Assembly: GCA_902520835.1 (NCBI GenBank)
Contig: CABYPD010000010.1
Coordinates: 1 to 44,819 of the forward strand
DNA length: 44,819 nucleotides
Direction of reading: 5' to 3'
Source: an uncultured Bacteroidota bacterium
GTDB taxonomy: Bacteria; Bacteroidota; Bacteroidia; Flavobacteriales; Flavobacteriaceae
In this document: positions 1-44,819 of the stretch, piece by piece
How positions within the stretch are numbered: position 1 is the stretch's first letter
Layout of the letters: the number at the start of each line of letters is the position of its first letter
Position numbers and translations under genes: made by a program
The notes under the pieces: model-generated
Seen by the model: the letters and a program-made list of their open reading frames with translations, nothing else
Database searches by the model: none
What the model was told of the DNA's origin: nothing

Positions 1-959
1 TTTTCATACATCTCTATCCATCTTTTTTTAAGTTGTTTATGAGTTAAAGATGAACTTTTAACTTCTAAATCTTTTAAATTAGTATCATAGTCTGTAATAT
101 AATTTCTAAAAGTATCTTCTTTATCATTTTCCAAAATATTAGCTAACTGAATATCCTCAAGCGGATAAAGATCAAAATATTTTTGGGGAGCTATAAGTGG
201 TGTGTGAGGTCTAACAAAACCAACAGCTAAAAAAAATGGTTCTTTATTGTCTGAACTAGCTAATTCACTGAGTTTATCCTCAGCCCACTGAGCATTGATC
301 TCATCTGGTGTTAAATCTCTGTCATCTTCACTATTGTATTTAAATTCTTTGTAACCCCTAGATCCCCCATATGCCCATGAAAGTTGTTCATTTATTTTCT
401 CAGAACTTCTAAGCTCTCTAAACGGTCCATATGATCCATCAATTTGACCAATTGAAGAAAAAGGTTCAGGAACATCAGGGTGAGCTACTCCCCTCTTACC
501 TTTTTTTCTTTCACCTTTATATACTACAGGTCCATAATCAGCTCTATGCTCAAATTGTGTCCATAGTTCAGGTGAATGATGATGTAAAATCTTTCCACTA
601 CCAACAACATTATATCCATTTTCTTTAAATTTCTCCATCATTGTTTTTGTATTTGCAAGCACTTCATTTTTAAGCCAAGATTCTTGCCAAAAATTTGAAG
701 AATTATGTGGATAAACACCCATGATCATACTAGCCCTTGAGGGACCACACATTGGGTCATTAGTGTAGGCTTTTAAGAAAGAAATACCAGAGTTTGCAAG
801 TTTTTTAATATTAGGGGTTTTCGCCTGAGGATGACCATTAAATATTTCAGGATAATCATTTAAATCATCCACCATTATTAAAACTATATTAGGACTAAGA
901 TTTTTTTCGCAAGAAATAATACATAGTGCTAAAAAAAAAGTAATTAACAATTTAAGCAT
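1..959 (-). CDS. S1-family sulfatase, iduronate-2-sulfatase-like, 3' end cut by window edge
   Basis: About 319 N-terminal residues are present; the C-terminus lies outside the window. The ATG at 959 opens a lipoprotein signal peptide with lipobox IISC (lipid-anchored Cys17). A metal-binding VDDLND motif follows near residues 30-35, then the sulfatase signature MCGPSR with Cys71, the residue normally converted to formylglycine. A later block, VGFVRPHTPLIAP, is typical of the iduronate-2-sulfatase-like (S1_7-type) group. It should hydrolyse a sulfate ester on a sugar in the periplasm or on a membrane face. It resembles the two sulfatases encoded at 23293-26366 and reads divergently from the beta-helix operon. 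The substrate cannot be read from the sequence. The family call is firm; the subfamily is inference. Confidence 0.9.
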   Translation of the reverse strand, partial: MLKLLITFFLALCIISCEKNLSPNIVLIMVDDLNDYPEIFNGHPQAKTPNIKKLANSGISFLKAYTNDPMCGPSRASMIMGVYPHNSSNFWQESWLKNEVLANTKTMMEKFKENGYNVVGSGKILHHHSPELWTQFEHRADYGPVVYKGERKKGKRGVAHPDVPEPFSSIGQIDGSYGPFRELRSSEKINEQLSWAYGGSRGYKEFKYNSEDDRDLTPDEINAQWAEDKLSELASSDNKEPFFLAVGFVRPHTPLIAPQKYFDLYPLEDIQLANILENDKEDTFRNYITDYDTNLKDLEVKSSSLTHKQLKKRWIEMYE

Positions 960-1101
960 CCTACTAATTAAATTCATTTACATAAATTTAGTGAACTGAC
1001 TTTAAATAAATTATCCATAGTTAAAAAATGAGGGCTTTAAGATAACTAATGAGAAAACTATTACTTTTAATTTCATAATATTTTAATTAGATTAGATTAT
1101 A

Positions 1102-2892
1102 ATGAAATTCAACAATATAATTTTAATAATATTTACAGTTTTATCTATAGCATGTTCATCTGACACTGGATCTGATAGCGGTGATTCAAATAGTAATGGA
1201 AACAACACTGGAGGAAACAATAATAATAATGGAGGAAACAATAGCGGTGGAAGTAGTAGTTCGGGTGAAACTACTGATCCTAACGATTTTTCCTCAACTA
1301 CCTCACCAGGAAACACAACCTATTATATAAGTTTTTCAAATGGAAATGACAGTAATGACGGTAAAAGTGAAGATAAACCATTTAAAAATCTTGGTAAAAT
1401 AAATAGTATTACATATAAAGCTGGAGACAAGATAATGTTCAAAAGTGGAGATACATGGAGAGGTTATTTCAAACTTTTAGGTTCTGGTGATAATTCTAAT
1501 AAAATTGAGATAAGTAATTACGGAACTGGTACGAAGCCTAAAATTGATGGAAATGGCTATCAGGCGAGTATTTTTTTAGAGAATGTAGAAAATATAATTA
1601 TAGATGGTTTACAATTAACGAATCAAGCATCACATAAATTATCAAATGGAGAAACAAAATTAATGAATGGTTCTGAAAGATCTGGTGAGGATGAAAGATA
1701 CGGCTTACTTGTTTTAAGGTATGGTGATGGAAGAAATATTTCTAATATTTCTATTAAAAACTTAATTATTTCAGATATATATCCAACACCATCTGACAAT
1801 TCTAAAAAGCATCAAGGTTATGGAATTAGGTTTGAATCATACAATAATTCACAGTCACAGATAAATTATTATGATAATATTGAAATCGATGATGTAGAGA
1901 TTTCACTAACTGGCCATTATGGGGTTCATATTGTTAATAGGATGTCACCTGCCAATGAAGATTTTTATCATAGAAATATAAAAATTACCAATTCAAAATT
2001 TACAAATACTGGTGGTTCGGGGATAGTTTTAGCTAGGTGTAAAGATGTATTGGTTGAAAACTCTCACTTTAACGGCACAGGAGCTAGCACAGACAGTAGA
2101 ATGTGGAATAGAGGAAGTGGTATGTGGACTTACACATGTAATGATACTACAATACAAAATAATATTTTTGAAAATGCTTATGGCCCACAAGATTCATTTG
2201 GAGCACACATTGACTGGGGATGTAAAAGAGTTGTTATTCAATATAATTTGAGTAAAAATAATTTTGGTGGTTTTGGAGAAATTTTAGGTGAAAATGAGAT
2301 GTGTGGATATAGGTACAATATAAGTATTGGAGATGGGACTAGAACTGGTCAACACAAAGGTTTAATTTTTTGGGTCTCTGATTTTGCAGGAACAAATAGA
2401 AGAAAAGCTTCAAAGAATAATTTTTATTATAATAATACAGTTTTTGTGCCAAGTATTAACTCAGTGAATAATAGTCCAATGGATCATTTAGGCATTTTAT
2501 TCAGAGAAATGTCAGAAGAAACATTTGTGTACAACAATCTTCTTTACATAAGCGACCAAGCTAAGGTTACATTTGAAATAAGAAATGAATCTGAGTACAA
2601 TAAATTTAAAAATAATCTTTATTATGGAACTGTCGATATTAACTCAGCTTACGATTTCAAACATGATTCCAGTGAAATATTTAATACTGATCCTCTTTTG
2701 AATAATCCTGGGGGATCATCATCTAATGATTACAAATTAAAATCTGGAAGTCCAGCAATAAAAGCTGGGATAGTTATTAATGGAAGCTCAAATGTTAAGA
2801 ATTTTATACAGAATAATGGTGGAAAAGATTTTTTTGGAAACAACGTTTCGGATACCGAAAAACCAAATATAGGAGCTTACAATGGGAACTAG
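1102..2892 (+). CDS. Surface-type lipoprotein with right-handed parallel beta-helix fold (putative polysaccharide lyase or hydrolase)
   Basis: 596 residues. The lipobox SIAC gives Cys18. An Asp/Ser-rich start and a Gly/Asn/Ser low-complexity linker follow (about residues 19-70), of the kind that displays lipoproteins on the outer surface of Bacteroidota. The catalytic region begins with YYISFSNGNDSNDG, a common opening of pectate-lyase-like beta-helix enzymes, and continues with short Asn/Ile-rich coils. Its best-conserved block is NRGSGMWT, then GPQDSFGAHIDWGCK, then GGFGEILGEN, shared with the next gene. The likely role is attack on an extracellular polysaccharide, but no catalytic residues can be assigned with confidence; PL6-like lyases and beta-helix glycosidases are both possible. 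It is the first gene of the operon running to 8559 and overlaps the next gene by 11 bp. Confidence 0.8.
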   Translation: MKFNNIILIIFTVLSIACSSDTGSDSGDSNSNGNNTGGNNNNNGGNNSGGSSSSGETTDPNDFSSTTSPGNTTYYISFSNGNDSNDGKSEDKPFKNLGKINSITYKAGDKIMFKSGDTWRGYFKLLGSGDNSNKIEISNYGTGTKPKIDGNGYQASIFLENVENIIIDGLQLTNQASHKLSNGETKLMNGSERSGEDERYGLLVLRYGDGRNISNISIKNLIISDIYPTPSDNSKKHQGYGIRFESYNNSQSQINYYDNIEIDDVEISLTGHYGVHIVNRMSPANEDFYHRNIKITNSKFTNTGGSGIVLARCKDVLVENSHFNGTGASTDSRMWNRGSGMWTYTCNDTTIQNNIFENAYGPQDSFGAHIDWGCKRVVIQYNLSKNNFGGFGEILGENEMCGYRYNISIGDGTRTGQHKGLIFWVSDFAGTNRRKASKNNFYYNNTVFVPSINSVNNSPMDHLGILFREMSEETFVYNNLLYISDQAKVTFEIRNESEYNKFKNNLYYGTVDINSAYDFKHDSSEIFNTDPLLNNPGGSSSNDYKLKSGSPAIKAGIVINGSSNVKNFIQNNGGKDFFGNNVSDTEKPNIGAYNGN

Positions 2893-4504
2893 ATTTTTTA
2901 TTTTTTGTTTAATAATTTTTCTTGCTGGATGCCAAGTAAATAATAAATATTACTTTGATTCAGTAAATGGGAACGATAATAACTCAGGTACAATAAACTC
3001 ACCTTTCAAATCATTAAAAAAATTAAATCAAATTGATTTAAAAAATGAAAGTGAAATATACTTGGCAAATGGTTCAGTCTTCAATGGTTCAATTGGATTA
3101 AACAATAAAAAAAATATTATTATATCCAGTTACAAGAATAATAACTTTGAAAAAAAACCAATTATCAATGCTAAAGGAAATTTAGCGGGGATTTTAGTTG
3201 AAAATTCCTCCAATATTAATATTTCAAATATTCAAATTGAAGCTAACGGAGGAAATGAAAGTCACAATCCACATCAACTTTTAAAACAAGATCTTCGAGC
3301 TGGTATTCTATACATTGTGTCTGATGATAAAACTCATGATAATTTTATAATTAATGATGTAACTATTAAAGATATTTTTTTTAATAATGAAGGTTTCAAA
3401 AGAAATCCTAAAGAAGTTAGAAGTCCTAATGGAACACAAAGTTATGGTTGGGGAATACGTATATTAAACTTAAGTGATTCGGGTAATCTTGAGAATATAA
3501 CCATTAAAAACTCATTAATTGAAAATATATCTCATTCAGGTATTAGAGTAAAAGGTAAACTTGATAATAAATTTCAAAATGTTAAGGTTTTTAATAATAA
3601 ATTATTAAAAACAGGAGGTCCAGGAATGGTTTTTAATAGTACATATAATCTACACGCTTACGAAAATGATATAAATTTTTCAGGATCAAATGATGATTCA
3701 AGAAAATGGGGTCGTGGAAGTGGATTATGGACATGGGGAAGTACTCTTGGTTTAATTGAAAAAAATAAATTTCAAAATGCTAATGGTCCTGCTGATTCAG
3801 CTGGTTGCCATATTGATTTTAATTGTAAGGACATTATTGTACAATACAACTTGAGTAAAAATAATGCTGGTGGTTTTGTTGAAATTTTGGGAAATAATTA
3901 TAATTGTTCGTACAGGTATAATGTTAGTATTAACGATGGATACAGAGTTAAAGGCGAGGGAAATAACTTTCAAGAAGGTAAATCCTTTTGGCTTAGCGGA
4001 TTTGTTGGAAATGGCAATAAAAGACATGGACCATATAATAGTTATATTTATAATAATACTGTATTTGTAAATAAAGATATTGTATCAAAAATTGCCGTAG
4101 ACAAAAACTCAAAAGGTGTTTTGGTTGCTAATAATATTTTTTACTTTGAAGGTGAAACAGCAATGGTTTTGGGAGATCAATACAAGCCAGATAAAGGAGG
4201 GCCTGGAAATATAGAAAATGTTTTTTTTGAAAATAACTTATTTCTTAAAAATCACTGGCCAAAAGAAGTCCTAATTCAACCTAATAAGTCAATTATTGGG
4301 AATCCATTATTTAAAAATTTAGGTGGAGAATCAATTTCAGATTATTACCCCACAAATTATGATTTAATAAAAGACAAAGGGATCATTGTGAAAAATATTG
4401 AAAATGATACTATAGGAATTAGGATAGGTTTAAAACTAAATAAAGATATACTAGGAAATAAAATTACCAACATGCCAGATATTGGTGCAATTGAAATTAA
4501 TTAA
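2882..4504 (+). CDS. Second parallel beta-helix lipoprotein, paralogue of the preceding gene
   Basis: 540 residues with lipobox LAGC (Cys17), directly followed by the beta-helix opening YYFDSVNGNDNNSG. Unlike the preceding protein it has no low-complexity linker, so it may sit closer to the membrane or face the periplasm. It shares the conserved blocks RGSGLWTWGS, GPADSAGCHIDFNCK, QYNLSKNNAGGFVEILG and YRYNVSINDG, indicating an ancient duplication with a common active site. Its start overlaps the upstream gene by 11 bp and its stop directly abuts the aldehyde dehydrogenase start, so it is translationally coupled to both. A polysaccharide lyase or glycosidase function is inferred from the fold and context; the CAZy family is not assigned. 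Confidence 0.8.
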   Translation: MGTRFFIFCLIIFLAGCQVNNKYYFDSVNGNDNNSGTINSPFKSLKKLNQIDLKNESEIYLANGSVFNGSIGLNNKKNIIISSYKNNNFEKKPIINAKGNLAGILVENSSNINISNIQIEANGGNESHNPHQLLKQDLRAGILYIVSDDKTHDNFIINDVTIKDIFFNNEGFKRNPKEVRSPNGTQSYGWGIRILNLSDSGNLENITIKNSLIENISHSGIRVKGKLDNKFQNVKVFNNKLLKTGGPGMVFNSTYNLHAYENDINFSGSNDDSRKWGRGSGLWTWGSTLGLIEKNKFQNANGPADSAGCHIDFNCKDIIVQYNLSKNNAGGFVEILGNNYNCSYRYNVSINDGYRVKGEGNNFQEGKSFWLSGFVGNGNKRHGPYNSYIYNNTVFVNKDIVSKIAVDKNSKGVLVANNIFYFEGETAMVLGDQYKPDKGGPGNIENVFFENNLFLKNHWPKEVLIQPNKSIIGNPLFKNLGGESISDYYPTNYDLIKDKGIIVKNIENDTIGIRIGLKLNKDILGNKITNMPDIGAIEIN

Positions 4505-5944
4505 ATGAATTTCGGAAAATTAAAAATGTATGTCGGCGGTAAACTAATTGATTCAATTAGTAAATCCAAAAAAACAATATTTTGTCCTGCAAATAATCAA
4601 CCTATTGCAAATCTATCATGGGCTGAAAAAACAGATTCTGAAAATGCACTTAAAGCTGCACATATTGGTTTCAAAAATTGGTCTAAACTAAAACTTGATC
4701 AAAGAAAGAAGTGGATGGATAAGTTTAAAGAGGCTGTTATAAATAATGAAGAAATACTTAGAAAAGCTATAATATATGAAATGGGTAAAACCTATGAGGG
4801 ATCCAAAGAAGATATTGATTCGCTGATCAATAGCTTAGATTTCTACCCAGATGCAATGAAAAATTATTTTTCAGATTCAATTATTGAGGATAAAGAGAAA
4901 ACCCACAACCATACTTTAAAAAACTATCCTGTTGGTGTAGTTGTTGCATATTTAGCTTGGAATTTTCCACTATTAAACTTAGCTTTTAAAATCGGTCCAG
5001 CACTTGCTTCTGGATGTAGTATAATTATTAAACCATCAGAGGAATCACCTGTTTCAGCTTATTTAATTGGTAAAATATTGAATGATATAAATTTTCCTGC
5101 TGGTGTTGTAAACATAATTTGTGGAGAACCAGAAATAGTAGCTACTACTTTATCAAAAAGTAAAATACCAAGACTTATAACAATGATTGGTTCTACAGCA
5201 ACAGCAAAAAAAGTTTATGCGGATTCATCAACAAGTATTAAAAGACTAAGTATGGAATTAGGTGGTAATGCTCCATTTATTGTATTTGATGATGCTGATT
5301 TAGATGCAGCTATTGATTTGGCAATTGGAATTAAATTTGGAAATTCAGGTCAGATATGTGTTGCAGCAAATCGATTTTTTATACATGATAAAATTTATGA
5401 TACCTTTTTGAAATATTATTTAGAAAGAGTTAAAAAACTGAAGCTTGGATTTGGTGAAGATAGCAGCTCAGATATGGGCCCCTTGATAACTGTTAAATCA
5501 AGAGATAGAATTTTGGATTTGATTAGTGACTCTATTAAAAATGGGGCTAAATTAGAATATGGAGGTAAAATTCCAGAAAACTTTAGCGATGGAAATTGGC
5601 TTGAACCAACTGTAATTACTAACGTTAGTCAAGATATGAGGATTTTTAATGAAGAAATTTTTGGTCCTGTTGCATCTATAATTAAATTTAGTAATGATGA
5701 TGAAGTTCTAAAATTAGCTAATAGCACTGATTACGGTTTAGCATCATATATTTTTACAAATAACAAACAAAGAATAGACTTTTTTTCTGAAAATTTAAAT
5801 TTTGGTGAAGTACAAGTAAATGGAATTAAGTATGCTATTTATCTTCCCCACGGTGGGATAAAAGAAAGTGGAATTGGGCATGATTGCTCACATTTAGCTC
5901 TTTATGATTATTTAACAAAAAAACGGATAAGCGTAGCATTATAA
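4505..5944 (+). CDS. NAD(P)-dependent aldehyde dehydrogenase (succinate-semialdehyde / sugar-aldehyde type)
   Basis: 479 residues, the normal length for the aldehyde dehydrogenase superfamily. The cofactor-binding region has AWNFPLLNLAFKIGPAL and IIKPSEESP. The general base is Glu251 in MELGGNAP and the catalytic nucleophile is Cys285 in GQICVAANRFF; the C-terminal part carries EEIFGPV and GGIKESGIG. The family resembles GabD/lactaldehyde dehydrogenases. Placed between beta-helix lipoproteins and a keto-deoxy-sugar pathway, it probably oxidises a sugar-derived aldehyde. Candidates are 3,6-anhydrogalactose (as in agar and carrageenan catabolism), lactaldehyde (rhamnose catabolism) or alpha-ketoglutarate semialdehyde; the sequence alone does not decide. 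It is cytoplasmic with no signal peptide. The ATG immediately follows the upstream stop codon. Confidence 0.92.
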   Translation: MNFGKLKMYVGGKLIDSISKSKKTIFCPANNQPIANLSWAEKTDSENALKAAHIGFKNWSKLKLDQRKKWMDKFKEAVINNEEILRKAIIYEMGKTYEGSKEDIDSLINSLDFYPDAMKNYFSDSIIEDKEKTHNHTLKNYPVGVVVAYLAWNFPLLNLAFKIGPALASGCSIIIKPSEESPVSAYLIGKILNDINFPAGVVNIICGEPEIVATTLSKSKIPRLITMIGSTATAKKVYADSSTSIKRLSMELGGNAPFIVFDDADLDAAIDLAIGIKFGNSGQICVAANRFFIHDKIYDTFLKYYLERVKKLKLGFGEDSSSDMGPLITVKSRDRILDLISDSIKNGAKLEYGGKIPENFSDGNWLEPTVITNVSQDMRIFNEEIFGPVASIIKFSNDDEVLKLANSTDYGLASYIFTNNKQRIDFFSENLNFGEVQVNGIKYAIYLPHGGIKESGIGHDCSHLALYDYLTKKRISVAL

Positions 5945-5962
5945 ATAATAAAACTTAGAATT

Positions 5963-6964
5963 ATGGAATTATTTTTACCCTTTATACTATTAATATTTGC
6001 AAGTTTTTTTCAAGGAACTTTCGGCTTGGGAATGAAATATATGAATCCATTATCATGGGAAGCGTGGTGGTTAGTTCATGTTACAATTGCAATGATTATT
6101 TTTCCAATGACATGGGCATTAATTGTAATGCCTGATTTATTTGACATTATCAGTTCATCTCCTAGTGATGCTATTTTTTATGCAATGTTATTAGGATTCC
6201 TGTGGGGAGTTGGTGGGATTATGTTTGGAGTAAGTGTTCCGTATATTGGACTTTCTTTAACAATGGGTATTGTTATGGGTTTGGCTGGATCAGCTGGAAG
6301 TTTGATTCCATTTTTTCAAATTGATGATGCTTTTTCTCAACCTGCATTTCCATACGTTATTGGTGGTATAATTATTTCTTTATTAGGTGTTTTTTTAACA
6401 GCAAAAGCAGGAATAGACAGAGATAAATTAACAAGCTCTGGTTCCAAGGGAAACAATATAACTAAAGGTATTTTAATTGCAGTCACGTGCGGTTTATTGT
6501 CATCTTTATTAAATGTTGGATTTGCTAATGCAGCGCCAATAGCGGCAACTGCTGAAGAATTTGGAGTTATTACTAGAAACTCAAGTTTAGCAGCTTGGGT
6601 TGTTGTTTTGTGGGGAGCATTCCTAATGAACCTATTGTATTGTTTATATCTTTTATTTAAAAATAATTCATGGGCTACGTTCTCATCACTTAATTCATCA
6701 AAAGCTTACAGGTGGTCAATAATTGCTGGTTTATGTTGGTTTGCTGCATTAGGTGTGTATGGCCAAGGCGCGGCATTACTAGGTGAAATTGGGCCAGTAA
6801 TTGGATGGCCAATTTTATTAGGACTATCACTAATAATTAGTAATTTTTGGGCATTTAGAGCAGGAGAATGGAAAAATGCCAAAAAACCGTTTAATACACT
6901 AATTTACGGTCTTATTATTTTAATTGGATCTGCAATAGTTTTAGGGCTAGGAAATTCTGTATAA
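5963..6964 (+). CDS. RhaT-family sugar permease (L-rhamnose/proton symporter-like)
   Basis: 333 residues, almost entirely hydrophobic, with about ten predicted membrane segments; length and N-terminal pattern (FFQGTFGLGMKYMNPLSWEAWW) fit the L-rhamnose-H+ transporter family of the drug/metabolite transporter superfamily. It sits in the inner membrane and should carry a monosaccharide or sugar acid with protons. It lies 18 bp after the aldehyde dehydrogenase and directly abuts the KDG kinase gene, so its cargo is probably the precursor used by these enzymes rather than necessarily rhamnose: no rhamnose isomerase, kinase, mutarotase or dehydrogenase is present in the window. The family call is firm; the substrate is open, so no gene symbol is given. 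Confidence 0.85.
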   Translation: MELFLPFILLIFASFFQGTFGLGMKYMNPLSWEAWWLVHVTIAMIIFPMTWALIVMPDLFDIISSSPSDAIFYAMLLGFLWGVGGIMFGVSVPYIGLSLTMGIVMGLAGSAGSLIPFFQIDDAFSQPAFPYVIGGIIISLLGVFLTAKAGIDRDKLTSSGSKGNNITKGILIAVTCGLLSSLLNVGFANAAPIAATAEEFGVITRNSSLAAWVVVLWGAFLMNLLYCLYLLFKNNSWATFSSLNSSKAYRWSIIAGLCWFAALGVYGQGAALLGEIGPVIGWPILLGLSLIISNFWAFRAGEWKNAKKPFNTLIYGLIILIGSAIVLGLGNSV

Positions 6965-7948
6965 ATGAGTAAAATTATTGGCTATGGCGAATTAATGCTA
7001 AGGTTAACTCCAATTTCTGAAAATTCCGATAAAAAAAATATAGTCAACTATTCAAGTACGTTCGCAGGGTGTGAAGCCAATTCTTTAATTTTTTTAGCTC
7101 GAAGAGGACATGATTGTGAATTCTTATCTGCACTCCCAAAAAACGAGTTAGGATTAATGGCAGAGAGCTATTTAACCTCAAATAATTTAAAATGTAATTT
7201 AAAATATGACGATAATAGATTAGGCACATTTTTTACAGAGTCTGGAGCTGATAATAATAGTTTTACAAAGATTTTATATGACAGAAAAAACAGTAGTTTT
7301 TCAAAGCATAATTTAAGTGAAGAACAAATTAATATTCTGATTAAGGGATCTTCTTTTTTAATTATCTCCGGAATTACACCTTCTCTTTCAAAAATATGCT
7401 ATGAAAATATTTTTAGACTTATTGAGATTGCAAGAAGTAATAATATAAAAATAGTTTACGATGTTAATTATAGAAAAGATTTATGGTCAATTGAGGAATG
7501 CAGAAATTTTAATTTAAAAATACTTTCAGAAGTTGATTATTTATTTACTAGCTCCGGCTCAATTAGAAAAATTCTTGATTTTAATGAAAATAAAAAAAGT
7601 GAATCATTCTTTTCAGATACTGAATCTTCTGTTAGATATTTATATGAAAAGTTTAATATTGAATTTATTGGTATGACCGTTAGGAATAATAAATCACTTA
7701 GTGGGTTTATATTTAATGATAAAAAATTTTATAGAGGTGAAATTTATGAATTAGATCAAATCGACAGAGTTGGTGCAGGTGATTCTTTTTTAGGTGCATG
7801 TCTACATGGAATAATCAATAAATGGAATATGAATAAAATAGTTTCATTTGCGACATCAACATTTGCAAGTTCACATACTATTTCTGGTGATTTAAATTAT
7901 TTAGATGATGATGAAATTGATAATTTCAAGAGAAAAAATTCGAATTAA
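6965..7948 (+). CDS. kdgK: 2-keto-3-deoxygluconate kinase (PfkB family)
   Basis: 327 residues, a typical PfkB-type carbohydrate kinase. The N-terminal GYGELMLRL strand and FAGCEANSL substrate loop are present. DVNYRKDLW in the middle is characteristic of 2-keto-3-deoxygluconate kinases. The C-terminal signature DRVGAGDSF carries the anion hole and catalytic base Asp273. It should phosphorylate 2-keto-3-deoxygluconate (or the galactonate epimer) with ATP to the 6-phospho compound, which the next gene cleaves. Its ATG directly follows the permease stop codon and the aldolase begins 2 bp after its own stop. The role is well supported; gluconate versus galactonate stereochemistry is not settled. 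Confidence 0.87.
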   Translation: MSKIIGYGELMLRLTPISENSDKKNIVNYSSTFAGCEANSLIFLARRGHDCEFLSALPKNELGLMAESYLTSNNLKCNLKYDDNRLGTFFTESGADNNSFTKILYDRKNSSFSKHNLSEEQINILIKGSSFLIISGITPSLSKICYENIFRLIEIARSNNIKIVYDVNYRKDLWSIEECRNFNLKILSEVDYLFTSSGSIRKILDFNENKKSESFFSDTESSVRYLYEKFNIEFIGMTVRNNKSLSGFIFNDKKFYRGEIYELDQIDRVGAGDSFLGACLHGIINKWNMNKIVSFATSTFASSHTISGDLNYLDDDEIDNFKRKNSN

Positions 7949-7950
7949 TT

Positions 7951-8559
7951 ATGCTCATTAATAATAAAATAATTGCAGTATTAACAATTAACGACTCAAC
8001 AAAGTCATTAGATCTCATAAAATGCTTGAAAAATGTTGGAATTTCAAACTTAGATATTAGATTAAGAACAAACGAATCTAAAAAAGCAATTGAAACAATT
8101 GTTAATTCTAATTATGATTTTAATATTGGGGTTGGAACAGTGGTTTCTACAGATGATTTAGCCTTTATTAATTCATTAAAAATTAAGTATGCGTTTTCCC
8201 CACATACTGATGAGAAAATTATAAGACTATCAAATAAATATAATATTGAATTCATTCCTGGGGTTTCTACTTTAAGTGATATTAATTCTGCTTTGGATTG
8301 TGGTTGTCAATATTTGAAGTTTTTTCCAGCAGAAAAATTAGGTGGTGTTAATTACCTGGATTCGATATTAAAACCTTTAAAAAAAAATGATTTAAAAATT
8401 ATAGCAATGGGCGGAATAAATGACGAAAATATTTCAGAATATTTAAGTCATGAAAATATTATTGGAATAGGTAGTAGCTGGATGGCTAATGAAATACTAG
8501 TGAATAACTCAAACTGGACTGAAATTGAGAGAAGGGCTAAATTATTATTAAATAAATAA
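7951..8559 (+). CDS. eda: 2-keto-3-deoxy-6-phosphogluconate aldolase (KDPG/KHG aldolase)
   Basis: 202 residues, the normal size of the class I KDPG/KHG aldolase TIM barrel. The phosphate- and substrate-binding motifs are IGVGTV (59-64), IPGVST (102-107) and GGIND near the C-terminus. Lys123 in YLKFFPAE is the Schiff-base lysine. The product pair should be pyruvate and glyceraldehyde 3-phosphate. An oddity: the catalytic Glu of E. coli Eda (Glu45, in VLEVTLRT) aligns by eye to Asp35 (NLDIRLRT), and the usual SPG turn reads SPH. It is the last gene of the operon begun at 1102. KDPG and KDPGal are both plausible substrates. Confidence 0.88.
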   Translation: MLINNKIIAVLTINDSTKSLDLIKCLKNVGISNLDIRLRTNESKKAIETIVNSNYDFNIGVGTVVSTDDLAFINSLKIKYAFSPHTDEKIIRLSNKYNIEFIPGVSTLSDINSALDCGCQYLKFFPAEKLGGVNYLDSILKPLKKNDLKIIAMGGINDENISEYLSHENIIGIGSSWMANEILVNNSNWTEIERRAKLLLNK

Positions 8560-8573
8560 TTACTTTCTTTAAA

Positions 8574-9275
8574 CTAAACTTTAGAATTAATAAAACGAAC
8601 TAACTTAACTATATCTTCTTCTTTTTTTAAATTAATTTTATTCTCTTTTCTAAAAGATTTATAAGTATCCTTTTTAACAAATTCAAGTTCTACAATTTTT
8701 TTATGGTTTTGTGGCAGTTTAATATATTTATTATCAATTAACAATAGATAAGTACTATCATCAACCCATTCTGGCCGTGCAGTTTTTCCATATCCTGAGT
8801 CTGCTACAGTTCTTCCAGCTTCTATGGGTTTTTTAAGTTTTTTTCTTGGATAAAAATATAAACTTATATTTTGAAGAATTATACATTCTCTTAAAATACC
8901 ATAATCTCCAAAAGTTTTATTTTGAAATTTGTGAAGCCTGTAAGTTTTATTTTCAATTTCAACATAATCATTTTCATCAACGACAATTTCGAATATCTGT
9001 CCACTTTTATTTAGAGTTTGAAACTTTTGAGCATAAGCATCGATTCTAATTCTTCCACTAAAACTATTAAGAGAATCTAAAATTACAGTTCCATTAGAAA
9101 ATTTTTCATTTAAATAGGGAGATCCTTCAATATTAATATCGTACAAACTTAACTTCTGTAACCAAGTGTGATTAGTAGCATTGAATCTATCCATGATTGG
9201 ATCCTGCGAAAAAACTTGATAGAAAGATAAATTCATTAATAGAGCAAAAAAATATGTTTTAATTTTAATTGTCAT
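8574..9275 (-). CDS. Secreted protein of unknown function
   Basis: 233 residues. The N-terminus is a signal peptide ending around FYQVFSQ, so the mature protein is periplasmic or exported. The rest is mixed alpha/beta with many Lys and Tyr and no recognised catalytic motif: central stretches such as NGTVILDSLNSFSG and VEIENKTYRLHKF look like beta strands, and the C-terminus is a charged helix. I do not recognise a family. An internal Met14 gives a shorter, less complete signal peptide, so the ATG at 9275 is preferred. It converges with the aldolase gene (14 bp between stops) and is divergent from the aquaporin gene with only 37 bp between them. Its position inside the locus does not prove a role in polysaccharide use. 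Confidence 0.7.
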   Translation of the reverse strand: MTIKIKTYFFALLMNLSFYQVFSQDPIMDRFNATNHTWLQKLSLYDINIEGSPYLNEKFSNGTVILDSLNSFSGRIRIDAYAQKFQTLNKSGQIFEIVVDENDYVEIENKTYRLHKFQNKTFGDYGILRECIILQNISLYFYPRKKLKKPIEAGRTVADSGYGKTARPEWVDDSTYLLLIDNKYIKLPQNHKKIVELEFVKKDTYKSFRKENKINLKKEEDIVKLVRFINSKV

Positions 9276-9312
9276 TACTTAAATTTATTAAAACTTTAAT
9301 TAAGAAAACATT

Positions 9313-9918
9313 ATGAAGAAATATATTTTAGAATTAATTGGTGCATTTTTTATTGTTTTAACAGTTGGACTGGGGTCTAACCCTCTAGCAGTAGGATTTA
9401 CATATGTGTCAATGATTTATATTGGTTTTAATATTTCAGGCGCACATTATAACCCAGTAATTTCTACGGTAATGTTTTTAAAGAAGAAAATATGTTTCAA
9501 AGATCTTTCATTCTATATAATATTTCAAATAATTGGTGCTTGCCTAGCTGCATTGGCAATATCATTAATAAGGTCAAACATGCAAGTTCAACCTGTAATG
9601 GCTGATTCAATATATACTGTTCTTTTTATGGAATCAATTTTTACATTTTTTATTATCCTTGCGTATTTAAGTATTAGTGATGAAAATGTAAAAAATCCGT
9701 TCTATGGATTTGTAGTTGGGTTACCACTGATTGTAGGTGTTTTTTCAGCTGCTCCTGTTTCAGGTGCAATTTTCAACCCAGTTGTTTCAATAGGACCTTC
9801 CGTTATTGATATAATCACAGGCGAGGGAGTATCACAATACTTTTTATGGTATTATATTATCGGACCTCTATTTGGTGGATTTCTAGCTTTTCTATTAAAT
9901 AAATATATTTCAAAATAA
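9313..9918 (+). CDS. Aquaporin-family (MIP) channel with NPV/NPV motifs
   Basis: 201 residues, short for the family (usually about 220-280), with six predicted membrane segments and the two half-helix motifs expected of an aquaporin. The first motif reads NPV (residues 47-49, after SGAHY) and the second NPV (155-157, after VSGAIF), both in place of NPA. The residue after the second motif, commonly the Arg of the selectivity filter, is Val158. The conserved Glu residues of segments 1 and 4 are present (Glu7; the ME of MESIFTFF). It should be an inner-membrane channel for water or a small uncharged solute; the altered filter suggests something other than classic strict water selectivity. It lies next to the polysaccharide locus, but a link to it is only inference. 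Confidence 0.82.
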   Translation: MKKYILELIGAFFIVLTVGLGSNPLAVGFTYVSMIYIGFNISGAHYNPVISTVMFLKKKICFKDLSFYIIFQIIGACLAALAISLIRSNMQVQPVMADSIYTVLFMESIFTFFIILAYLSISDENVKNPFYGFVVGLPLIVGVFSAAPVSGAIFNPVVSIGPSVIDIITGEGVSQYFLWYYIIGPLFGGFLAFLLNKYISK

Positions 9919-9945
9919 AAAAGGACCCAAAATGGATCCTTTTTT
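9917..9945. terminator. Bidirectional rho-independent terminator between the aquaporin gene and susD
   Basis: AAAAAAGGACCC, loop AAAAT, then GGATCCTTTTTT: a 12-bp stem with one C-A mismatch, A-rich on one side and T-rich on the other, so it can work for both converging genes. It overlaps the aquaporin stop codon (9916-9918). Confidence 0.8.
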
Positions 9946-9967
9946 AAAATCGAATATTTAGAAGGTA

Positions 9968-11704
9968 TTAGTAACCAGGATTTTCTACTAGGTTAGGATT
10001 TTGAGAAATCCTTCCAGTTCCAAATGGTGACCAATACATTTTTTCTGTGAATACAGTATTCTGTGAAAAATTCCATTTCCACTTACTAGCTTTATACATT
10101 CCATCAGAAGCTCTTCTTGTCCACTTACTTCCTTGTTTTAAAGTAAAGTGCAACTCTTTTTCAGCATCTTTCCACGTTTTTAAATCCCAATATCTATGAT
10201 TTTCAGCATATAATTCAACAAATCTCTCGTTCTTAATTAGATCCAGAGTTAATGTTGTCTTCGCTGGCATTCCTGCTCTGGCTCTAAGAGTATTAATTAA
10301 TTCTTTAGCTCTATTTGGGAGATTTAATTCAAAAGCAGCTTCTGCACCATTTAAATACATTTCACCAGTTCTAAGAACTATATATGGTGTTTCATCTGTA
10401 CCAAATGGTGGAAACTCGATTGCAGGATCAATTCTTTTTTGAACCAATCTACCACCTCTATTTCTATTTCTCACAGGTGCTCTTTGCGGGGCAACATTTC
10501 CAGCTCTTCCTTTGACACCGGTTGCAGCATTACCAACAGTAGTGTTATGAAACCACACTTCTCTACCTTGAAATACCTCCTCGGGCGTGAATAAAGTTGC
10601 TAAGTACCTAGGATCTTTGGTATAAATAACCTCTTCTATATCAAACCATGTCTTATTGTTGAATTTGGAATGGTGCTTATTACCTGGACTTCCATCAACA
10701 TGTTCAAAACGAGCATCTGAAGCTAGGTACATATGCATGTTGGAACCCCATCCAGCTTTAAAGCCATCTGGCATAGCGTAACCACTCCAAGTATGAGTTT
10801 TTCCTAGTGCTAAATTGTATTCTTCAACAAAAATGTGCTCTGCAACATCTTTGTAAAATAGTTCAGAAAAATTATCAACTAAGTTAGCTCCTCCTTTATA
10901 AAGTGGATGTCTTCCACTGTCAATAACTGCACTTGCCGTAGCATGAGCCATTTGATAATAAGCTTGTGCACTGCCGGCAGGTATGGATGTTAAACCATTA
11001 CTGGATTGTGGATGATATTTTGCAATCCTTGCAGCGTATAAAGCAACTCTACTTTTTAAAGCTCTTGCAGCCATTGATGAAGCTTTCCCACTTAATGCTG
11101 AAGGTGGTAAATCAGCGATACCAGCGTCAAGATCTGATATAATTTGATCATAAGTATCCTTTAAAGTAGATCTTGGTATCATTAATTCCTCAACAGGGTC
11201 ATCAACCTGCTTTGGTTCTAACTCTAAAGGAACTCCACCGTATCTTTTTGCCATGTCAAAATACATCCAAGCTCTTAAAAACTTAGCTTCTGCAATTTGT
11301 TCCTTTACTGTTTGAGCATCAAATGATGCTTCGTTTAAAATTTCTATAATCTCATTGCAAGATCTAATGTTTCCATAATGCCATCTTGTTAGCATTGAAT
11401 GACCGCCAGAAGCAGTTGGAACAAATGTTGATGCTTTAATACCGTTTTGCCATGGAGCCATAAGTGTATATTCCCCACCAGCTACTGCATCAGTTAATCT
11501 ATCTTGATGCTTAATACCACCAACTTCGTTTGGTTCAAAAACAGCATTAGCATAAATTTTAGTTAAAAAAGCTTCTACCAATTTTGGGTCTTTTTTAACT
11601 GCTTCCTCAGAAATCATATCAGTTGGTTGTAGATCTAAATCTGCACATCCAATTAGTACGATCATCGGAAGAAATAGTACTAAAAATTTCTTTAAATATT
11701 TCAT
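9968..11704 (-). CDS. SusD/RagB-family glycan-binding outer-membrane lipoprotein
   Basis: 578 residues. Lipobox LIGC places the lipid-anchored Cys at residue 20. The sequence is a typical SusD/RagB protein: the early CADLDLQPTD start, an N-terminal TPR-like helical part including EAKFLRAWMYFDMAKRYGGVP, and a C-terminal part with the family block TGEMYLNGAEAAFELN, then NTLRARAGMP and ELYAENHRYWDLKTW. It forms the lid over the SusC barrel and binds oligosaccharide at the outer surface. It follows susC with a 25-bp gap in one transcription unit, and its end faces the aquaporin gene across a shared terminator. The particular glycan cannot be deduced. Confidence 0.96.
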   Translation of the reverse strand: MKYLKKFLVLFLPMIVLIGCADLDLQPTDMISEEAVKKDPKLVEAFLTKIYANAVFEPNEVGGIKHQDRLTDAVAGGEYTLMAPWQNGIKASTFVPTASGGHSMLTRWHYGNIRSCNEIIEILNEASFDAQTVKEQIAEAKFLRAWMYFDMAKRYGGVPLELEPKQVDDPVEELMIPRSTLKDTYDQIISDLDAGIADLPPSALSGKASSMAARALKSRVALYAARIAKYHPQSSNGLTSIPAGSAQAYYQMAHATASAVIDSGRHPLYKGGANLVDNFSELFYKDVAEHIFVEEYNLALGKTHTWSGYAMPDGFKAGWGSNMHMYLASDARFEHVDGSPGNKHHSKFNNKTWFDIEEVIYTKDPRYLATLFTPEEVFQGREVWFHNTTVGNAATGVKGRAGNVAPQRAPVRNRNRGGRLVQKRIDPAIEFPPFGTDETPYIVLRTGEMYLNGAEAAFELNLPNRAKELINTLRARAGMPAKTTLTLDLIKNERFVELYAENHRYWDLKTWKDAEKELHFTLKQGSKWTRRASDGMYKASKWKWNFSQNTVFTEKMYWSPFGTGRISQNPNLVENPGY

Positions 11705-11729
11705 AATATTAAATTTATTATTTTTTTAA

Positions 11730-14700
11730 TTAAAATCCTATTCTAACACCTGTTGTAACAGTTTTTACATTAGGATAATCTCTATCGTTCGCTCCTGTAA
11801 TTTCAGGATCATGCTCACCTGAGAATAGTCCCAAGTTGTCAAATGTCAATAAGTTAGAACCACCAACATAAATCTGAGCATTATCAATTCCCAGTTTATT
11901 TGTTAAAGACTTAGGAACATTAAAGGCAATATTTAAAGTCTTTAATCTCAAATAAACCGCATTAGGTCTTGAAAAGTCATTTGCCTTTTGATTATTAGCA
12001 GTCTGACCACCAGTATTGTTAGTAGGTGGGAAAGCTCTGAGTACTGAAATATCACCGTTAGCATCAACCAGAGATCTATTGTCAAAAACAAATTGCTTTG
12101 GAATAGATTGATGACTGTTTAAACCTTGCCAGCTACCACTTCCAGTAAAATTAATAGAATATCCCGCAGCACCTTGCCATAAAGCATCGAAACTCCAATT
12201 ACCCCATTTTGCACTTGTCCAAGTACTGAAATTCCATTTAGGCATTCCTCCTTGTCCAATTGGAACTTGATCTCTCCAATCAATTAATCCATCTCCATTT
12301 TGATCTAGATAAATTAAATCACCAACAATTAATGTTGAATTTCCAGTCGTGTCCTGATCAATAGGGTGACTATCTATCTCAGCTTGTGATGTAAAAAAGC
12401 CATTGGTTACATAACCCCATTGTAAATCATCCCATCTTCCAGTTAACACATATCTGTTATTATAATCTAAATTAGCTTGTAGAGTAGCATCATCCACACC
12501 TGTTGTAGGTAATATATTTTCCTCCCATTTAACATACTTTCCTCTCGACCAAGAAACCATTGGATTAATTTCATATGAAACATTTCCAATTTTACCTTTG
12601 TGTTTTAACATCAAATCAAATCCTCTGTTATCTTTAGAGTTCAAATTTGTTCTAGGGAGAGATGCACCAAAGTGAAATGGAATATCAGCATCTGGTAGAG
12701 CTAACATATCTTCTCTTAAACGATAAAAAATATCTAACTCAAAACCAAGTGCTCCATCCCACAATGTTCCATCGATTCCAATATTTGAAATTGACATCGT
12801 TTCCCAAGTTACCAGTGCATTAGCAAGACCTGCCGATGAAATAATTGGGTAAGGAGTTCCACCAAACAAATAGAACCCATTAGCAATATTATATCCAGTT
12901 AAGAAATCAAAATTAGATATGGCATCATTACCCATGATACCGTGGGATAATCTTAATTTTAAATTATTCCATGCAGAATTATCTTGCATGAAATCTTCTT
13001 CAGATATTCTCCATCCAAAACTAAATGCTGGGAAAATACCCCATCTTCCATCAACTGAATATCTTGCAGTTGCATCAGCTCTAACTATAGCTTCAAATAA
13101 GTACTTATCTTTTAGACTATAATTTACCCTAGTTACGTAACTAGATCTAGCACTTTCAGAGAAAATCTCAGCATTATCTTTTTCAGCCTCAGAAGAATAA
13201 TTTAAGTATGGTGCTTCAAAAGATAAAGGGTCAGTTCTTGAACCCATCAAGTAATCTCTTTTAAAAGTTGTAGACTCAGCAACAAACATTGCTTTAAGTT
13301 CACTATTCTCAAATTCTTTTTCATAATTTAATGTAAGTCTAGGTAAAAGCTCCATGTCTCTGTCTGCATTAACACTGATGTTGTCTCTTTGATAAGTACC
13401 AAAAGGAATGTAAGCAGCATCTCCTTCACCATATGATGGATCATATGTATACATCATAAATTGTTTAACAATATTCTTGTTCCATTCATTCTGAGCTTCC
13501 ATATTTAAACTTGCTGTTGCTTCTAATCCTGGAATAAAAGGAACATCATAAGTTAAACTTATCGCAGCTCTTAAGTTATTATCTCTCTGAACCGTAGTAC
13601 CTGCAAAATCTTTTTTAAGCATGTAGACAGGTGAATATGGTGTAGCTGATCCAGAATGTGAAGGATAACTTGGATCTGGATATAGTGGTCTGTGAGTTGG
13701 TTTTCCAGTAGAAAGTCTGTTATACATTTCTACCAATCCAAAGTTAGCTCTATCTAGAGTTGTTTGAAAATAAGAAAAATCTAAACTAGCAGATAAGTTA
13801 TCAGTAAACTCTGCATCAAGGTTAGATCTAACGTTATATCTTTCGAGAGAGTAGTCAGCGTCTCTAAAAGCACTTTCAGTGTCAGTATACCCAACAGAAA
13901 TAAAATAACCAATACTTTTACTTCTTCCTCTTGCACTTAGGTTATGCTGTTTTTGAGGTGTCCATGATCTATATACATAATCATACCAATCAAAACCGTC
14001 GAAATCTTCACCTGTTAAATTATTGTATACTTTTTGTCTAGTAGCATCCCAAGATAAATATCCAGGAGCCTCATTTTCAAAACCTAAACCATTCTCCTCC
14101 AATAGAACACCATAATCGTGGACTCCTAAAGTATTAGGTTGAGTTGTTGGAGAAGACCAAGTTGTTGTTCCATGATAAGCAAATTTAGCACCTTCACCCC
14201 TATCTGTTCCTCTTTTAGTGGTAATTAATATTACTCCATTACCAGCTCGTGCACCATAAATTGATGCTGCACCATCTTTAAGAACAGAAATGGATTCAAT
14301 ATCATTTGGATCAACTTGACCAAATGTTGCGACTATTCCATCTACCAAAATTAATGGAGCTTCAAAGTTCCTGATTCTTAGTGTTGCAAAATCAGAGCCA
14401 GGAAGAGCACCTGACTGTCTAGTTGATAAACCTGCAACTTGTCCCATCATAAGCTCACTCGTGTTTTGAGCAGGCTTTAGAGTTAAAGCTTCAGAATCGA
14501 CTGTACCGACGGCACCTGTTAATGTTTTCTTTGTTTGAGATCCATAACCTACAACAACTACTTCTTCTAGTTTAGAAACATCTTCCTCAAGTGTGACTGA
14601 CATAGAGGATGATAAATCGCTAACCTGTTGTGTTATGTAACCTAAATAACTAAATACTAAAACTGCATTACTGTCAACACTTAATTCAAAATTTCCATCA

Positions 14701-14879
14701 AAATCACTCACAACTCCATTAGTAGTATTTAATTCAACAATACTAACACCTGGAAGTGGATTTCCCTCTGAATCAGAAACTGTTCCTGAAACAATTTGTT
14801 GAGAGAAAAGATTAATAGAAACAAATAAAAAAGTAAATGACAAAAGCAGACTTAGGTAATTAAATCGAGAATTTTTCAT
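11730..14879 (-). CDS. SusC/RagA-family TonB-dependent outer-membrane transporter
   Basis: 1049 residues. A signal peptide ends near NLFSQ (residue 27). A carboxypeptidase-regulatory-like domain follows (about 29-105, starting VSGTVSDSEGNPLPGVS), then the TonB-box region EEVVVVGYGSQTKKTLTGAV, the plug with IRNFEAPLILVDG and ASIYGARAGNGVILITTKRG, and a long beta-barrel ending in Phe (GVRIGF). With the adjacent SusD lipoprotein it imports oligosaccharides using TonB energy. It is a normal-length SusC without the N-terminal extension used for anti-sigma signalling, so regulation through a partner sigma factor is unlikely. The upstream region holds a palindrome that could be an operator. Confidence 0.97.
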   Translation of the reverse strand: MKNSRFNYLSLLLSFTFLFVSINLFSQQIVSGTVSDSEGNPLPGVSIVELNTTNGVVSDFDGNFELSVDSNAVLVFSYLGYITQQVSDLSSSMSVTLEEDVSKLEEVVVVGYGSQTKKTLTGAVGTVDSEALTLKPAQNTSELMMGQVAGLSTRQSGALPGSDFATLRIRNFEAPLILVDGIVATFGQVDPNDIESISVLKDGAASIYGARAGNGVILITTKRGTDRGEGAKFAYHGTTTWSSPTTQPNTLGVHDYGVLLEENGLGFENEAPGYLSWDATRQKVYNNLTGEDFDGFDWYDYVYRSWTPQKQHNLSARGRSKSIGYFISVGYTDTESAFRDADYSLERYNVRSNLDAEFTDNLSASLDFSYFQTTLDRANFGLVEMYNRLSTGKPTHRPLYPDPSYPSHSGSATPYSPVYMLKKDFAGTTVQRDNNLRAAISLTYDVPFIPGLEATASLNMEAQNEWNKNIVKQFMMYTYDPSYGEGDAAYIPFGTYQRDNISVNADRDMELLPRLTLNYEKEFENSELKAMFVAESTTFKRDYLMGSRTDPLSFEAPYLNYSSEAEKDNAEIFSESARSSYVTRVNYSLKDKYLFEAIVRADATARYSVDGRWGIFPAFSFGWRISEEDFMQDNSAWNNLKLRLSHGIMGNDAISNFDFLTGYNIANGFYLFGGTPYPIISSAGLANALVTWETMSISNIGIDGTLWDGALGFELDIFYRLREDMLALPDADIPFHFGASLPRTNLNSKDNRGFDLMLKHKGKIGNVSYEINPMVSWSRGKYVKWEENILPTTGVDDATLQANLDYNNRYVLTGRWDDLQWGYVTNGFFTSQAEIDSHPIDQDTTGNSTLIVGDLIYLDQNGDGLIDWRDQVPIGQGGMPKWNFSTWTSAKWGNWSFDALWQGAAGYSINFTGSGSWQGLNSHQSIPKQFVFDNRSLVDANGDISVLRAFPPTNNTGGQTANNQKANDFSRPNAVYLRLKTLNIAFNVPKSLTNKLGIDNAQIYVGGSNLLTFDNLGLFSGEHDPEITGANDRDYPNVKTVTTGVRIGF

Positions 14880-14953
14880 GTTTAAATATTTGTTAGTTGA
14901 AATATGAATTTAAAAAATATTAATTGAATTGATCAAACCACATGAGTAGAATG

Positions 14954-14968
14954 TTAACATGATGTTAA
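14954..14968. promoter_or_regulatory. Perfect inverted repeat in the susC/symporter divergent region, candidate operator
   Basis: TTAACAT-G-ATGTTAA, 7-bp arms around one central base, lies 75 bp upstream of susC and 174 bp upstream of the symporter gene. The form fits a dimeric helix-turn-helix repressor or activator site. No regulator gene is in the window, so the binding protein is unknown. In AT-rich DNA such palindromes can occur by chance. Confidence 0.4.
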
Positions 14969-15141
14969 TTAATGAAGGTTTTATGGTAAAAAATGATTAT
15001 TTAAGGGAGATCTCAAATGTCATATCAATAATTTAATGGTATAAATTTTAAAATATTAATATATTTTAAGTAATATTATTTTAAATAATATATATTTTAC
15101 AGGTTTATATTAAAACTTTAATAATCAACTAACTAAAAAAA

Positions 15142-16830
15142 ATGGATTTTTCAAATATTGATTTTGCTGTATTTATTGTTTATGCAATTATTATTCTATC
15201 AATCGGACTGTACGTTTCAAGACAAAAAAATGGAAAAAATAAAAGTGCAGAGGATTATTTTCTTGCAGGAAAGTCTTTACCATGGTGGGCAATAGGAGCT
15301 TCATTAATTGCTGCAAATATTTCAGCTGAACAATTTATTGGAATGTCTGGATCCGGTTTTGCACTGGGTTTGGCTATCGCCTCCTATGAATGGATGGCAG
15401 CAATTACTCTTTTGATTGTTGGAAAATACTTTCTTCCAATTTTTATTGAAAAAGGACTCTACACAATTCCAGAGTTCATTGAAAAAAGATTTAGTTCAAA
15501 TCTAAAAACAATTTTAGCTGTTTTTTGGATAGCACTATTTGTTTTTGTGAACCTTACTACAGTACTTTTTTTAGGAGGAAAAGCATTAGACACAATTGTA
15601 GGCTCTGGAGATGGAACTATTTTAATTAATAGTATTATTGGATTAGCATTATTTGCTGCAGCTTACTCTTTGTGGGGAGGTTTAGCTGCTGTTGCATGGA
15701 CTGATGTTGTTCAGGTTATACTATTAATAATTGGAGGTTTGATGATGACATACTTTGCACTTTCTAACGTTACAGAAAGTGGAAGTTTTATTGATGGTAT
15801 TGTTCATGTTTATAATACTGCACCTGAACGTTTTTCCATGATTTTATCAAAAGGTGAAATAATTACACCTAATGGAAGAGATGCATGGTGGGATTTACCT
15901 GGTCTTGCGGTTCTTATTGGTGGTATGTGGGTCGCAAACTTATACTATTGGGGATTTAATCAATATATAATACAAAGAACGTTAGCTGCTAAAAGCCTAA
16001 GAGAAGGTCAAAAAGGAATTGCATTTGCAGCTTTTCTAAAATTAATTATCCCTGTAATAGTTGTCTTACCTGGGATTATAGCATATGTTATGAATATTGA
16101 TCCTTCAACTGGATCTTTAAATATGGATCTTTTAAGTTCTGAGGGTTTTTTAGGAACATCAGGAAATGTTGCTAATGATAATGCTGCCCCATGGTTAATT
16201 AAAAATTATATTCCAGTTGGATTAAAAGGTTTAATACTTGCAGCGTTAGCTGCTGCAATTGTTTCGTCTCTAGCATCTATGGTTAACTCAACCTCAACAA
16301 TATTTACAATGGATATTTATAAGTCATTAATTAATAAAAAAGCTAATGATGCAAAAATGGTTAAGATTGGAAGATTAACGGGCTTGATTGCGTTAATTAC
16401 TGCTACAATAATAGCTCCGCAGCTCGGAAGCTTAGGTCAAGTTTTTCAATTTATTCAAGAATATACAGGAGTTGTGAGTCCAGGAATATTAGCTGTATTT
16501 TTGATGGGTCTATTTTATAAAAAGGCTACAAATAATGCATCTATTTGGGGTGTAATTTTATCAATTCCTATTGCTATGTATTTTAAAGTAGCTCCAAATG
16601 GATGGAGTGAATCCTTTATTTTTGTAAACCTGCCATTTATGCATCAAATGATGTTTACATGTTTGGGTACTTTATTAGTTATATATATAATTAGTAATAT
16701 CGAAAGCAAAGAAGATGATCCAAAAGGAATTGATTTAAGTAAGAAGCTTTTCGAAACTGATAAAACTTTTAATACTGCTGCTTTTGCTATTATGCTTGTA
16801 ACAGTTCTTTTGTATGCACTATTTTGGTAA
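15142..16830 (+). CDS. Sodium/solute symporter, vSGLT-like sugar transporter (SSS family)
   Basis: 562 residues with about 14 predicted membrane segments. The block SGSGFALGLAIASYEW and the strongly conserved WVANLYYWGFNQYIIQRTLAAKS, seen in Vibrio-type SGLT transporters, identify it as a Na+/galactose-glucose-like symporter. LAALAAAIVSSLASMVNSTSTIF follows (written in two parts here: LAALAAAIVSS, then LASMVNSTSTIF) and forms the late helix of the sodium site. It should bring a desulfated monosaccharide from the periplasm into the cytoplasm. It heads a plus-strand unit with the two following sulfatases, which tells that its substrate is probably a product of sulfatase action. It is divergent from susC across 262 bp. 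The exact sugar is unknown; galactose-type sugars are a reasonable guess from the family. Confidence 0.93.
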   Translation: MDFSNIDFAVFIVYAIIILSIGLYVSRQKNGKNKSAEDYFLAGKSLPWWAIGASLIAANISAEQFIGMSGSGFALGLAIASYEWMAAITLLIVGKYFLPIFIEKGLYTIPEFIEKRFSSNLKTILAVFWIALFVFVNLTTVLFLGGKALDTIVGSGDGTILINSIIGLALFAAAYSLWGGLAAVAWTDVVQVILLIIGGLMMTYFALSNVTESGSFIDGIVHVYNTAPERFSMILSKGEIITPNGRDAWWDLPGLAVLIGGMWVANLYYWGFNQYIIQRTLAAKSLREGQKGIAFAAFLKLIIPVIVVLPGIIAYVMNIDPSTGSLNMDLLSSEGFLGTSGNVANDNAAPWLIKNYIPVGLKGLILAALAAAIVSSLASMVNSTSTIFTMDIYKSLINKKANDAKMVKIGRLTGLIALITATIIAPQLGSLGQVFQFIQEYTGVVSPGILAVFLMGLFYKKATNNASIWGVILSIPIAMYFKVAPNGWSESFIFVNLPFMHQMMFTCLGTLLVIYIISNIESKEDDPKGIDLSKKLFETDKTFNTAAFAIMLVTVLLYALFW

Positions 16831-16835
16831 AATTT

Positions 16836-18698
16836 ATGAAAAAATATCTCCTATTAATTATTGCAATTTTTATTTCATCATGCAATGATGAATTAAATGT
16901 GAAACCGAACATACTTTGGATAGTTTCCGAAGACAACTCACTTCACTACATGAATCTGTATACTGAAGGTGGAGCTGAAATGCCTAACATTTCCTCATTA
17001 GCTTCAACAGGTGTTGTTTTTGAAAATGCTTTTTCTAATGCTCCTGTCTGCTCAGTTGCCAGAAGCACTATTATTACAGGTGTTTATGCACCAAGAATAG
17101 GCACTCAGTATCACAGAAAAATGTCATTAGTTAAATTACCGGATGATGTTAAGCCTCTTCCAGTCTACCTAAAAGAAGCTGGATACTATACAACCAACAA
17201 CTCAAAAGAGGATTATAATTTTATTAAAGATGGTACAATCTGGGATGAATCATCTGGAAAAGCTTCTTACAAAAATAGAAAAAAAGAACAGCCATTTTTT
17301 CATGTACAAAATTTTCATAACACACATGAGGGACAATTACACTTTGATAAAAAACACTTAGAAAATGCATTAAAGAACAATAATTTAGATAGTATTAAAC
17401 CTTTCCCTTACCATCCTGATACCCCAACATTTAGATATACACAATCTCTTTATCACAATCACCACAAAGATGTTGATAATGAAATCGGAAAATTCTTAAA
17501 AAAACTAGAAAATGAAGGATTATTAGAGAATACTATAATTTTTTATTATGCTGATCACGGTGGAGTATTACCTAGAAGCAAGGGTTATATATATGAAAGT
17601 GGACTAAATGTCCCCTTGGTTGTTCGAATACCTGAAAAATTTAAAAAATTATCACCATTTAAACCGGGAACTAGAACTTCTTCTTTTGTTGAATTTGTAG
17701 ATTTAGTACCAACTGTTTTATCACTTGCTGGAATAGAAATACCTAAATCGATTGATGGCAAACCTTTTTTAGGGAAAAAATTAAAAAAATCTAAGCTAGA
17801 AAAACAAAACACAACATTTGGTTATGCTGATAGATTTGATGAAAAATATGACTTGGTAAGATCAATTAGAGTTGGAAAGTATAAATATATCAGGAACTAT
17901 CAACCATTTAATATTGATGGATTATATAATTTTTATAGGTACAAGATGTTAGCTTACAAAGAGTGGTATAATTTGTTTATAGGAGGAAAATTAAATGATG
18001 TTCAAAGTCAGTTTTTTAGACCTAGAAAACCTGAGGGATTGTATAATATAGATGAGGATCCTCATGAAACAAATAACTTAGTAAATGATATAAGCTACAA
18101 TGAAACATTATTAGATTTAAGATCTAAATTAAACGATCATTTGATTTCAATTAACGATCTAAGCTTTCTACCTGAACCACATTTACTTAAGAATGGTCTA
18201 AATGATATTGTTGGATATTCAGAAAAAAATAAAGATTTGATAAAAAAATTAATAGAAATATCTGATTTACAACTTTACGATTATAATGAAGTTTCATCTC
18301 AGATCAAAGATGCCTTAACTGATAATAATCCATGGGTTAGATATTGGGGTTTAATAGTCTGTTCAACATTTGGAAATCAAGCATTGGAAAACAAGGGTAA
18401 AATAAGTTTCATTTTCGAAAATGATCCTGAAAATTTAGTAAGAATGAGAGCTGCAGAGTTTCTGATTTTAAACAATTTTGATATCAGTGATTCAAAAATT
18501 AATTCTTTGTTAAAAAATTCAAATTTTGAAGCTGAGACAAATCTCATGTTAAATACCTTGGCTAATATAAAGACAATTAATCCTTCATATAAACTAAATC
18601 TAAAAAAAGAAGTTTTTCCTAAAAATTGGTTACCTCCCCTAAGAAATGAAAATGCTTTAGTTAATAGAAGAATGAATTATCTTACTGAGAATCAATAA
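16836..18698 (+). CDS. S1-family sulfatase with C-terminal HEAT-like extension; signature CSVAR
   Basis: 620 residues from ATG 16836; a TTG at 16824 is in frame but the ATG gives a clean lipoprotein signal (lipobox ISSC, Cys16). The metal motif is SEDNS (31-35). The sulfatase signature is Cys72-Ser-Val-Ala-Arg76, with Val where Pro or Ala is usual. GYYTTNNSKEDYNF and YYADHGGVLPRSKG are blocks of heparan-N-sulfatase-like (S1_8-type) enzymes. The C-terminal 150 residues are helical and resemble HEAT-type repeats (NPWVRYWGLIVCSTFG, NLVRMRAAEFLILNN), an architecture seen in this sulfatase group. The symporter stop at 16830 lies 5 bp upstream of the ATG. Substrate not assignable. Confidence 0.9.
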   Translation: MKKYLLLIIAIFISSCNDELNVKPNILWIVSEDNSLHYMNLYTEGGAEMPNISSLASTGVVFENAFSNAPVCSVARSTIITGVYAPRIGTQYHRKMSLVKLPDDVKPLPVYLKEAGYYTTNNSKEDYNFIKDGTIWDESSGKASYKNRKKEQPFFHVQNFHNTHEGQLHFDKKHLENALKNNNLDSIKPFPYHPDTPTFRYTQSLYHNHHKDVDNEIGKFLKKLENEGLLENTIIFYYADHGGVLPRSKGYIYESGLNVPLVVRIPEKFKKLSPFKPGTRTSSFVEFVDLVPTVLSLAGIEIPKSIDGKPFLGKKLKKSKLEKQNTTFGYADRFDEKYDLVRSIRVGKYKYIRNYQPFNIDGLYNFYRYKMLAYKEWYNLFIGGKLNDVQSQFFRPRKPEGLYNIDEDPHETNNLVNDISYNETLLDLRSKLNDHLISINDLSFLPEPHLLKNGLNDIVGYSEKNKDLIKKLIEISDLQLYDYNEVSSQIKDALTDNNPWVRYWGLIVCSTFGNQALENKGKISFIFENDPENLVRMRAAEFLILNNFDISDSKINSLLKNSNFEAETNLMLNTLANIKTINPSYKLNLKKEVFPKNWLPPLRNENALVNRRMNYLTENQ

Positions 18699-18703
18699 GT
18701 AAT

Positions 18704-20182
18704 ATGAAAAAATTTATTTATGTAGTTCTTTTGATAACATTTGGTTTACCATTTAATAAACAAACTTATTATAAACCAAATATAATTTTAATTGTTGCAG
18801 ATGATTTGGGCTGGACTGACATGTCTTACATGGGTTCAAATTATTATGAAACACCAAATATTGATAAACTATCTCAAAGTGGAATAACATTTTTTAATGG
18901 TTATGCTTCTTCAGCTAATTGTGCTCCAAGTCGAGCAACTATGATGTCTGGAAAATATCACCCTAGTCACGGAATATATACCGTGAGTCCATCTGCCAGA
19001 GGATTGGATATAACTAGAAAAATTATACCTGTAAAAAACACTGAGAATTTAGACCTTAATTTTTTTACAATAGCTGAAATGCTTAAAAGTGAAGGCTACA
19101 AAAACGCCCATGTAGGTAAATGGCATTTGGGTGAAAAAGGAAACTATCCAATGGATCAAGGTTTTGATTTTAATATTGGTGGATGGGAATCTGGAGGACC
19201 TAAAGGAGGTTACTTCTCGCCTTATTCGAATCCTAATTTGGAAAATGGTCCTAAAGGGGAATACCTTACAGACAGATTAACGAATGAAGCAATAAATTTT
19301 ATTGAGAACAACAGAGAAGAAAGGTTTTTTCTACACTTAGCATACTATTCAGTTCACACTCCAATACAATCAAAAAAAGAATATTCAAATTATTTTAAAA
19401 ATAAATCTTCAGATAAAAATCATAACAGACCTGATTACGCTGGAATGATTCGTTCTCTAGATGAAAATGTTGGAAAAGTTTTGACTAAAATTGAAGAATT
19501 AAATTTATCTGAAGATACTCTTATTATTTTTACTTCAGATAATGGAGGGATAAGATCCATTTCTAATCAGTATCCACTAAAAGCTGGAAAAGGTTCATAT
19601 TATGAAGGTGGAATTAGAGTTCCAATGATTTTTTCCTGGAAAGGAAAGCTAGAGGCTAATAAAAAATCATTTGAAAGAATAAGTAATATTGATTTTTATC
19701 CAACAATTAAAAAAATCATTGGTCATAAAAATAAAAACTTAAAACTAGACGGAGTAGACCTTAATCCAATTTTTAGAGGTAAAAAATTGAAAGAAAGGGC
19801 TTTATTTTTTCATTTTCCTGTTTACCTAGAAGCATACAATGTTCAAAAAGACGATGGTAAAGATCCTTTATTCAGAACCAGACCAGGATCTGTAATAATT
19901 AAAGGAGATTGGAAACTTCATCATTATTTTGAAGATGATCAATTAGAGTTATATAACCTTTCTAATGACATGAGTGAATCCAAAAATTTAAGCAAAATAA
20001 ATAAAGAAATTACAACAAGACTTTATAATGATCTAGACGATTGGAGAACATCAAATAATGCGCCAATTCCAAGTGAGAAAAACCCAAAATACAATCAAAA
20101 ATTTGTTGACAGCTTGATTGTTTTAATCAAAGAAAAAAAAATAAGCGGAAGATTAAACAAAAATTTACTTCCAGTAAACTAA
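18704..20182 (+). CDS. S1-family sulfatase (arylsulfatase A-like)
   Basis: 492 residues. The N-terminal hydrophobic stretch is a secretion signal but has no lipobox Cys, unlike the other six sulfatases here, so this is probably a soluble periplasmic enzyme. Metal ligands are in ADDLG (32-36) and the signature is NCAPSR with Cys73 as formylglycine site. VGKWHLGE, FTSDNGG and YEGGIRVP are normal arylsulfatase-A-like blocks; the overall pattern suggests the S1_16 group. It begins 5 bp after the preceding sulfatase, in the same unit as the sodium symporter. Its stop codon overlaps the stop of the convergent sulfatase by 4 bp. Family firm, subfamily tentative. Confidence 0.92.
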   Translation: MKKFIYVVLLITFGLPFNKQTYYKPNIILIVADDLGWTDMSYMGSNYYETPNIDKLSQSGITFFNGYASSANCAPSRATMMSGKYHPSHGIYTVSPSARGLDITRKIIPVKNTENLDLNFFTIAEMLKSEGYKNAHVGKWHLGEKGNYPMDQGFDFNIGGWESGGPKGGYFSPYSNPNLENGPKGEYLTDRLTNEAINFIENNREERFFLHLAYYSVHTPIQSKKEYSNYFKNKSSDKNHNRPDYAGMIRSLDENVGKVLTKIEELNLSEDTLIIFTSDNGGIRSISNQYPLKAGKGSYYEGGIRVPMIFSWKGKLEANKKSFERISNIDFYPTIKKIIGHKNKNLKLDGVDLNPIFRGKKLKERALFFHFPVYLEAYNVQKDDGKDPLFRTRPGSVIIKGDWKLHHYFEDDQLELYNLSNDMSESKNLSKINKEITTRLYNDLDDWRTSNNAPIPSEKNPKYNQKFVDSLIVLIKEKKISGRLNKNLLPVN

Positions 20183-21582
20183 TAAGTAAATCTATCCGGG
20201 TTTAATTTATTGTATTCATCATTTGCTATTAAACCTAAGAAGATTGGATCCATTAAGGTTTTAGACCATTTCTTAAATTTAATATTCAGACTATCATAAA
20301 TATTATTTTTTTCAGATTTAAGATTAGTTTGCTCTGAAATTTCTTTTTTCAGATTATACAATGCATCTGTTTCTTTATTTTTAATAAACTTAAAATCACC
20401 ATATCTAACAGCAGATCCTTCAATTCTTAGTTTAGGATCATTTTGCATGAAATTATTTCTCCAAAACAAAAACTCATGGGGATCATTATTGTTTTCACCC
20501 TTAAGATATGGTATAAGATTTACACCATGTAGTTCATTTTTAGACTTGATTTCAGGTGATGTTAATTCTTTAAGAGTTGCAAAGATATCAAGCGAAATTA
20601 TTGGACGATCAAAAATTTGCCCACCATTGATTTCCTTTGGCCATTGCATAGCAAAAGGAACCCTAATACCACCCTCAAATAAATTACCTTTTTTACCTCT
20701 TAATTCTCCATTATCAGAATCTCCTCTTAACCTTCCTCCGTTATCTGAAAGAAAATATATAATTGTATTATCATAAATTCCTTTTTCTTTTAACTTCGAA
20801 ATGATATCTCCTACTCCATCGTCAACAGCGCTAACCATTGCTGCATAAGTTTTTCTGGTTTTATCTTCAATATGGTCGTACCTGTCTAAATATTCTTTTG
20901 TAGCTTGAAGCGGACCATGAGGTGCATTGTATGCTAAGTAAATAAAAAATGGTTTGTCTGAATTTCTATCAATAAAATCAACACTTTCTCTTGAGAGTGC
21001 ATCTGTTAAATATTCTTTTTCTTCAATTCTTTCATCATTTCTTAGGAGTTTAGTTCTGTATGCTTGATTTTGACTTTTTACCTCTGTCTCATCGGCCAAT
21101 GTCCACTCTTCTGGAAAATATCTGTGACCCCCAGTTAAAAACCCAAAAAACTCATCAAAACCTCTTTTTAACGGTCTTAAACTTTCATGTGCCCCTAAAT
21201 GCCATTTGCCAACTGCAAAGGTTCTGTAATTAGACAATTTAAGCATGTCTGCCATTGTTTGTTCAGTTAGTGGTAAACCCATATTTGGATCCTTTGGTGT
21301 AAATAAAGGATTTTTACCAAAACCAAATGTATCTTGGTAACGACCAGTCATTAAACCCGCTCTACTTGGTCCACAAACTGGATATGAGACATAACCTTCA
21401 CTAAATAAAACACCATTATCAGCAATGCCGTCAATATTTGGAGTGAAAATCTCAGTTGAACCATTAAACCCAACATCATTATATCCCAAATCATCTGTCA
21501 AAATCAATATTACATTGGGGAGTTGATTATTGCTATTACAAGAAAAACAAAAAATCAGGAGAGTAAAAAATATTTTTTTCAT
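20179..21582 (-). CDS. S1-family sulfatase lipoprotein (S1_19-like)
   Basis: 467 residues. Lipobox CFSC gives Cys15. Metal ligands are in TDDLG (29-33); the signature is VCGPSR with Cys70 as formylglycine site. VGKWHLGAHESLRPLKRGFDEFFGFLTGG (blocks VGKWHLGA and LKRGFDEFFGFLTGG) and FEGGIRVPFAMQWP are typical of the group that includes carrageenan-active sulfatases of marine Flavobacteriia (S1_19), which is my tentative placement. It is transcribed alone on the minus strand, diverging from the sulfatase at 21765 across 182 bp. A perfect Bacteroidota -7 box lies upstream of it. The substrate remains inference. Confidence 0.92.
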   Translation of the reverse strand: MKKIFFTLLIFCFSCNSNNQLPNVILILTDDLGYNDVGFNGSTEIFTPNIDGIADNGVLFSEGYVSYPVCGPSRAGLMTGRYQDTFGFGKNPLFTPKDPNMGLPLTEQTMADMLKLSNYRTFAVGKWHLGAHESLRPLKRGFDEFFGFLTGGHRYFPEEWTLADETEVKSQNQAYRTKLLRNDERIEEKEYLTDALSRESVDFIDRNSDKPFFIYLAYNAPHGPLQATKEYLDRYDHIEDKTRKTYAAMVSAVDDGVGDIISKLKEKGIYDNTIIYFLSDNGGRLRGDSDNGELRGKKGNLFEGGIRVPFAMQWPKEINGGQIFDRPIISLDIFATLKELTSPEIKSKNELHGVNLIPYLKGENNNDPHEFLFWRNNFMQNDPKLRIEGSAVRYGDFKFIKNKETDALYNLKKEISEQTNLKSEKNNIYDSLNIKFKKWSKTLMDPIFLGLIANDEYNKLNPDRFTY

Positions 21583-21604
21583 CTTAAGTTAATTAGTCTT
21601 TGAG

Positions 21605-21612
21605 CAAAACTA
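21605..21612 (-). promoter_or_regulatory. Bacteroidota -7 promoter box for the minus-strand sulfatase
   Basis: On the minus strand the sequence reads TAGTTTTG, a full match to TAnnTTTG, 22 bp upstream of the sulfatase ATG at 21582. No clear -33 TTG is seen at the usual spacing. Confidence 0.4.
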
Positions 21613-21764
21613 TAAAATTTAATTAGTTGATTTAATAAGAATAATATTTGAATAAACATATATTAACTTATTAAAATCAATTTTTACCTAAATATTTAAA
21701 AAATTGTATTTTAAGCAATATTCCGTTAAATTTAGATAAACTAACTTTAAAAATTAAATCATCG

Positions 21765-23285
21765 ATGAAATACAAAATTCTTTCACTGCTAATTTGTATC
21801 CTATTTTCTTGCAATAATAGTTCTGATCAAACTAAACCAAACATTATAATTATATATGCAGATGATTTAGGATACGGTGATGTGAGTTCTTATGGTGTTG
21901 GAACATTGGAAACCCCAAATATTGATAAAATTGCTAATAATGGAATTAGATTTACAAATGGTTATGCAAGTTCTGCAACTTGTAGCCCTAGTAGATACGC
22001 TTTGATGACTGGTATATACCCATGGAGAAATAAAAAAGCAAAAATTTTAACTGGTGCAAATTTAATTATTGATACCCTTGAAATGACTATTCCTAAGATG
22101 CTAAAAACTAAAGGATATGAAACTGGTATTGTTGGAAAGTGGCACCTTGGACTTGGAGATTCAAAAATTAATTATAATGAAAAAATAACTCCTGGTCCTA
22201 ATGAAGTTGGTTTTGATCATAGTTTTATAATGGCAGATACTCAAGACCGAGTTCCTACTGTATATATTGAAAATGGATATGTGGTAAATCTTGATCCAAA
22301 TGATCCTATTGAAGTAAATTTTGGAAACAATGACTACGGATTACCTAGCGGAAAAAAGAACCCTGAATTATTAAGTATGATGTGGCATCATGGACACAAT
22401 AGTGCAATTGTAAATGGTGTTCCAAGAATTGGTTACATGAAAGGTGGTGAAAAAGCTAAATGGAGTGATATTGATATGGCGGATAAATTTTTAGATGAAG
22501 CAAAAAAATATATTGATAAAGTTAAAGACAGTCCTTTCTTTTTATTTTATACTCTACAACAACCACATGTTCCAAGAACCCCTCATCCAAGATTTGAGGG
22601 ATCCTCAGGAATGGGACCTAGAGGTGACGTAATCAAAGAAGCTGATTGGTGTATTGGAGAGTTATATAGTCACTTGGAAAAAAATAATCTACTTGAAAAT
22701 ACTATTATAATTATCTCGAGTGATAACGGGCCAGTTTTAAATGATGGCTACTATGATGATGCAGTAGAAAAATTGGGTGAACACACACCTGCTGGTCGAC
22801 TTAGAGGAGGAAAATACAGTTTATTTGAAGCGGGCACAAGAGTACCATTTATTACGTATTGGAAAGGGAAAACAAAACCACAAGTTTCTGATGAAATTGT
22901 ATCACAGATAGATTTTCTTAACTCGTTTTCTTCATTATTGGGTTCAGATATTAAATCTAGAGATGGAGTCGATCTTTCCGGTGTTTTTTTTAACAATATT
23001 GGTAATGGACGTGATAATCTTGTAATTGAGGCTGTAAAAAGAACGGCATTGAGAAGTGGTAATTGGGCTATGATACCGCCCTATAACGGACCCGAAAAAA
23101 ATACTAATGTTAATATTGAATTAGGTAATTCTAAAGAATATAAACTATATAATCTGGAGAATGACTTATCTCAAAAAAATAATCTTGCCAAATCTAATCC
23201 TGAGAAACTACAGGAAATGATTAATTTATATAATGAAATAATTGGTAACGAGTCAATTGAAATAAAAGAACTAATTCTGGAATAA
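21765..23285 (+). CDS. S1-family sulfatase lipoprotein (S1_15-like)
   Basis: 506 residues. Lipobox LFSC gives Cys16. ADDLGYGD (32-39) carries metal ligands and TCSPSR the formylglycine site Cys73. Further blocks are VGKWHLGLGD, YTLQQPHVPRTPHPRF, SSDNGPVLNDGYYDDA and RLRGGKYSLFEAGTRVPF. The pattern resembles galactose/N-acetylgalactosamine-6-sulfatase-like enzymes of Bacteroidota (S1_15), a tentative subfamily call. It stands alone on the plus strand, diverging from the sulfatase at 20179 and converging with that at 23293 with a gap of only 7 bp and no visible terminator. It would act in the periplasm or at a membrane surface. Confidence 0.92.
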   Translation: MKYKILSLLICILFSCNNSSDQTKPNIIIIYADDLGYGDVSSYGVGTLETPNIDKIANNGIRFTNGYASSATCSPSRYALMTGIYPWRNKKAKILTGANLIIDTLEMTIPKMLKTKGYETGIVGKWHLGLGDSKINYNEKITPGPNEVGFDHSFIMADTQDRVPTVYIENGYVVNLDPNDPIEVNFGNNDYGLPSGKKNPELLSMMWHHGHNSAIVNGVPRIGYMKGGEKAKWSDIDMADKFLDEAKKYIDKVKDSPFFLFYTLQQPHVPRTPHPRFEGSSGMGPRGDVIKEADWCIGELYSHLEKNNLLENTIIIISSDNGPVLNDGYYDDAVEKLGEHTPAGRLRGGKYSLFEAGTRVPFITYWKGKTKPQVSDEIVSQIDFLNSFSSLLGSDIKSRDGVDLSGVFFNNIGNGRDNLVIEAVKRTALRSGNWAMIPPYNGPEKNTNVNIELGNSKEYKLYNLENDLSQKNNLAKSNPEKLQEMINLYNEIIGNESIEIKELILE

Positions 23286-23292
23286 TTTTACT

Positions 23293-24873
23293 TTATTCAT
23301 CGGTTTTCATTTTCACTCTCTTACCATTAATTTCATAAATGTCACCTGTTGTCATTGTTACTTTACGAAGTCGTTTCTCTTCGAATTGTCTTCCTAATCC
23401 CGCAGGTTTTGTTCTAGCATCAGCTATTCTTTCATCAATATGATTTTTTAAAGAGTCAATTATATTGATATAATTAGAATTATTTATGAGATTATTCATT
23501 TCATTTTCATCAATTGAATGATCATAAAATTCGTAACCATGTTCACCTTTTTCTCCCCACTTAGTCAATCTGTATCTTTCTGTTTTTACAGAGTAACCTT
23601 GAATTCCTGATTCTGAAAAATTTAAATTACCATGTTGTGATGCTCTCCATCTAGTAAGTGCACTTCTTCTAACTTTGTGGGTTGAGTCTTGAAATATTGG
23701 TGTGAGACTTTTTCCAACGACATTAGATGGAGTTTCAATTTTAGTTAAATCCATCAAAGTAGGGTAAATATCAATTAATTCAACCGGTGAATTTGATCTT
23801 ACCCCTTTGGAGACACCAGGGCCAGAAAAAATTAAAGGTACTCTTGTAGAGTCATCAAATAAAGTTTGTTTTTGCCAATGCCCATGTTCACCAAGATGAT
23901 ATCCATGATCTGATGTAAAAACAACAATTGTATTTTTATCAAGACCTGTTTCCTTTAATTTTTTTAAAATTCTTCCTATTTGAGCATCAACAAATGTAGT
24001 CGTTGCATAGTATGCTTCTTTTATTTCCTGAGCGAGTTTATGATTTGATTTATCATTCAAAAGAATTTGATCTTTTTTCCATCTAACTGAAATTGCTGCA
24101 GGAATTGGAATTGTACTTAAGTATTCATCACTACTTCCATCATAGGGAATTTCCATTTCATCCATTTCATACATATCAAAATATTTTTTTGGAGCCACAA
24201 AAGGAGTATGAGGCCTGAACATTCCTACTGCTAAAAAGAAATTTTGACCATTCTTAGAAAATTTTTCTAATTGTTCAATCGCTTCAGTTGCCCCAATTCC
24301 ATCCGTTTGCTCCTCATCTTTTCCCTCTGCTGATAACCAACTTAAAGTTCCACCATATTGTCTTGGTCTTAACGTATTGATTTTATATTCTTCATCTTTA
24401 TCTCTTCCATATGGATTTATAGTGTAATCCCAAGTTGTTATATCATCTTGACCAGAAGATCCTATTGTTCCAGGATTGCCATAATGGTAAATCTTACCTA
24501 TTCTAACAGATTTATAGCCTCTTTGTCTATATCTTTGACCTAAAGTTACAACATCTGGAATAGTTTGTCTCAAATCTATATCAAGTTGAGTATGCATAGT
24601 CTGATCAGAATACATACCTGTCATCAATGAAACTCTGGAGGGTCCGCATAATGGGAATTGGTTGTGTGCATTTTCAAATAACACTCCACTACTAGCTAAT
24701 TTATCAATATTTGGACTTATAACTTGTGGATGACCATATGATCCAAGGTCACAATTTAAGTCGTCAGCCATAATAAAAAGAACGTTTAAACTATCATTAT
24801 TAATATTTGGTTTTCTTGTTTCACAAGAAAAAATAATTAAAGTCAGAATTAAAATTTTAATGGAATTTTTCAT
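23293..24873 (-). CDS. S1-family sulfatase lipoprotein, iduronate-2-sulfatase-like (S1_7-type), copy B
   Basis: 526 residues. Lipobox IFSC gives Cys17. ADDLN (36-40) and LCGPSR with Cys76 give the active site; FRPHTPFVAPKKYFDMY and SDHGYHLGEHGHWQKQTLF are typical of iduronate-2-sulfatase-like enzymes. It is highly similar along its length to the gene just upstream (24885-26366), sharing for example GGTLSWL, DEEQTDGIGA and TRVPLIFSGPG, so the two are a tandem duplication. It extends about 30 residues further at the C-terminus with a basic tail. It starts 11 bp after its neighbour and is surely co-transcribed. Different substrate positions for the two copies would be a sensible outcome but are not shown. 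Confidence 0.93.
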   Translation of the reverse strand: MKNSIKILILTLIIFSCETRKPNINNDSLNVLFIMADDLNCDLGSYGHPQVISPNIDKLASSGVLFENAHNQFPLCGPSRVSLMTGMYSDQTMHTQLDIDLRQTIPDVVTLGQRYRQRGYKSVRIGKIYHYGNPGTIGSSGQDDITTWDYTINPYGRDKDEEYKINTLRPRQYGGTLSWLSAEGKDEEQTDGIGATEAIEQLEKFSKNGQNFFLAVGMFRPHTPFVAPKKYFDMYEMDEMEIPYDGSSDEYLSTIPIPAAISVRWKKDQILLNDKSNHKLAQEIKEAYYATTTFVDAQIGRILKKLKETGLDKNTIVVFTSDHGYHLGEHGHWQKQTLFDDSTRVPLIFSGPGVSKGVRSNSPVELIDIYPTLMDLTKIETPSNVVGKSLTPIFQDSTHKVRRSALTRWRASQHGNLNFSESGIQGYSVKTERYRLTKWGEKGEHGYEFYDHSIDENEMNNLINNSNYINIIDSLKNHIDERIADARTKPAGLGRQFEEKRLRKVTMTTGDIYEINGKRVKMKTDE

Positions 24874-24884
24874 ACGAATTTATT

Positions 24885-26366
24885 TTAGTTAATTGGAATT
24901 GCATTTTCAATTTGTCTACCCAAGCTTTCAGGATATGAATTAGCTTCAGCAATCCTTTTATTTATAACTTGTAATAATGAATCTTTAATTTTTTGATATG
25001 AAATATCTTTTGATAAATTATTTAATTCCGCTGAATCAAATTTTAAATCATAAAGCTCAGAATCAAGAAATCCATTATGAATCCACTTGGTAAATCTATA
25101 ATCTCTACTTTTAATTGAATATCCTTGTGCGTGGCCGGTCGGCGTCCAAACACGAAGTTCAGTAAGAGCCTCATTTCTAATTTGATTTCTCTCGCCCAAA
25201 AGGTAAGGTTTTAAGCTTTTTCCACTGAGAAATTTTGGAGCATCCATATTTAATACATCCATAATTGTTGGGTAAATATCAATAAGTTCAACTGGGTCAT
25301 TTACATCTCCTTTTTTATTACTTATCCCTGGACCTGAAAAAATTAATGGGACTCTAGTTGCATGATTAAACAGGGTTCTTTTTTGCCAATGCCCGTGTTC
25401 ACCTAGATGATATCCATGGTCAGATGTTAATATAACTATTGTATTTTTATGAAGTCCCGTTTCTTCAAGCTTATCCAAAACTCTTCCAATTTGAGCATCA
25501 ACAAAGGATGTAGTTGCATAGTATGCGCGCTTAATCTCTTTTGCAAGATCTTTATCTAAATAATTTTGTACTTTTTTTTCTCTGACAGATCTAGCTGCTG
25601 GCATGGGGATAGTTTTTAAATATTCTTTATCACTATCTGGAATATCAAAATCATTAATATTATACATATCAAAATACTTTTTTGGAGCAACATATGGCGT
25701 ATGTGGTCTAAATAAACCAAATGCTAAAAAGAAATTTTCTCCACTTTTAGCAAACTCATCTAAAAAACGAATAGTTTCATTAGCTCCTATTCCATCTGTT
25801 TGCTCTTCGTCGGTTCCATCTGCTTCAAGCCAGCTCAAAGTGCCCCCATACTCACCTTCTTGTAAAGTATTGATTTTATACTCTTCTTTTTTATCTCTTC
25901 CCCATGGATTAACAGTTCTGTTCCAAGTAAAAGGATCATCATGGCCAGCTGTTCCAATATCTCTAGGATTGTGATAATGATATATTTTACCTACCCTAGC
26001 TGAGTGATAATTTTCAGAAATCAGTTTTTCACCTAATGTCACAACGTCAGGTATAGTTTGCCTAACGTAAAGTCTTAATGGTTTTGATTTTGTTTGATCT
26101 GGATATAATCCAGTCATAAATGACACTCTAGAGGGTCCACAATGTGGATATTGATTATGAGCATCTGTAAAAACTAATCCATTTCTTGCAAGCTTATCAA
26201 TATTTGGTGTAATAGCTTGCTTATCACCATATGCGCCTATTGCACAATTTAGGTCATCGGCTACAATAAATAAAACATTCAATCTTTCATTAGGGCTATA
26301 ATTATTTTCAGATTTACATGAAAAAATTATAAATAGAATTAATAAAACTTTGTTAGCTGCTTTCAT
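24885..26366 (-). CDS. S1-family sulfatase lipoprotein, iduronate-2-sulfatase-like (S1_7-type), copy A
   Basis: 493 residues from the ATG at 26366. A TTG at 26381 is in frame, but it would place five residues before a lipoprotein signal that already starts properly at MKAANK; the lipobox is IFSC (Cys17). ADDLN (36-40) and HCGPSR with Cys76 form the active-site core. LFRPHTPYVAPKKYFDMY and SDHGYHLGEHGHWQKRTLF match the neighbouring copy. It is the promoter-proximal member of the minus-strand pair and is divergent from aconitase across 224 bp. The enzyme should remove a sulfate ester from a uronate or galactose-type unit; which one is unknown. Confidence 0.93.
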   Translation of the reverse strand: MKAANKVLLILFIIFSCKSENNYSPNERLNVLFIVADDLNCAIGAYGDKQAITPNIDKLARNGLVFTDAHNQYPHCGPSRVSFMTGLYPDQTKSKPLRLYVRQTIPDVVTLGEKLISENYHSARVGKIYHYHNPRDIGTAGHDDPFTWNRTVNPWGRDKKEEYKINTLQEGEYGGTLSWLEADGTDEEQTDGIGANETIRFLDEFAKSGENFFLAFGLFRPHTPYVAPKKYFDMYNINDFDIPDSDKEYLKTIPMPAARSVREKKVQNYLDKDLAKEIKRAYYATTSFVDAQIGRVLDKLEETGLHKNTIVILTSDHGYHLGEHGHWQKRTLFNHATRVPLIFSGPGISNKKGDVNDPVELIDIYPTIMDVLNMDAPKFLSGKSLKPYLLGERNQIRNEALTELRVWTPTGHAQGYSIKSRDYRFTKWIHNGFLDSELYDLKFDSAELNNLSKDISYQKIKDSLLQVINKRIAEANSYPESLGRQIENAIPIN

Positions 26367-26590
26367 TAAAAAAATATACAAATTTTTTATTGCTTTACTT
26401 AAAATATTTTAAAAACGATTACGTTCAAAATGATATTCAGAGTTGTTATGATTTGAAAATAAATAATCTTTTAAACTATAAAATTCATAATCGATAATGA
26501 ACTAAACTGACATAACAAAAAAAAAGAAGAGTATAATATCAACTAAAACATCTTTTCTTTTATTAATTTTACATTAATAATAACATAGCT

Positions 26591-28849
26591 ATGGTTTTTG
26601 ATATTGAAATGATTAAAAATGTTTATTCTTCAATGAAAGACAAAGTTGATCATGCAAAAAAAGTTTGTAATCATCCTCTAACTCTATCTGAAAAAATATT
26701 ATACTCTCATCTGTGGGAAAAAACTGAATCTACTTTTAGAAGGGGCATTGATTATGTAGATTTTGCACCTGATAGGATTGCATGTCAAGATGCAACAGCT
26801 CAAATGGCATTGCTTCAATTCATGCAAGCAGGTAAAAACAAAGTTGCTGTCCCAACTACAGTACATTGTGATCATTTAATACAAGCTAAAATTGGTGCTG
26901 GACCTGATTTACAGGAGGCAATAAACACTAGTAATGAGGTTTTTAATTTTTTAGAATCAGTTTCAAATAAATACGGAATTGGTTTTTGGAAACCAGGCGC
27001 AGGAATTATTCATCAAGTTGTTTTGGAAAACTATGCGTTTCCTGGTGGAATGATGATCGGTACAGATTCGCACACTGTTAATGCCGGTGGACTAGGAATG
27101 GTTGCCATAGGAGTTGGAGGTGCTGATGCAGTGGATGTAATGGCGGGTATGGCTTGGGAATTAAAATTCCCAAAACTAATAGGTGTAAAATTAACCGGAA
27201 AGTTATCAGGCTGGACTGCTGCAAAAGATGTTATTTTAAAAGTTGCCGGCATTCTAACTGTTAAAGGAGGAACCGGAGCCATTATTGAATATTTTGGACC
27301 TGGTGCTGAAAATTTATCTTGTACAGGAAAAGGAACGATTTGTAACATGGGAGCTGAAGTCGGAGCAACTACTTCAACATTTGGTTATGATGAATCAATG
27401 GAAAAATATTTAAGAGCAACGGGGCGTGATGAAATAGCTGATGAGGCAAATAATATTAAAGAATATTTAACTGGTGATCCAGAGGTATATCAAAATCCAG
27501 AAAAATATTTTGATCAAGTAATTGAAATTAATCTTTCTGAGCTAGAACCGCACATTAATGGTCCTTTTTCACCTGATATAGCTACTCCAATTAGCAAAAT
27601 GGCTGAGACTTTGGAAAAGAATAATTGGCCTAGAAAAATTGAATGGGGGCTTATAGGATCGTGTACAAATTCTTCTTATGAAGATTTATCACGCGCATCA
27701 TCAATTGCTGATCAAGCATTAAATAAAAAATTGTCTACTAAAGCTTTTTTTGGAATCAATCCAGGATCTGAACAAGTTAGATTTACAGCTGAAAGAGATG
27801 GTTTTTTAGATATTTTTGAAAAGCTTGATGCAAAAGTTTTTACTAATGCTTGTGGCCCTTGCATTGGTCAATGGGCTAGAGATGGAGCTGATAAACAAGA
27901 AAAAAACTCTATCATTCACTCTTTTAATAGAAATTTTGCTAAAAGAGCTGATGGGAACCCAAATACACACGCTTTTGTTGCTTCACCAGAAATTGTAGCA
28001 GCCATTGCTATATCTGGAGATTTAGGTTTTAACCCTAAAACTGATTCATTAGTAAATAACCTAGGTGAGGATGTTAAATTAGAAGAACCCACTGGGTGGG
28101 AATTGCCTCCAAAAGGTTTTGAGGTAGATGATAAAGGATATATTGAACCAGACGAAGATGGATCTAATGTTGAAGTTATAATTAATCCAAAATCTAAAAG
28201 ATTGGAGAAGTTAGAACCTTTTAGTCCATGGGATGGAAAAAATATAACTGGAGCAAAACTTTTAATTAAAGCATTTGGTAAATGTACTACTGATCATATA
28301 TCTATGGCAGGTCCTTGGCTTAGATACAGAGGACATTTAGATAACATTTCAAATAACTGTTTGATTGGCGCTGTTAATGCATACAATAAGAAAACAAACT
28401 TTATAAAAAGTCAACTGAATGGTGAATATGGTGGAGTTCCTGAAACTCAGCGCGAGTACAAGAAAAATAATATACCTACAGTTGTAGTAGGGGATCATAA
28501 TTATGGAGAAGGATCCTCAAGAGAGCATGCTGCAATGGAACCTAGACATCTAGGTGTCAAAGTAGTTATTGTAAAATCCTTTGCAAGAATTCATGAAACA
28601 AATTTAAAAAAGCAAGGTATGCTAGCACTAACTTTTGATAATGAGGCAGATTATGATTTAATTCAAGAAGATGATACTTTCAACTTTGTTGATCTAGAAA
28701 ATTTCAGCCCAGGAAATCAAATTACAATTGAATTGATTCATTCTGATGCTTCTAAAGATATTATTAAAACCAACCATACCTACAACTCACAACAAATTGA
28801 TTGGTACAGAGAAGGATCTGCATTAAATCTAATAAAAAAAGGGGCATAG
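26591..28849 (+). CDS. acn: Aconitate hydratase, mitochondrial type
   Basis: 752 residues. It interconverts citrate and isocitrate in the tricarboxylic acid cycle, in the cytoplasm. The iron-sulfur ligands are Cys358 in IGSCTNS and Cys421 and Cys424 in NACGPCIGQ. Other family blocks are [31 protein letters not shown] and, in the swivel domain, [22 protein letters not shown] (split here as [15 protein letters not shown] and MEPRHLG). Length and spacing match mitochondrial aconitase (ACO2) rather than the longer AcnA or AcnB types; this form is usual in Bacteroidota. It ends in a terminator whose loop contains the stop codon. It is unconnected with the sulfatases. Confidence 0.96.
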
Positions 28850-28860
28850 TAGCCCCTTTT
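28837..28860. terminator. Rho-independent terminator, stop codon of aconitase in its loop
   Basis: AAAAGGGGC, loop ATAGTA, GCCCCTTTT: a perfect 9-bp stem. The aconitase TAG (28847-28849) lies in the loop. A-rich and T-rich flanks allow use by the convergent lipoprotein gene too. Confidence 0.88.
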
Positions 28861-28882
28861 AAAATTATTTTATAATAATCTA

Positions 28883-29416
28883 TTATTCCGCTATTGCTGC
28901 AGCTTGTGCCGCACTAATCGCAGCCGTCATTTCAGTTGTGTCATAATGATGATATTCAGCAATTACTTTTCCATCATCTCCCCAAACAAAAACTATATGG
29001 GCTGGTAAATTAATTGTCTCACCACTTAATTTACTGGTTGCATTCCAAGTAAACCAAGCTTGGGTTGCAGTAGCAGCATTGTTTGCAGGGCCTTCAGGAT
29101 AATTTATAGTTTGCACCCATGATCCTAAATCTACTTCGCCATTACCACTCCATGACATTGTAATTGGACTAAAAGTAGCATGTTGAGCTTCTAATAAAGG
29201 CAAGAACTCGTCCATGGTGAGAGGTTCTGTACTATTTAAATAAAATTTTACATCAGGTGATAATAACGTCTTTATAGCTTCCATGTCATTGTTTAAATAA
29301 TTCTGAAATTGGGTTCTAATAGCATCCGACTTTTCATCATCAAATGTAACTTGAATTCCAGTAGGTGCGCAGCCAACGAATATTACTGCCAAAAATAATA
29401 ATAAGTAATTTTTCAT
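28883..29416 (-). CDS. SnoaL/NTF2-like lipoprotein
   Basis: 177 residues with lipobox FVGC (lipid-anchored Cys16). The pattern of an N-terminal helix (RTQFQNYLNNDMEAIKTLL), SPDVKFYLN, then curved-sheet strands (AWFTWNATSKLSGETINL, AHIVFVWGDDGKVIAEYHHYD) fits the NTF2/SnoaL-like fold. Such proteins bind small ligands or have isomerase-type activities; no catalytic residue can be assigned. The C-terminus is Ala-rich (AAISAAQAAAIAE). It lies 47 bp after gldN on the same strand and could be read through from the gld operon, but a functional link with gliding is not shown. Confidence 0.75.
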   Translation of the reverse strand: MKNYLLLFLAVIFVGCAPTGIQVTFDDEKSDAIRTQFQNYLNNDMEAIKTLLSPDVKFYLNSTEPLTMDEFLPLLEAQHATFSPITMSWSGNGEVDLGSWVQTINYPEGPANNAATATQAWFTWNATSKLSGETINLPAHIVFVWGDDGKVIAEYHHYDTTEMTAAISAAQAAAIAE

Positions 29417-29463
29417 AATTTGATATTTATAGTTTATTTAAATTTTAATTTGATTTTCAATAT

Positions 29464-30348
29464 CTAATATCCCCACATATCTAATTCAAAATCAAGAATT
29501 TCTTTTTTGATTCTTTCAGATTCAAGTATAAATCTTAGTTGATACTGTTGTTCTGACTCCCCTGGTCTTCTTTTTATATAATCTTTAATTTCTCTATCGC
29601 CATAAATATTGTTGTACTTATAAATAAATGAACTAAATCTTCTATTTATTAATAAATCATCAAATGATATTCTATTATTGTTATTTCTATCATTAAAAAC
29701 TAAATGATTATTTAATTCTTCTCTAACTGATGGGTACCATATCCAAAAATAAGGGGAGCCTAAATTAGGATTCTGAACACCATTTTTTAAATCCTCAGTA
29801 TTGGCCCCAACAGGTTGAATACCTAATAATCTATATTTTAATTCTGAATATTTCTTATCAAAATACCACATTCCTTTAATATTATATCCACCAATTTCAC
29901 TCGAGTTTACATATAAAGTCTGAGTACCAGTTTTTCTGGAAATTAATTCGTAACTCATCAAATCTTTAATTTCGTTTGTGGATAGTTTATCTGAGGAAGA
30001 GAATTCATCAAATTTATAAATTTCCAGATTTTTACCTGAAGGGTCTTCTTCAATTTTATTTACAATATATTCTTTCAAAACTCTCCATATAGACTTTCTA
30101 CCAATCTTATTTTGTTCATCATTAGTTGGGAAAAGTAAAGGAAAATTTAACTTTTCATTTAGATCAATAAATTCATATACCACCCTTGACCACAAAATAT
30201 CATTTTCTTCAATATTAGCATACTCTAGAGGAGTAATCTCATTTATAGATTTTTTTTCAGCATCAATAGGTTTTTTTGCATTAATTAAGTCAACTTGAGA
30301 AAAAATCAAATTTGAAAATAAAATAAAAAAAGAAGCTATAGATCTCAT
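29464..30348 (-). CDS. gldN: Gliding motility / type IX secretion protein GldN
   Basis: 294 residues. A signal peptide ends near LIFSQ. The body has the GldN/PorN blocks ILWSRVVYEFIDLNEKLNFPL, with IWRVLKEYIV and GSPYFWIWYPSVREELNNHLVFNDRNN further on. GldN is periplasmic and forms, with the lipoprotein GldK, the ring that docks the GldLM motor to the outer-membrane translocon. It is the last of the four gld genes and starts 6 bp after gldM. The product is needed for both secretion of proteins with a C-terminal sorting domain and, where present, gliding. No truncation is seen. Confidence 0.92.
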   Translation of the reverse strand: MRSIASFFILFSNLIFSQVDLINAKKPIDAEKKSINEITPLEYANIEENDILWSRVVYEFIDLNEKLNFPLLFPTNDEQNKIGRKSIWRVLKEYIVNKIEEDPSGKNLEIYKFDEFSSSDKLSTNEIKDLMSYELISRKTGTQTLYVNSSEIGGYNIKGMWYFDKKYSELKYRLLGIQPVGANTEDLKNGVQNPNLGSPYFWIWYPSVREELNNHLVFNDRNNNNRISFDDLLINRRFSSFIYKYNNIYGDREIKDYIKRRPGESEQQYQLRFILESERIKKEILDFELDMWGY

Positions 30349-30354
30349 TATAGA

Positions 30355-32076
30355 TTATTGTTTTCTGATTGTAAAATCATTTACATTATATTTAAATGCC
30401 TCGCTCTTGTCAGTACCTTCCCAGCCAATAGCCTCAATACTAGAAAAAACGATTGGTGTGCCTGAGGGAGATTGCCTAATATAATCTTCCGCCAATCCTT
30501 CAATAAAATTACCTTCAATTGTGAGTGCTTGATTAATCCCAACACTAATAATAAATCTAGTAACCTCTACGTTAAACTCATAATCAAAATCATCTGGTTT
30601 ATAACCAGTTACTTGTCCATTTAATATGTTAAACTGGGTAACTGTAGATCCGGAAGGGTATGATTGATCGTTCTCTATGGCACCAACTCCGTCAGGAGCT
30701 TTCTTTACTCTAAATAATTTAGGTTCTGATATAGCTGGCTGACCATTAACTATACCTCTCACCTGAATAAAAGCTTCTGTCGAGCCAGGTACAGGTTTGG
30801 CAGTAAAATTAGCACCAGGAATATTTGTTGATGTAAGAGTTACATTAGAGTCTTGGGTATTATATTGACTCAATTGAACAGCTCCTGGTAGAACAACATT
30901 TACAGGATTTTTCAAACCCTCATACAATATGTTCATTCTGACTGCCTCAACAGTTGCCGTAGAAGGTTTTTCAATGATTGAAAATTCCTCATTAATTGGT
31001 ATAGTAGTAACATTTCTGTCATCCAATTTAGTAACAGAACCTGACAACTTATAACTTCCAGTTTGGGTTAATCTTTTTTTGAATATAATTTGACCCTCAG
31101 AAATTTCATAATCTGAGCCTTCCAATAGATTTCTAGGCTGATTTGATCCTGGAAATGTTAATTTTATATCTTGATCTTCAAATGCAAAAGATGAAGATTT
31201 TTGACCCATGATAATACTACCATCGAAAACTTCACCTGAGAAATATTGGGCTTTTGGTGTTTTCAAATAAGCCTGTAAAACGCCTCCACCAGTTGTTGCA
31301 ACAGCAATTTCACCAAGAATAACTGAAAGCAATTTATTCTCAATATATTTAGTATTATTTTGAGTTTTAGTCATTTTTGATAATGATGCAACAAGCGGAA
31401 AACCTTTAAATTCATAATCCATGAAATCCAATTCATTACCATTACTGTTTAATTTTTTTCCATCATCAGGATACTCAAATCTTGAATCTAAATCATTAAG
31501 TACGCTTTCAAGATTTGTTAATGCTACTTTATCTGACAAATACTTTGGATCATTAATTTTAATACTATCAATAATTGATTTTATATCTCTTCTGAAAGCT
31601 ATAAAATTATTTCTATAAGTTTCACCTTCAGGTAAAAGTGTTGACCTTTCGAAAAATAATTCATCAAGGGGGCCTGATTTATCCATTACCTGATAATCGA
31701 TCATAACTTGATCAGGTTTGTCTGAATTAGATTTATTTTTTATATTTCTAACATAGCTAGTTCCCTCTTTATCACTTTCCAAAACACTATTTTTTAAATC
31801 CTTAATATAATTGAAATAGTTGTTTGATATTTCTTTTAGATCTTGAACATACGGGTAGACAATTTGATATTCGGGCTGTGACTGAAGGTTATCGATAGTT
31901 GCATACTTGATTACATTATCACCAGAAAGTTGTTCTATGCTGGTTTCTAAATCTTCATTGATAACTCCAATAGTTGCAAGAACTTCCTTATCAATATTTA
32001 ATGCTAACATTGCAATAAACACAAGATACATCATGTTTATCATTTTTTGTCTAGTATTAGTCTTCTCTCCTGCCAT
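30355..32076 (-). CDS. gldM: Gliding motility / type IX secretion motor protein GldM
   Basis: 573 residues. The N-terminus MAGEKTNTRQKMINMMYLVF is the canonical GldM start, with one membrane helix (about 13-33) containing MLALNIDKEVL. A long periplasmic rod of four domains follows; EAFIQVRGIVNGQP and an IEGNFIEGL-like strand near the end belong to the distal domains. With GldL it forms the proton-driven rotary motor that energises type IX secretion and gliding. It is longer than the roughly 515 residues I recall for the best-known homologues, so one or more insertions in the periplasmic part are likely. It begins 3 bp after gldL. Confidence 0.95.
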   Translation of the reverse strand: MAGEKTNTRQKMINMMYLVFIAMLALNIDKEVLATIGVINEDLETSIEQLSGDNVIKYATIDNLQSQPEYQIVYPYVQDLKEISNNYFNYIKDLKNSVLESDKEGTSYVRNIKNKSNSDKPDQVMIDYQVMDKSGPLDELFFERSTLLPEGETYRNNFIAFRRDIKSIIDSIKINDPKYLSDKVALTNLESVLNDLDSRFEYPDDGKKLNSNGNELDFMDYEFKGFPLVASLSKMTKTQNNTKYIENKLLSVILGEIAVATTGGGVLQAYLKTPKAQYFSGEVFDGSIIMGQKSSSFAFEDQDIKLTFPGSNQPRNLLEGSDYEISEGQIIFKKRLTQTGSYKLSGSVTKLDDRNVTTIPINEEFSIIEKPSTATVEAVRMNILYEGLKNPVNVVLPGAVQLSQYNTQDSNVTLTSTNIPGANFTAKPVPGSTEAFIQVRGIVNGQPAISEPKLFRVKKAPDGVGAIENDQSYPSGSTVTQFNILNGQVTGYKPDDFDYEFNVEVTRFIISVGINQALTIEGNFIEGLAEDYIRQSPSGTPIVFSSIEAIGWEGTDKSEAFKYNVNDFTIRKQ

Positions 32077-32079
32077 ATA

Positions 32080-32679
32080 TTAATTCTTCATCCCTTGAAG
32101 CATAGCTGCATATTTTGCATTAAGTTCATTGATAGTTTGTTTCATTTTAGTTAACTCTTCACCTAAACCTTCTGGAATATTCATAGAACCTGTCGATGAA
32201 TTTATTTCTGATAAATTAGAGCTGAGTGAATCGTATAATAAGTTAATCTCTTTAACTTTTGTTGCAGCACTTGCTAGATTTGTATTGTATGTGCTCATAT
32301 TTTCACTAATATCTTTGGGAACTACAAAAGTGGATGTAGCCTTGGCAGCACTAGATAAATTATTATTTAGTGCAGATAAGCCTGCAACTGTTTCGTCAAC
32401 GGCACTTTGAAGATTTTGTGTTTCTGCTTCAATAGTTTGCAAACCTTTATCTTCTACAGATGAATCTCCAGTAAAATAACCTTGAACACCAGAAATACCA
32501 AAAATAATAGCCTCAGTTATTAAACCAACAGATAACATTAAATCTCCAGTTATTGGTCCAAGATCCTGATGAGTGATTTTTAAAAGAGCTCCAATTATAA
32601 CAATTGATGCGCCAAGTCCAAACATTAACTCAATAACATTATCTGGTAGAAATTTCTTTTTAGTTTTTACTTTTTTCAT
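32080..32679 (-). CDS. gldL: Gliding motility / type IX secretion motor protein GldL
   Basis: 199 residues with two membrane helices near the N-terminus (about 15-34 and 43-63) and a long cytoplasmic coiled-coil-like tail rich in Ser, Thr, Asn and Lys. Lys34 and His37 lie around the first helix end, and Glu56 in the second helix (LITEAIIFGIS) corresponds by position to the glutamate proposed to handle protons in the GldLM motor. Partner of GldM. The gene starts 9 bp after gldK and ends 3 bp before gldM, in the usual order K-L-M-N. Assignment is supported by motif and synteny. Confidence 0.94.
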   Translation of the reverse strand: MKKVKTKKKFLPDNVIELMFGLGASIVIIGALLKITHQDLGPITGDLMLSVGLITEAIIFGISGVQGYFTGDSSVEDKGLQTIEAETQNLQSAVDETVAGLSALNNNLSSAAKATSTFVVPKDISENMSTYNTNLASAATKVKEINLLYDSLSSNLSEINSSTGSMNIPEGLGEELTKMKQTINELNAKYAAMLQGMKN

Positions 32680-32688
32680 ATTATTAAT

Positions 32689-34104
32689 TTAAAATATTTT
32701 ATTTGGATTTTCTTGAAAACCGACATCTTCTCCTAGATAACTTTGTACAGTTCTGAATCCAATGTATGATCTTTTTTTATTTTGATATTCATAATCTCTG
32801 GTAGATACTTTTAAATAATGAGCAACATCTTTCCAGGATCCTCCTCTAACTACTTTTCTTGAATTATTATTATCACCTTCAATATTAGGGTTAATTCCAG
32901 CAACAAAATCATTTGCTGATTTTTCATAATTAGAGTCTGTCCACTCAGATACATTTCCTGACATATTGTAAAGTCCATAATCATTTGGCCAATAAGACTC
33001 TGCTTCAGCAGTATATAATATTTGATCTGCAGCATAATCACCACGTTCAGGCTTAAAATTTGCCAGGAAGCATCCCTTTTCATCGTAAGTATAAGGACCT
33101 CCCCAAGGATATTCAGCTCTTTCAATTCCACCTCTTGCAGCATATTCCCACTCAGCTTCAGTTGGTAATCTATATCTACTTACAAGTTGAATGTCTTTTT
33201 TCTTTTTTCTATTGTATTGATTTTTATAGAATGTTCTCCAATCTGCAAATGCTTTGGCTTGTTCCCATGATACACCTACAACTGGATAATCAGAGTATGC
33301 ATCATGCCAAAAATAATCATTATGCATTGGTTCATTATAACTATAATTAAAGTCTTTATACCATACAGTTGTATCTGGATAAACTTCAATTTCTTTATAA
33401 TCACTCCATTTATTTTTATCTAAATCAAACTCACGAAAACTATATTTAATTCTTTTTGTTTTAAAAGCTCTTAATCCATTTGGGGTCGAATCTGCAGGTA
33501 CAAAAAACCCTTCATAATCTTCCAATAAATCCGGTCCTATACCACCTTCTAAAATGGCAGCATAATTAGCATCTAAATAATCTGACCTATCCCAGGATAT
33601 CTTATTATCCCAATTTAAACGATAAGTTGATTTATCTTCAATATCTAAAATTCCTAGACCATTCTCTTCCAGATATTCTTGGTAGGCTGATTTTTCATCA
33701 CCATCTTCAATTCTGTTATATATTGGCATGAACTCCCATAATGGATCATCCTCAGAAATTTCCTCACCTATTTTTTCATATGCTGCTTTTGTTATTTCAT
33801 GTCTTACTACAGAATCTCTAACCCAGTTAACAAACTGTCTATATTCACTATTGGTTATTTCAGTTTCGTCCATGTAAAATGCTTTGATTGAAACAGTTTT
33901 TAATGTAGGGTTTTGCTCAAGAGCAGCATTTGGATTTGAAGGCCCCATAGTAAAAGATCCAGAGGGAATCAAAACCATACCGTTCGGTTGAGTAGGAAAA
34001 AATTTATTGGATTTTACACCAATTAATTCTCCTCTGTCGTTCTTCGAGCATGAGAGAAAAAATAATAGAGTTGATATAATAAAAAACAATTTTTTCAGGT
34101 GCAT
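32689..34104 (-). CDS. gldK: Gliding motility / type IX secretion lipoprotein GldK
   Basis: 471 residues from ATG 34104. A further in-frame ATG at 34161 overlaps the upstream gene, but the one at 34104 directly precedes a clean lipoprotein signal (lipobox FLSC), so it is preferred. The fold is that of formylglycine-generating-enzyme-like proteins: MVLIPSGSFTMG, FYMDETEITNSEYRQFV, YRLPTEAEWEYAARGG, YPWGG, LYNMSGNVSEWTDS and RGGSWKD. The C-terminal segment lacks the two active-site cysteines of sulfatase-maturing FGE, as expected for GldK, so it is not a maturase for the sulfatases nearby. It forms the periplasmic ring with GldN. Confidence 0.94.
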   Translation of the reverse strand: MHLKKLFFIISTLLFFLSCSKNDRGELIGVKSNKFFPTQPNGMVLIPSGSFTMGPSNPNAALEQNPTLKTVSIKAFYMDETEITNSEYRQFVNWVRDSVVRHEITKAAYEKIGEEISEDDPLWEFMPIYNRIEDGDEKSAYQEYLEENGLGILDIEDKSTYRLNWDNKISWDRSDYLDANYAAILEGGIGPDLLEDYEGFFVPADSTPNGLRAFKTKRIKYSFREFDLDKNKWSDYKEIEVYPDTTVWYKDFNYSYNEPMHNDYFWHDAYSDYPVVGVSWEQAKAFADWRTFYKNQYNRKKKKDIQLVSRYRLPTEAEWEYAARGGIERAEYPWGGPYTYDEKGCFLANFKPERGDYAADQILYTAEAESYWPNDYGLYNMSGNVSEWTDSNYEKSANDFVAGINPNIEGDNNNSRKVVRGGSWKDVAHYLKVSTRDYEYQNKKRSYIGFRTVQSYLGEDVGFQENPNKIF

Positions 34105-34157
34105 AGTGCTTTTAATAATAAAAAGTTGGACCCTAAAATAACACTTTTGGTTTAATT

Positions 34158-35267
34158 TCATATAATCTTGTTCTTTAATCTTTTAATTATTCTATCAGAA
34201 ATTATGGAACTCTGAGCTAACTTATAATCATTTTTTGAGCATGGAATTATGTCTTTTTTATACGATACCATTAGTTTATCAACATACTCAACCCACCAAC
34301 GGTTACTAATCTTGTTCTGATAAAATCTTAGGTTATGTCCATCCACTTCAATATTATAGTAATTAAAATCATGATCTTTTGAGAAATCATCCAAATGGCG
34401 GTTATTATACCCTTCAATTGTGTACCAAACGATTTCAGATAAAATATAGTTGCATTCTAATGTGCTTTTCACATTTCCAAACATTACAACCTTCATACTA
34501 GAACTTAATCCTGCATATCTTGATAATTTGCATGCTTCATGTGCGGAAAGGCCATTCGGTGAAGTTAATTTAAAATTAATAATATTTGATTGGAGACTTT
34601 CTAGACTAAAATTTAATATGTTTGCATCTCTTAATATAGGTTCAACTTCATCAAAATTATTTCTTAAATCTCCTAGACTAAACAAATCAAATTTTATTTT
34701 TTTTACAAGGTCAATTTTTTCAATTGGATTTAAGTGTCGTAAGTATCCAATGTTACAAAAAAAATTAAGTTTTGAATTGTCATTCATAATTAAATGAGAC
34801 AAATAATTTTTATTATCGATAGAATTTTTATAATCGTTAATACCAATAAACTTGTCAACTGAAACAATATTTATATAATCAAAATTATTCTTAAATGCAT
34901 CAGAAACAGTATTAGTTAAAGCTGAATTACCTCCTACACAAATTACTAATATTCCAAATGATGATAACCTGTCAATTATTTGTTTTATTGCAAACTTAGT
35001 GTCAGTTTCTGAGTGTCCGCTTTTAAGTATTCCAAAATCAATAATTTTAATTTTCCAATTACTGTAGCTAAAAGAATAAAATACCTCTCTAAACTTTTCT
35101 GACTCCTTATCTCCATTTAATGAAAATATTGCAACAGAATAATCTTTATTGATTTCAAAATTATCAATTCCAAAAATTTTTATGTTTCGTCCTATAGATG
35201 AAGTTTCAACTGTATTTCTTAATTCTAAAATTTTTTGACTGGGATCTGTAAAATATTGATCTAACAA
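34158..35267 (-). CDS. Arginase/formimidoylglutamase-fold protein lacking metal-binding motifs
   Basis: 369 residues, starting at TTG 35267; a stop codon in frame three codons upstream (the topA stop at 35274-35276) leaves no earlier start. The overall pattern follows the arginase/agmatinase/HutG family: ILVICVGGNSALTN stands where the family has GGDHS, YINIVSVDKF where it has DAHxD, and FSLESLQSN followed by SPNGLSAHEACKLSRYAG where it has SxDxDxxDP and a conserved tail. The His and Asp ligands of the dinuclear manganese site are therefore missing. It sits between topA and gldK, a placement I recall as recurring in Flavobacteriia, which hints at a structural or regulatory role. Function unknown. 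Confidence 0.78.
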   Translation of the reverse strand: MLDQYFTDPSQKILELRNTVETSSIGRNIKIFGIDNFEINKDYSVAIFSLNGDKESEKFREVFYSFSYSNWKIKIIDFGILKSGHSETDTKFAIKQIIDRLSSFGILVICVGGNSALTNTVSDAFKNNFDYINIVSVDKFIGINDYKNSIDNKNYLSHLIMNDNSKLNFFCNIGYLRHLNPIEKIDLVKKIKFDLFSLGDLRNNFDEVEPILRDANILNFSLESLQSNIINFKLTSPNGLSAHEACKLSRYAGLSSSMKVVMFGNVKSTLECNYILSEIVWYTIEGYNNRHLDDFSKDHDFNYYNIEVDGHNLRFYQNKISNRWWVEYVDKLMVSYKKDIIPCSKNDYKLAQSSIISDRIIKRLKNKII

Positions 35268-35273
35268 ACTAAA

Positions 35274-37712
35274 CTATTTTTTTAAAAAATTTTTTACTTC
35301 ATCAAGACTAAGACTTTGAGGATCAATTGTCTTTGGAATTTGAACTTTTTTTCTACCTTTAATTACAAATACTTTACCCCATCTACCTTTTTCAACTGAA
35401 ATATTTAGGTCCGGCCAGTTTTTAATAACTTTTTCTTTCTCTTTTTTAATCTTATCCTCAATTAGCTCGATGTAGTCTGATTCAGTCAGATTGTCAAAAT
35501 CATATTTCTTGTTAACATTTATAAACATATTATTCCACTTAATAAATGGACCAAATCGACCCTTACCTTTAGTAACACCCAATTCTTTATATATTAAGAT
35601 TGGTTTATCACTTTCATTTTTTTGTTTAATTAATTCAACTGCTTGGTCATAGCTGATATCAAAAGGTGATCTGCCTCCAGGGATTGAAATAAATTTTTTT
35701 CCATACTTAACATATGGCCCATATCTACCTATATTAGCTTCAACCTTATCTGACTCATAATCACCTAAGTAAATTGGCAAATCAAATAATTTGACAGCTT
35801 CTTCAAATTTAATTTTACTTATTTGTTGTTCTGGAAGGAGACTTGCAAATATTGGTTTTTCTTCATCATCATTTTTACCAATTTGTGCTATTGGACCAAA
35901 CTTACCTAGTTTAACACTTAATTGTCTTCCTGTTTTTGGATCTTCACCTAAAATTCTTTCACCTGTTTCTCTTTTAGCATTTTTACTTACATCATCAACT
36001 TTTGTGCTAAAAGGATTATAAAAACTGTCAATTATTGATTGCCAATCCTTCTCACCATTAGCAATTGAATCAAAATCATCTTCTACTGAGGCAGTAAAAT
36101 TGTAATCAATGATATTGCTAAAGTTATTTGTTAAAAACTCATTAACTAGTTGGCCTACTTCACTAGGAACTAATTTTCCTTTGTTTGATCCAAAATTTTC
36201 TTTGATAGTTAATTCTTCGATATTGTCTTCAATTATAAATTGGATTAAGTCCCTTGTTGAACCAACTGAGTCACCTTTATAAACATATTTTCTGTTTATT
36301 ATGGTTGATATGGTTGGAGCATAAGTAGACGGCCTTCCAATACCAAGTTCTTCAAGTTTTTTTACAAGTGTAGCCTCAGAAAATCTGAATGGAGGTTTAG
36401 AAAAATGTTGGGTAGCTATAATTTTATTTTTTGTAATAATTTCACCCTGTTTCAAATCAGGCAATAACTCATTTTCATCTTCATCAGAAACATTATCCTT
36501 TGACTCAATATATAATTTTAAAAACCCATCAAATTTCACAACTTCACCATCAGTATGAAATAACTCATTATGTTTTGAAGACTTAATTTTTATTATTGTT
36601 TTATCTAGTTTAGCATTTGACATTTGAGAGGATACAGCCCTCTTCCATATAAGGCTATATAGCTTTGCTTGATCATAATCTACAACTAATTTGTCTACTG
36701 AAAAATTTGTAGGTCTTACTGCTTCATGAGCTTCTTGCGCACCTTTATTTTTGTTCTTATAATTTCTTTGGGTAAAATACTTTTCACCAAAATTTTTAAC
36801 AACTGTTGTTTTTATTGAACTAATTGCTTGGTCTGATAAATTGACACTGTCGGTTCGCATATATGTAATATGACCTTGTTCGTAAAGTTTTTGTGCTGCT
36901 GACATTGTTCTTGAGACTGAAAATCCTAATTTCCTTGAAGCTTCCTGTTGCAAAGTTGATGTAGTAAATGGCGGTGTAGGCTTTTTTTCTACAGGTTTAC
37001 TAGTTACTGATTGAACTGAAAATACTGAATTAATAAAATTATTTAAAAATGATTTAAAATGTTTATCATAATTAAGGTTTTTAAGAATTTTAGCTTTAAA
37101 TAATTTGTTATCAGATGTAGAAAATAATCCAGAAATTTTAAATGTTTCATCGGGTTTAAAAAAATTTATCTCTTTTTCGCGATCCGCAATCAATCTTAGA
37201 GCTACAGATTGAACTCGACCAGCTGATAATCCTCCTTTTACTTTTCGCCACAAGATGGGTGATATTTTATATCCAACCAACCTGTCCAAAATTCTTCTTG
37301 CTTGCTGAGCATCAACTAGAGATTTATCAATTTTTCTAGGGCGTTTTATGGCTTTTTTAATTGCTTCTTCAGTGATTTCTCTGAAGACGATTCGTTTAGT
37401 ATTACTTTCATCTAATTTTAATGATTCTTTTAGGTGCCAAGCAATAGCCTCTCCTTCTCTATCTTCATCACTAGCTAGCCAAACAGTTTCAACTTTTTTA
37501 ACTTCACTTTTTAATTTTTTAACAATGTCTTTTTTATCTTTTGATACAATATATTTTGGAGCATAATTTTCATCAACATCAATACCTAACTCGTTTGAGG
37601 GTAAATCTGAGATATGACCATTACTAGAAACAACCTTAAAATCATTACCTAGAAATTTTTCAATTGTTTTAGCTTTAGCGGGTGATTCTACAATTACAAG
37701 ATTTTTAGACAT
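35274..37712 (-). CDS. topA: DNA topoisomerase I
   Basis: 812 residues. Type IA topoisomerase that relaxes negative supercoils. The toprim domain begins with VIVESPAKAKTIEKFLG (Glu9) and has WLASDEDREGEAIAWHL; the nucleophile is Tyr284 in YMRTDS. RILDRLVGYKISPILW and QEAHEAVRPT are family blocks. In place of C-terminal zinc fingers it has repeated modules such as GRQLSVKLGKFGPIAQIG, NIGRYGPYVKYG and GRFGPFIKWN, which is the zinc-free C-terminal type usual in Bacteroidota. It heads the minus-strand series topA / arginase-like / gldKLMN and is divergent from miaB. A -7 box lies 19 bp upstream of the start. Confidence 0.97.
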   Translation of the reverse strand: MSKNLVIVESPAKAKTIEKFLGNDFKVVSSNGHISDLPSNELGIDVDENYAPKYIVSKDKKDIVKKLKSEVKKVETVWLASDEDREGEAIAWHLKESLKLDESNTKRIVFREITEEAIKKAIKRPRKIDKSLVDAQQARRILDRLVGYKISPILWRKVKGGLSAGRVQSVALRLIADREKEINFFKPDETFKISGLFSTSDNKLFKAKILKNLNYDKHFKSFLNNFINSVFSVQSVTSKPVEKKPTPPFTTSTLQQEASRKLGFSVSRTMSAAQKLYEQGHITYMRTDSVNLSDQAISSIKTTVVKNFGEKYFTQRNYKNKNKGAQEAHEAVRPTNFSVDKLVVDYDQAKLYSLIWKRAVSSQMSNAKLDKTIIKIKSSKHNELFHTDGEVVKFDGFLKLYIESKDNVSDEDENELLPDLKQGEIITKNKIIATQHFSKPPFRFSEATLVKKLEELGIGRPSTYAPTISTIINRKYVYKGDSVGSTRDLIQFIIEDNIEELTIKENFGSNKGKLVPSEVGQLVNEFLTNNFSNIIDYNFTASVEDDFDSIANGEKDWQSIIDSFYNPFSTKVDDVSKNAKRETGERILGEDPKTGRQLSVKLGKFGPIAQIGKNDDEEKPIFASLLPEQQISKIKFEEAVKLFDLPIYLGDYESDKVEANIGRYGPYVKYGKKFISIPGGRSPFDISYDQAVELIKQKNESDKPILIYKELGVTKGKGRFGPFIKWNNMFINVNKKYDFDNLTESDYIELIEDKIKKEKEKVIKNWPDLNISVEKGRWGKVFVIKGRKKVQIPKTIDPQSLSLDEVKNFLKK

Positions 37713-37730
37713 AAATAAACTTTAGGTTCA

Positions 37731-37757
37731 CAAAAATATATGTTTTTTTAAAATCAA
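37731..37757 (-). promoter_or_regulatory. Bacteroidota-type promoter for topA
   Basis: On the minus strand: TTG (37755-37757), 16 bp spacer, then TATTTTTG (37731-37738), a full match to the TAnnTTTG -7 box. Transcription would begin about 13 bp before the ATG at 37712. The spacer is one base shorter than the usual 17-23. Confidence 0.55.
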
Positions 37758-37871
37758 GATTTTTATGCTAAATAACTTAATTATAATACAATTAATTATC
37801 AATTTTCATTCCACTAATATTTAAAGTAATAAATTGACTCATTTTAAAACACGACAATTTGACAGTTTTTT

Positions 37872-37879
37872 TATATTTG
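37872..37879 (+). promoter_or_regulatory. Bacteroidota -7 promoter box for miaB
   Basis: TATATTTG is a full match to TAnnTTTG. Transcription would begin near 37886, downstream of the ATG at 37881, so the real miaB start is most probably the ATG at 37902. No convincing -33 TTG at normal spacing. Confidence 0.55.
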
Positions 37880-37901
37880 CATGAGTTGTAATAAATTAAG
37901 T

Positions 37902-39323
37902 ATGCTAGTTGATTCTGAAGTTGTAAAAATAAATAGCACAAAAATTTACAAACGTAAATATCATATCATATCATATGGATGTCAAATGAATTTTGCTGAT
38001 TCGGAAGTTGTGGCTTCAATTTTAGAAAATATTGGATATGAACATTGTGAAGATATTAAGGATTCAGATTTAATTCTTCTAAACACATGCTCAATTAGAG
38101 AAAAAGCGGAGCAAACAATTCGAAAAAAATTATCAAGCATTAATTATCTTAAGAAAAAAAAAACAGATATTAAAATTGGTGTATTAGGTTGTATGGCTGA
38201 AAGGTTGAAAGAAAAATTCTTGAATGAAGAAAAAATAGTTGACTTGGTAGTAGGCCCCGATGCATATCGTGACATACCAAATTTGCTAAAAGAAATTAAT
38301 TCTGGTAGAAATGCAGTTAATGTCAAATTGTCCAAAGAGGAAACTTATGCAGATATTAGACCTCAAAGGCTAAATTCAAATGGTATATCTGCTTTTGTTT
38401 CAATAACTAGGGGATGTGATAATATGTGTACATTTTGTGTTGTCCCTTTTACAAGAGGGAGAGAAAGAAGCAGAGACCCTAAAAGTATTTTATCTGAAAT
38501 AAATGAATTAAAGTTAAATGGATTTAAAGAAATTACTTTACTTGGACAAAATGTTGATAGCTATTTGTGGTATGGTGGTGGTCTAAAAAAAGATTTTAAA
38601 AACGCAAGTGAAATTCAAAAGAAAACATGTATTAATTTTGCAAAACTTCTTGATTTAGTTGCTAAATGTTATCCTGATTTTAGGATAAGATTTACAACTT
38701 CAAACCCACAAGATATGGATGTTGAAGTTTTAAAAACAATGAAGAAATATAAAAACATTTGTAACCACATTCATTTACCTGTTCAATCTGGGAGCAACAA
38801 TATTTTAAAAGCAATGAATAGACAACACTCGATAGAGGAGTATTTGGAGCTAATTAATCAAATTAGAAAAATACTACCAGACTGTGGAATATCTCACGAT
38901 ATAATAACTGGATTTCCAAATGAAACTGAAATTGATCATTCTCAAACATTAAGTTTAATGAATAAAGTCAAATATGATTTTGGTTTTATGTTCAAATATT
39001 CTGAAAGACCTGGAACACTTGCAGCCAGAAAGCTAGATGATAATGTTCCAGAAAAGGTAAAACAAAGTAGACTATCAGAAATCATTGACTTGCAATTTAG
39101 GCATAGTTCTGAAAATCTATCTAAATTCATAGGAAAGAAAACTGAGGTTTTAATAGAAAAAGAATCAAAAAAATCTACTAGTTTTTGGGCAGGAAGAAAT
39201 GAACAGAATTTTATGGTTGTTTTTCCGAAAGAAAATTACGGTCCTGGAGATTTTGTAGAGGTTTTAATTAATAAATCGACCTACACAACATTAATTGGTT
39301 CAGTTGTTAATAAGATTAAATGA
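37902..39323 (+). CDS. miaB: tRNA-2-methylthio-N6-dimethylallyladenosine synthase MiaB
   Basis: 473 residues from ATG 37902; the in-frame ATG at 37881 is rejected because a perfect -7 box ends at 37879. MiaB adds a methylthio group to i6A37 of tRNAs reading UNN codons, using two 4Fe-4S clusters. The N-terminal cluster ligands are in SYGCQMNFADSE, NTCSIREKAEQT and GVLGCMAERLKE. The radical SAM CxxxCxxC site is in RGCDNMCTFCVVPFTRGRERSR. LGQNVDSYLWYGGGLKKDF contains an insertion usual in Bacteroidota. A C-terminal TRAM-like domain ends the protein. The sigma-54 activator gene overlaps the stop codon by 4 bp (ATGA), beginning a chain of five overlapping genes. Confidence 0.96.
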   Translation: MLVDSEVVKINSTKIYKRKYHIISYGCQMNFADSEVVASILENIGYEHCEDIKDSDLILLNTCSIREKAEQTIRKKLSSINYLKKKKTDIKIGVLGCMAERLKEKFLNEEKIVDLVVGPDAYRDIPNLLKEINSGRNAVNVKLSKEETYADIRPQRLNSNGISAFVSITRGCDNMCTFCVVPFTRGRERSRDPKSILSEINELKLNGFKEITLLGQNVDSYLWYGGGLKKDFKNASEIQKKTCINFAKLLDLVAKCYPDFRIRFTTSNPQDMDVEVLKTMKKYKNICNHIHLPVQSGSNNILKAMNRQHSIEEYLELINQIRKILPDCGISHDIITGFPNETEIDHSQTLSLMNKVKYDFGFMFKYSERPGTLAARKLDDNVPEKVKQSRLSEIIDLQFRHSSENLSKFIGKKTEVLIEKESKKSTSFWAGRNEQNFMVVFPKENYGPGDFVEVLINKSTYTTLIGSVVNKIK

Positions 39324-40564
39324 ATTCAAACATTCAAAATATAAAACAGAGATTTGAAATAGTCGGAATTGATCCTGGATTAGATAGAGCCATTGAAAAA
39401 TCAATTAGAGTTTCACCAACTGATATTTCTGTGTTAATTACTGGTGAAAGTGGAGTTGGTAAAGAAATTTTTCCTAAAATTATTCATCAACTATCTCACA
39501 GAAAACATAATAAATTTATTGCAGTGAATTGTGGTGCCATTCCAGAAGGCACAATTGACTCAGAGTTATTTGGACATGAAAAAGGGGCATTTACAGGTGC
39601 AACATCTACAAGATCTGGATATTTCGAAGTTGCTGATGGCGGAACAATTTTTTTAGATGAGGTTGGCGAACTCCCATTAACTACCCAGGTGAGATTACTA
39701 AGGGTTTTAGAAAATGGAGAATTTTTAAAAGTAGGGTCCTCAAAAGTTCAAAAAACAAATGTTAGAATTGTTGCTGCTACAAATTTAAATATGGACTCAG
39801 CAATCAAAAAAAATAAATTTAGAGAGGATTTATATTACAGACTTAGCACTGTTGAAATTAAAGTACCCCCACTAAGAAAGAGAAAAAACGATATTGTTTT
39901 ATTATTTAGAAAATTTGCATCTGAATTCGCAAAAAAATATAACATGCCTACCGTAAGACTCGATAATGAAGCTCAAATTTTATTAAAAAATTACAGATGG
40001 AATGGTAATATTAGACAATTAAAAAATATCACTGAACAACTTTCAGTTCTTGAACAAGAAAGAGCTATTACTTCACAACTACTTTCCAGTTATTTACCAA
40101 ATCCTTTAAGTAATCTACCAGCACTGATTGATCAGGAAACTCACAACAGTGAATTTTCAAATGAAAGAGAAATACTGTACAAAATTCTCTTTGACATGAA
40201 AAAAGACTTAAATGAACTTAAAAAAGTTATCGGAAAAATTAAAGATGAAAATCCCGATTTTAACATTTCAAATTTTGAGAGTAAACAAAAAAAATATTCA
40301 GAAAAAATAGTCGAAGAATCTCAACCTGAAAATAACCTAATTCAATTTCAAAGCTCAAAAAACACGAATACAATTAATGATAAGTATGATTTTGCTGAAG
40401 AAATTCATGAGGAAGAAACATTGTCAATTCAAGACAAAGAATTAGAATTGATAATGAAATCATTGGAAAGAAATAATGGAAGAAGAAAAGCAGCAGCAAA
40501 TGAGCTTGGTATTTCAGAAAGAACATTATACAGAAAGATAAAACATTATGATATCAAGCTCTAA
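39320..40564 (+). CDS. Sigma-54-interacting transcriptional activator without sensor domain
   Basis: 414 residues. The AAA+ domain begins almost at the N-terminus: Walker A GESGVGKE, the sigma-54-contacting loop motif GAFTGA, Walker B GGTIFLDEVGELP, sensor and arginine-finger region REDLYYRLSTVEI, and GNIRQLKN. There is no response-regulator, PAS or GAF domain, so activity is probably set by expression level or a partner. A polar, charged linker (about 265-370) precedes a Fis-type helix-turn-helix (RRKAAANELGISERTLYRKI). It should remodel sigma-54 RNA polymerase at unknown targets. It overlaps miaB by 4 bp and lptE by 17 bp. The gene order recurs, from memory, in other Flavobacteriia. Confidence 0.93.
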   Translation: MNSNIQNIKQRFEIVGIDPGLDRAIEKSIRVSPTDISVLITGESGVGKEIFPKIIHQLSHRKHNKFIAVNCGAIPEGTIDSELFGHEKGAFTGATSTRSGYFEVADGGTIFLDEVGELPLTTQVRLLRVLENGEFLKVGSSKVQKTNVRIVAATNLNMDSAIKKNKFREDLYYRLSTVEIKVPPLRKRKNDIVLLFRKFASEFAKKYNMPTVRLDNEAQILLKNYRWNGNIRQLKNITEQLSVLEQERAITSQLLSSYLPNPLSNLPALIDQETHNSEFSNEREILYKILFDMKKDLNELKKVIGKIKDENPDFNISNFESKQKKYSEKIVEESQPENNLIQFQSSKNTNTINDKYDFAEEIHEEETLSIQDKELELIMKSLERNNGRRKAAANELGISERTLYRKIKHYDIKL

Positions 40565-41069
40565 TAAAATATTTATTTTCGCTATCATAATAGCAATTAA
40601 TTCATGTGGTAATTATTCATTCACCGGTGCTTCAATTCCCGAAGGTACAGAAACATTTCAAGTTAATTTATTTAGCAATAATTCAGGCAATAATGTAGGT
40701 TCAATATATGAACCTGGACTAGATAGAGATTTTACAATAGCTCTTCAAAATATTTTAGAAAATCAAACAAATCTACAATTAATCCAAAGCAATGGAGACC
40801 TTCTTTATGAGGGAGAAATAATTGAATATAGAGTAAGTCCAATGACCAGTACAGCAGACTTAAATGCAGCTCAAAATAGATTAACAATTAGTGTTAATGT
40901 AATTTATACAAACTTTAAAAAAGAGGAAGACAGTTTTGAAAGAAGATTTTCCTTTTTTTTTGACTATCCAGCTGAACAACAACTTGTATCTGTTAAAAGT
41001 GAAGCTCATGAAATAATTTTTGAAAGATTGACACAAGACATATTTAATGCATCTTTAGCAAAATGGTAA
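40548..41069 (+). CDS. lptE: LptE-family LPS-assembly lipoprotein
   Basis: 173 residues with lipobox INSC (Cys20). The following GNYSFTGASIPEGTETFQVNLF segment, then a helix (DRDFTIALQNILENQTNLQLI), then the strand LLYEGEIIEYRVSPM is the pattern of Bacteroidota LptE proteins. LptE plugs the LptD barrel and helps insert lipopolysaccharide into the outer membrane. No LptD gene is in the window. It overlaps the sigma-54 activator by 17 bp and the next gene by 7 bp, which implies translational coupling. Confidence 0.85.
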   Translation: MISSSNKIFIFAIIIAINSCGNYSFTGASIPEGTETFQVNLFSNNSGNNVGSIYEPGLDRDFTIALQNILENQTNLQLIQSNGDLLYEGEIIEYRVSPMTSTADLNAAQNRLTISVNVIYTNFKKEEDSFERRFSFFFDYPAEQQLVSVKSEAHEIIFERLTQDIFNASLAKW

Positions 41070-41668
41070 ATAATGACAATAAGTTATTTTTTAATGGACT
41101 AAAAAAACCATCAGAAATTAAGAAAAAAGATCACAAATTTTTTTTTAAAATTTCTAAGGATTATCCCTTCTTTAGTCCAGCGCATATAATAAATTTAGTA
41201 ATTGCAAAAAACCATAATTCAATTATTTATAAAAAAAATTTAAAAAAATTCTCATTAAGATTTTTAGATAGAGTTCATTTGTTTAACATCTTAAAAAATG
41301 AGATTTTATTGAGTGAAAAAAGCTCAAAAGAAATTATAAATGATTTGAATAAAAATGAGCATAAAAATAATTTATCATTTTTACAATGGCTATCAAAAAC
41401 AAAGGATACAGAAACATTACAGTTTAAAAAGAGTTTTAAAGTTGATCTTGAAATAATTGATGAATTAAACTACAAAAGAAAAAACATTAAGTTCAAAGTC
41501 AATAAGGAAGATTACATGACAGAAACTCTAGCTAAAATGTATGTAAAACAAAATAAGCTTAAAGAAGCATTAAAAGCATATAAGATTTTAAGTTTGAAAT
41601 ATCCAGAAAAAATCAGTTTATTTGCAAACCAAATTGATTTTATTAAAAATAAGTTGAAAAATGAATAG
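41063..41668 (+). CDS. TPR-like protein of unknown function
   Basis: 201 residues, very rich in Lys and Asn, no signal peptide or membrane segment. The N-terminal half contains a helical hairpin (YPFFSPAHIINLVIAKNHNS). The C-terminal part has one recognisable tetratricopeptide unit, ETLAKMYVKQNKLKEALKAY followed by YKILSLKYPEKI. This suggests a cytoplasmic adaptor or scaffold. It is wedged between lptE and secG with overlaps of 7 and 8 bp. Because it lies in an envelope-biogenesis chain a role there is plausible but not shown. Confidence 0.72.
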   Translation: MVNNDNKLFFNGLKKPSEIKKKDHKFFFKISKDYPFFSPAHIINLVIAKNHNSIIYKKNLKKFSLRFLDRVHLFNILKNEILLSEKSSKEIINDLNKNEHKNNLSFLQWLSKTKDTETLQFKKSFKVDLEIIDELNYKRKNIKFKVNKEDYMTETLAKMYVKQNKLKEALKAYKILSLKYPEKISLFANQIDFIKNKLKNE

Positions 41669-41993
41669 CATATATACATTAATATTATTTTCGATCATTT
41701 TTCTATCATTTTTACTAATTTTAGTTATCATGGTTCAAAACCCTAAAGGCGGAGGTTTATCATCTAGTTTTGGTGGTGATTCTCAACAATTAGGTGGTGT
41801 CAAGAAAACTTCTGACTTTCTTGATAAAAGCACATGGTTTTTAGCAGGTGCTCTTTTAATTTTGATTTTATTTTCAAATATTACTTTGAATTCAGGAAAT
41901 CAAAATTCTGAATCTGACTTATTAAATAACAATGGTGAATTTGAAATAGAGGAAATTCTTGAGAATAATGAAAATCCCACAACTAACGAATAA
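41661..41993 (+). CDS. secG: Preprotein translocase subunit SecG
   Basis: 110 residues with two membrane helices (about 4-24 and 54-74). The cytoplasmic loop MVQNPKGGGLSSSFGG is the SecG signature. It assists SecYE and SecA in protein export. The C-terminus is acidic and Asn-rich, as is common in Bacteroidota SecG. It overlaps the TPR protein gene by 8 bp and is the end of the overlapping chain that starts at miaB; groES follows after 110 bp with its own promoter region. Confidence 0.92.
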   Translation: MNSIYTLILFSIIFLSFLLILVIMVQNPKGGGLSSSFGGDSQQLGGVKKTSDFLDKSTWFLAGALLILILFSNITLNSGNQNSESDLLNNNGEFEIEEILENNENPTTNE

Positions 41994-42023
41994 TATCAAG
42001 CTCTGCCATGATGTCATTGTTTT

Positions 42024-42064
42024 TTTGTTGATCAATACAATTTGGCATAAATATTAATTTGGCA
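42024..42064 (+). promoter_or_regulatory. Candidate groESL promoter region with a repeated AATTTGGCA
   Basis: TTG (42028-42030), 23 bp, then TTAATTTG (42054-42061), one mismatch from the TAnnTTTG box. The nonamer AATTTGGCA occurs at 42039 and 42056, 17 bp apart. No CIRCE element (HrcA operator) was seen. Confidence 0.35.
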
Positions 42065-42081
42065 CGATTGATGAAAAAGTT

Positions 42082-42102
42082 AAAAAAAAAAAAAAAAAAA
42101 AA
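42082..42102 (+). repeat. 21-base A tract directly before the groES start
   Basis: An uninterrupted run of 21 A residues ends one base before the groES ATG at 42104. An upstream ATG at 42071 is in frame with groES only at this tract length and would add [11 protein letters not shown] to the N-terminus. Confidence 0.9.
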
Positions 42103-42103
42103 T

Positions 42104-42382
42104 ATGAGTAAACTAAAAATTAAACCTTTAGCTGATAGAGTACTTGTAGAACCTCTTGAGGCTGAAACAAAGACAGCGTCAGGCATTATAATACCTGACA
42201 CTGCAAAAGAAAAACCTCAAAAAGGTAATGTTGTTGCAGTTGGAAATGGCACTAAAGAAAATCCAATTTCAGTTAAAGTTGGCGAAACGGTTTTATATGG
42301 AAAATATTCAGGAACTGAATTAAAATTTGAGGGTAAAGATTATTTAATAATGCGAGAAAATGATATTCTGGCAATAGTCTAA
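42104..42382 (+). CDS. groES: Co-chaperonin GroES
   Basis: 92 residues from ATG 42104, the normal GroES length. [20 protein letters not shown] opens the fold, the mobile loop is about residues 16-33 ([16 protein letters not shown]), and [20 protein letters not shown] ends it. GroES caps the GroEL chamber during protein folding in the cytoplasm. Upstream in-frame starts (ATG 42071, TTG 42059) would add a polylysine leader encoded by the A tract and are not typical of the family. It lies 18 bp before groEL in the groESL operon. Confidence 0.96.
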
Positions 42383-42388
42383 TTTTAA

Positions 42389-44032
<1,644 letters not shown>

Positions 44033-44051
44033 TAATCACAAAAATGACACT

Positions 44052-44084
44052 AAAAAAAGCTGCTTTTTGCAGCTTTTTTTTTTT
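44052..44084 (+). terminator. Strong rho-independent terminator of groESL
   Basis: AAAAAAAGCTGC, loop TTTTT, GCAGCTTTTTTT and further T residues: a perfect 12-bp stem followed by an 11-base T run. Confidence 0.93.
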
Positions 44085-44092
44085 AAAAATTT

Positions 44093-44100
44093 TACATTTA
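44093..44100 (+). promoter_or_regulatory. Possible -7 box for purH
   Basis: TACATTTA differs from TAnnTTTG by one base and lies 14 bp before the purH ATG, just after the groESL terminator, where a new promoter is needed. Confidence 0.3.
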
Positions 44101-44114
44101 CCGTTTAAATATTT

Positions 44115-44819
44115 ATGGAAAATAAATCTCAAAAATCTGCGCTCATTTCAGTATATGACAAAAATGGAATTGAAAAAATTGCTAAAAAACTTAAGGATTT
44201 AAACATTAGAATTATTTCAACTGGTGGAACTGAGAAATATCTCTCAGAAATGGGTTTTGAAATTGAAAAAGTTGAAAGTTTAACTGACTATCCTTCAATT
44301 TTTGGCGGACGAGTAAAAACACTTCATCCAAAAATTTTTGGAGGAATATTATTCAGAAGAGAAAACACAAATGATTCTAATGAAAAATTTGAATATGACA
44401 TTCCAAGTATAGATTATGTAATTGTTGATTTATATCCTTTTGAAAATACAGTTAATGATGCTAAATCACATGAAGAAATAATTGAAAAGATTGATATTGG
44501 TGGAATTTCTTTAATACGTGCTGCTGCAAAAAATTTCAATCATATTGTGTGCTTATCTTCAATTGATCAGTATGATGAATTCCTTGACGACTTGGATAAG
44601 AATAAAGGAATATTTTCAATAGAAAAGAAAAAAAAATACGCAGCTAAAGCATTTAAAATATCATCCAATTATGACAATTTTATAAATCAATATTTTGAAA
44701 AAGGCTCAATTGAAAAGTCTTATGAACTCAGATACGGAGAAAACCCTCATCAAAAAGGATCTTTTGTTGGTGAAATTGATTCTATTTTTGAAAAATTAAA
44801 CGGTAAAGAACTATCATAT
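44115..44819 (+). CDS. purH: PurH, bifunctional AICAR formyltransferase / IMP cyclohydrolase, cut by window edge
   Basis: The first 235 codons are present; the gene continues past the window. The N-terminal IMP cyclohydrolase domain (methylglyoxal-synthase-like fold) is seen in SALISVYDKNGIEKIAKKL, the substrate loop STGGTEKYL, GGRVKTLHPKIFGGIL, VDLYPFENTV and IDIGGISLIRAAAKNF. The formyltransferase domain begins with LRYGENPHQKGSF. Together they carry out the last two steps of IMP synthesis in the cytoplasm. It begins 30 bp after the groESL terminator and probably has its own promoter. Confidence 0.95.
   Translation, partial: MENKSQKSALISVYDKNGIEKIAKKLKDLNIRIISTGGTEKYLSEMGFEIEKVESLTDYPSIFGGRVKTLHPKIFGGILFRRENTNDSNEKFEYDIPSIDYVIVDLYPFENTVNDAKSHEEIIEKIDIGGISLIRAAAKNFNHIVCLSSIDQYDEFLDDLDKNKGIFSIEKKKKYAAKAFKISSNYDNFINQYFEKGSIEKSYELRYGENPHQKGSFVGEIDSIFEKLNGKELSY

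Follow-up and report, generated by a model that had tools for sequence, protein, structure and literature searches.

Described systems for 3,6-anhydrogalactose

3,6-Anhydrogalactose is a sugar of red-algal carrageenans. The closest described system for its D-enantiomer (D-AnG) is the carrageenan PUL of Zobellia galactanivorans; the order RhaT-DauB-DauA-DauC-DauD-DagB, corresponding to ZGAL_3157-3152, was found in all five Zobellia loci fetched, and in Zobellia the DMT symporter adjoins dauB and is induced by D-AnG. A passage of the Zobellia paper confines the GH129-like DagB to few species, which places it outside the core of the PUL. The solved DauA structures, 6PNU and 6POP, come from a paper on the active Pseudoalteromonas enzyme. 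Among open-licence PMC papers, no prior description was found of GH136 in connection with carrageenan, or of the anhydrogalactose operon discussed here in these marine lineages; DauA, cycloisomerase and helix do not appear in the available main text of a 2026 carrageenan PUL paper (PMC13168452).

A six-gene operon and its neighbourhood

The window, i.e. the whole stretch analysed, comprises 44,819 nucleotides (contig CABYPD010000010.1) from an uncultured member of the Flavobacteriaceae, the source assembly (GCA_902520835.1) being fragmented and 84% complete. Its relevant features are:

3..977, minus strand: truncated S1-type sulfatase, running divergently to the operon, of which the contig end leaves 325 of about 550 aa; full-length relatives are L116:3340-5007 and L085:6289-7941
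1102..2892, plus strand: BH1, putative right-handed beta-helix lipoprotein with GH136-like fold; candidate glycosidase
2882..4504, plus strand: BH2, second putative beta-helix lipoprotein with GH136-like fold and an equivalent Asp pair, D305/D312
4504..4505, plus strand: BH2/aldehyde dehydrogenase (ALDH) junction, 0 bp; the position of dauB in 17 of 80 named loci (best 80 of 133)
4505..5944, plus strand: aldehyde dehydrogenase of DauA type, predicted by homology to act on 3,6-anhydro-D-galactose
5963..6964, plus strand: RhaT-like DMT sugar/H+ symporter, whose homologues occupy the genomic place of ZGAL_3157
6965..7948, plus strand: predicted PfkB-family 2-keto-3-deoxy-gluconate/galactonate kinase, for the step of DauC, which in Zobellia-type loci is of the DGOK family
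7951..8559, plus strand: KDPG/KHG-family aldolase, assigned the DauD role from PF01081 and identity to DauD rows
9968..11704, minus strand: SusD-like lipoprotein, with 75% identity to the SusD beside the DauB-ALDH-HpcH-RhaT cluster of locus L158
11730..14879, minus strand: SusC-like TonB-dependent transporter, sharing 68% identity with the SusC that adjoins the same cluster
20179..21582, minus strand: sulfatase nearest to S1_19 and carrageenan sulfatases (6BIA, 360 bits; 9HH3, "family S1-19", 355; 6B0K, iota-carrageenan sulfatase, 352; 6PRM, exo-4S-kappa, 336)
21765..23285, plus strand: S1_15-like sulfatase (7OZC, 610 bits; chains named S1_15A/B, 459/453 bits)

The stretch 1102-8559 holds six same-strand ORFs spaced by -11, 0, 18, 0 and 2 bp; the recount returned exactly the tight packing and gap values of an earlier note on this DNA. 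Pfam assigns genes 3-6 to Aldedh, RhaT, PfkB and KDPG/KHG aldolase. The six genes are one coherent operon of beta-helix proteins, importer and keto-deoxy-sugar pathway, presumably read as a single transcript. The promoter and terminator scans give no firm information on transcription units: the promoter motif typical of Bacteroidota matched 4 times (5.5 expected), never in the operon; sigma-70 promoters were close to the chance level (66 against 53.6, sd 7.9) and terminators somewhat above it (6 against 2.7, sd 1.7), with all four plus-strand terminator matches lying within coding sequence.

The operon has relatives. Among the best 80 of 133 RhaT loci, with genes named by their best BLAST match to a hand-made reference set and with rows under length or identity limits excluded before collection, BH1-BH2-DauB-ALDH-RhaT occurs in 17 and the window order, BH1-BH2-ALDH-RhaT, in two. 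Since the same order recurs across named loci, it is not due to chance, and the earlier note's view of a unit joining beta-helix proteins, importer and keto-deoxy-sugar catabolism is supported by the search in other genomes that it had proposed.

Among the neighbouring genes, the C-terminal half of the left sulfatase (3..977) was sought elsewhere in this assembly and not found. No specific carrageenan match was obtained for this sulfatase, for the one at 24885-26381 or for the GH2 on a second contig of the same genome, C17, and the matches of two GH16 genes elsewhere in the genome do not establish a carrageenase identity. Of the core set of carrageenan PULs, an S1_19-type sulfatase, SusCD and AraC are present; their orthology to cgtAB and cgrA, and the presence of S1_7 (cgsB), are not established.

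Probable assignment to D-AnG catabolism

The best solved relative of the dehydrogenase is DauA (6PNU/6POP, 498.7 bits), the next solved ALDH listed being 174 bits lower (324.8), and its identity to 22 Zobellia-type rows is 50-53%. The permease falls in a distinct RhaT clade, with 16 matches of at least 55%, itself being one of them, and the next at 35% or less. The aldolase is 24-33% identical to all 22 Zobellia-type DauD rows and carries PF01081 like them. The kinase belongs to PfkB, whereas that of Zobellia-type loci is DGOK; it matched none of their 23 DauC rows at 1e-8, so that orthology with DauC was rejected as a matter of family. It matches the NCBIfam models for KDG/KDGal kinases with scores below their cut-offs, and may perform the same step as DauC. 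Some relatives carry a 250-aa gene that had suggested a non-phosphorylating, SDR-type branch; the copy scanned, from L189, is an HpcH/HpaI aldolase. Such a gene is present in 7 of 75 loci, in none of them together with a kinase (loci from the best 80 of 133), and the keto-deoxy acid is probably cleaved there with no phosphorylation step.

The bridging enzyme was absent from the window according to the earlier note, and inspection by eye of its ORFs of at least 100 aa likewise revealed no KduI/KduD, cycloisomerase or rhamnonate genes. The cycloisomerase part of the proposed look at the DNA to the left is answered by dauB on C17 (C17:25897-27066), the only PF13378 match over the cut-off in this genome. 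Its product scores 479.4 bits with 5OLC, the Zobellia DauB, and 315.3 with the next match; of the published site it retains the residues K, D, E, E, H and W. Anhydrogalactonate cycloisomerase, one of several options listed before, is the one favoured by this gene and by the in-operon dauB of the relatives.

On these homologies the operon is likely to serve D-AnG catabolism in a small-genome marine flavobacterium, as part of a sulfated-galactan locus of carrageenan type. Sulfatases, the nearby GH2, BH1 and BH2 would dismantle the polysaccharide extracellularly or periplasmically, and SusCD would take up oligosaccharides; the RhaT-like symporter would bring free D-AnG into the cytoplasm, where DauA would oxidize it to 3,6-anhydro-D-galactonate and DauB, from a gene some 1.6 kb beyond the window's left edge, would convert this to 2-keto-3-deoxy-D-galactonate. 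The kinase, of PfkB type where Zobellia-type loci have the DGOK-family DauC, and then the aldolase would yield pyruvate and glyceraldehyde-3-phosphate. Operon order and homologies are direct observations; the substrates are all assigned by homology, and cell location, regulation and the first step are equally predictions. What had appeared as an unknown pathway is assigned to a named one, and the catabolic route itself is probably not new; new here are the beta-helix pair, the different kinase family, at the step held by DGOK in Zobellia-type loci, and a swapped-in dauB, within known D-AnG chemistry. Use of anhydrogalactose by small-genome marine flavobacteria is suggested.

There is a small chance that the operon represents a DauA-derived branch for another plankton sugar, an anhydro- or deoxy-aldose, with the cycloisomerase acting as a sugar-acid dehydratase. 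The dehydrogenase is just 50-53% identical to the 22 Zobellia-type rows and lies on a separate branch (quick tree, 42 of 75 rows), so it may act on a related anhydro-sugar other than D-AnG. In that tree the type-2 ALDHs stand apart from the two Zobellia-type rows, type-2 loci often carry GH2 and GH78-like genes (16 of 80 loci, best 80 of 133) and in one case GH95, and the kinase comes from another family. Moreover, GH127 (PF07944), the alpha-1,3-(3,6-anhydro)-D-galactosidase DagA and part of the core carrageenan PUL in the Zobellia paper, gave no match in this 84%-complete genome or in three other genomes with the BH operon, against strong matches in all six Zobellia-type genomes compared. However, three type-2 genomes (G246, G237 and G002) also have strong GH127 matches, the published DauB site residues are kept, a carrageenan-type sulfatase is nearby, and dauB accompanies DauA and RhaT in 73 of the 75 ALDH-bearing loci (from the best 80 of 133), both exceptions being cut by contig ends.

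The same enzyme logic could apply to 3,6-anhydro-L-galactose (L-AnG) from agar or porphyran, which is quite unlikely here. Agar catabolism likewise employs a dehydrogenase and a cycloisomerase, and a PfkB-type KDG kinase would fit the L-route via KDG; but that route has two 5-dehydrogenases in a table of an agar paper, and Pfam places none among the six operon genes. The dehydrogenase scores 313.6 bits with 6J75, the L-AnG dehydrogenase match of that table, against 498.7 with DauA, DauB prefers 5OLC by 164 bits, and an S1_19-type sulfatase lies in the window. The Vibrio L-enzymes are distantly related to DauA and DauB (35% and 31%) in a passage of the Zobellia paper.

It is very improbable that the genes form a split or new route serving uronates, with KDG derived from alginate, pectin or ulvan, or one serving L-rhamnose; the earlier note had considered uronates and rhamnose too. 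Such routes do employ a KDG kinase, a KDPG aldolase and a permease of the RhaT family, but the affinities of the dehydrogenase (at most 324.8 bits to solved ALDHs listed other than DauA) and cycloisomerase, the distinct RhaT clade, the D-AnG-induced symporter of Zobellia and the S1_19/carrageenan-like sulfatase all point elsewhere.

A displaced dauB

The penultimate base of C17 aligns to L116:3311 and the first base of the window to L116:4031, about 720 bp apart, so that dauB would end about 1.6 kb beyond the left edge of the window; the join is deduced from this single sister genome, which is 76-78% identical at the DNA level. Of the alternatives "new" or "split" offered by the earlier note, the split is supported, with a DauB-type bridging enzyme encoded just outside the window, and a new route is not needed. 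The apparent gap reflects a contig edge and a gene displacement. That dauB truly lies between BH2 and ALDH and was lost by misassembly has a negligible probability, even in a fragmented, 84%-complete assembly, given that MED-G14 (L115) and AG-913-K11 (L116) likewise have BH2 and ALDH directly joined, their ORFs 0 and 2 bp apart, and that in L116 dauB lies past the sulfatase gene.

The position of dauB and its foreign affinity are direct results. Together with the L116 protein, it joins L184, L189 and G067 (support 100/98), and clades with the operon's own DauBs are rejected (AU p 0.0030, 0.0027 and 0.0018, for groups picked after viewing the quick trees); the AraC tree agrees. Careful trees covered 41 of 75 rows for DauB and 42 of 75 for ALDH, and quick trees 75 of 75 for DauB, 42 of 75 for ALDH, 41 of 81 for RhaT and all 39 rows for AraC and for the sulfatase alike. 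A foreign cassette replacing dauA and dauB together had been considered, the window ALDH being 66% identical to that of G067 and 62% to that of G149; the ALDH tree rejects a grouping with L184/L189/G067 (p 4.6e-7) and does not reject one with the BH operons (p 0.18). The trees thus suggest that dauB is a xenologous replacement from another lineage and that only dauB and araC look foreign: relative to its kin, the operon would have lost its own dauB, and the foreign copy with its adjacent araC would serve from the far side of the sulfatase gene.

The beta-helix pair

BH1 scores 33.8 bits with Pfam Beta_helix and BH2 only 22.2 (cut-off 25.9); the BH2 model nevertheless matches the same structures. 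Both N-termini are lipobox-like by eye (LSIAC and LAGC), suggesting lipoproteins, possibly exposed at the surface; the cysteine at this position is absent in some BH2 relatives (L122, L131, L142). The top six Foldseek matches of either model are GH136 lacto-N-biosidases, with E-values from 3e-21 to 2e-16 for BH1 (the following match has 8e-8) and from 8e-15 to 5e-12 for BH2 (the following one has 5e-6), at 18-22% identity and rmsd 6.7-9.0 A. For BH1 the kinship also appears by sequence; the NCBIfam LnbX model gives 37.6 and 21.3 bits for the pair, far under its cut-off of 2500. D364 and D371 of BH1 are kept in 29 of 29 aligned rows; their 7-residue spacing equals that of the catalytic pair D568/D575 of ErLnb136, of which they may be the counterpart.

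DagB and GH127 are the known enzymes that set anhydrogalactose free. DagB, like GH127, was found in none of four BH-operon genomes, against four of six Zobellia-type ones, and BH1 and BH2 are candidate anhydrogalactan hydrolases in bacteria without detected GH127 or DagB. Tentatively, the two could be founding members of a GH136-related group of glycosidases that act on 3,6-anhydrogalactan, with D-AnG release as the final outcome; in marine flavobacteria with small genomes they would take the place of GH127 and DagB. The carriers of the BH operon are, we assume from isolate names, open-ocean dwellers; if the proposal holds, D-AnG-containing sulfated galactan would be a regular plankton food, not just one found near red seaweeds.

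Comparison with known systems

With GH136 lacto-N-biosidases (LnbX, ErLnb136), BH1 and BH2 share the fold and the invariant Asp pair seven residues apart; different substrates are expected, and no counterpart of the helical partner GH136I was recognised by look among the six operon genes. DauA of the Pseudoalteromonas CarPUL (6PNU/6POP) is the closest solved relative of the window dehydrogenase by sequence. The BH1-BH2-dauB-dauA-rhaT operons of marine Bacteroidota (L117-L132, L144) have the same gene set and order as the window, rhaT being followed by kinase and aldolase in all of the 17 except L124, but they keep dauB between BH2 and dauA, unlike the window, L115 and L116.

In common with the Z. 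galactanivorans PUL (ZGAL_3152-3157), the window has a symporter of DMT/RhaT type and a DauA, together with a kinase and an aldolase of the KDPG family that would catalyse the corresponding steps; both genomes also contain a dauB with an AraC gene near it. Conversely, in the window the gene order differs, dauB lies outside the operon and has a foreign affinity, the kinase is PfkB instead of DGOK, DauA is 50-53% identical, and BH1-BH2 stand in the operon of a genome in which GH127 and DagB were not found; SusCD is close to the window operon, whereas it is remote in the Z. galactanivorans PUL.

Organization of the operon

The operon consists of six plus-strand genes, opened by two beta-helix proteins (BH1 and BH2). 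Their tight packing, noticed from the sequence at the outset, was confirmed, with intergenic gaps of -11, 0, 18, 0 and 2 bp:

1102-2892, +, BH1, beta-helix protein
2882-4504, +, BH2, beta-helix protein
4505-5944, +, aldehyde dehydrogenase, Aldedh (ALDH)
5963-6964, +, RhaT permease
6965-7948, +, PfkB kinase
7951-8559, +, KDPG/KHG aldolase

The window is contig C10 from end to end, in an assembly (G000) of 1.41 Mb, 39 contigs and 84% completeness. On the left, the reading frame of a divergent sulfatase (3-977, -) runs off the contig; on the right are found SusD, SusC, a sodium:solute symporter and six further sulfatase-like ORFs (identified by eye; three were compared with solved structures). 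The whole genome gives 42 sulfatase matches, about 21 genes in 1.4 Mb when grouped by reading places and frames; for its size, it belongs to a strong sulfated-glycan specialist. The nearest named relatives of the permease are those of Cryomorphaceae bacterium MED-G14 (locus L115, 99%) and isolate AG-913-K11 (locus L116, 95%). The AG- isolates are presumably single marine cells. Compared with MED-G14, the next three genes (8574-11704) have 71-86% protein identity and the operon itself 96-99%, a step in divergence perhaps due to recombination.

Identity of the pathway

ALDH scores 498.7 bits to 6PNU/6POP, the next solved aldehyde dehydrogenase being at 324.8 bits; the score to 6J75 is 313.6 bits. 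6PNU and 6POP are among the structures of PMC6923384, which describes Pseudoalteromonas DauA as an active, NADP-dependent 3,6-anhydro-D-galactose (D-AnG) dehydrogenase, and a table of PMC10163077 lists 6J75 as the PDB entry matched by a 3,6-anhydro-L-galactose dehydrogenase. In Zobellia galactanivorans, PMC5698469 reports measured activities for ZGAL_3153-3156, which are dauD (aldolase), dauC (kinase), dauA and dauB (cycloisomerase), and identifies ZGAL_3157 as a D-AnG-inducible DMT sugar/H+ symporter. A RhaT-like gene occupies the ZGAL_3157 position in all five Zobellia loci fetched (L176, L180, L181, L188, L190), where the order is always RhaT-DauB-DauA-DauC-DauD-DagB, DagB being a GH129-like enzyme. 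The window supplies the dehydrogenase, the permease, the kinase step and the aldolase; dauB is the sole step without a gene there. That the anhydrosugar would be the D form rests on the affinity of the DauA and DauB sequences.

Location of dauB

The earlier note reported the bridging enzyme as absent, suggesting a new or split route; this is true of the window, but the enzyme is encoded on contig C17 of the same assembly, very probably next door. The genome contains a single PF13378 match above the cut-off, C17:26344-27003, within a 389-aa ORF; a second match, at 23.6 bits, is under it. The ORF product scores 479.4 bits to 5OLC (Zobellia DauB), followed by 4GGB with 315.3, and keeps the catalytic positions described for DauB. 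The C17 end reads GH2(+), DauB(+), AraC(-), while the order in L116 is GH2(+), DauB(+), AraC(-), sulfatase(-), BH1(+), BH2(+), ALDH(+) and onward. In nucleotide alignments, the penultimate base of C17 falls at L116:3311 (76% DNA identity) and the window's first base at L116:4031 (78%). Because both contig ends align close together on L116, C17 and C10 are very probably neighbours, separated by some 720 bp in which the remainder of the left sulfatase would lie; dauB would then end roughly 0.9 + 0.7 kb to the left of the window's edge.

Distribution and origin of dauB

Among 299 same-family genomes, themselves a sample from a larger group, 47 gave a match to the permease; 16 matches, the window's own included, have at least 55% identity, the others at most 35%. 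A scan of genome contigs with the permease alignment gave 133 relatives, of which the best 80 were kept. ALDH is found in 75 of these best 80 loci (53 of window type, or type-2, and 22 of Zobellia type), and DauB accompanies it in 73 of the 75 within the available DNA; the other two, L115 and L140, are both cut by a contig end. The operon order was indeed found elsewhere, as BH1-BH2-DauB-ALDH-RhaT in 17 of the best 80 of 133 loci, and the dauB-free BH1-BH2-ALDH-RhaT arrangement in the window, L115 and L116. In genomes G149 (same genus) and G004 the gene order reads BH1-BH2-[375/387 aa]-ALDH-RhaT-kinase-aldolase; the extra gene belongs to the enolase superfamily (scanned as the same gene in L119) and has 49-89% identity, over all pairs, with 14 other such genes, that of C17 among them.

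In the DauB tree, C17 and L116 group with L184, L189 and G067 (100/98), which carry DauB-ALDH-HpcH aldolase-RhaT, with AraC and a sulfatase on the opposite strand. Trees that forced C17 and L116 to group with the main set of 14 in-operon DauBs, the three of L122/L124/L131 or all 17 were rejected (AU p 0.0030, 0.0027 and 0.0018, somewhat optimistic values, the groups having been named after quick trees were seen). The AraC quick tree gives the same grouping (SH-aLRT 100). For ALDH, placement with L184/L189/G067 was rejected (p 4.6e-7) and placement with the BH-operon ALDHs was not (p 0.18), the free tree showing no single clade; the permease groups with BH-operon rows (98; quick tree, some long branches) and the left sulfatase with L122/L124/L131 (95; quick tree). 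The most parsimonious reading is arrival of a foreign dauB-araC pair next to the sulfatase, together with loss of the dauB originally in the operon.

Two adjoining ORFs match the left sulfatase in L121:533-2185 and in L124:451-2115, either as tandem copies or as a broken gene. GH2 and GH78-like genes, possibly an alternative depolymerising module, adjoin pathway genes in 16 of the best 80 of 133 loci, 15 with ALDH in view (L133, L135, L136, L138, L139, L141, L143, L147-L151, L153, L154, L156, L161).

Kinase and aldolase variants

The window kinase is a PfkB protein, whereas Zobellia-type DauC is a DGOK (two proteins scanned, L042:12953-13906 and L176:13611-14564); used as query, the former matched none of 23 DauC rows of Zobellia-type loci at 1e-8. 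Both should catalyze the same step. The window aldolase matches 22/22 Zobellia-type DauD rows, at 24-33% identity. An HpcH/HpaI aldolase replaces kinase and KDPG aldolase in L145, L157, L158, L173, L184, L189 and L193; among the 75 ALDH loci from the best 80 of 133, seven have the former, 62 the latter pair and none both. L124:10001-21005 (BACL29) contains BH1-BH2-DauB-ALDH-RhaT, with no recognised kinase or aldolase past RhaT.

The beta-helix pair

Of 397 family genomes, four gave a BH1 orthologue with at least 64% identity; all remaining matches reach at most 37%, except one short piece at 44%. The AlphaFold2 model of BH1 (29 rows) has a mean pLDDT of 89.1, that of BH2 (16 rows) 76.9. The six best PDB matches of each are GH136 lacto-N-biosidases, with E 3e-21 to 2e-16 for BH1 (next XylC, 8e-8) and 8e-15 to 5e-12 for BH2 (next a PL6 lyase, 5e-6); the structures superpose only loosely (TM normalised by query length, 0.51-0.72 and 0.51-0.65, respectively; rmsd 6.7-9.0 Å). 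In a sequence search with BH1, all five chains at E ≤0.01 are lacto-N-biosidases, one so named only by the fold search. For ErLnb136, PMC7335108 describes D568 as acid/base, D575 as nucleophile and a second helical domain as required. BH1 D364/D371, with the same spacing, are conserved in 29/29 rows (BH1, BH2 and relatives), as are E393 and D411. At the level of sequence spacing, conservation of the Asp pair supports a candidate glycosidase; no helical partner domain was recognised for BH1/BH2. Elsewhere in the genome (contig C11, L086:8418-11082), a GH16 gene adjoins a third beta-helix protein, a distant BH1 relative.

As to the known D-AnG-releasing enzymes, GH127 (PF07944) had no match in the four BH-operon genomes examined (G000, G149, G332, G004) and strong matches in 6/6 Zobellia-type genomes; among seven other type-2 genomes, matches were strong in G246, G237 and G002, marginal in G050 and lacking in G238, G067 and G361. 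DagB was found in 4/6 Zobellia-type genomes, and in 0/4 BH-operon and 0/7 other type-2 genomes examined. Absence from the BH-operon genomes is only suggestive, because three of the four are 84-87% complete (G004, 93%). PMC5698469 mentions some carrageenan-PUL species without any known carrageenase.

Putative substrate

The closest relatives of sulfatase 20179-21582 are S1_19 and carrageenan sulfatases (top seven, 360-331 bits) and those of 21765-23285 are S1_15; sulfatase 24885-26381, compared with solved structures, and the left one, with its full-length L116 relative as query, gave no carrageenan-specific match. The C17 GH2 weakly matches beta-glucuronidases and beta-galactosidases. In L158, counterparts of the window SusC/SusD (68%/75% identity) adjoin a DauB-ALDH-HpcH-RhaT cluster that carries a BH1-BH2 pair of its own. 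Taken together, these comparisons favour a carrageenan-type sulfated galactan as the probable substrate.

Comparison with known systems

The pathway is probably a known one; new with respect to it are the displaced foreign dauB, the PfkB kinase, the undetected GH127/DagB and the GH136-like beta-helix pair. As central metabolism it is ordinary, and it is the beta-helix pair that merits testing.
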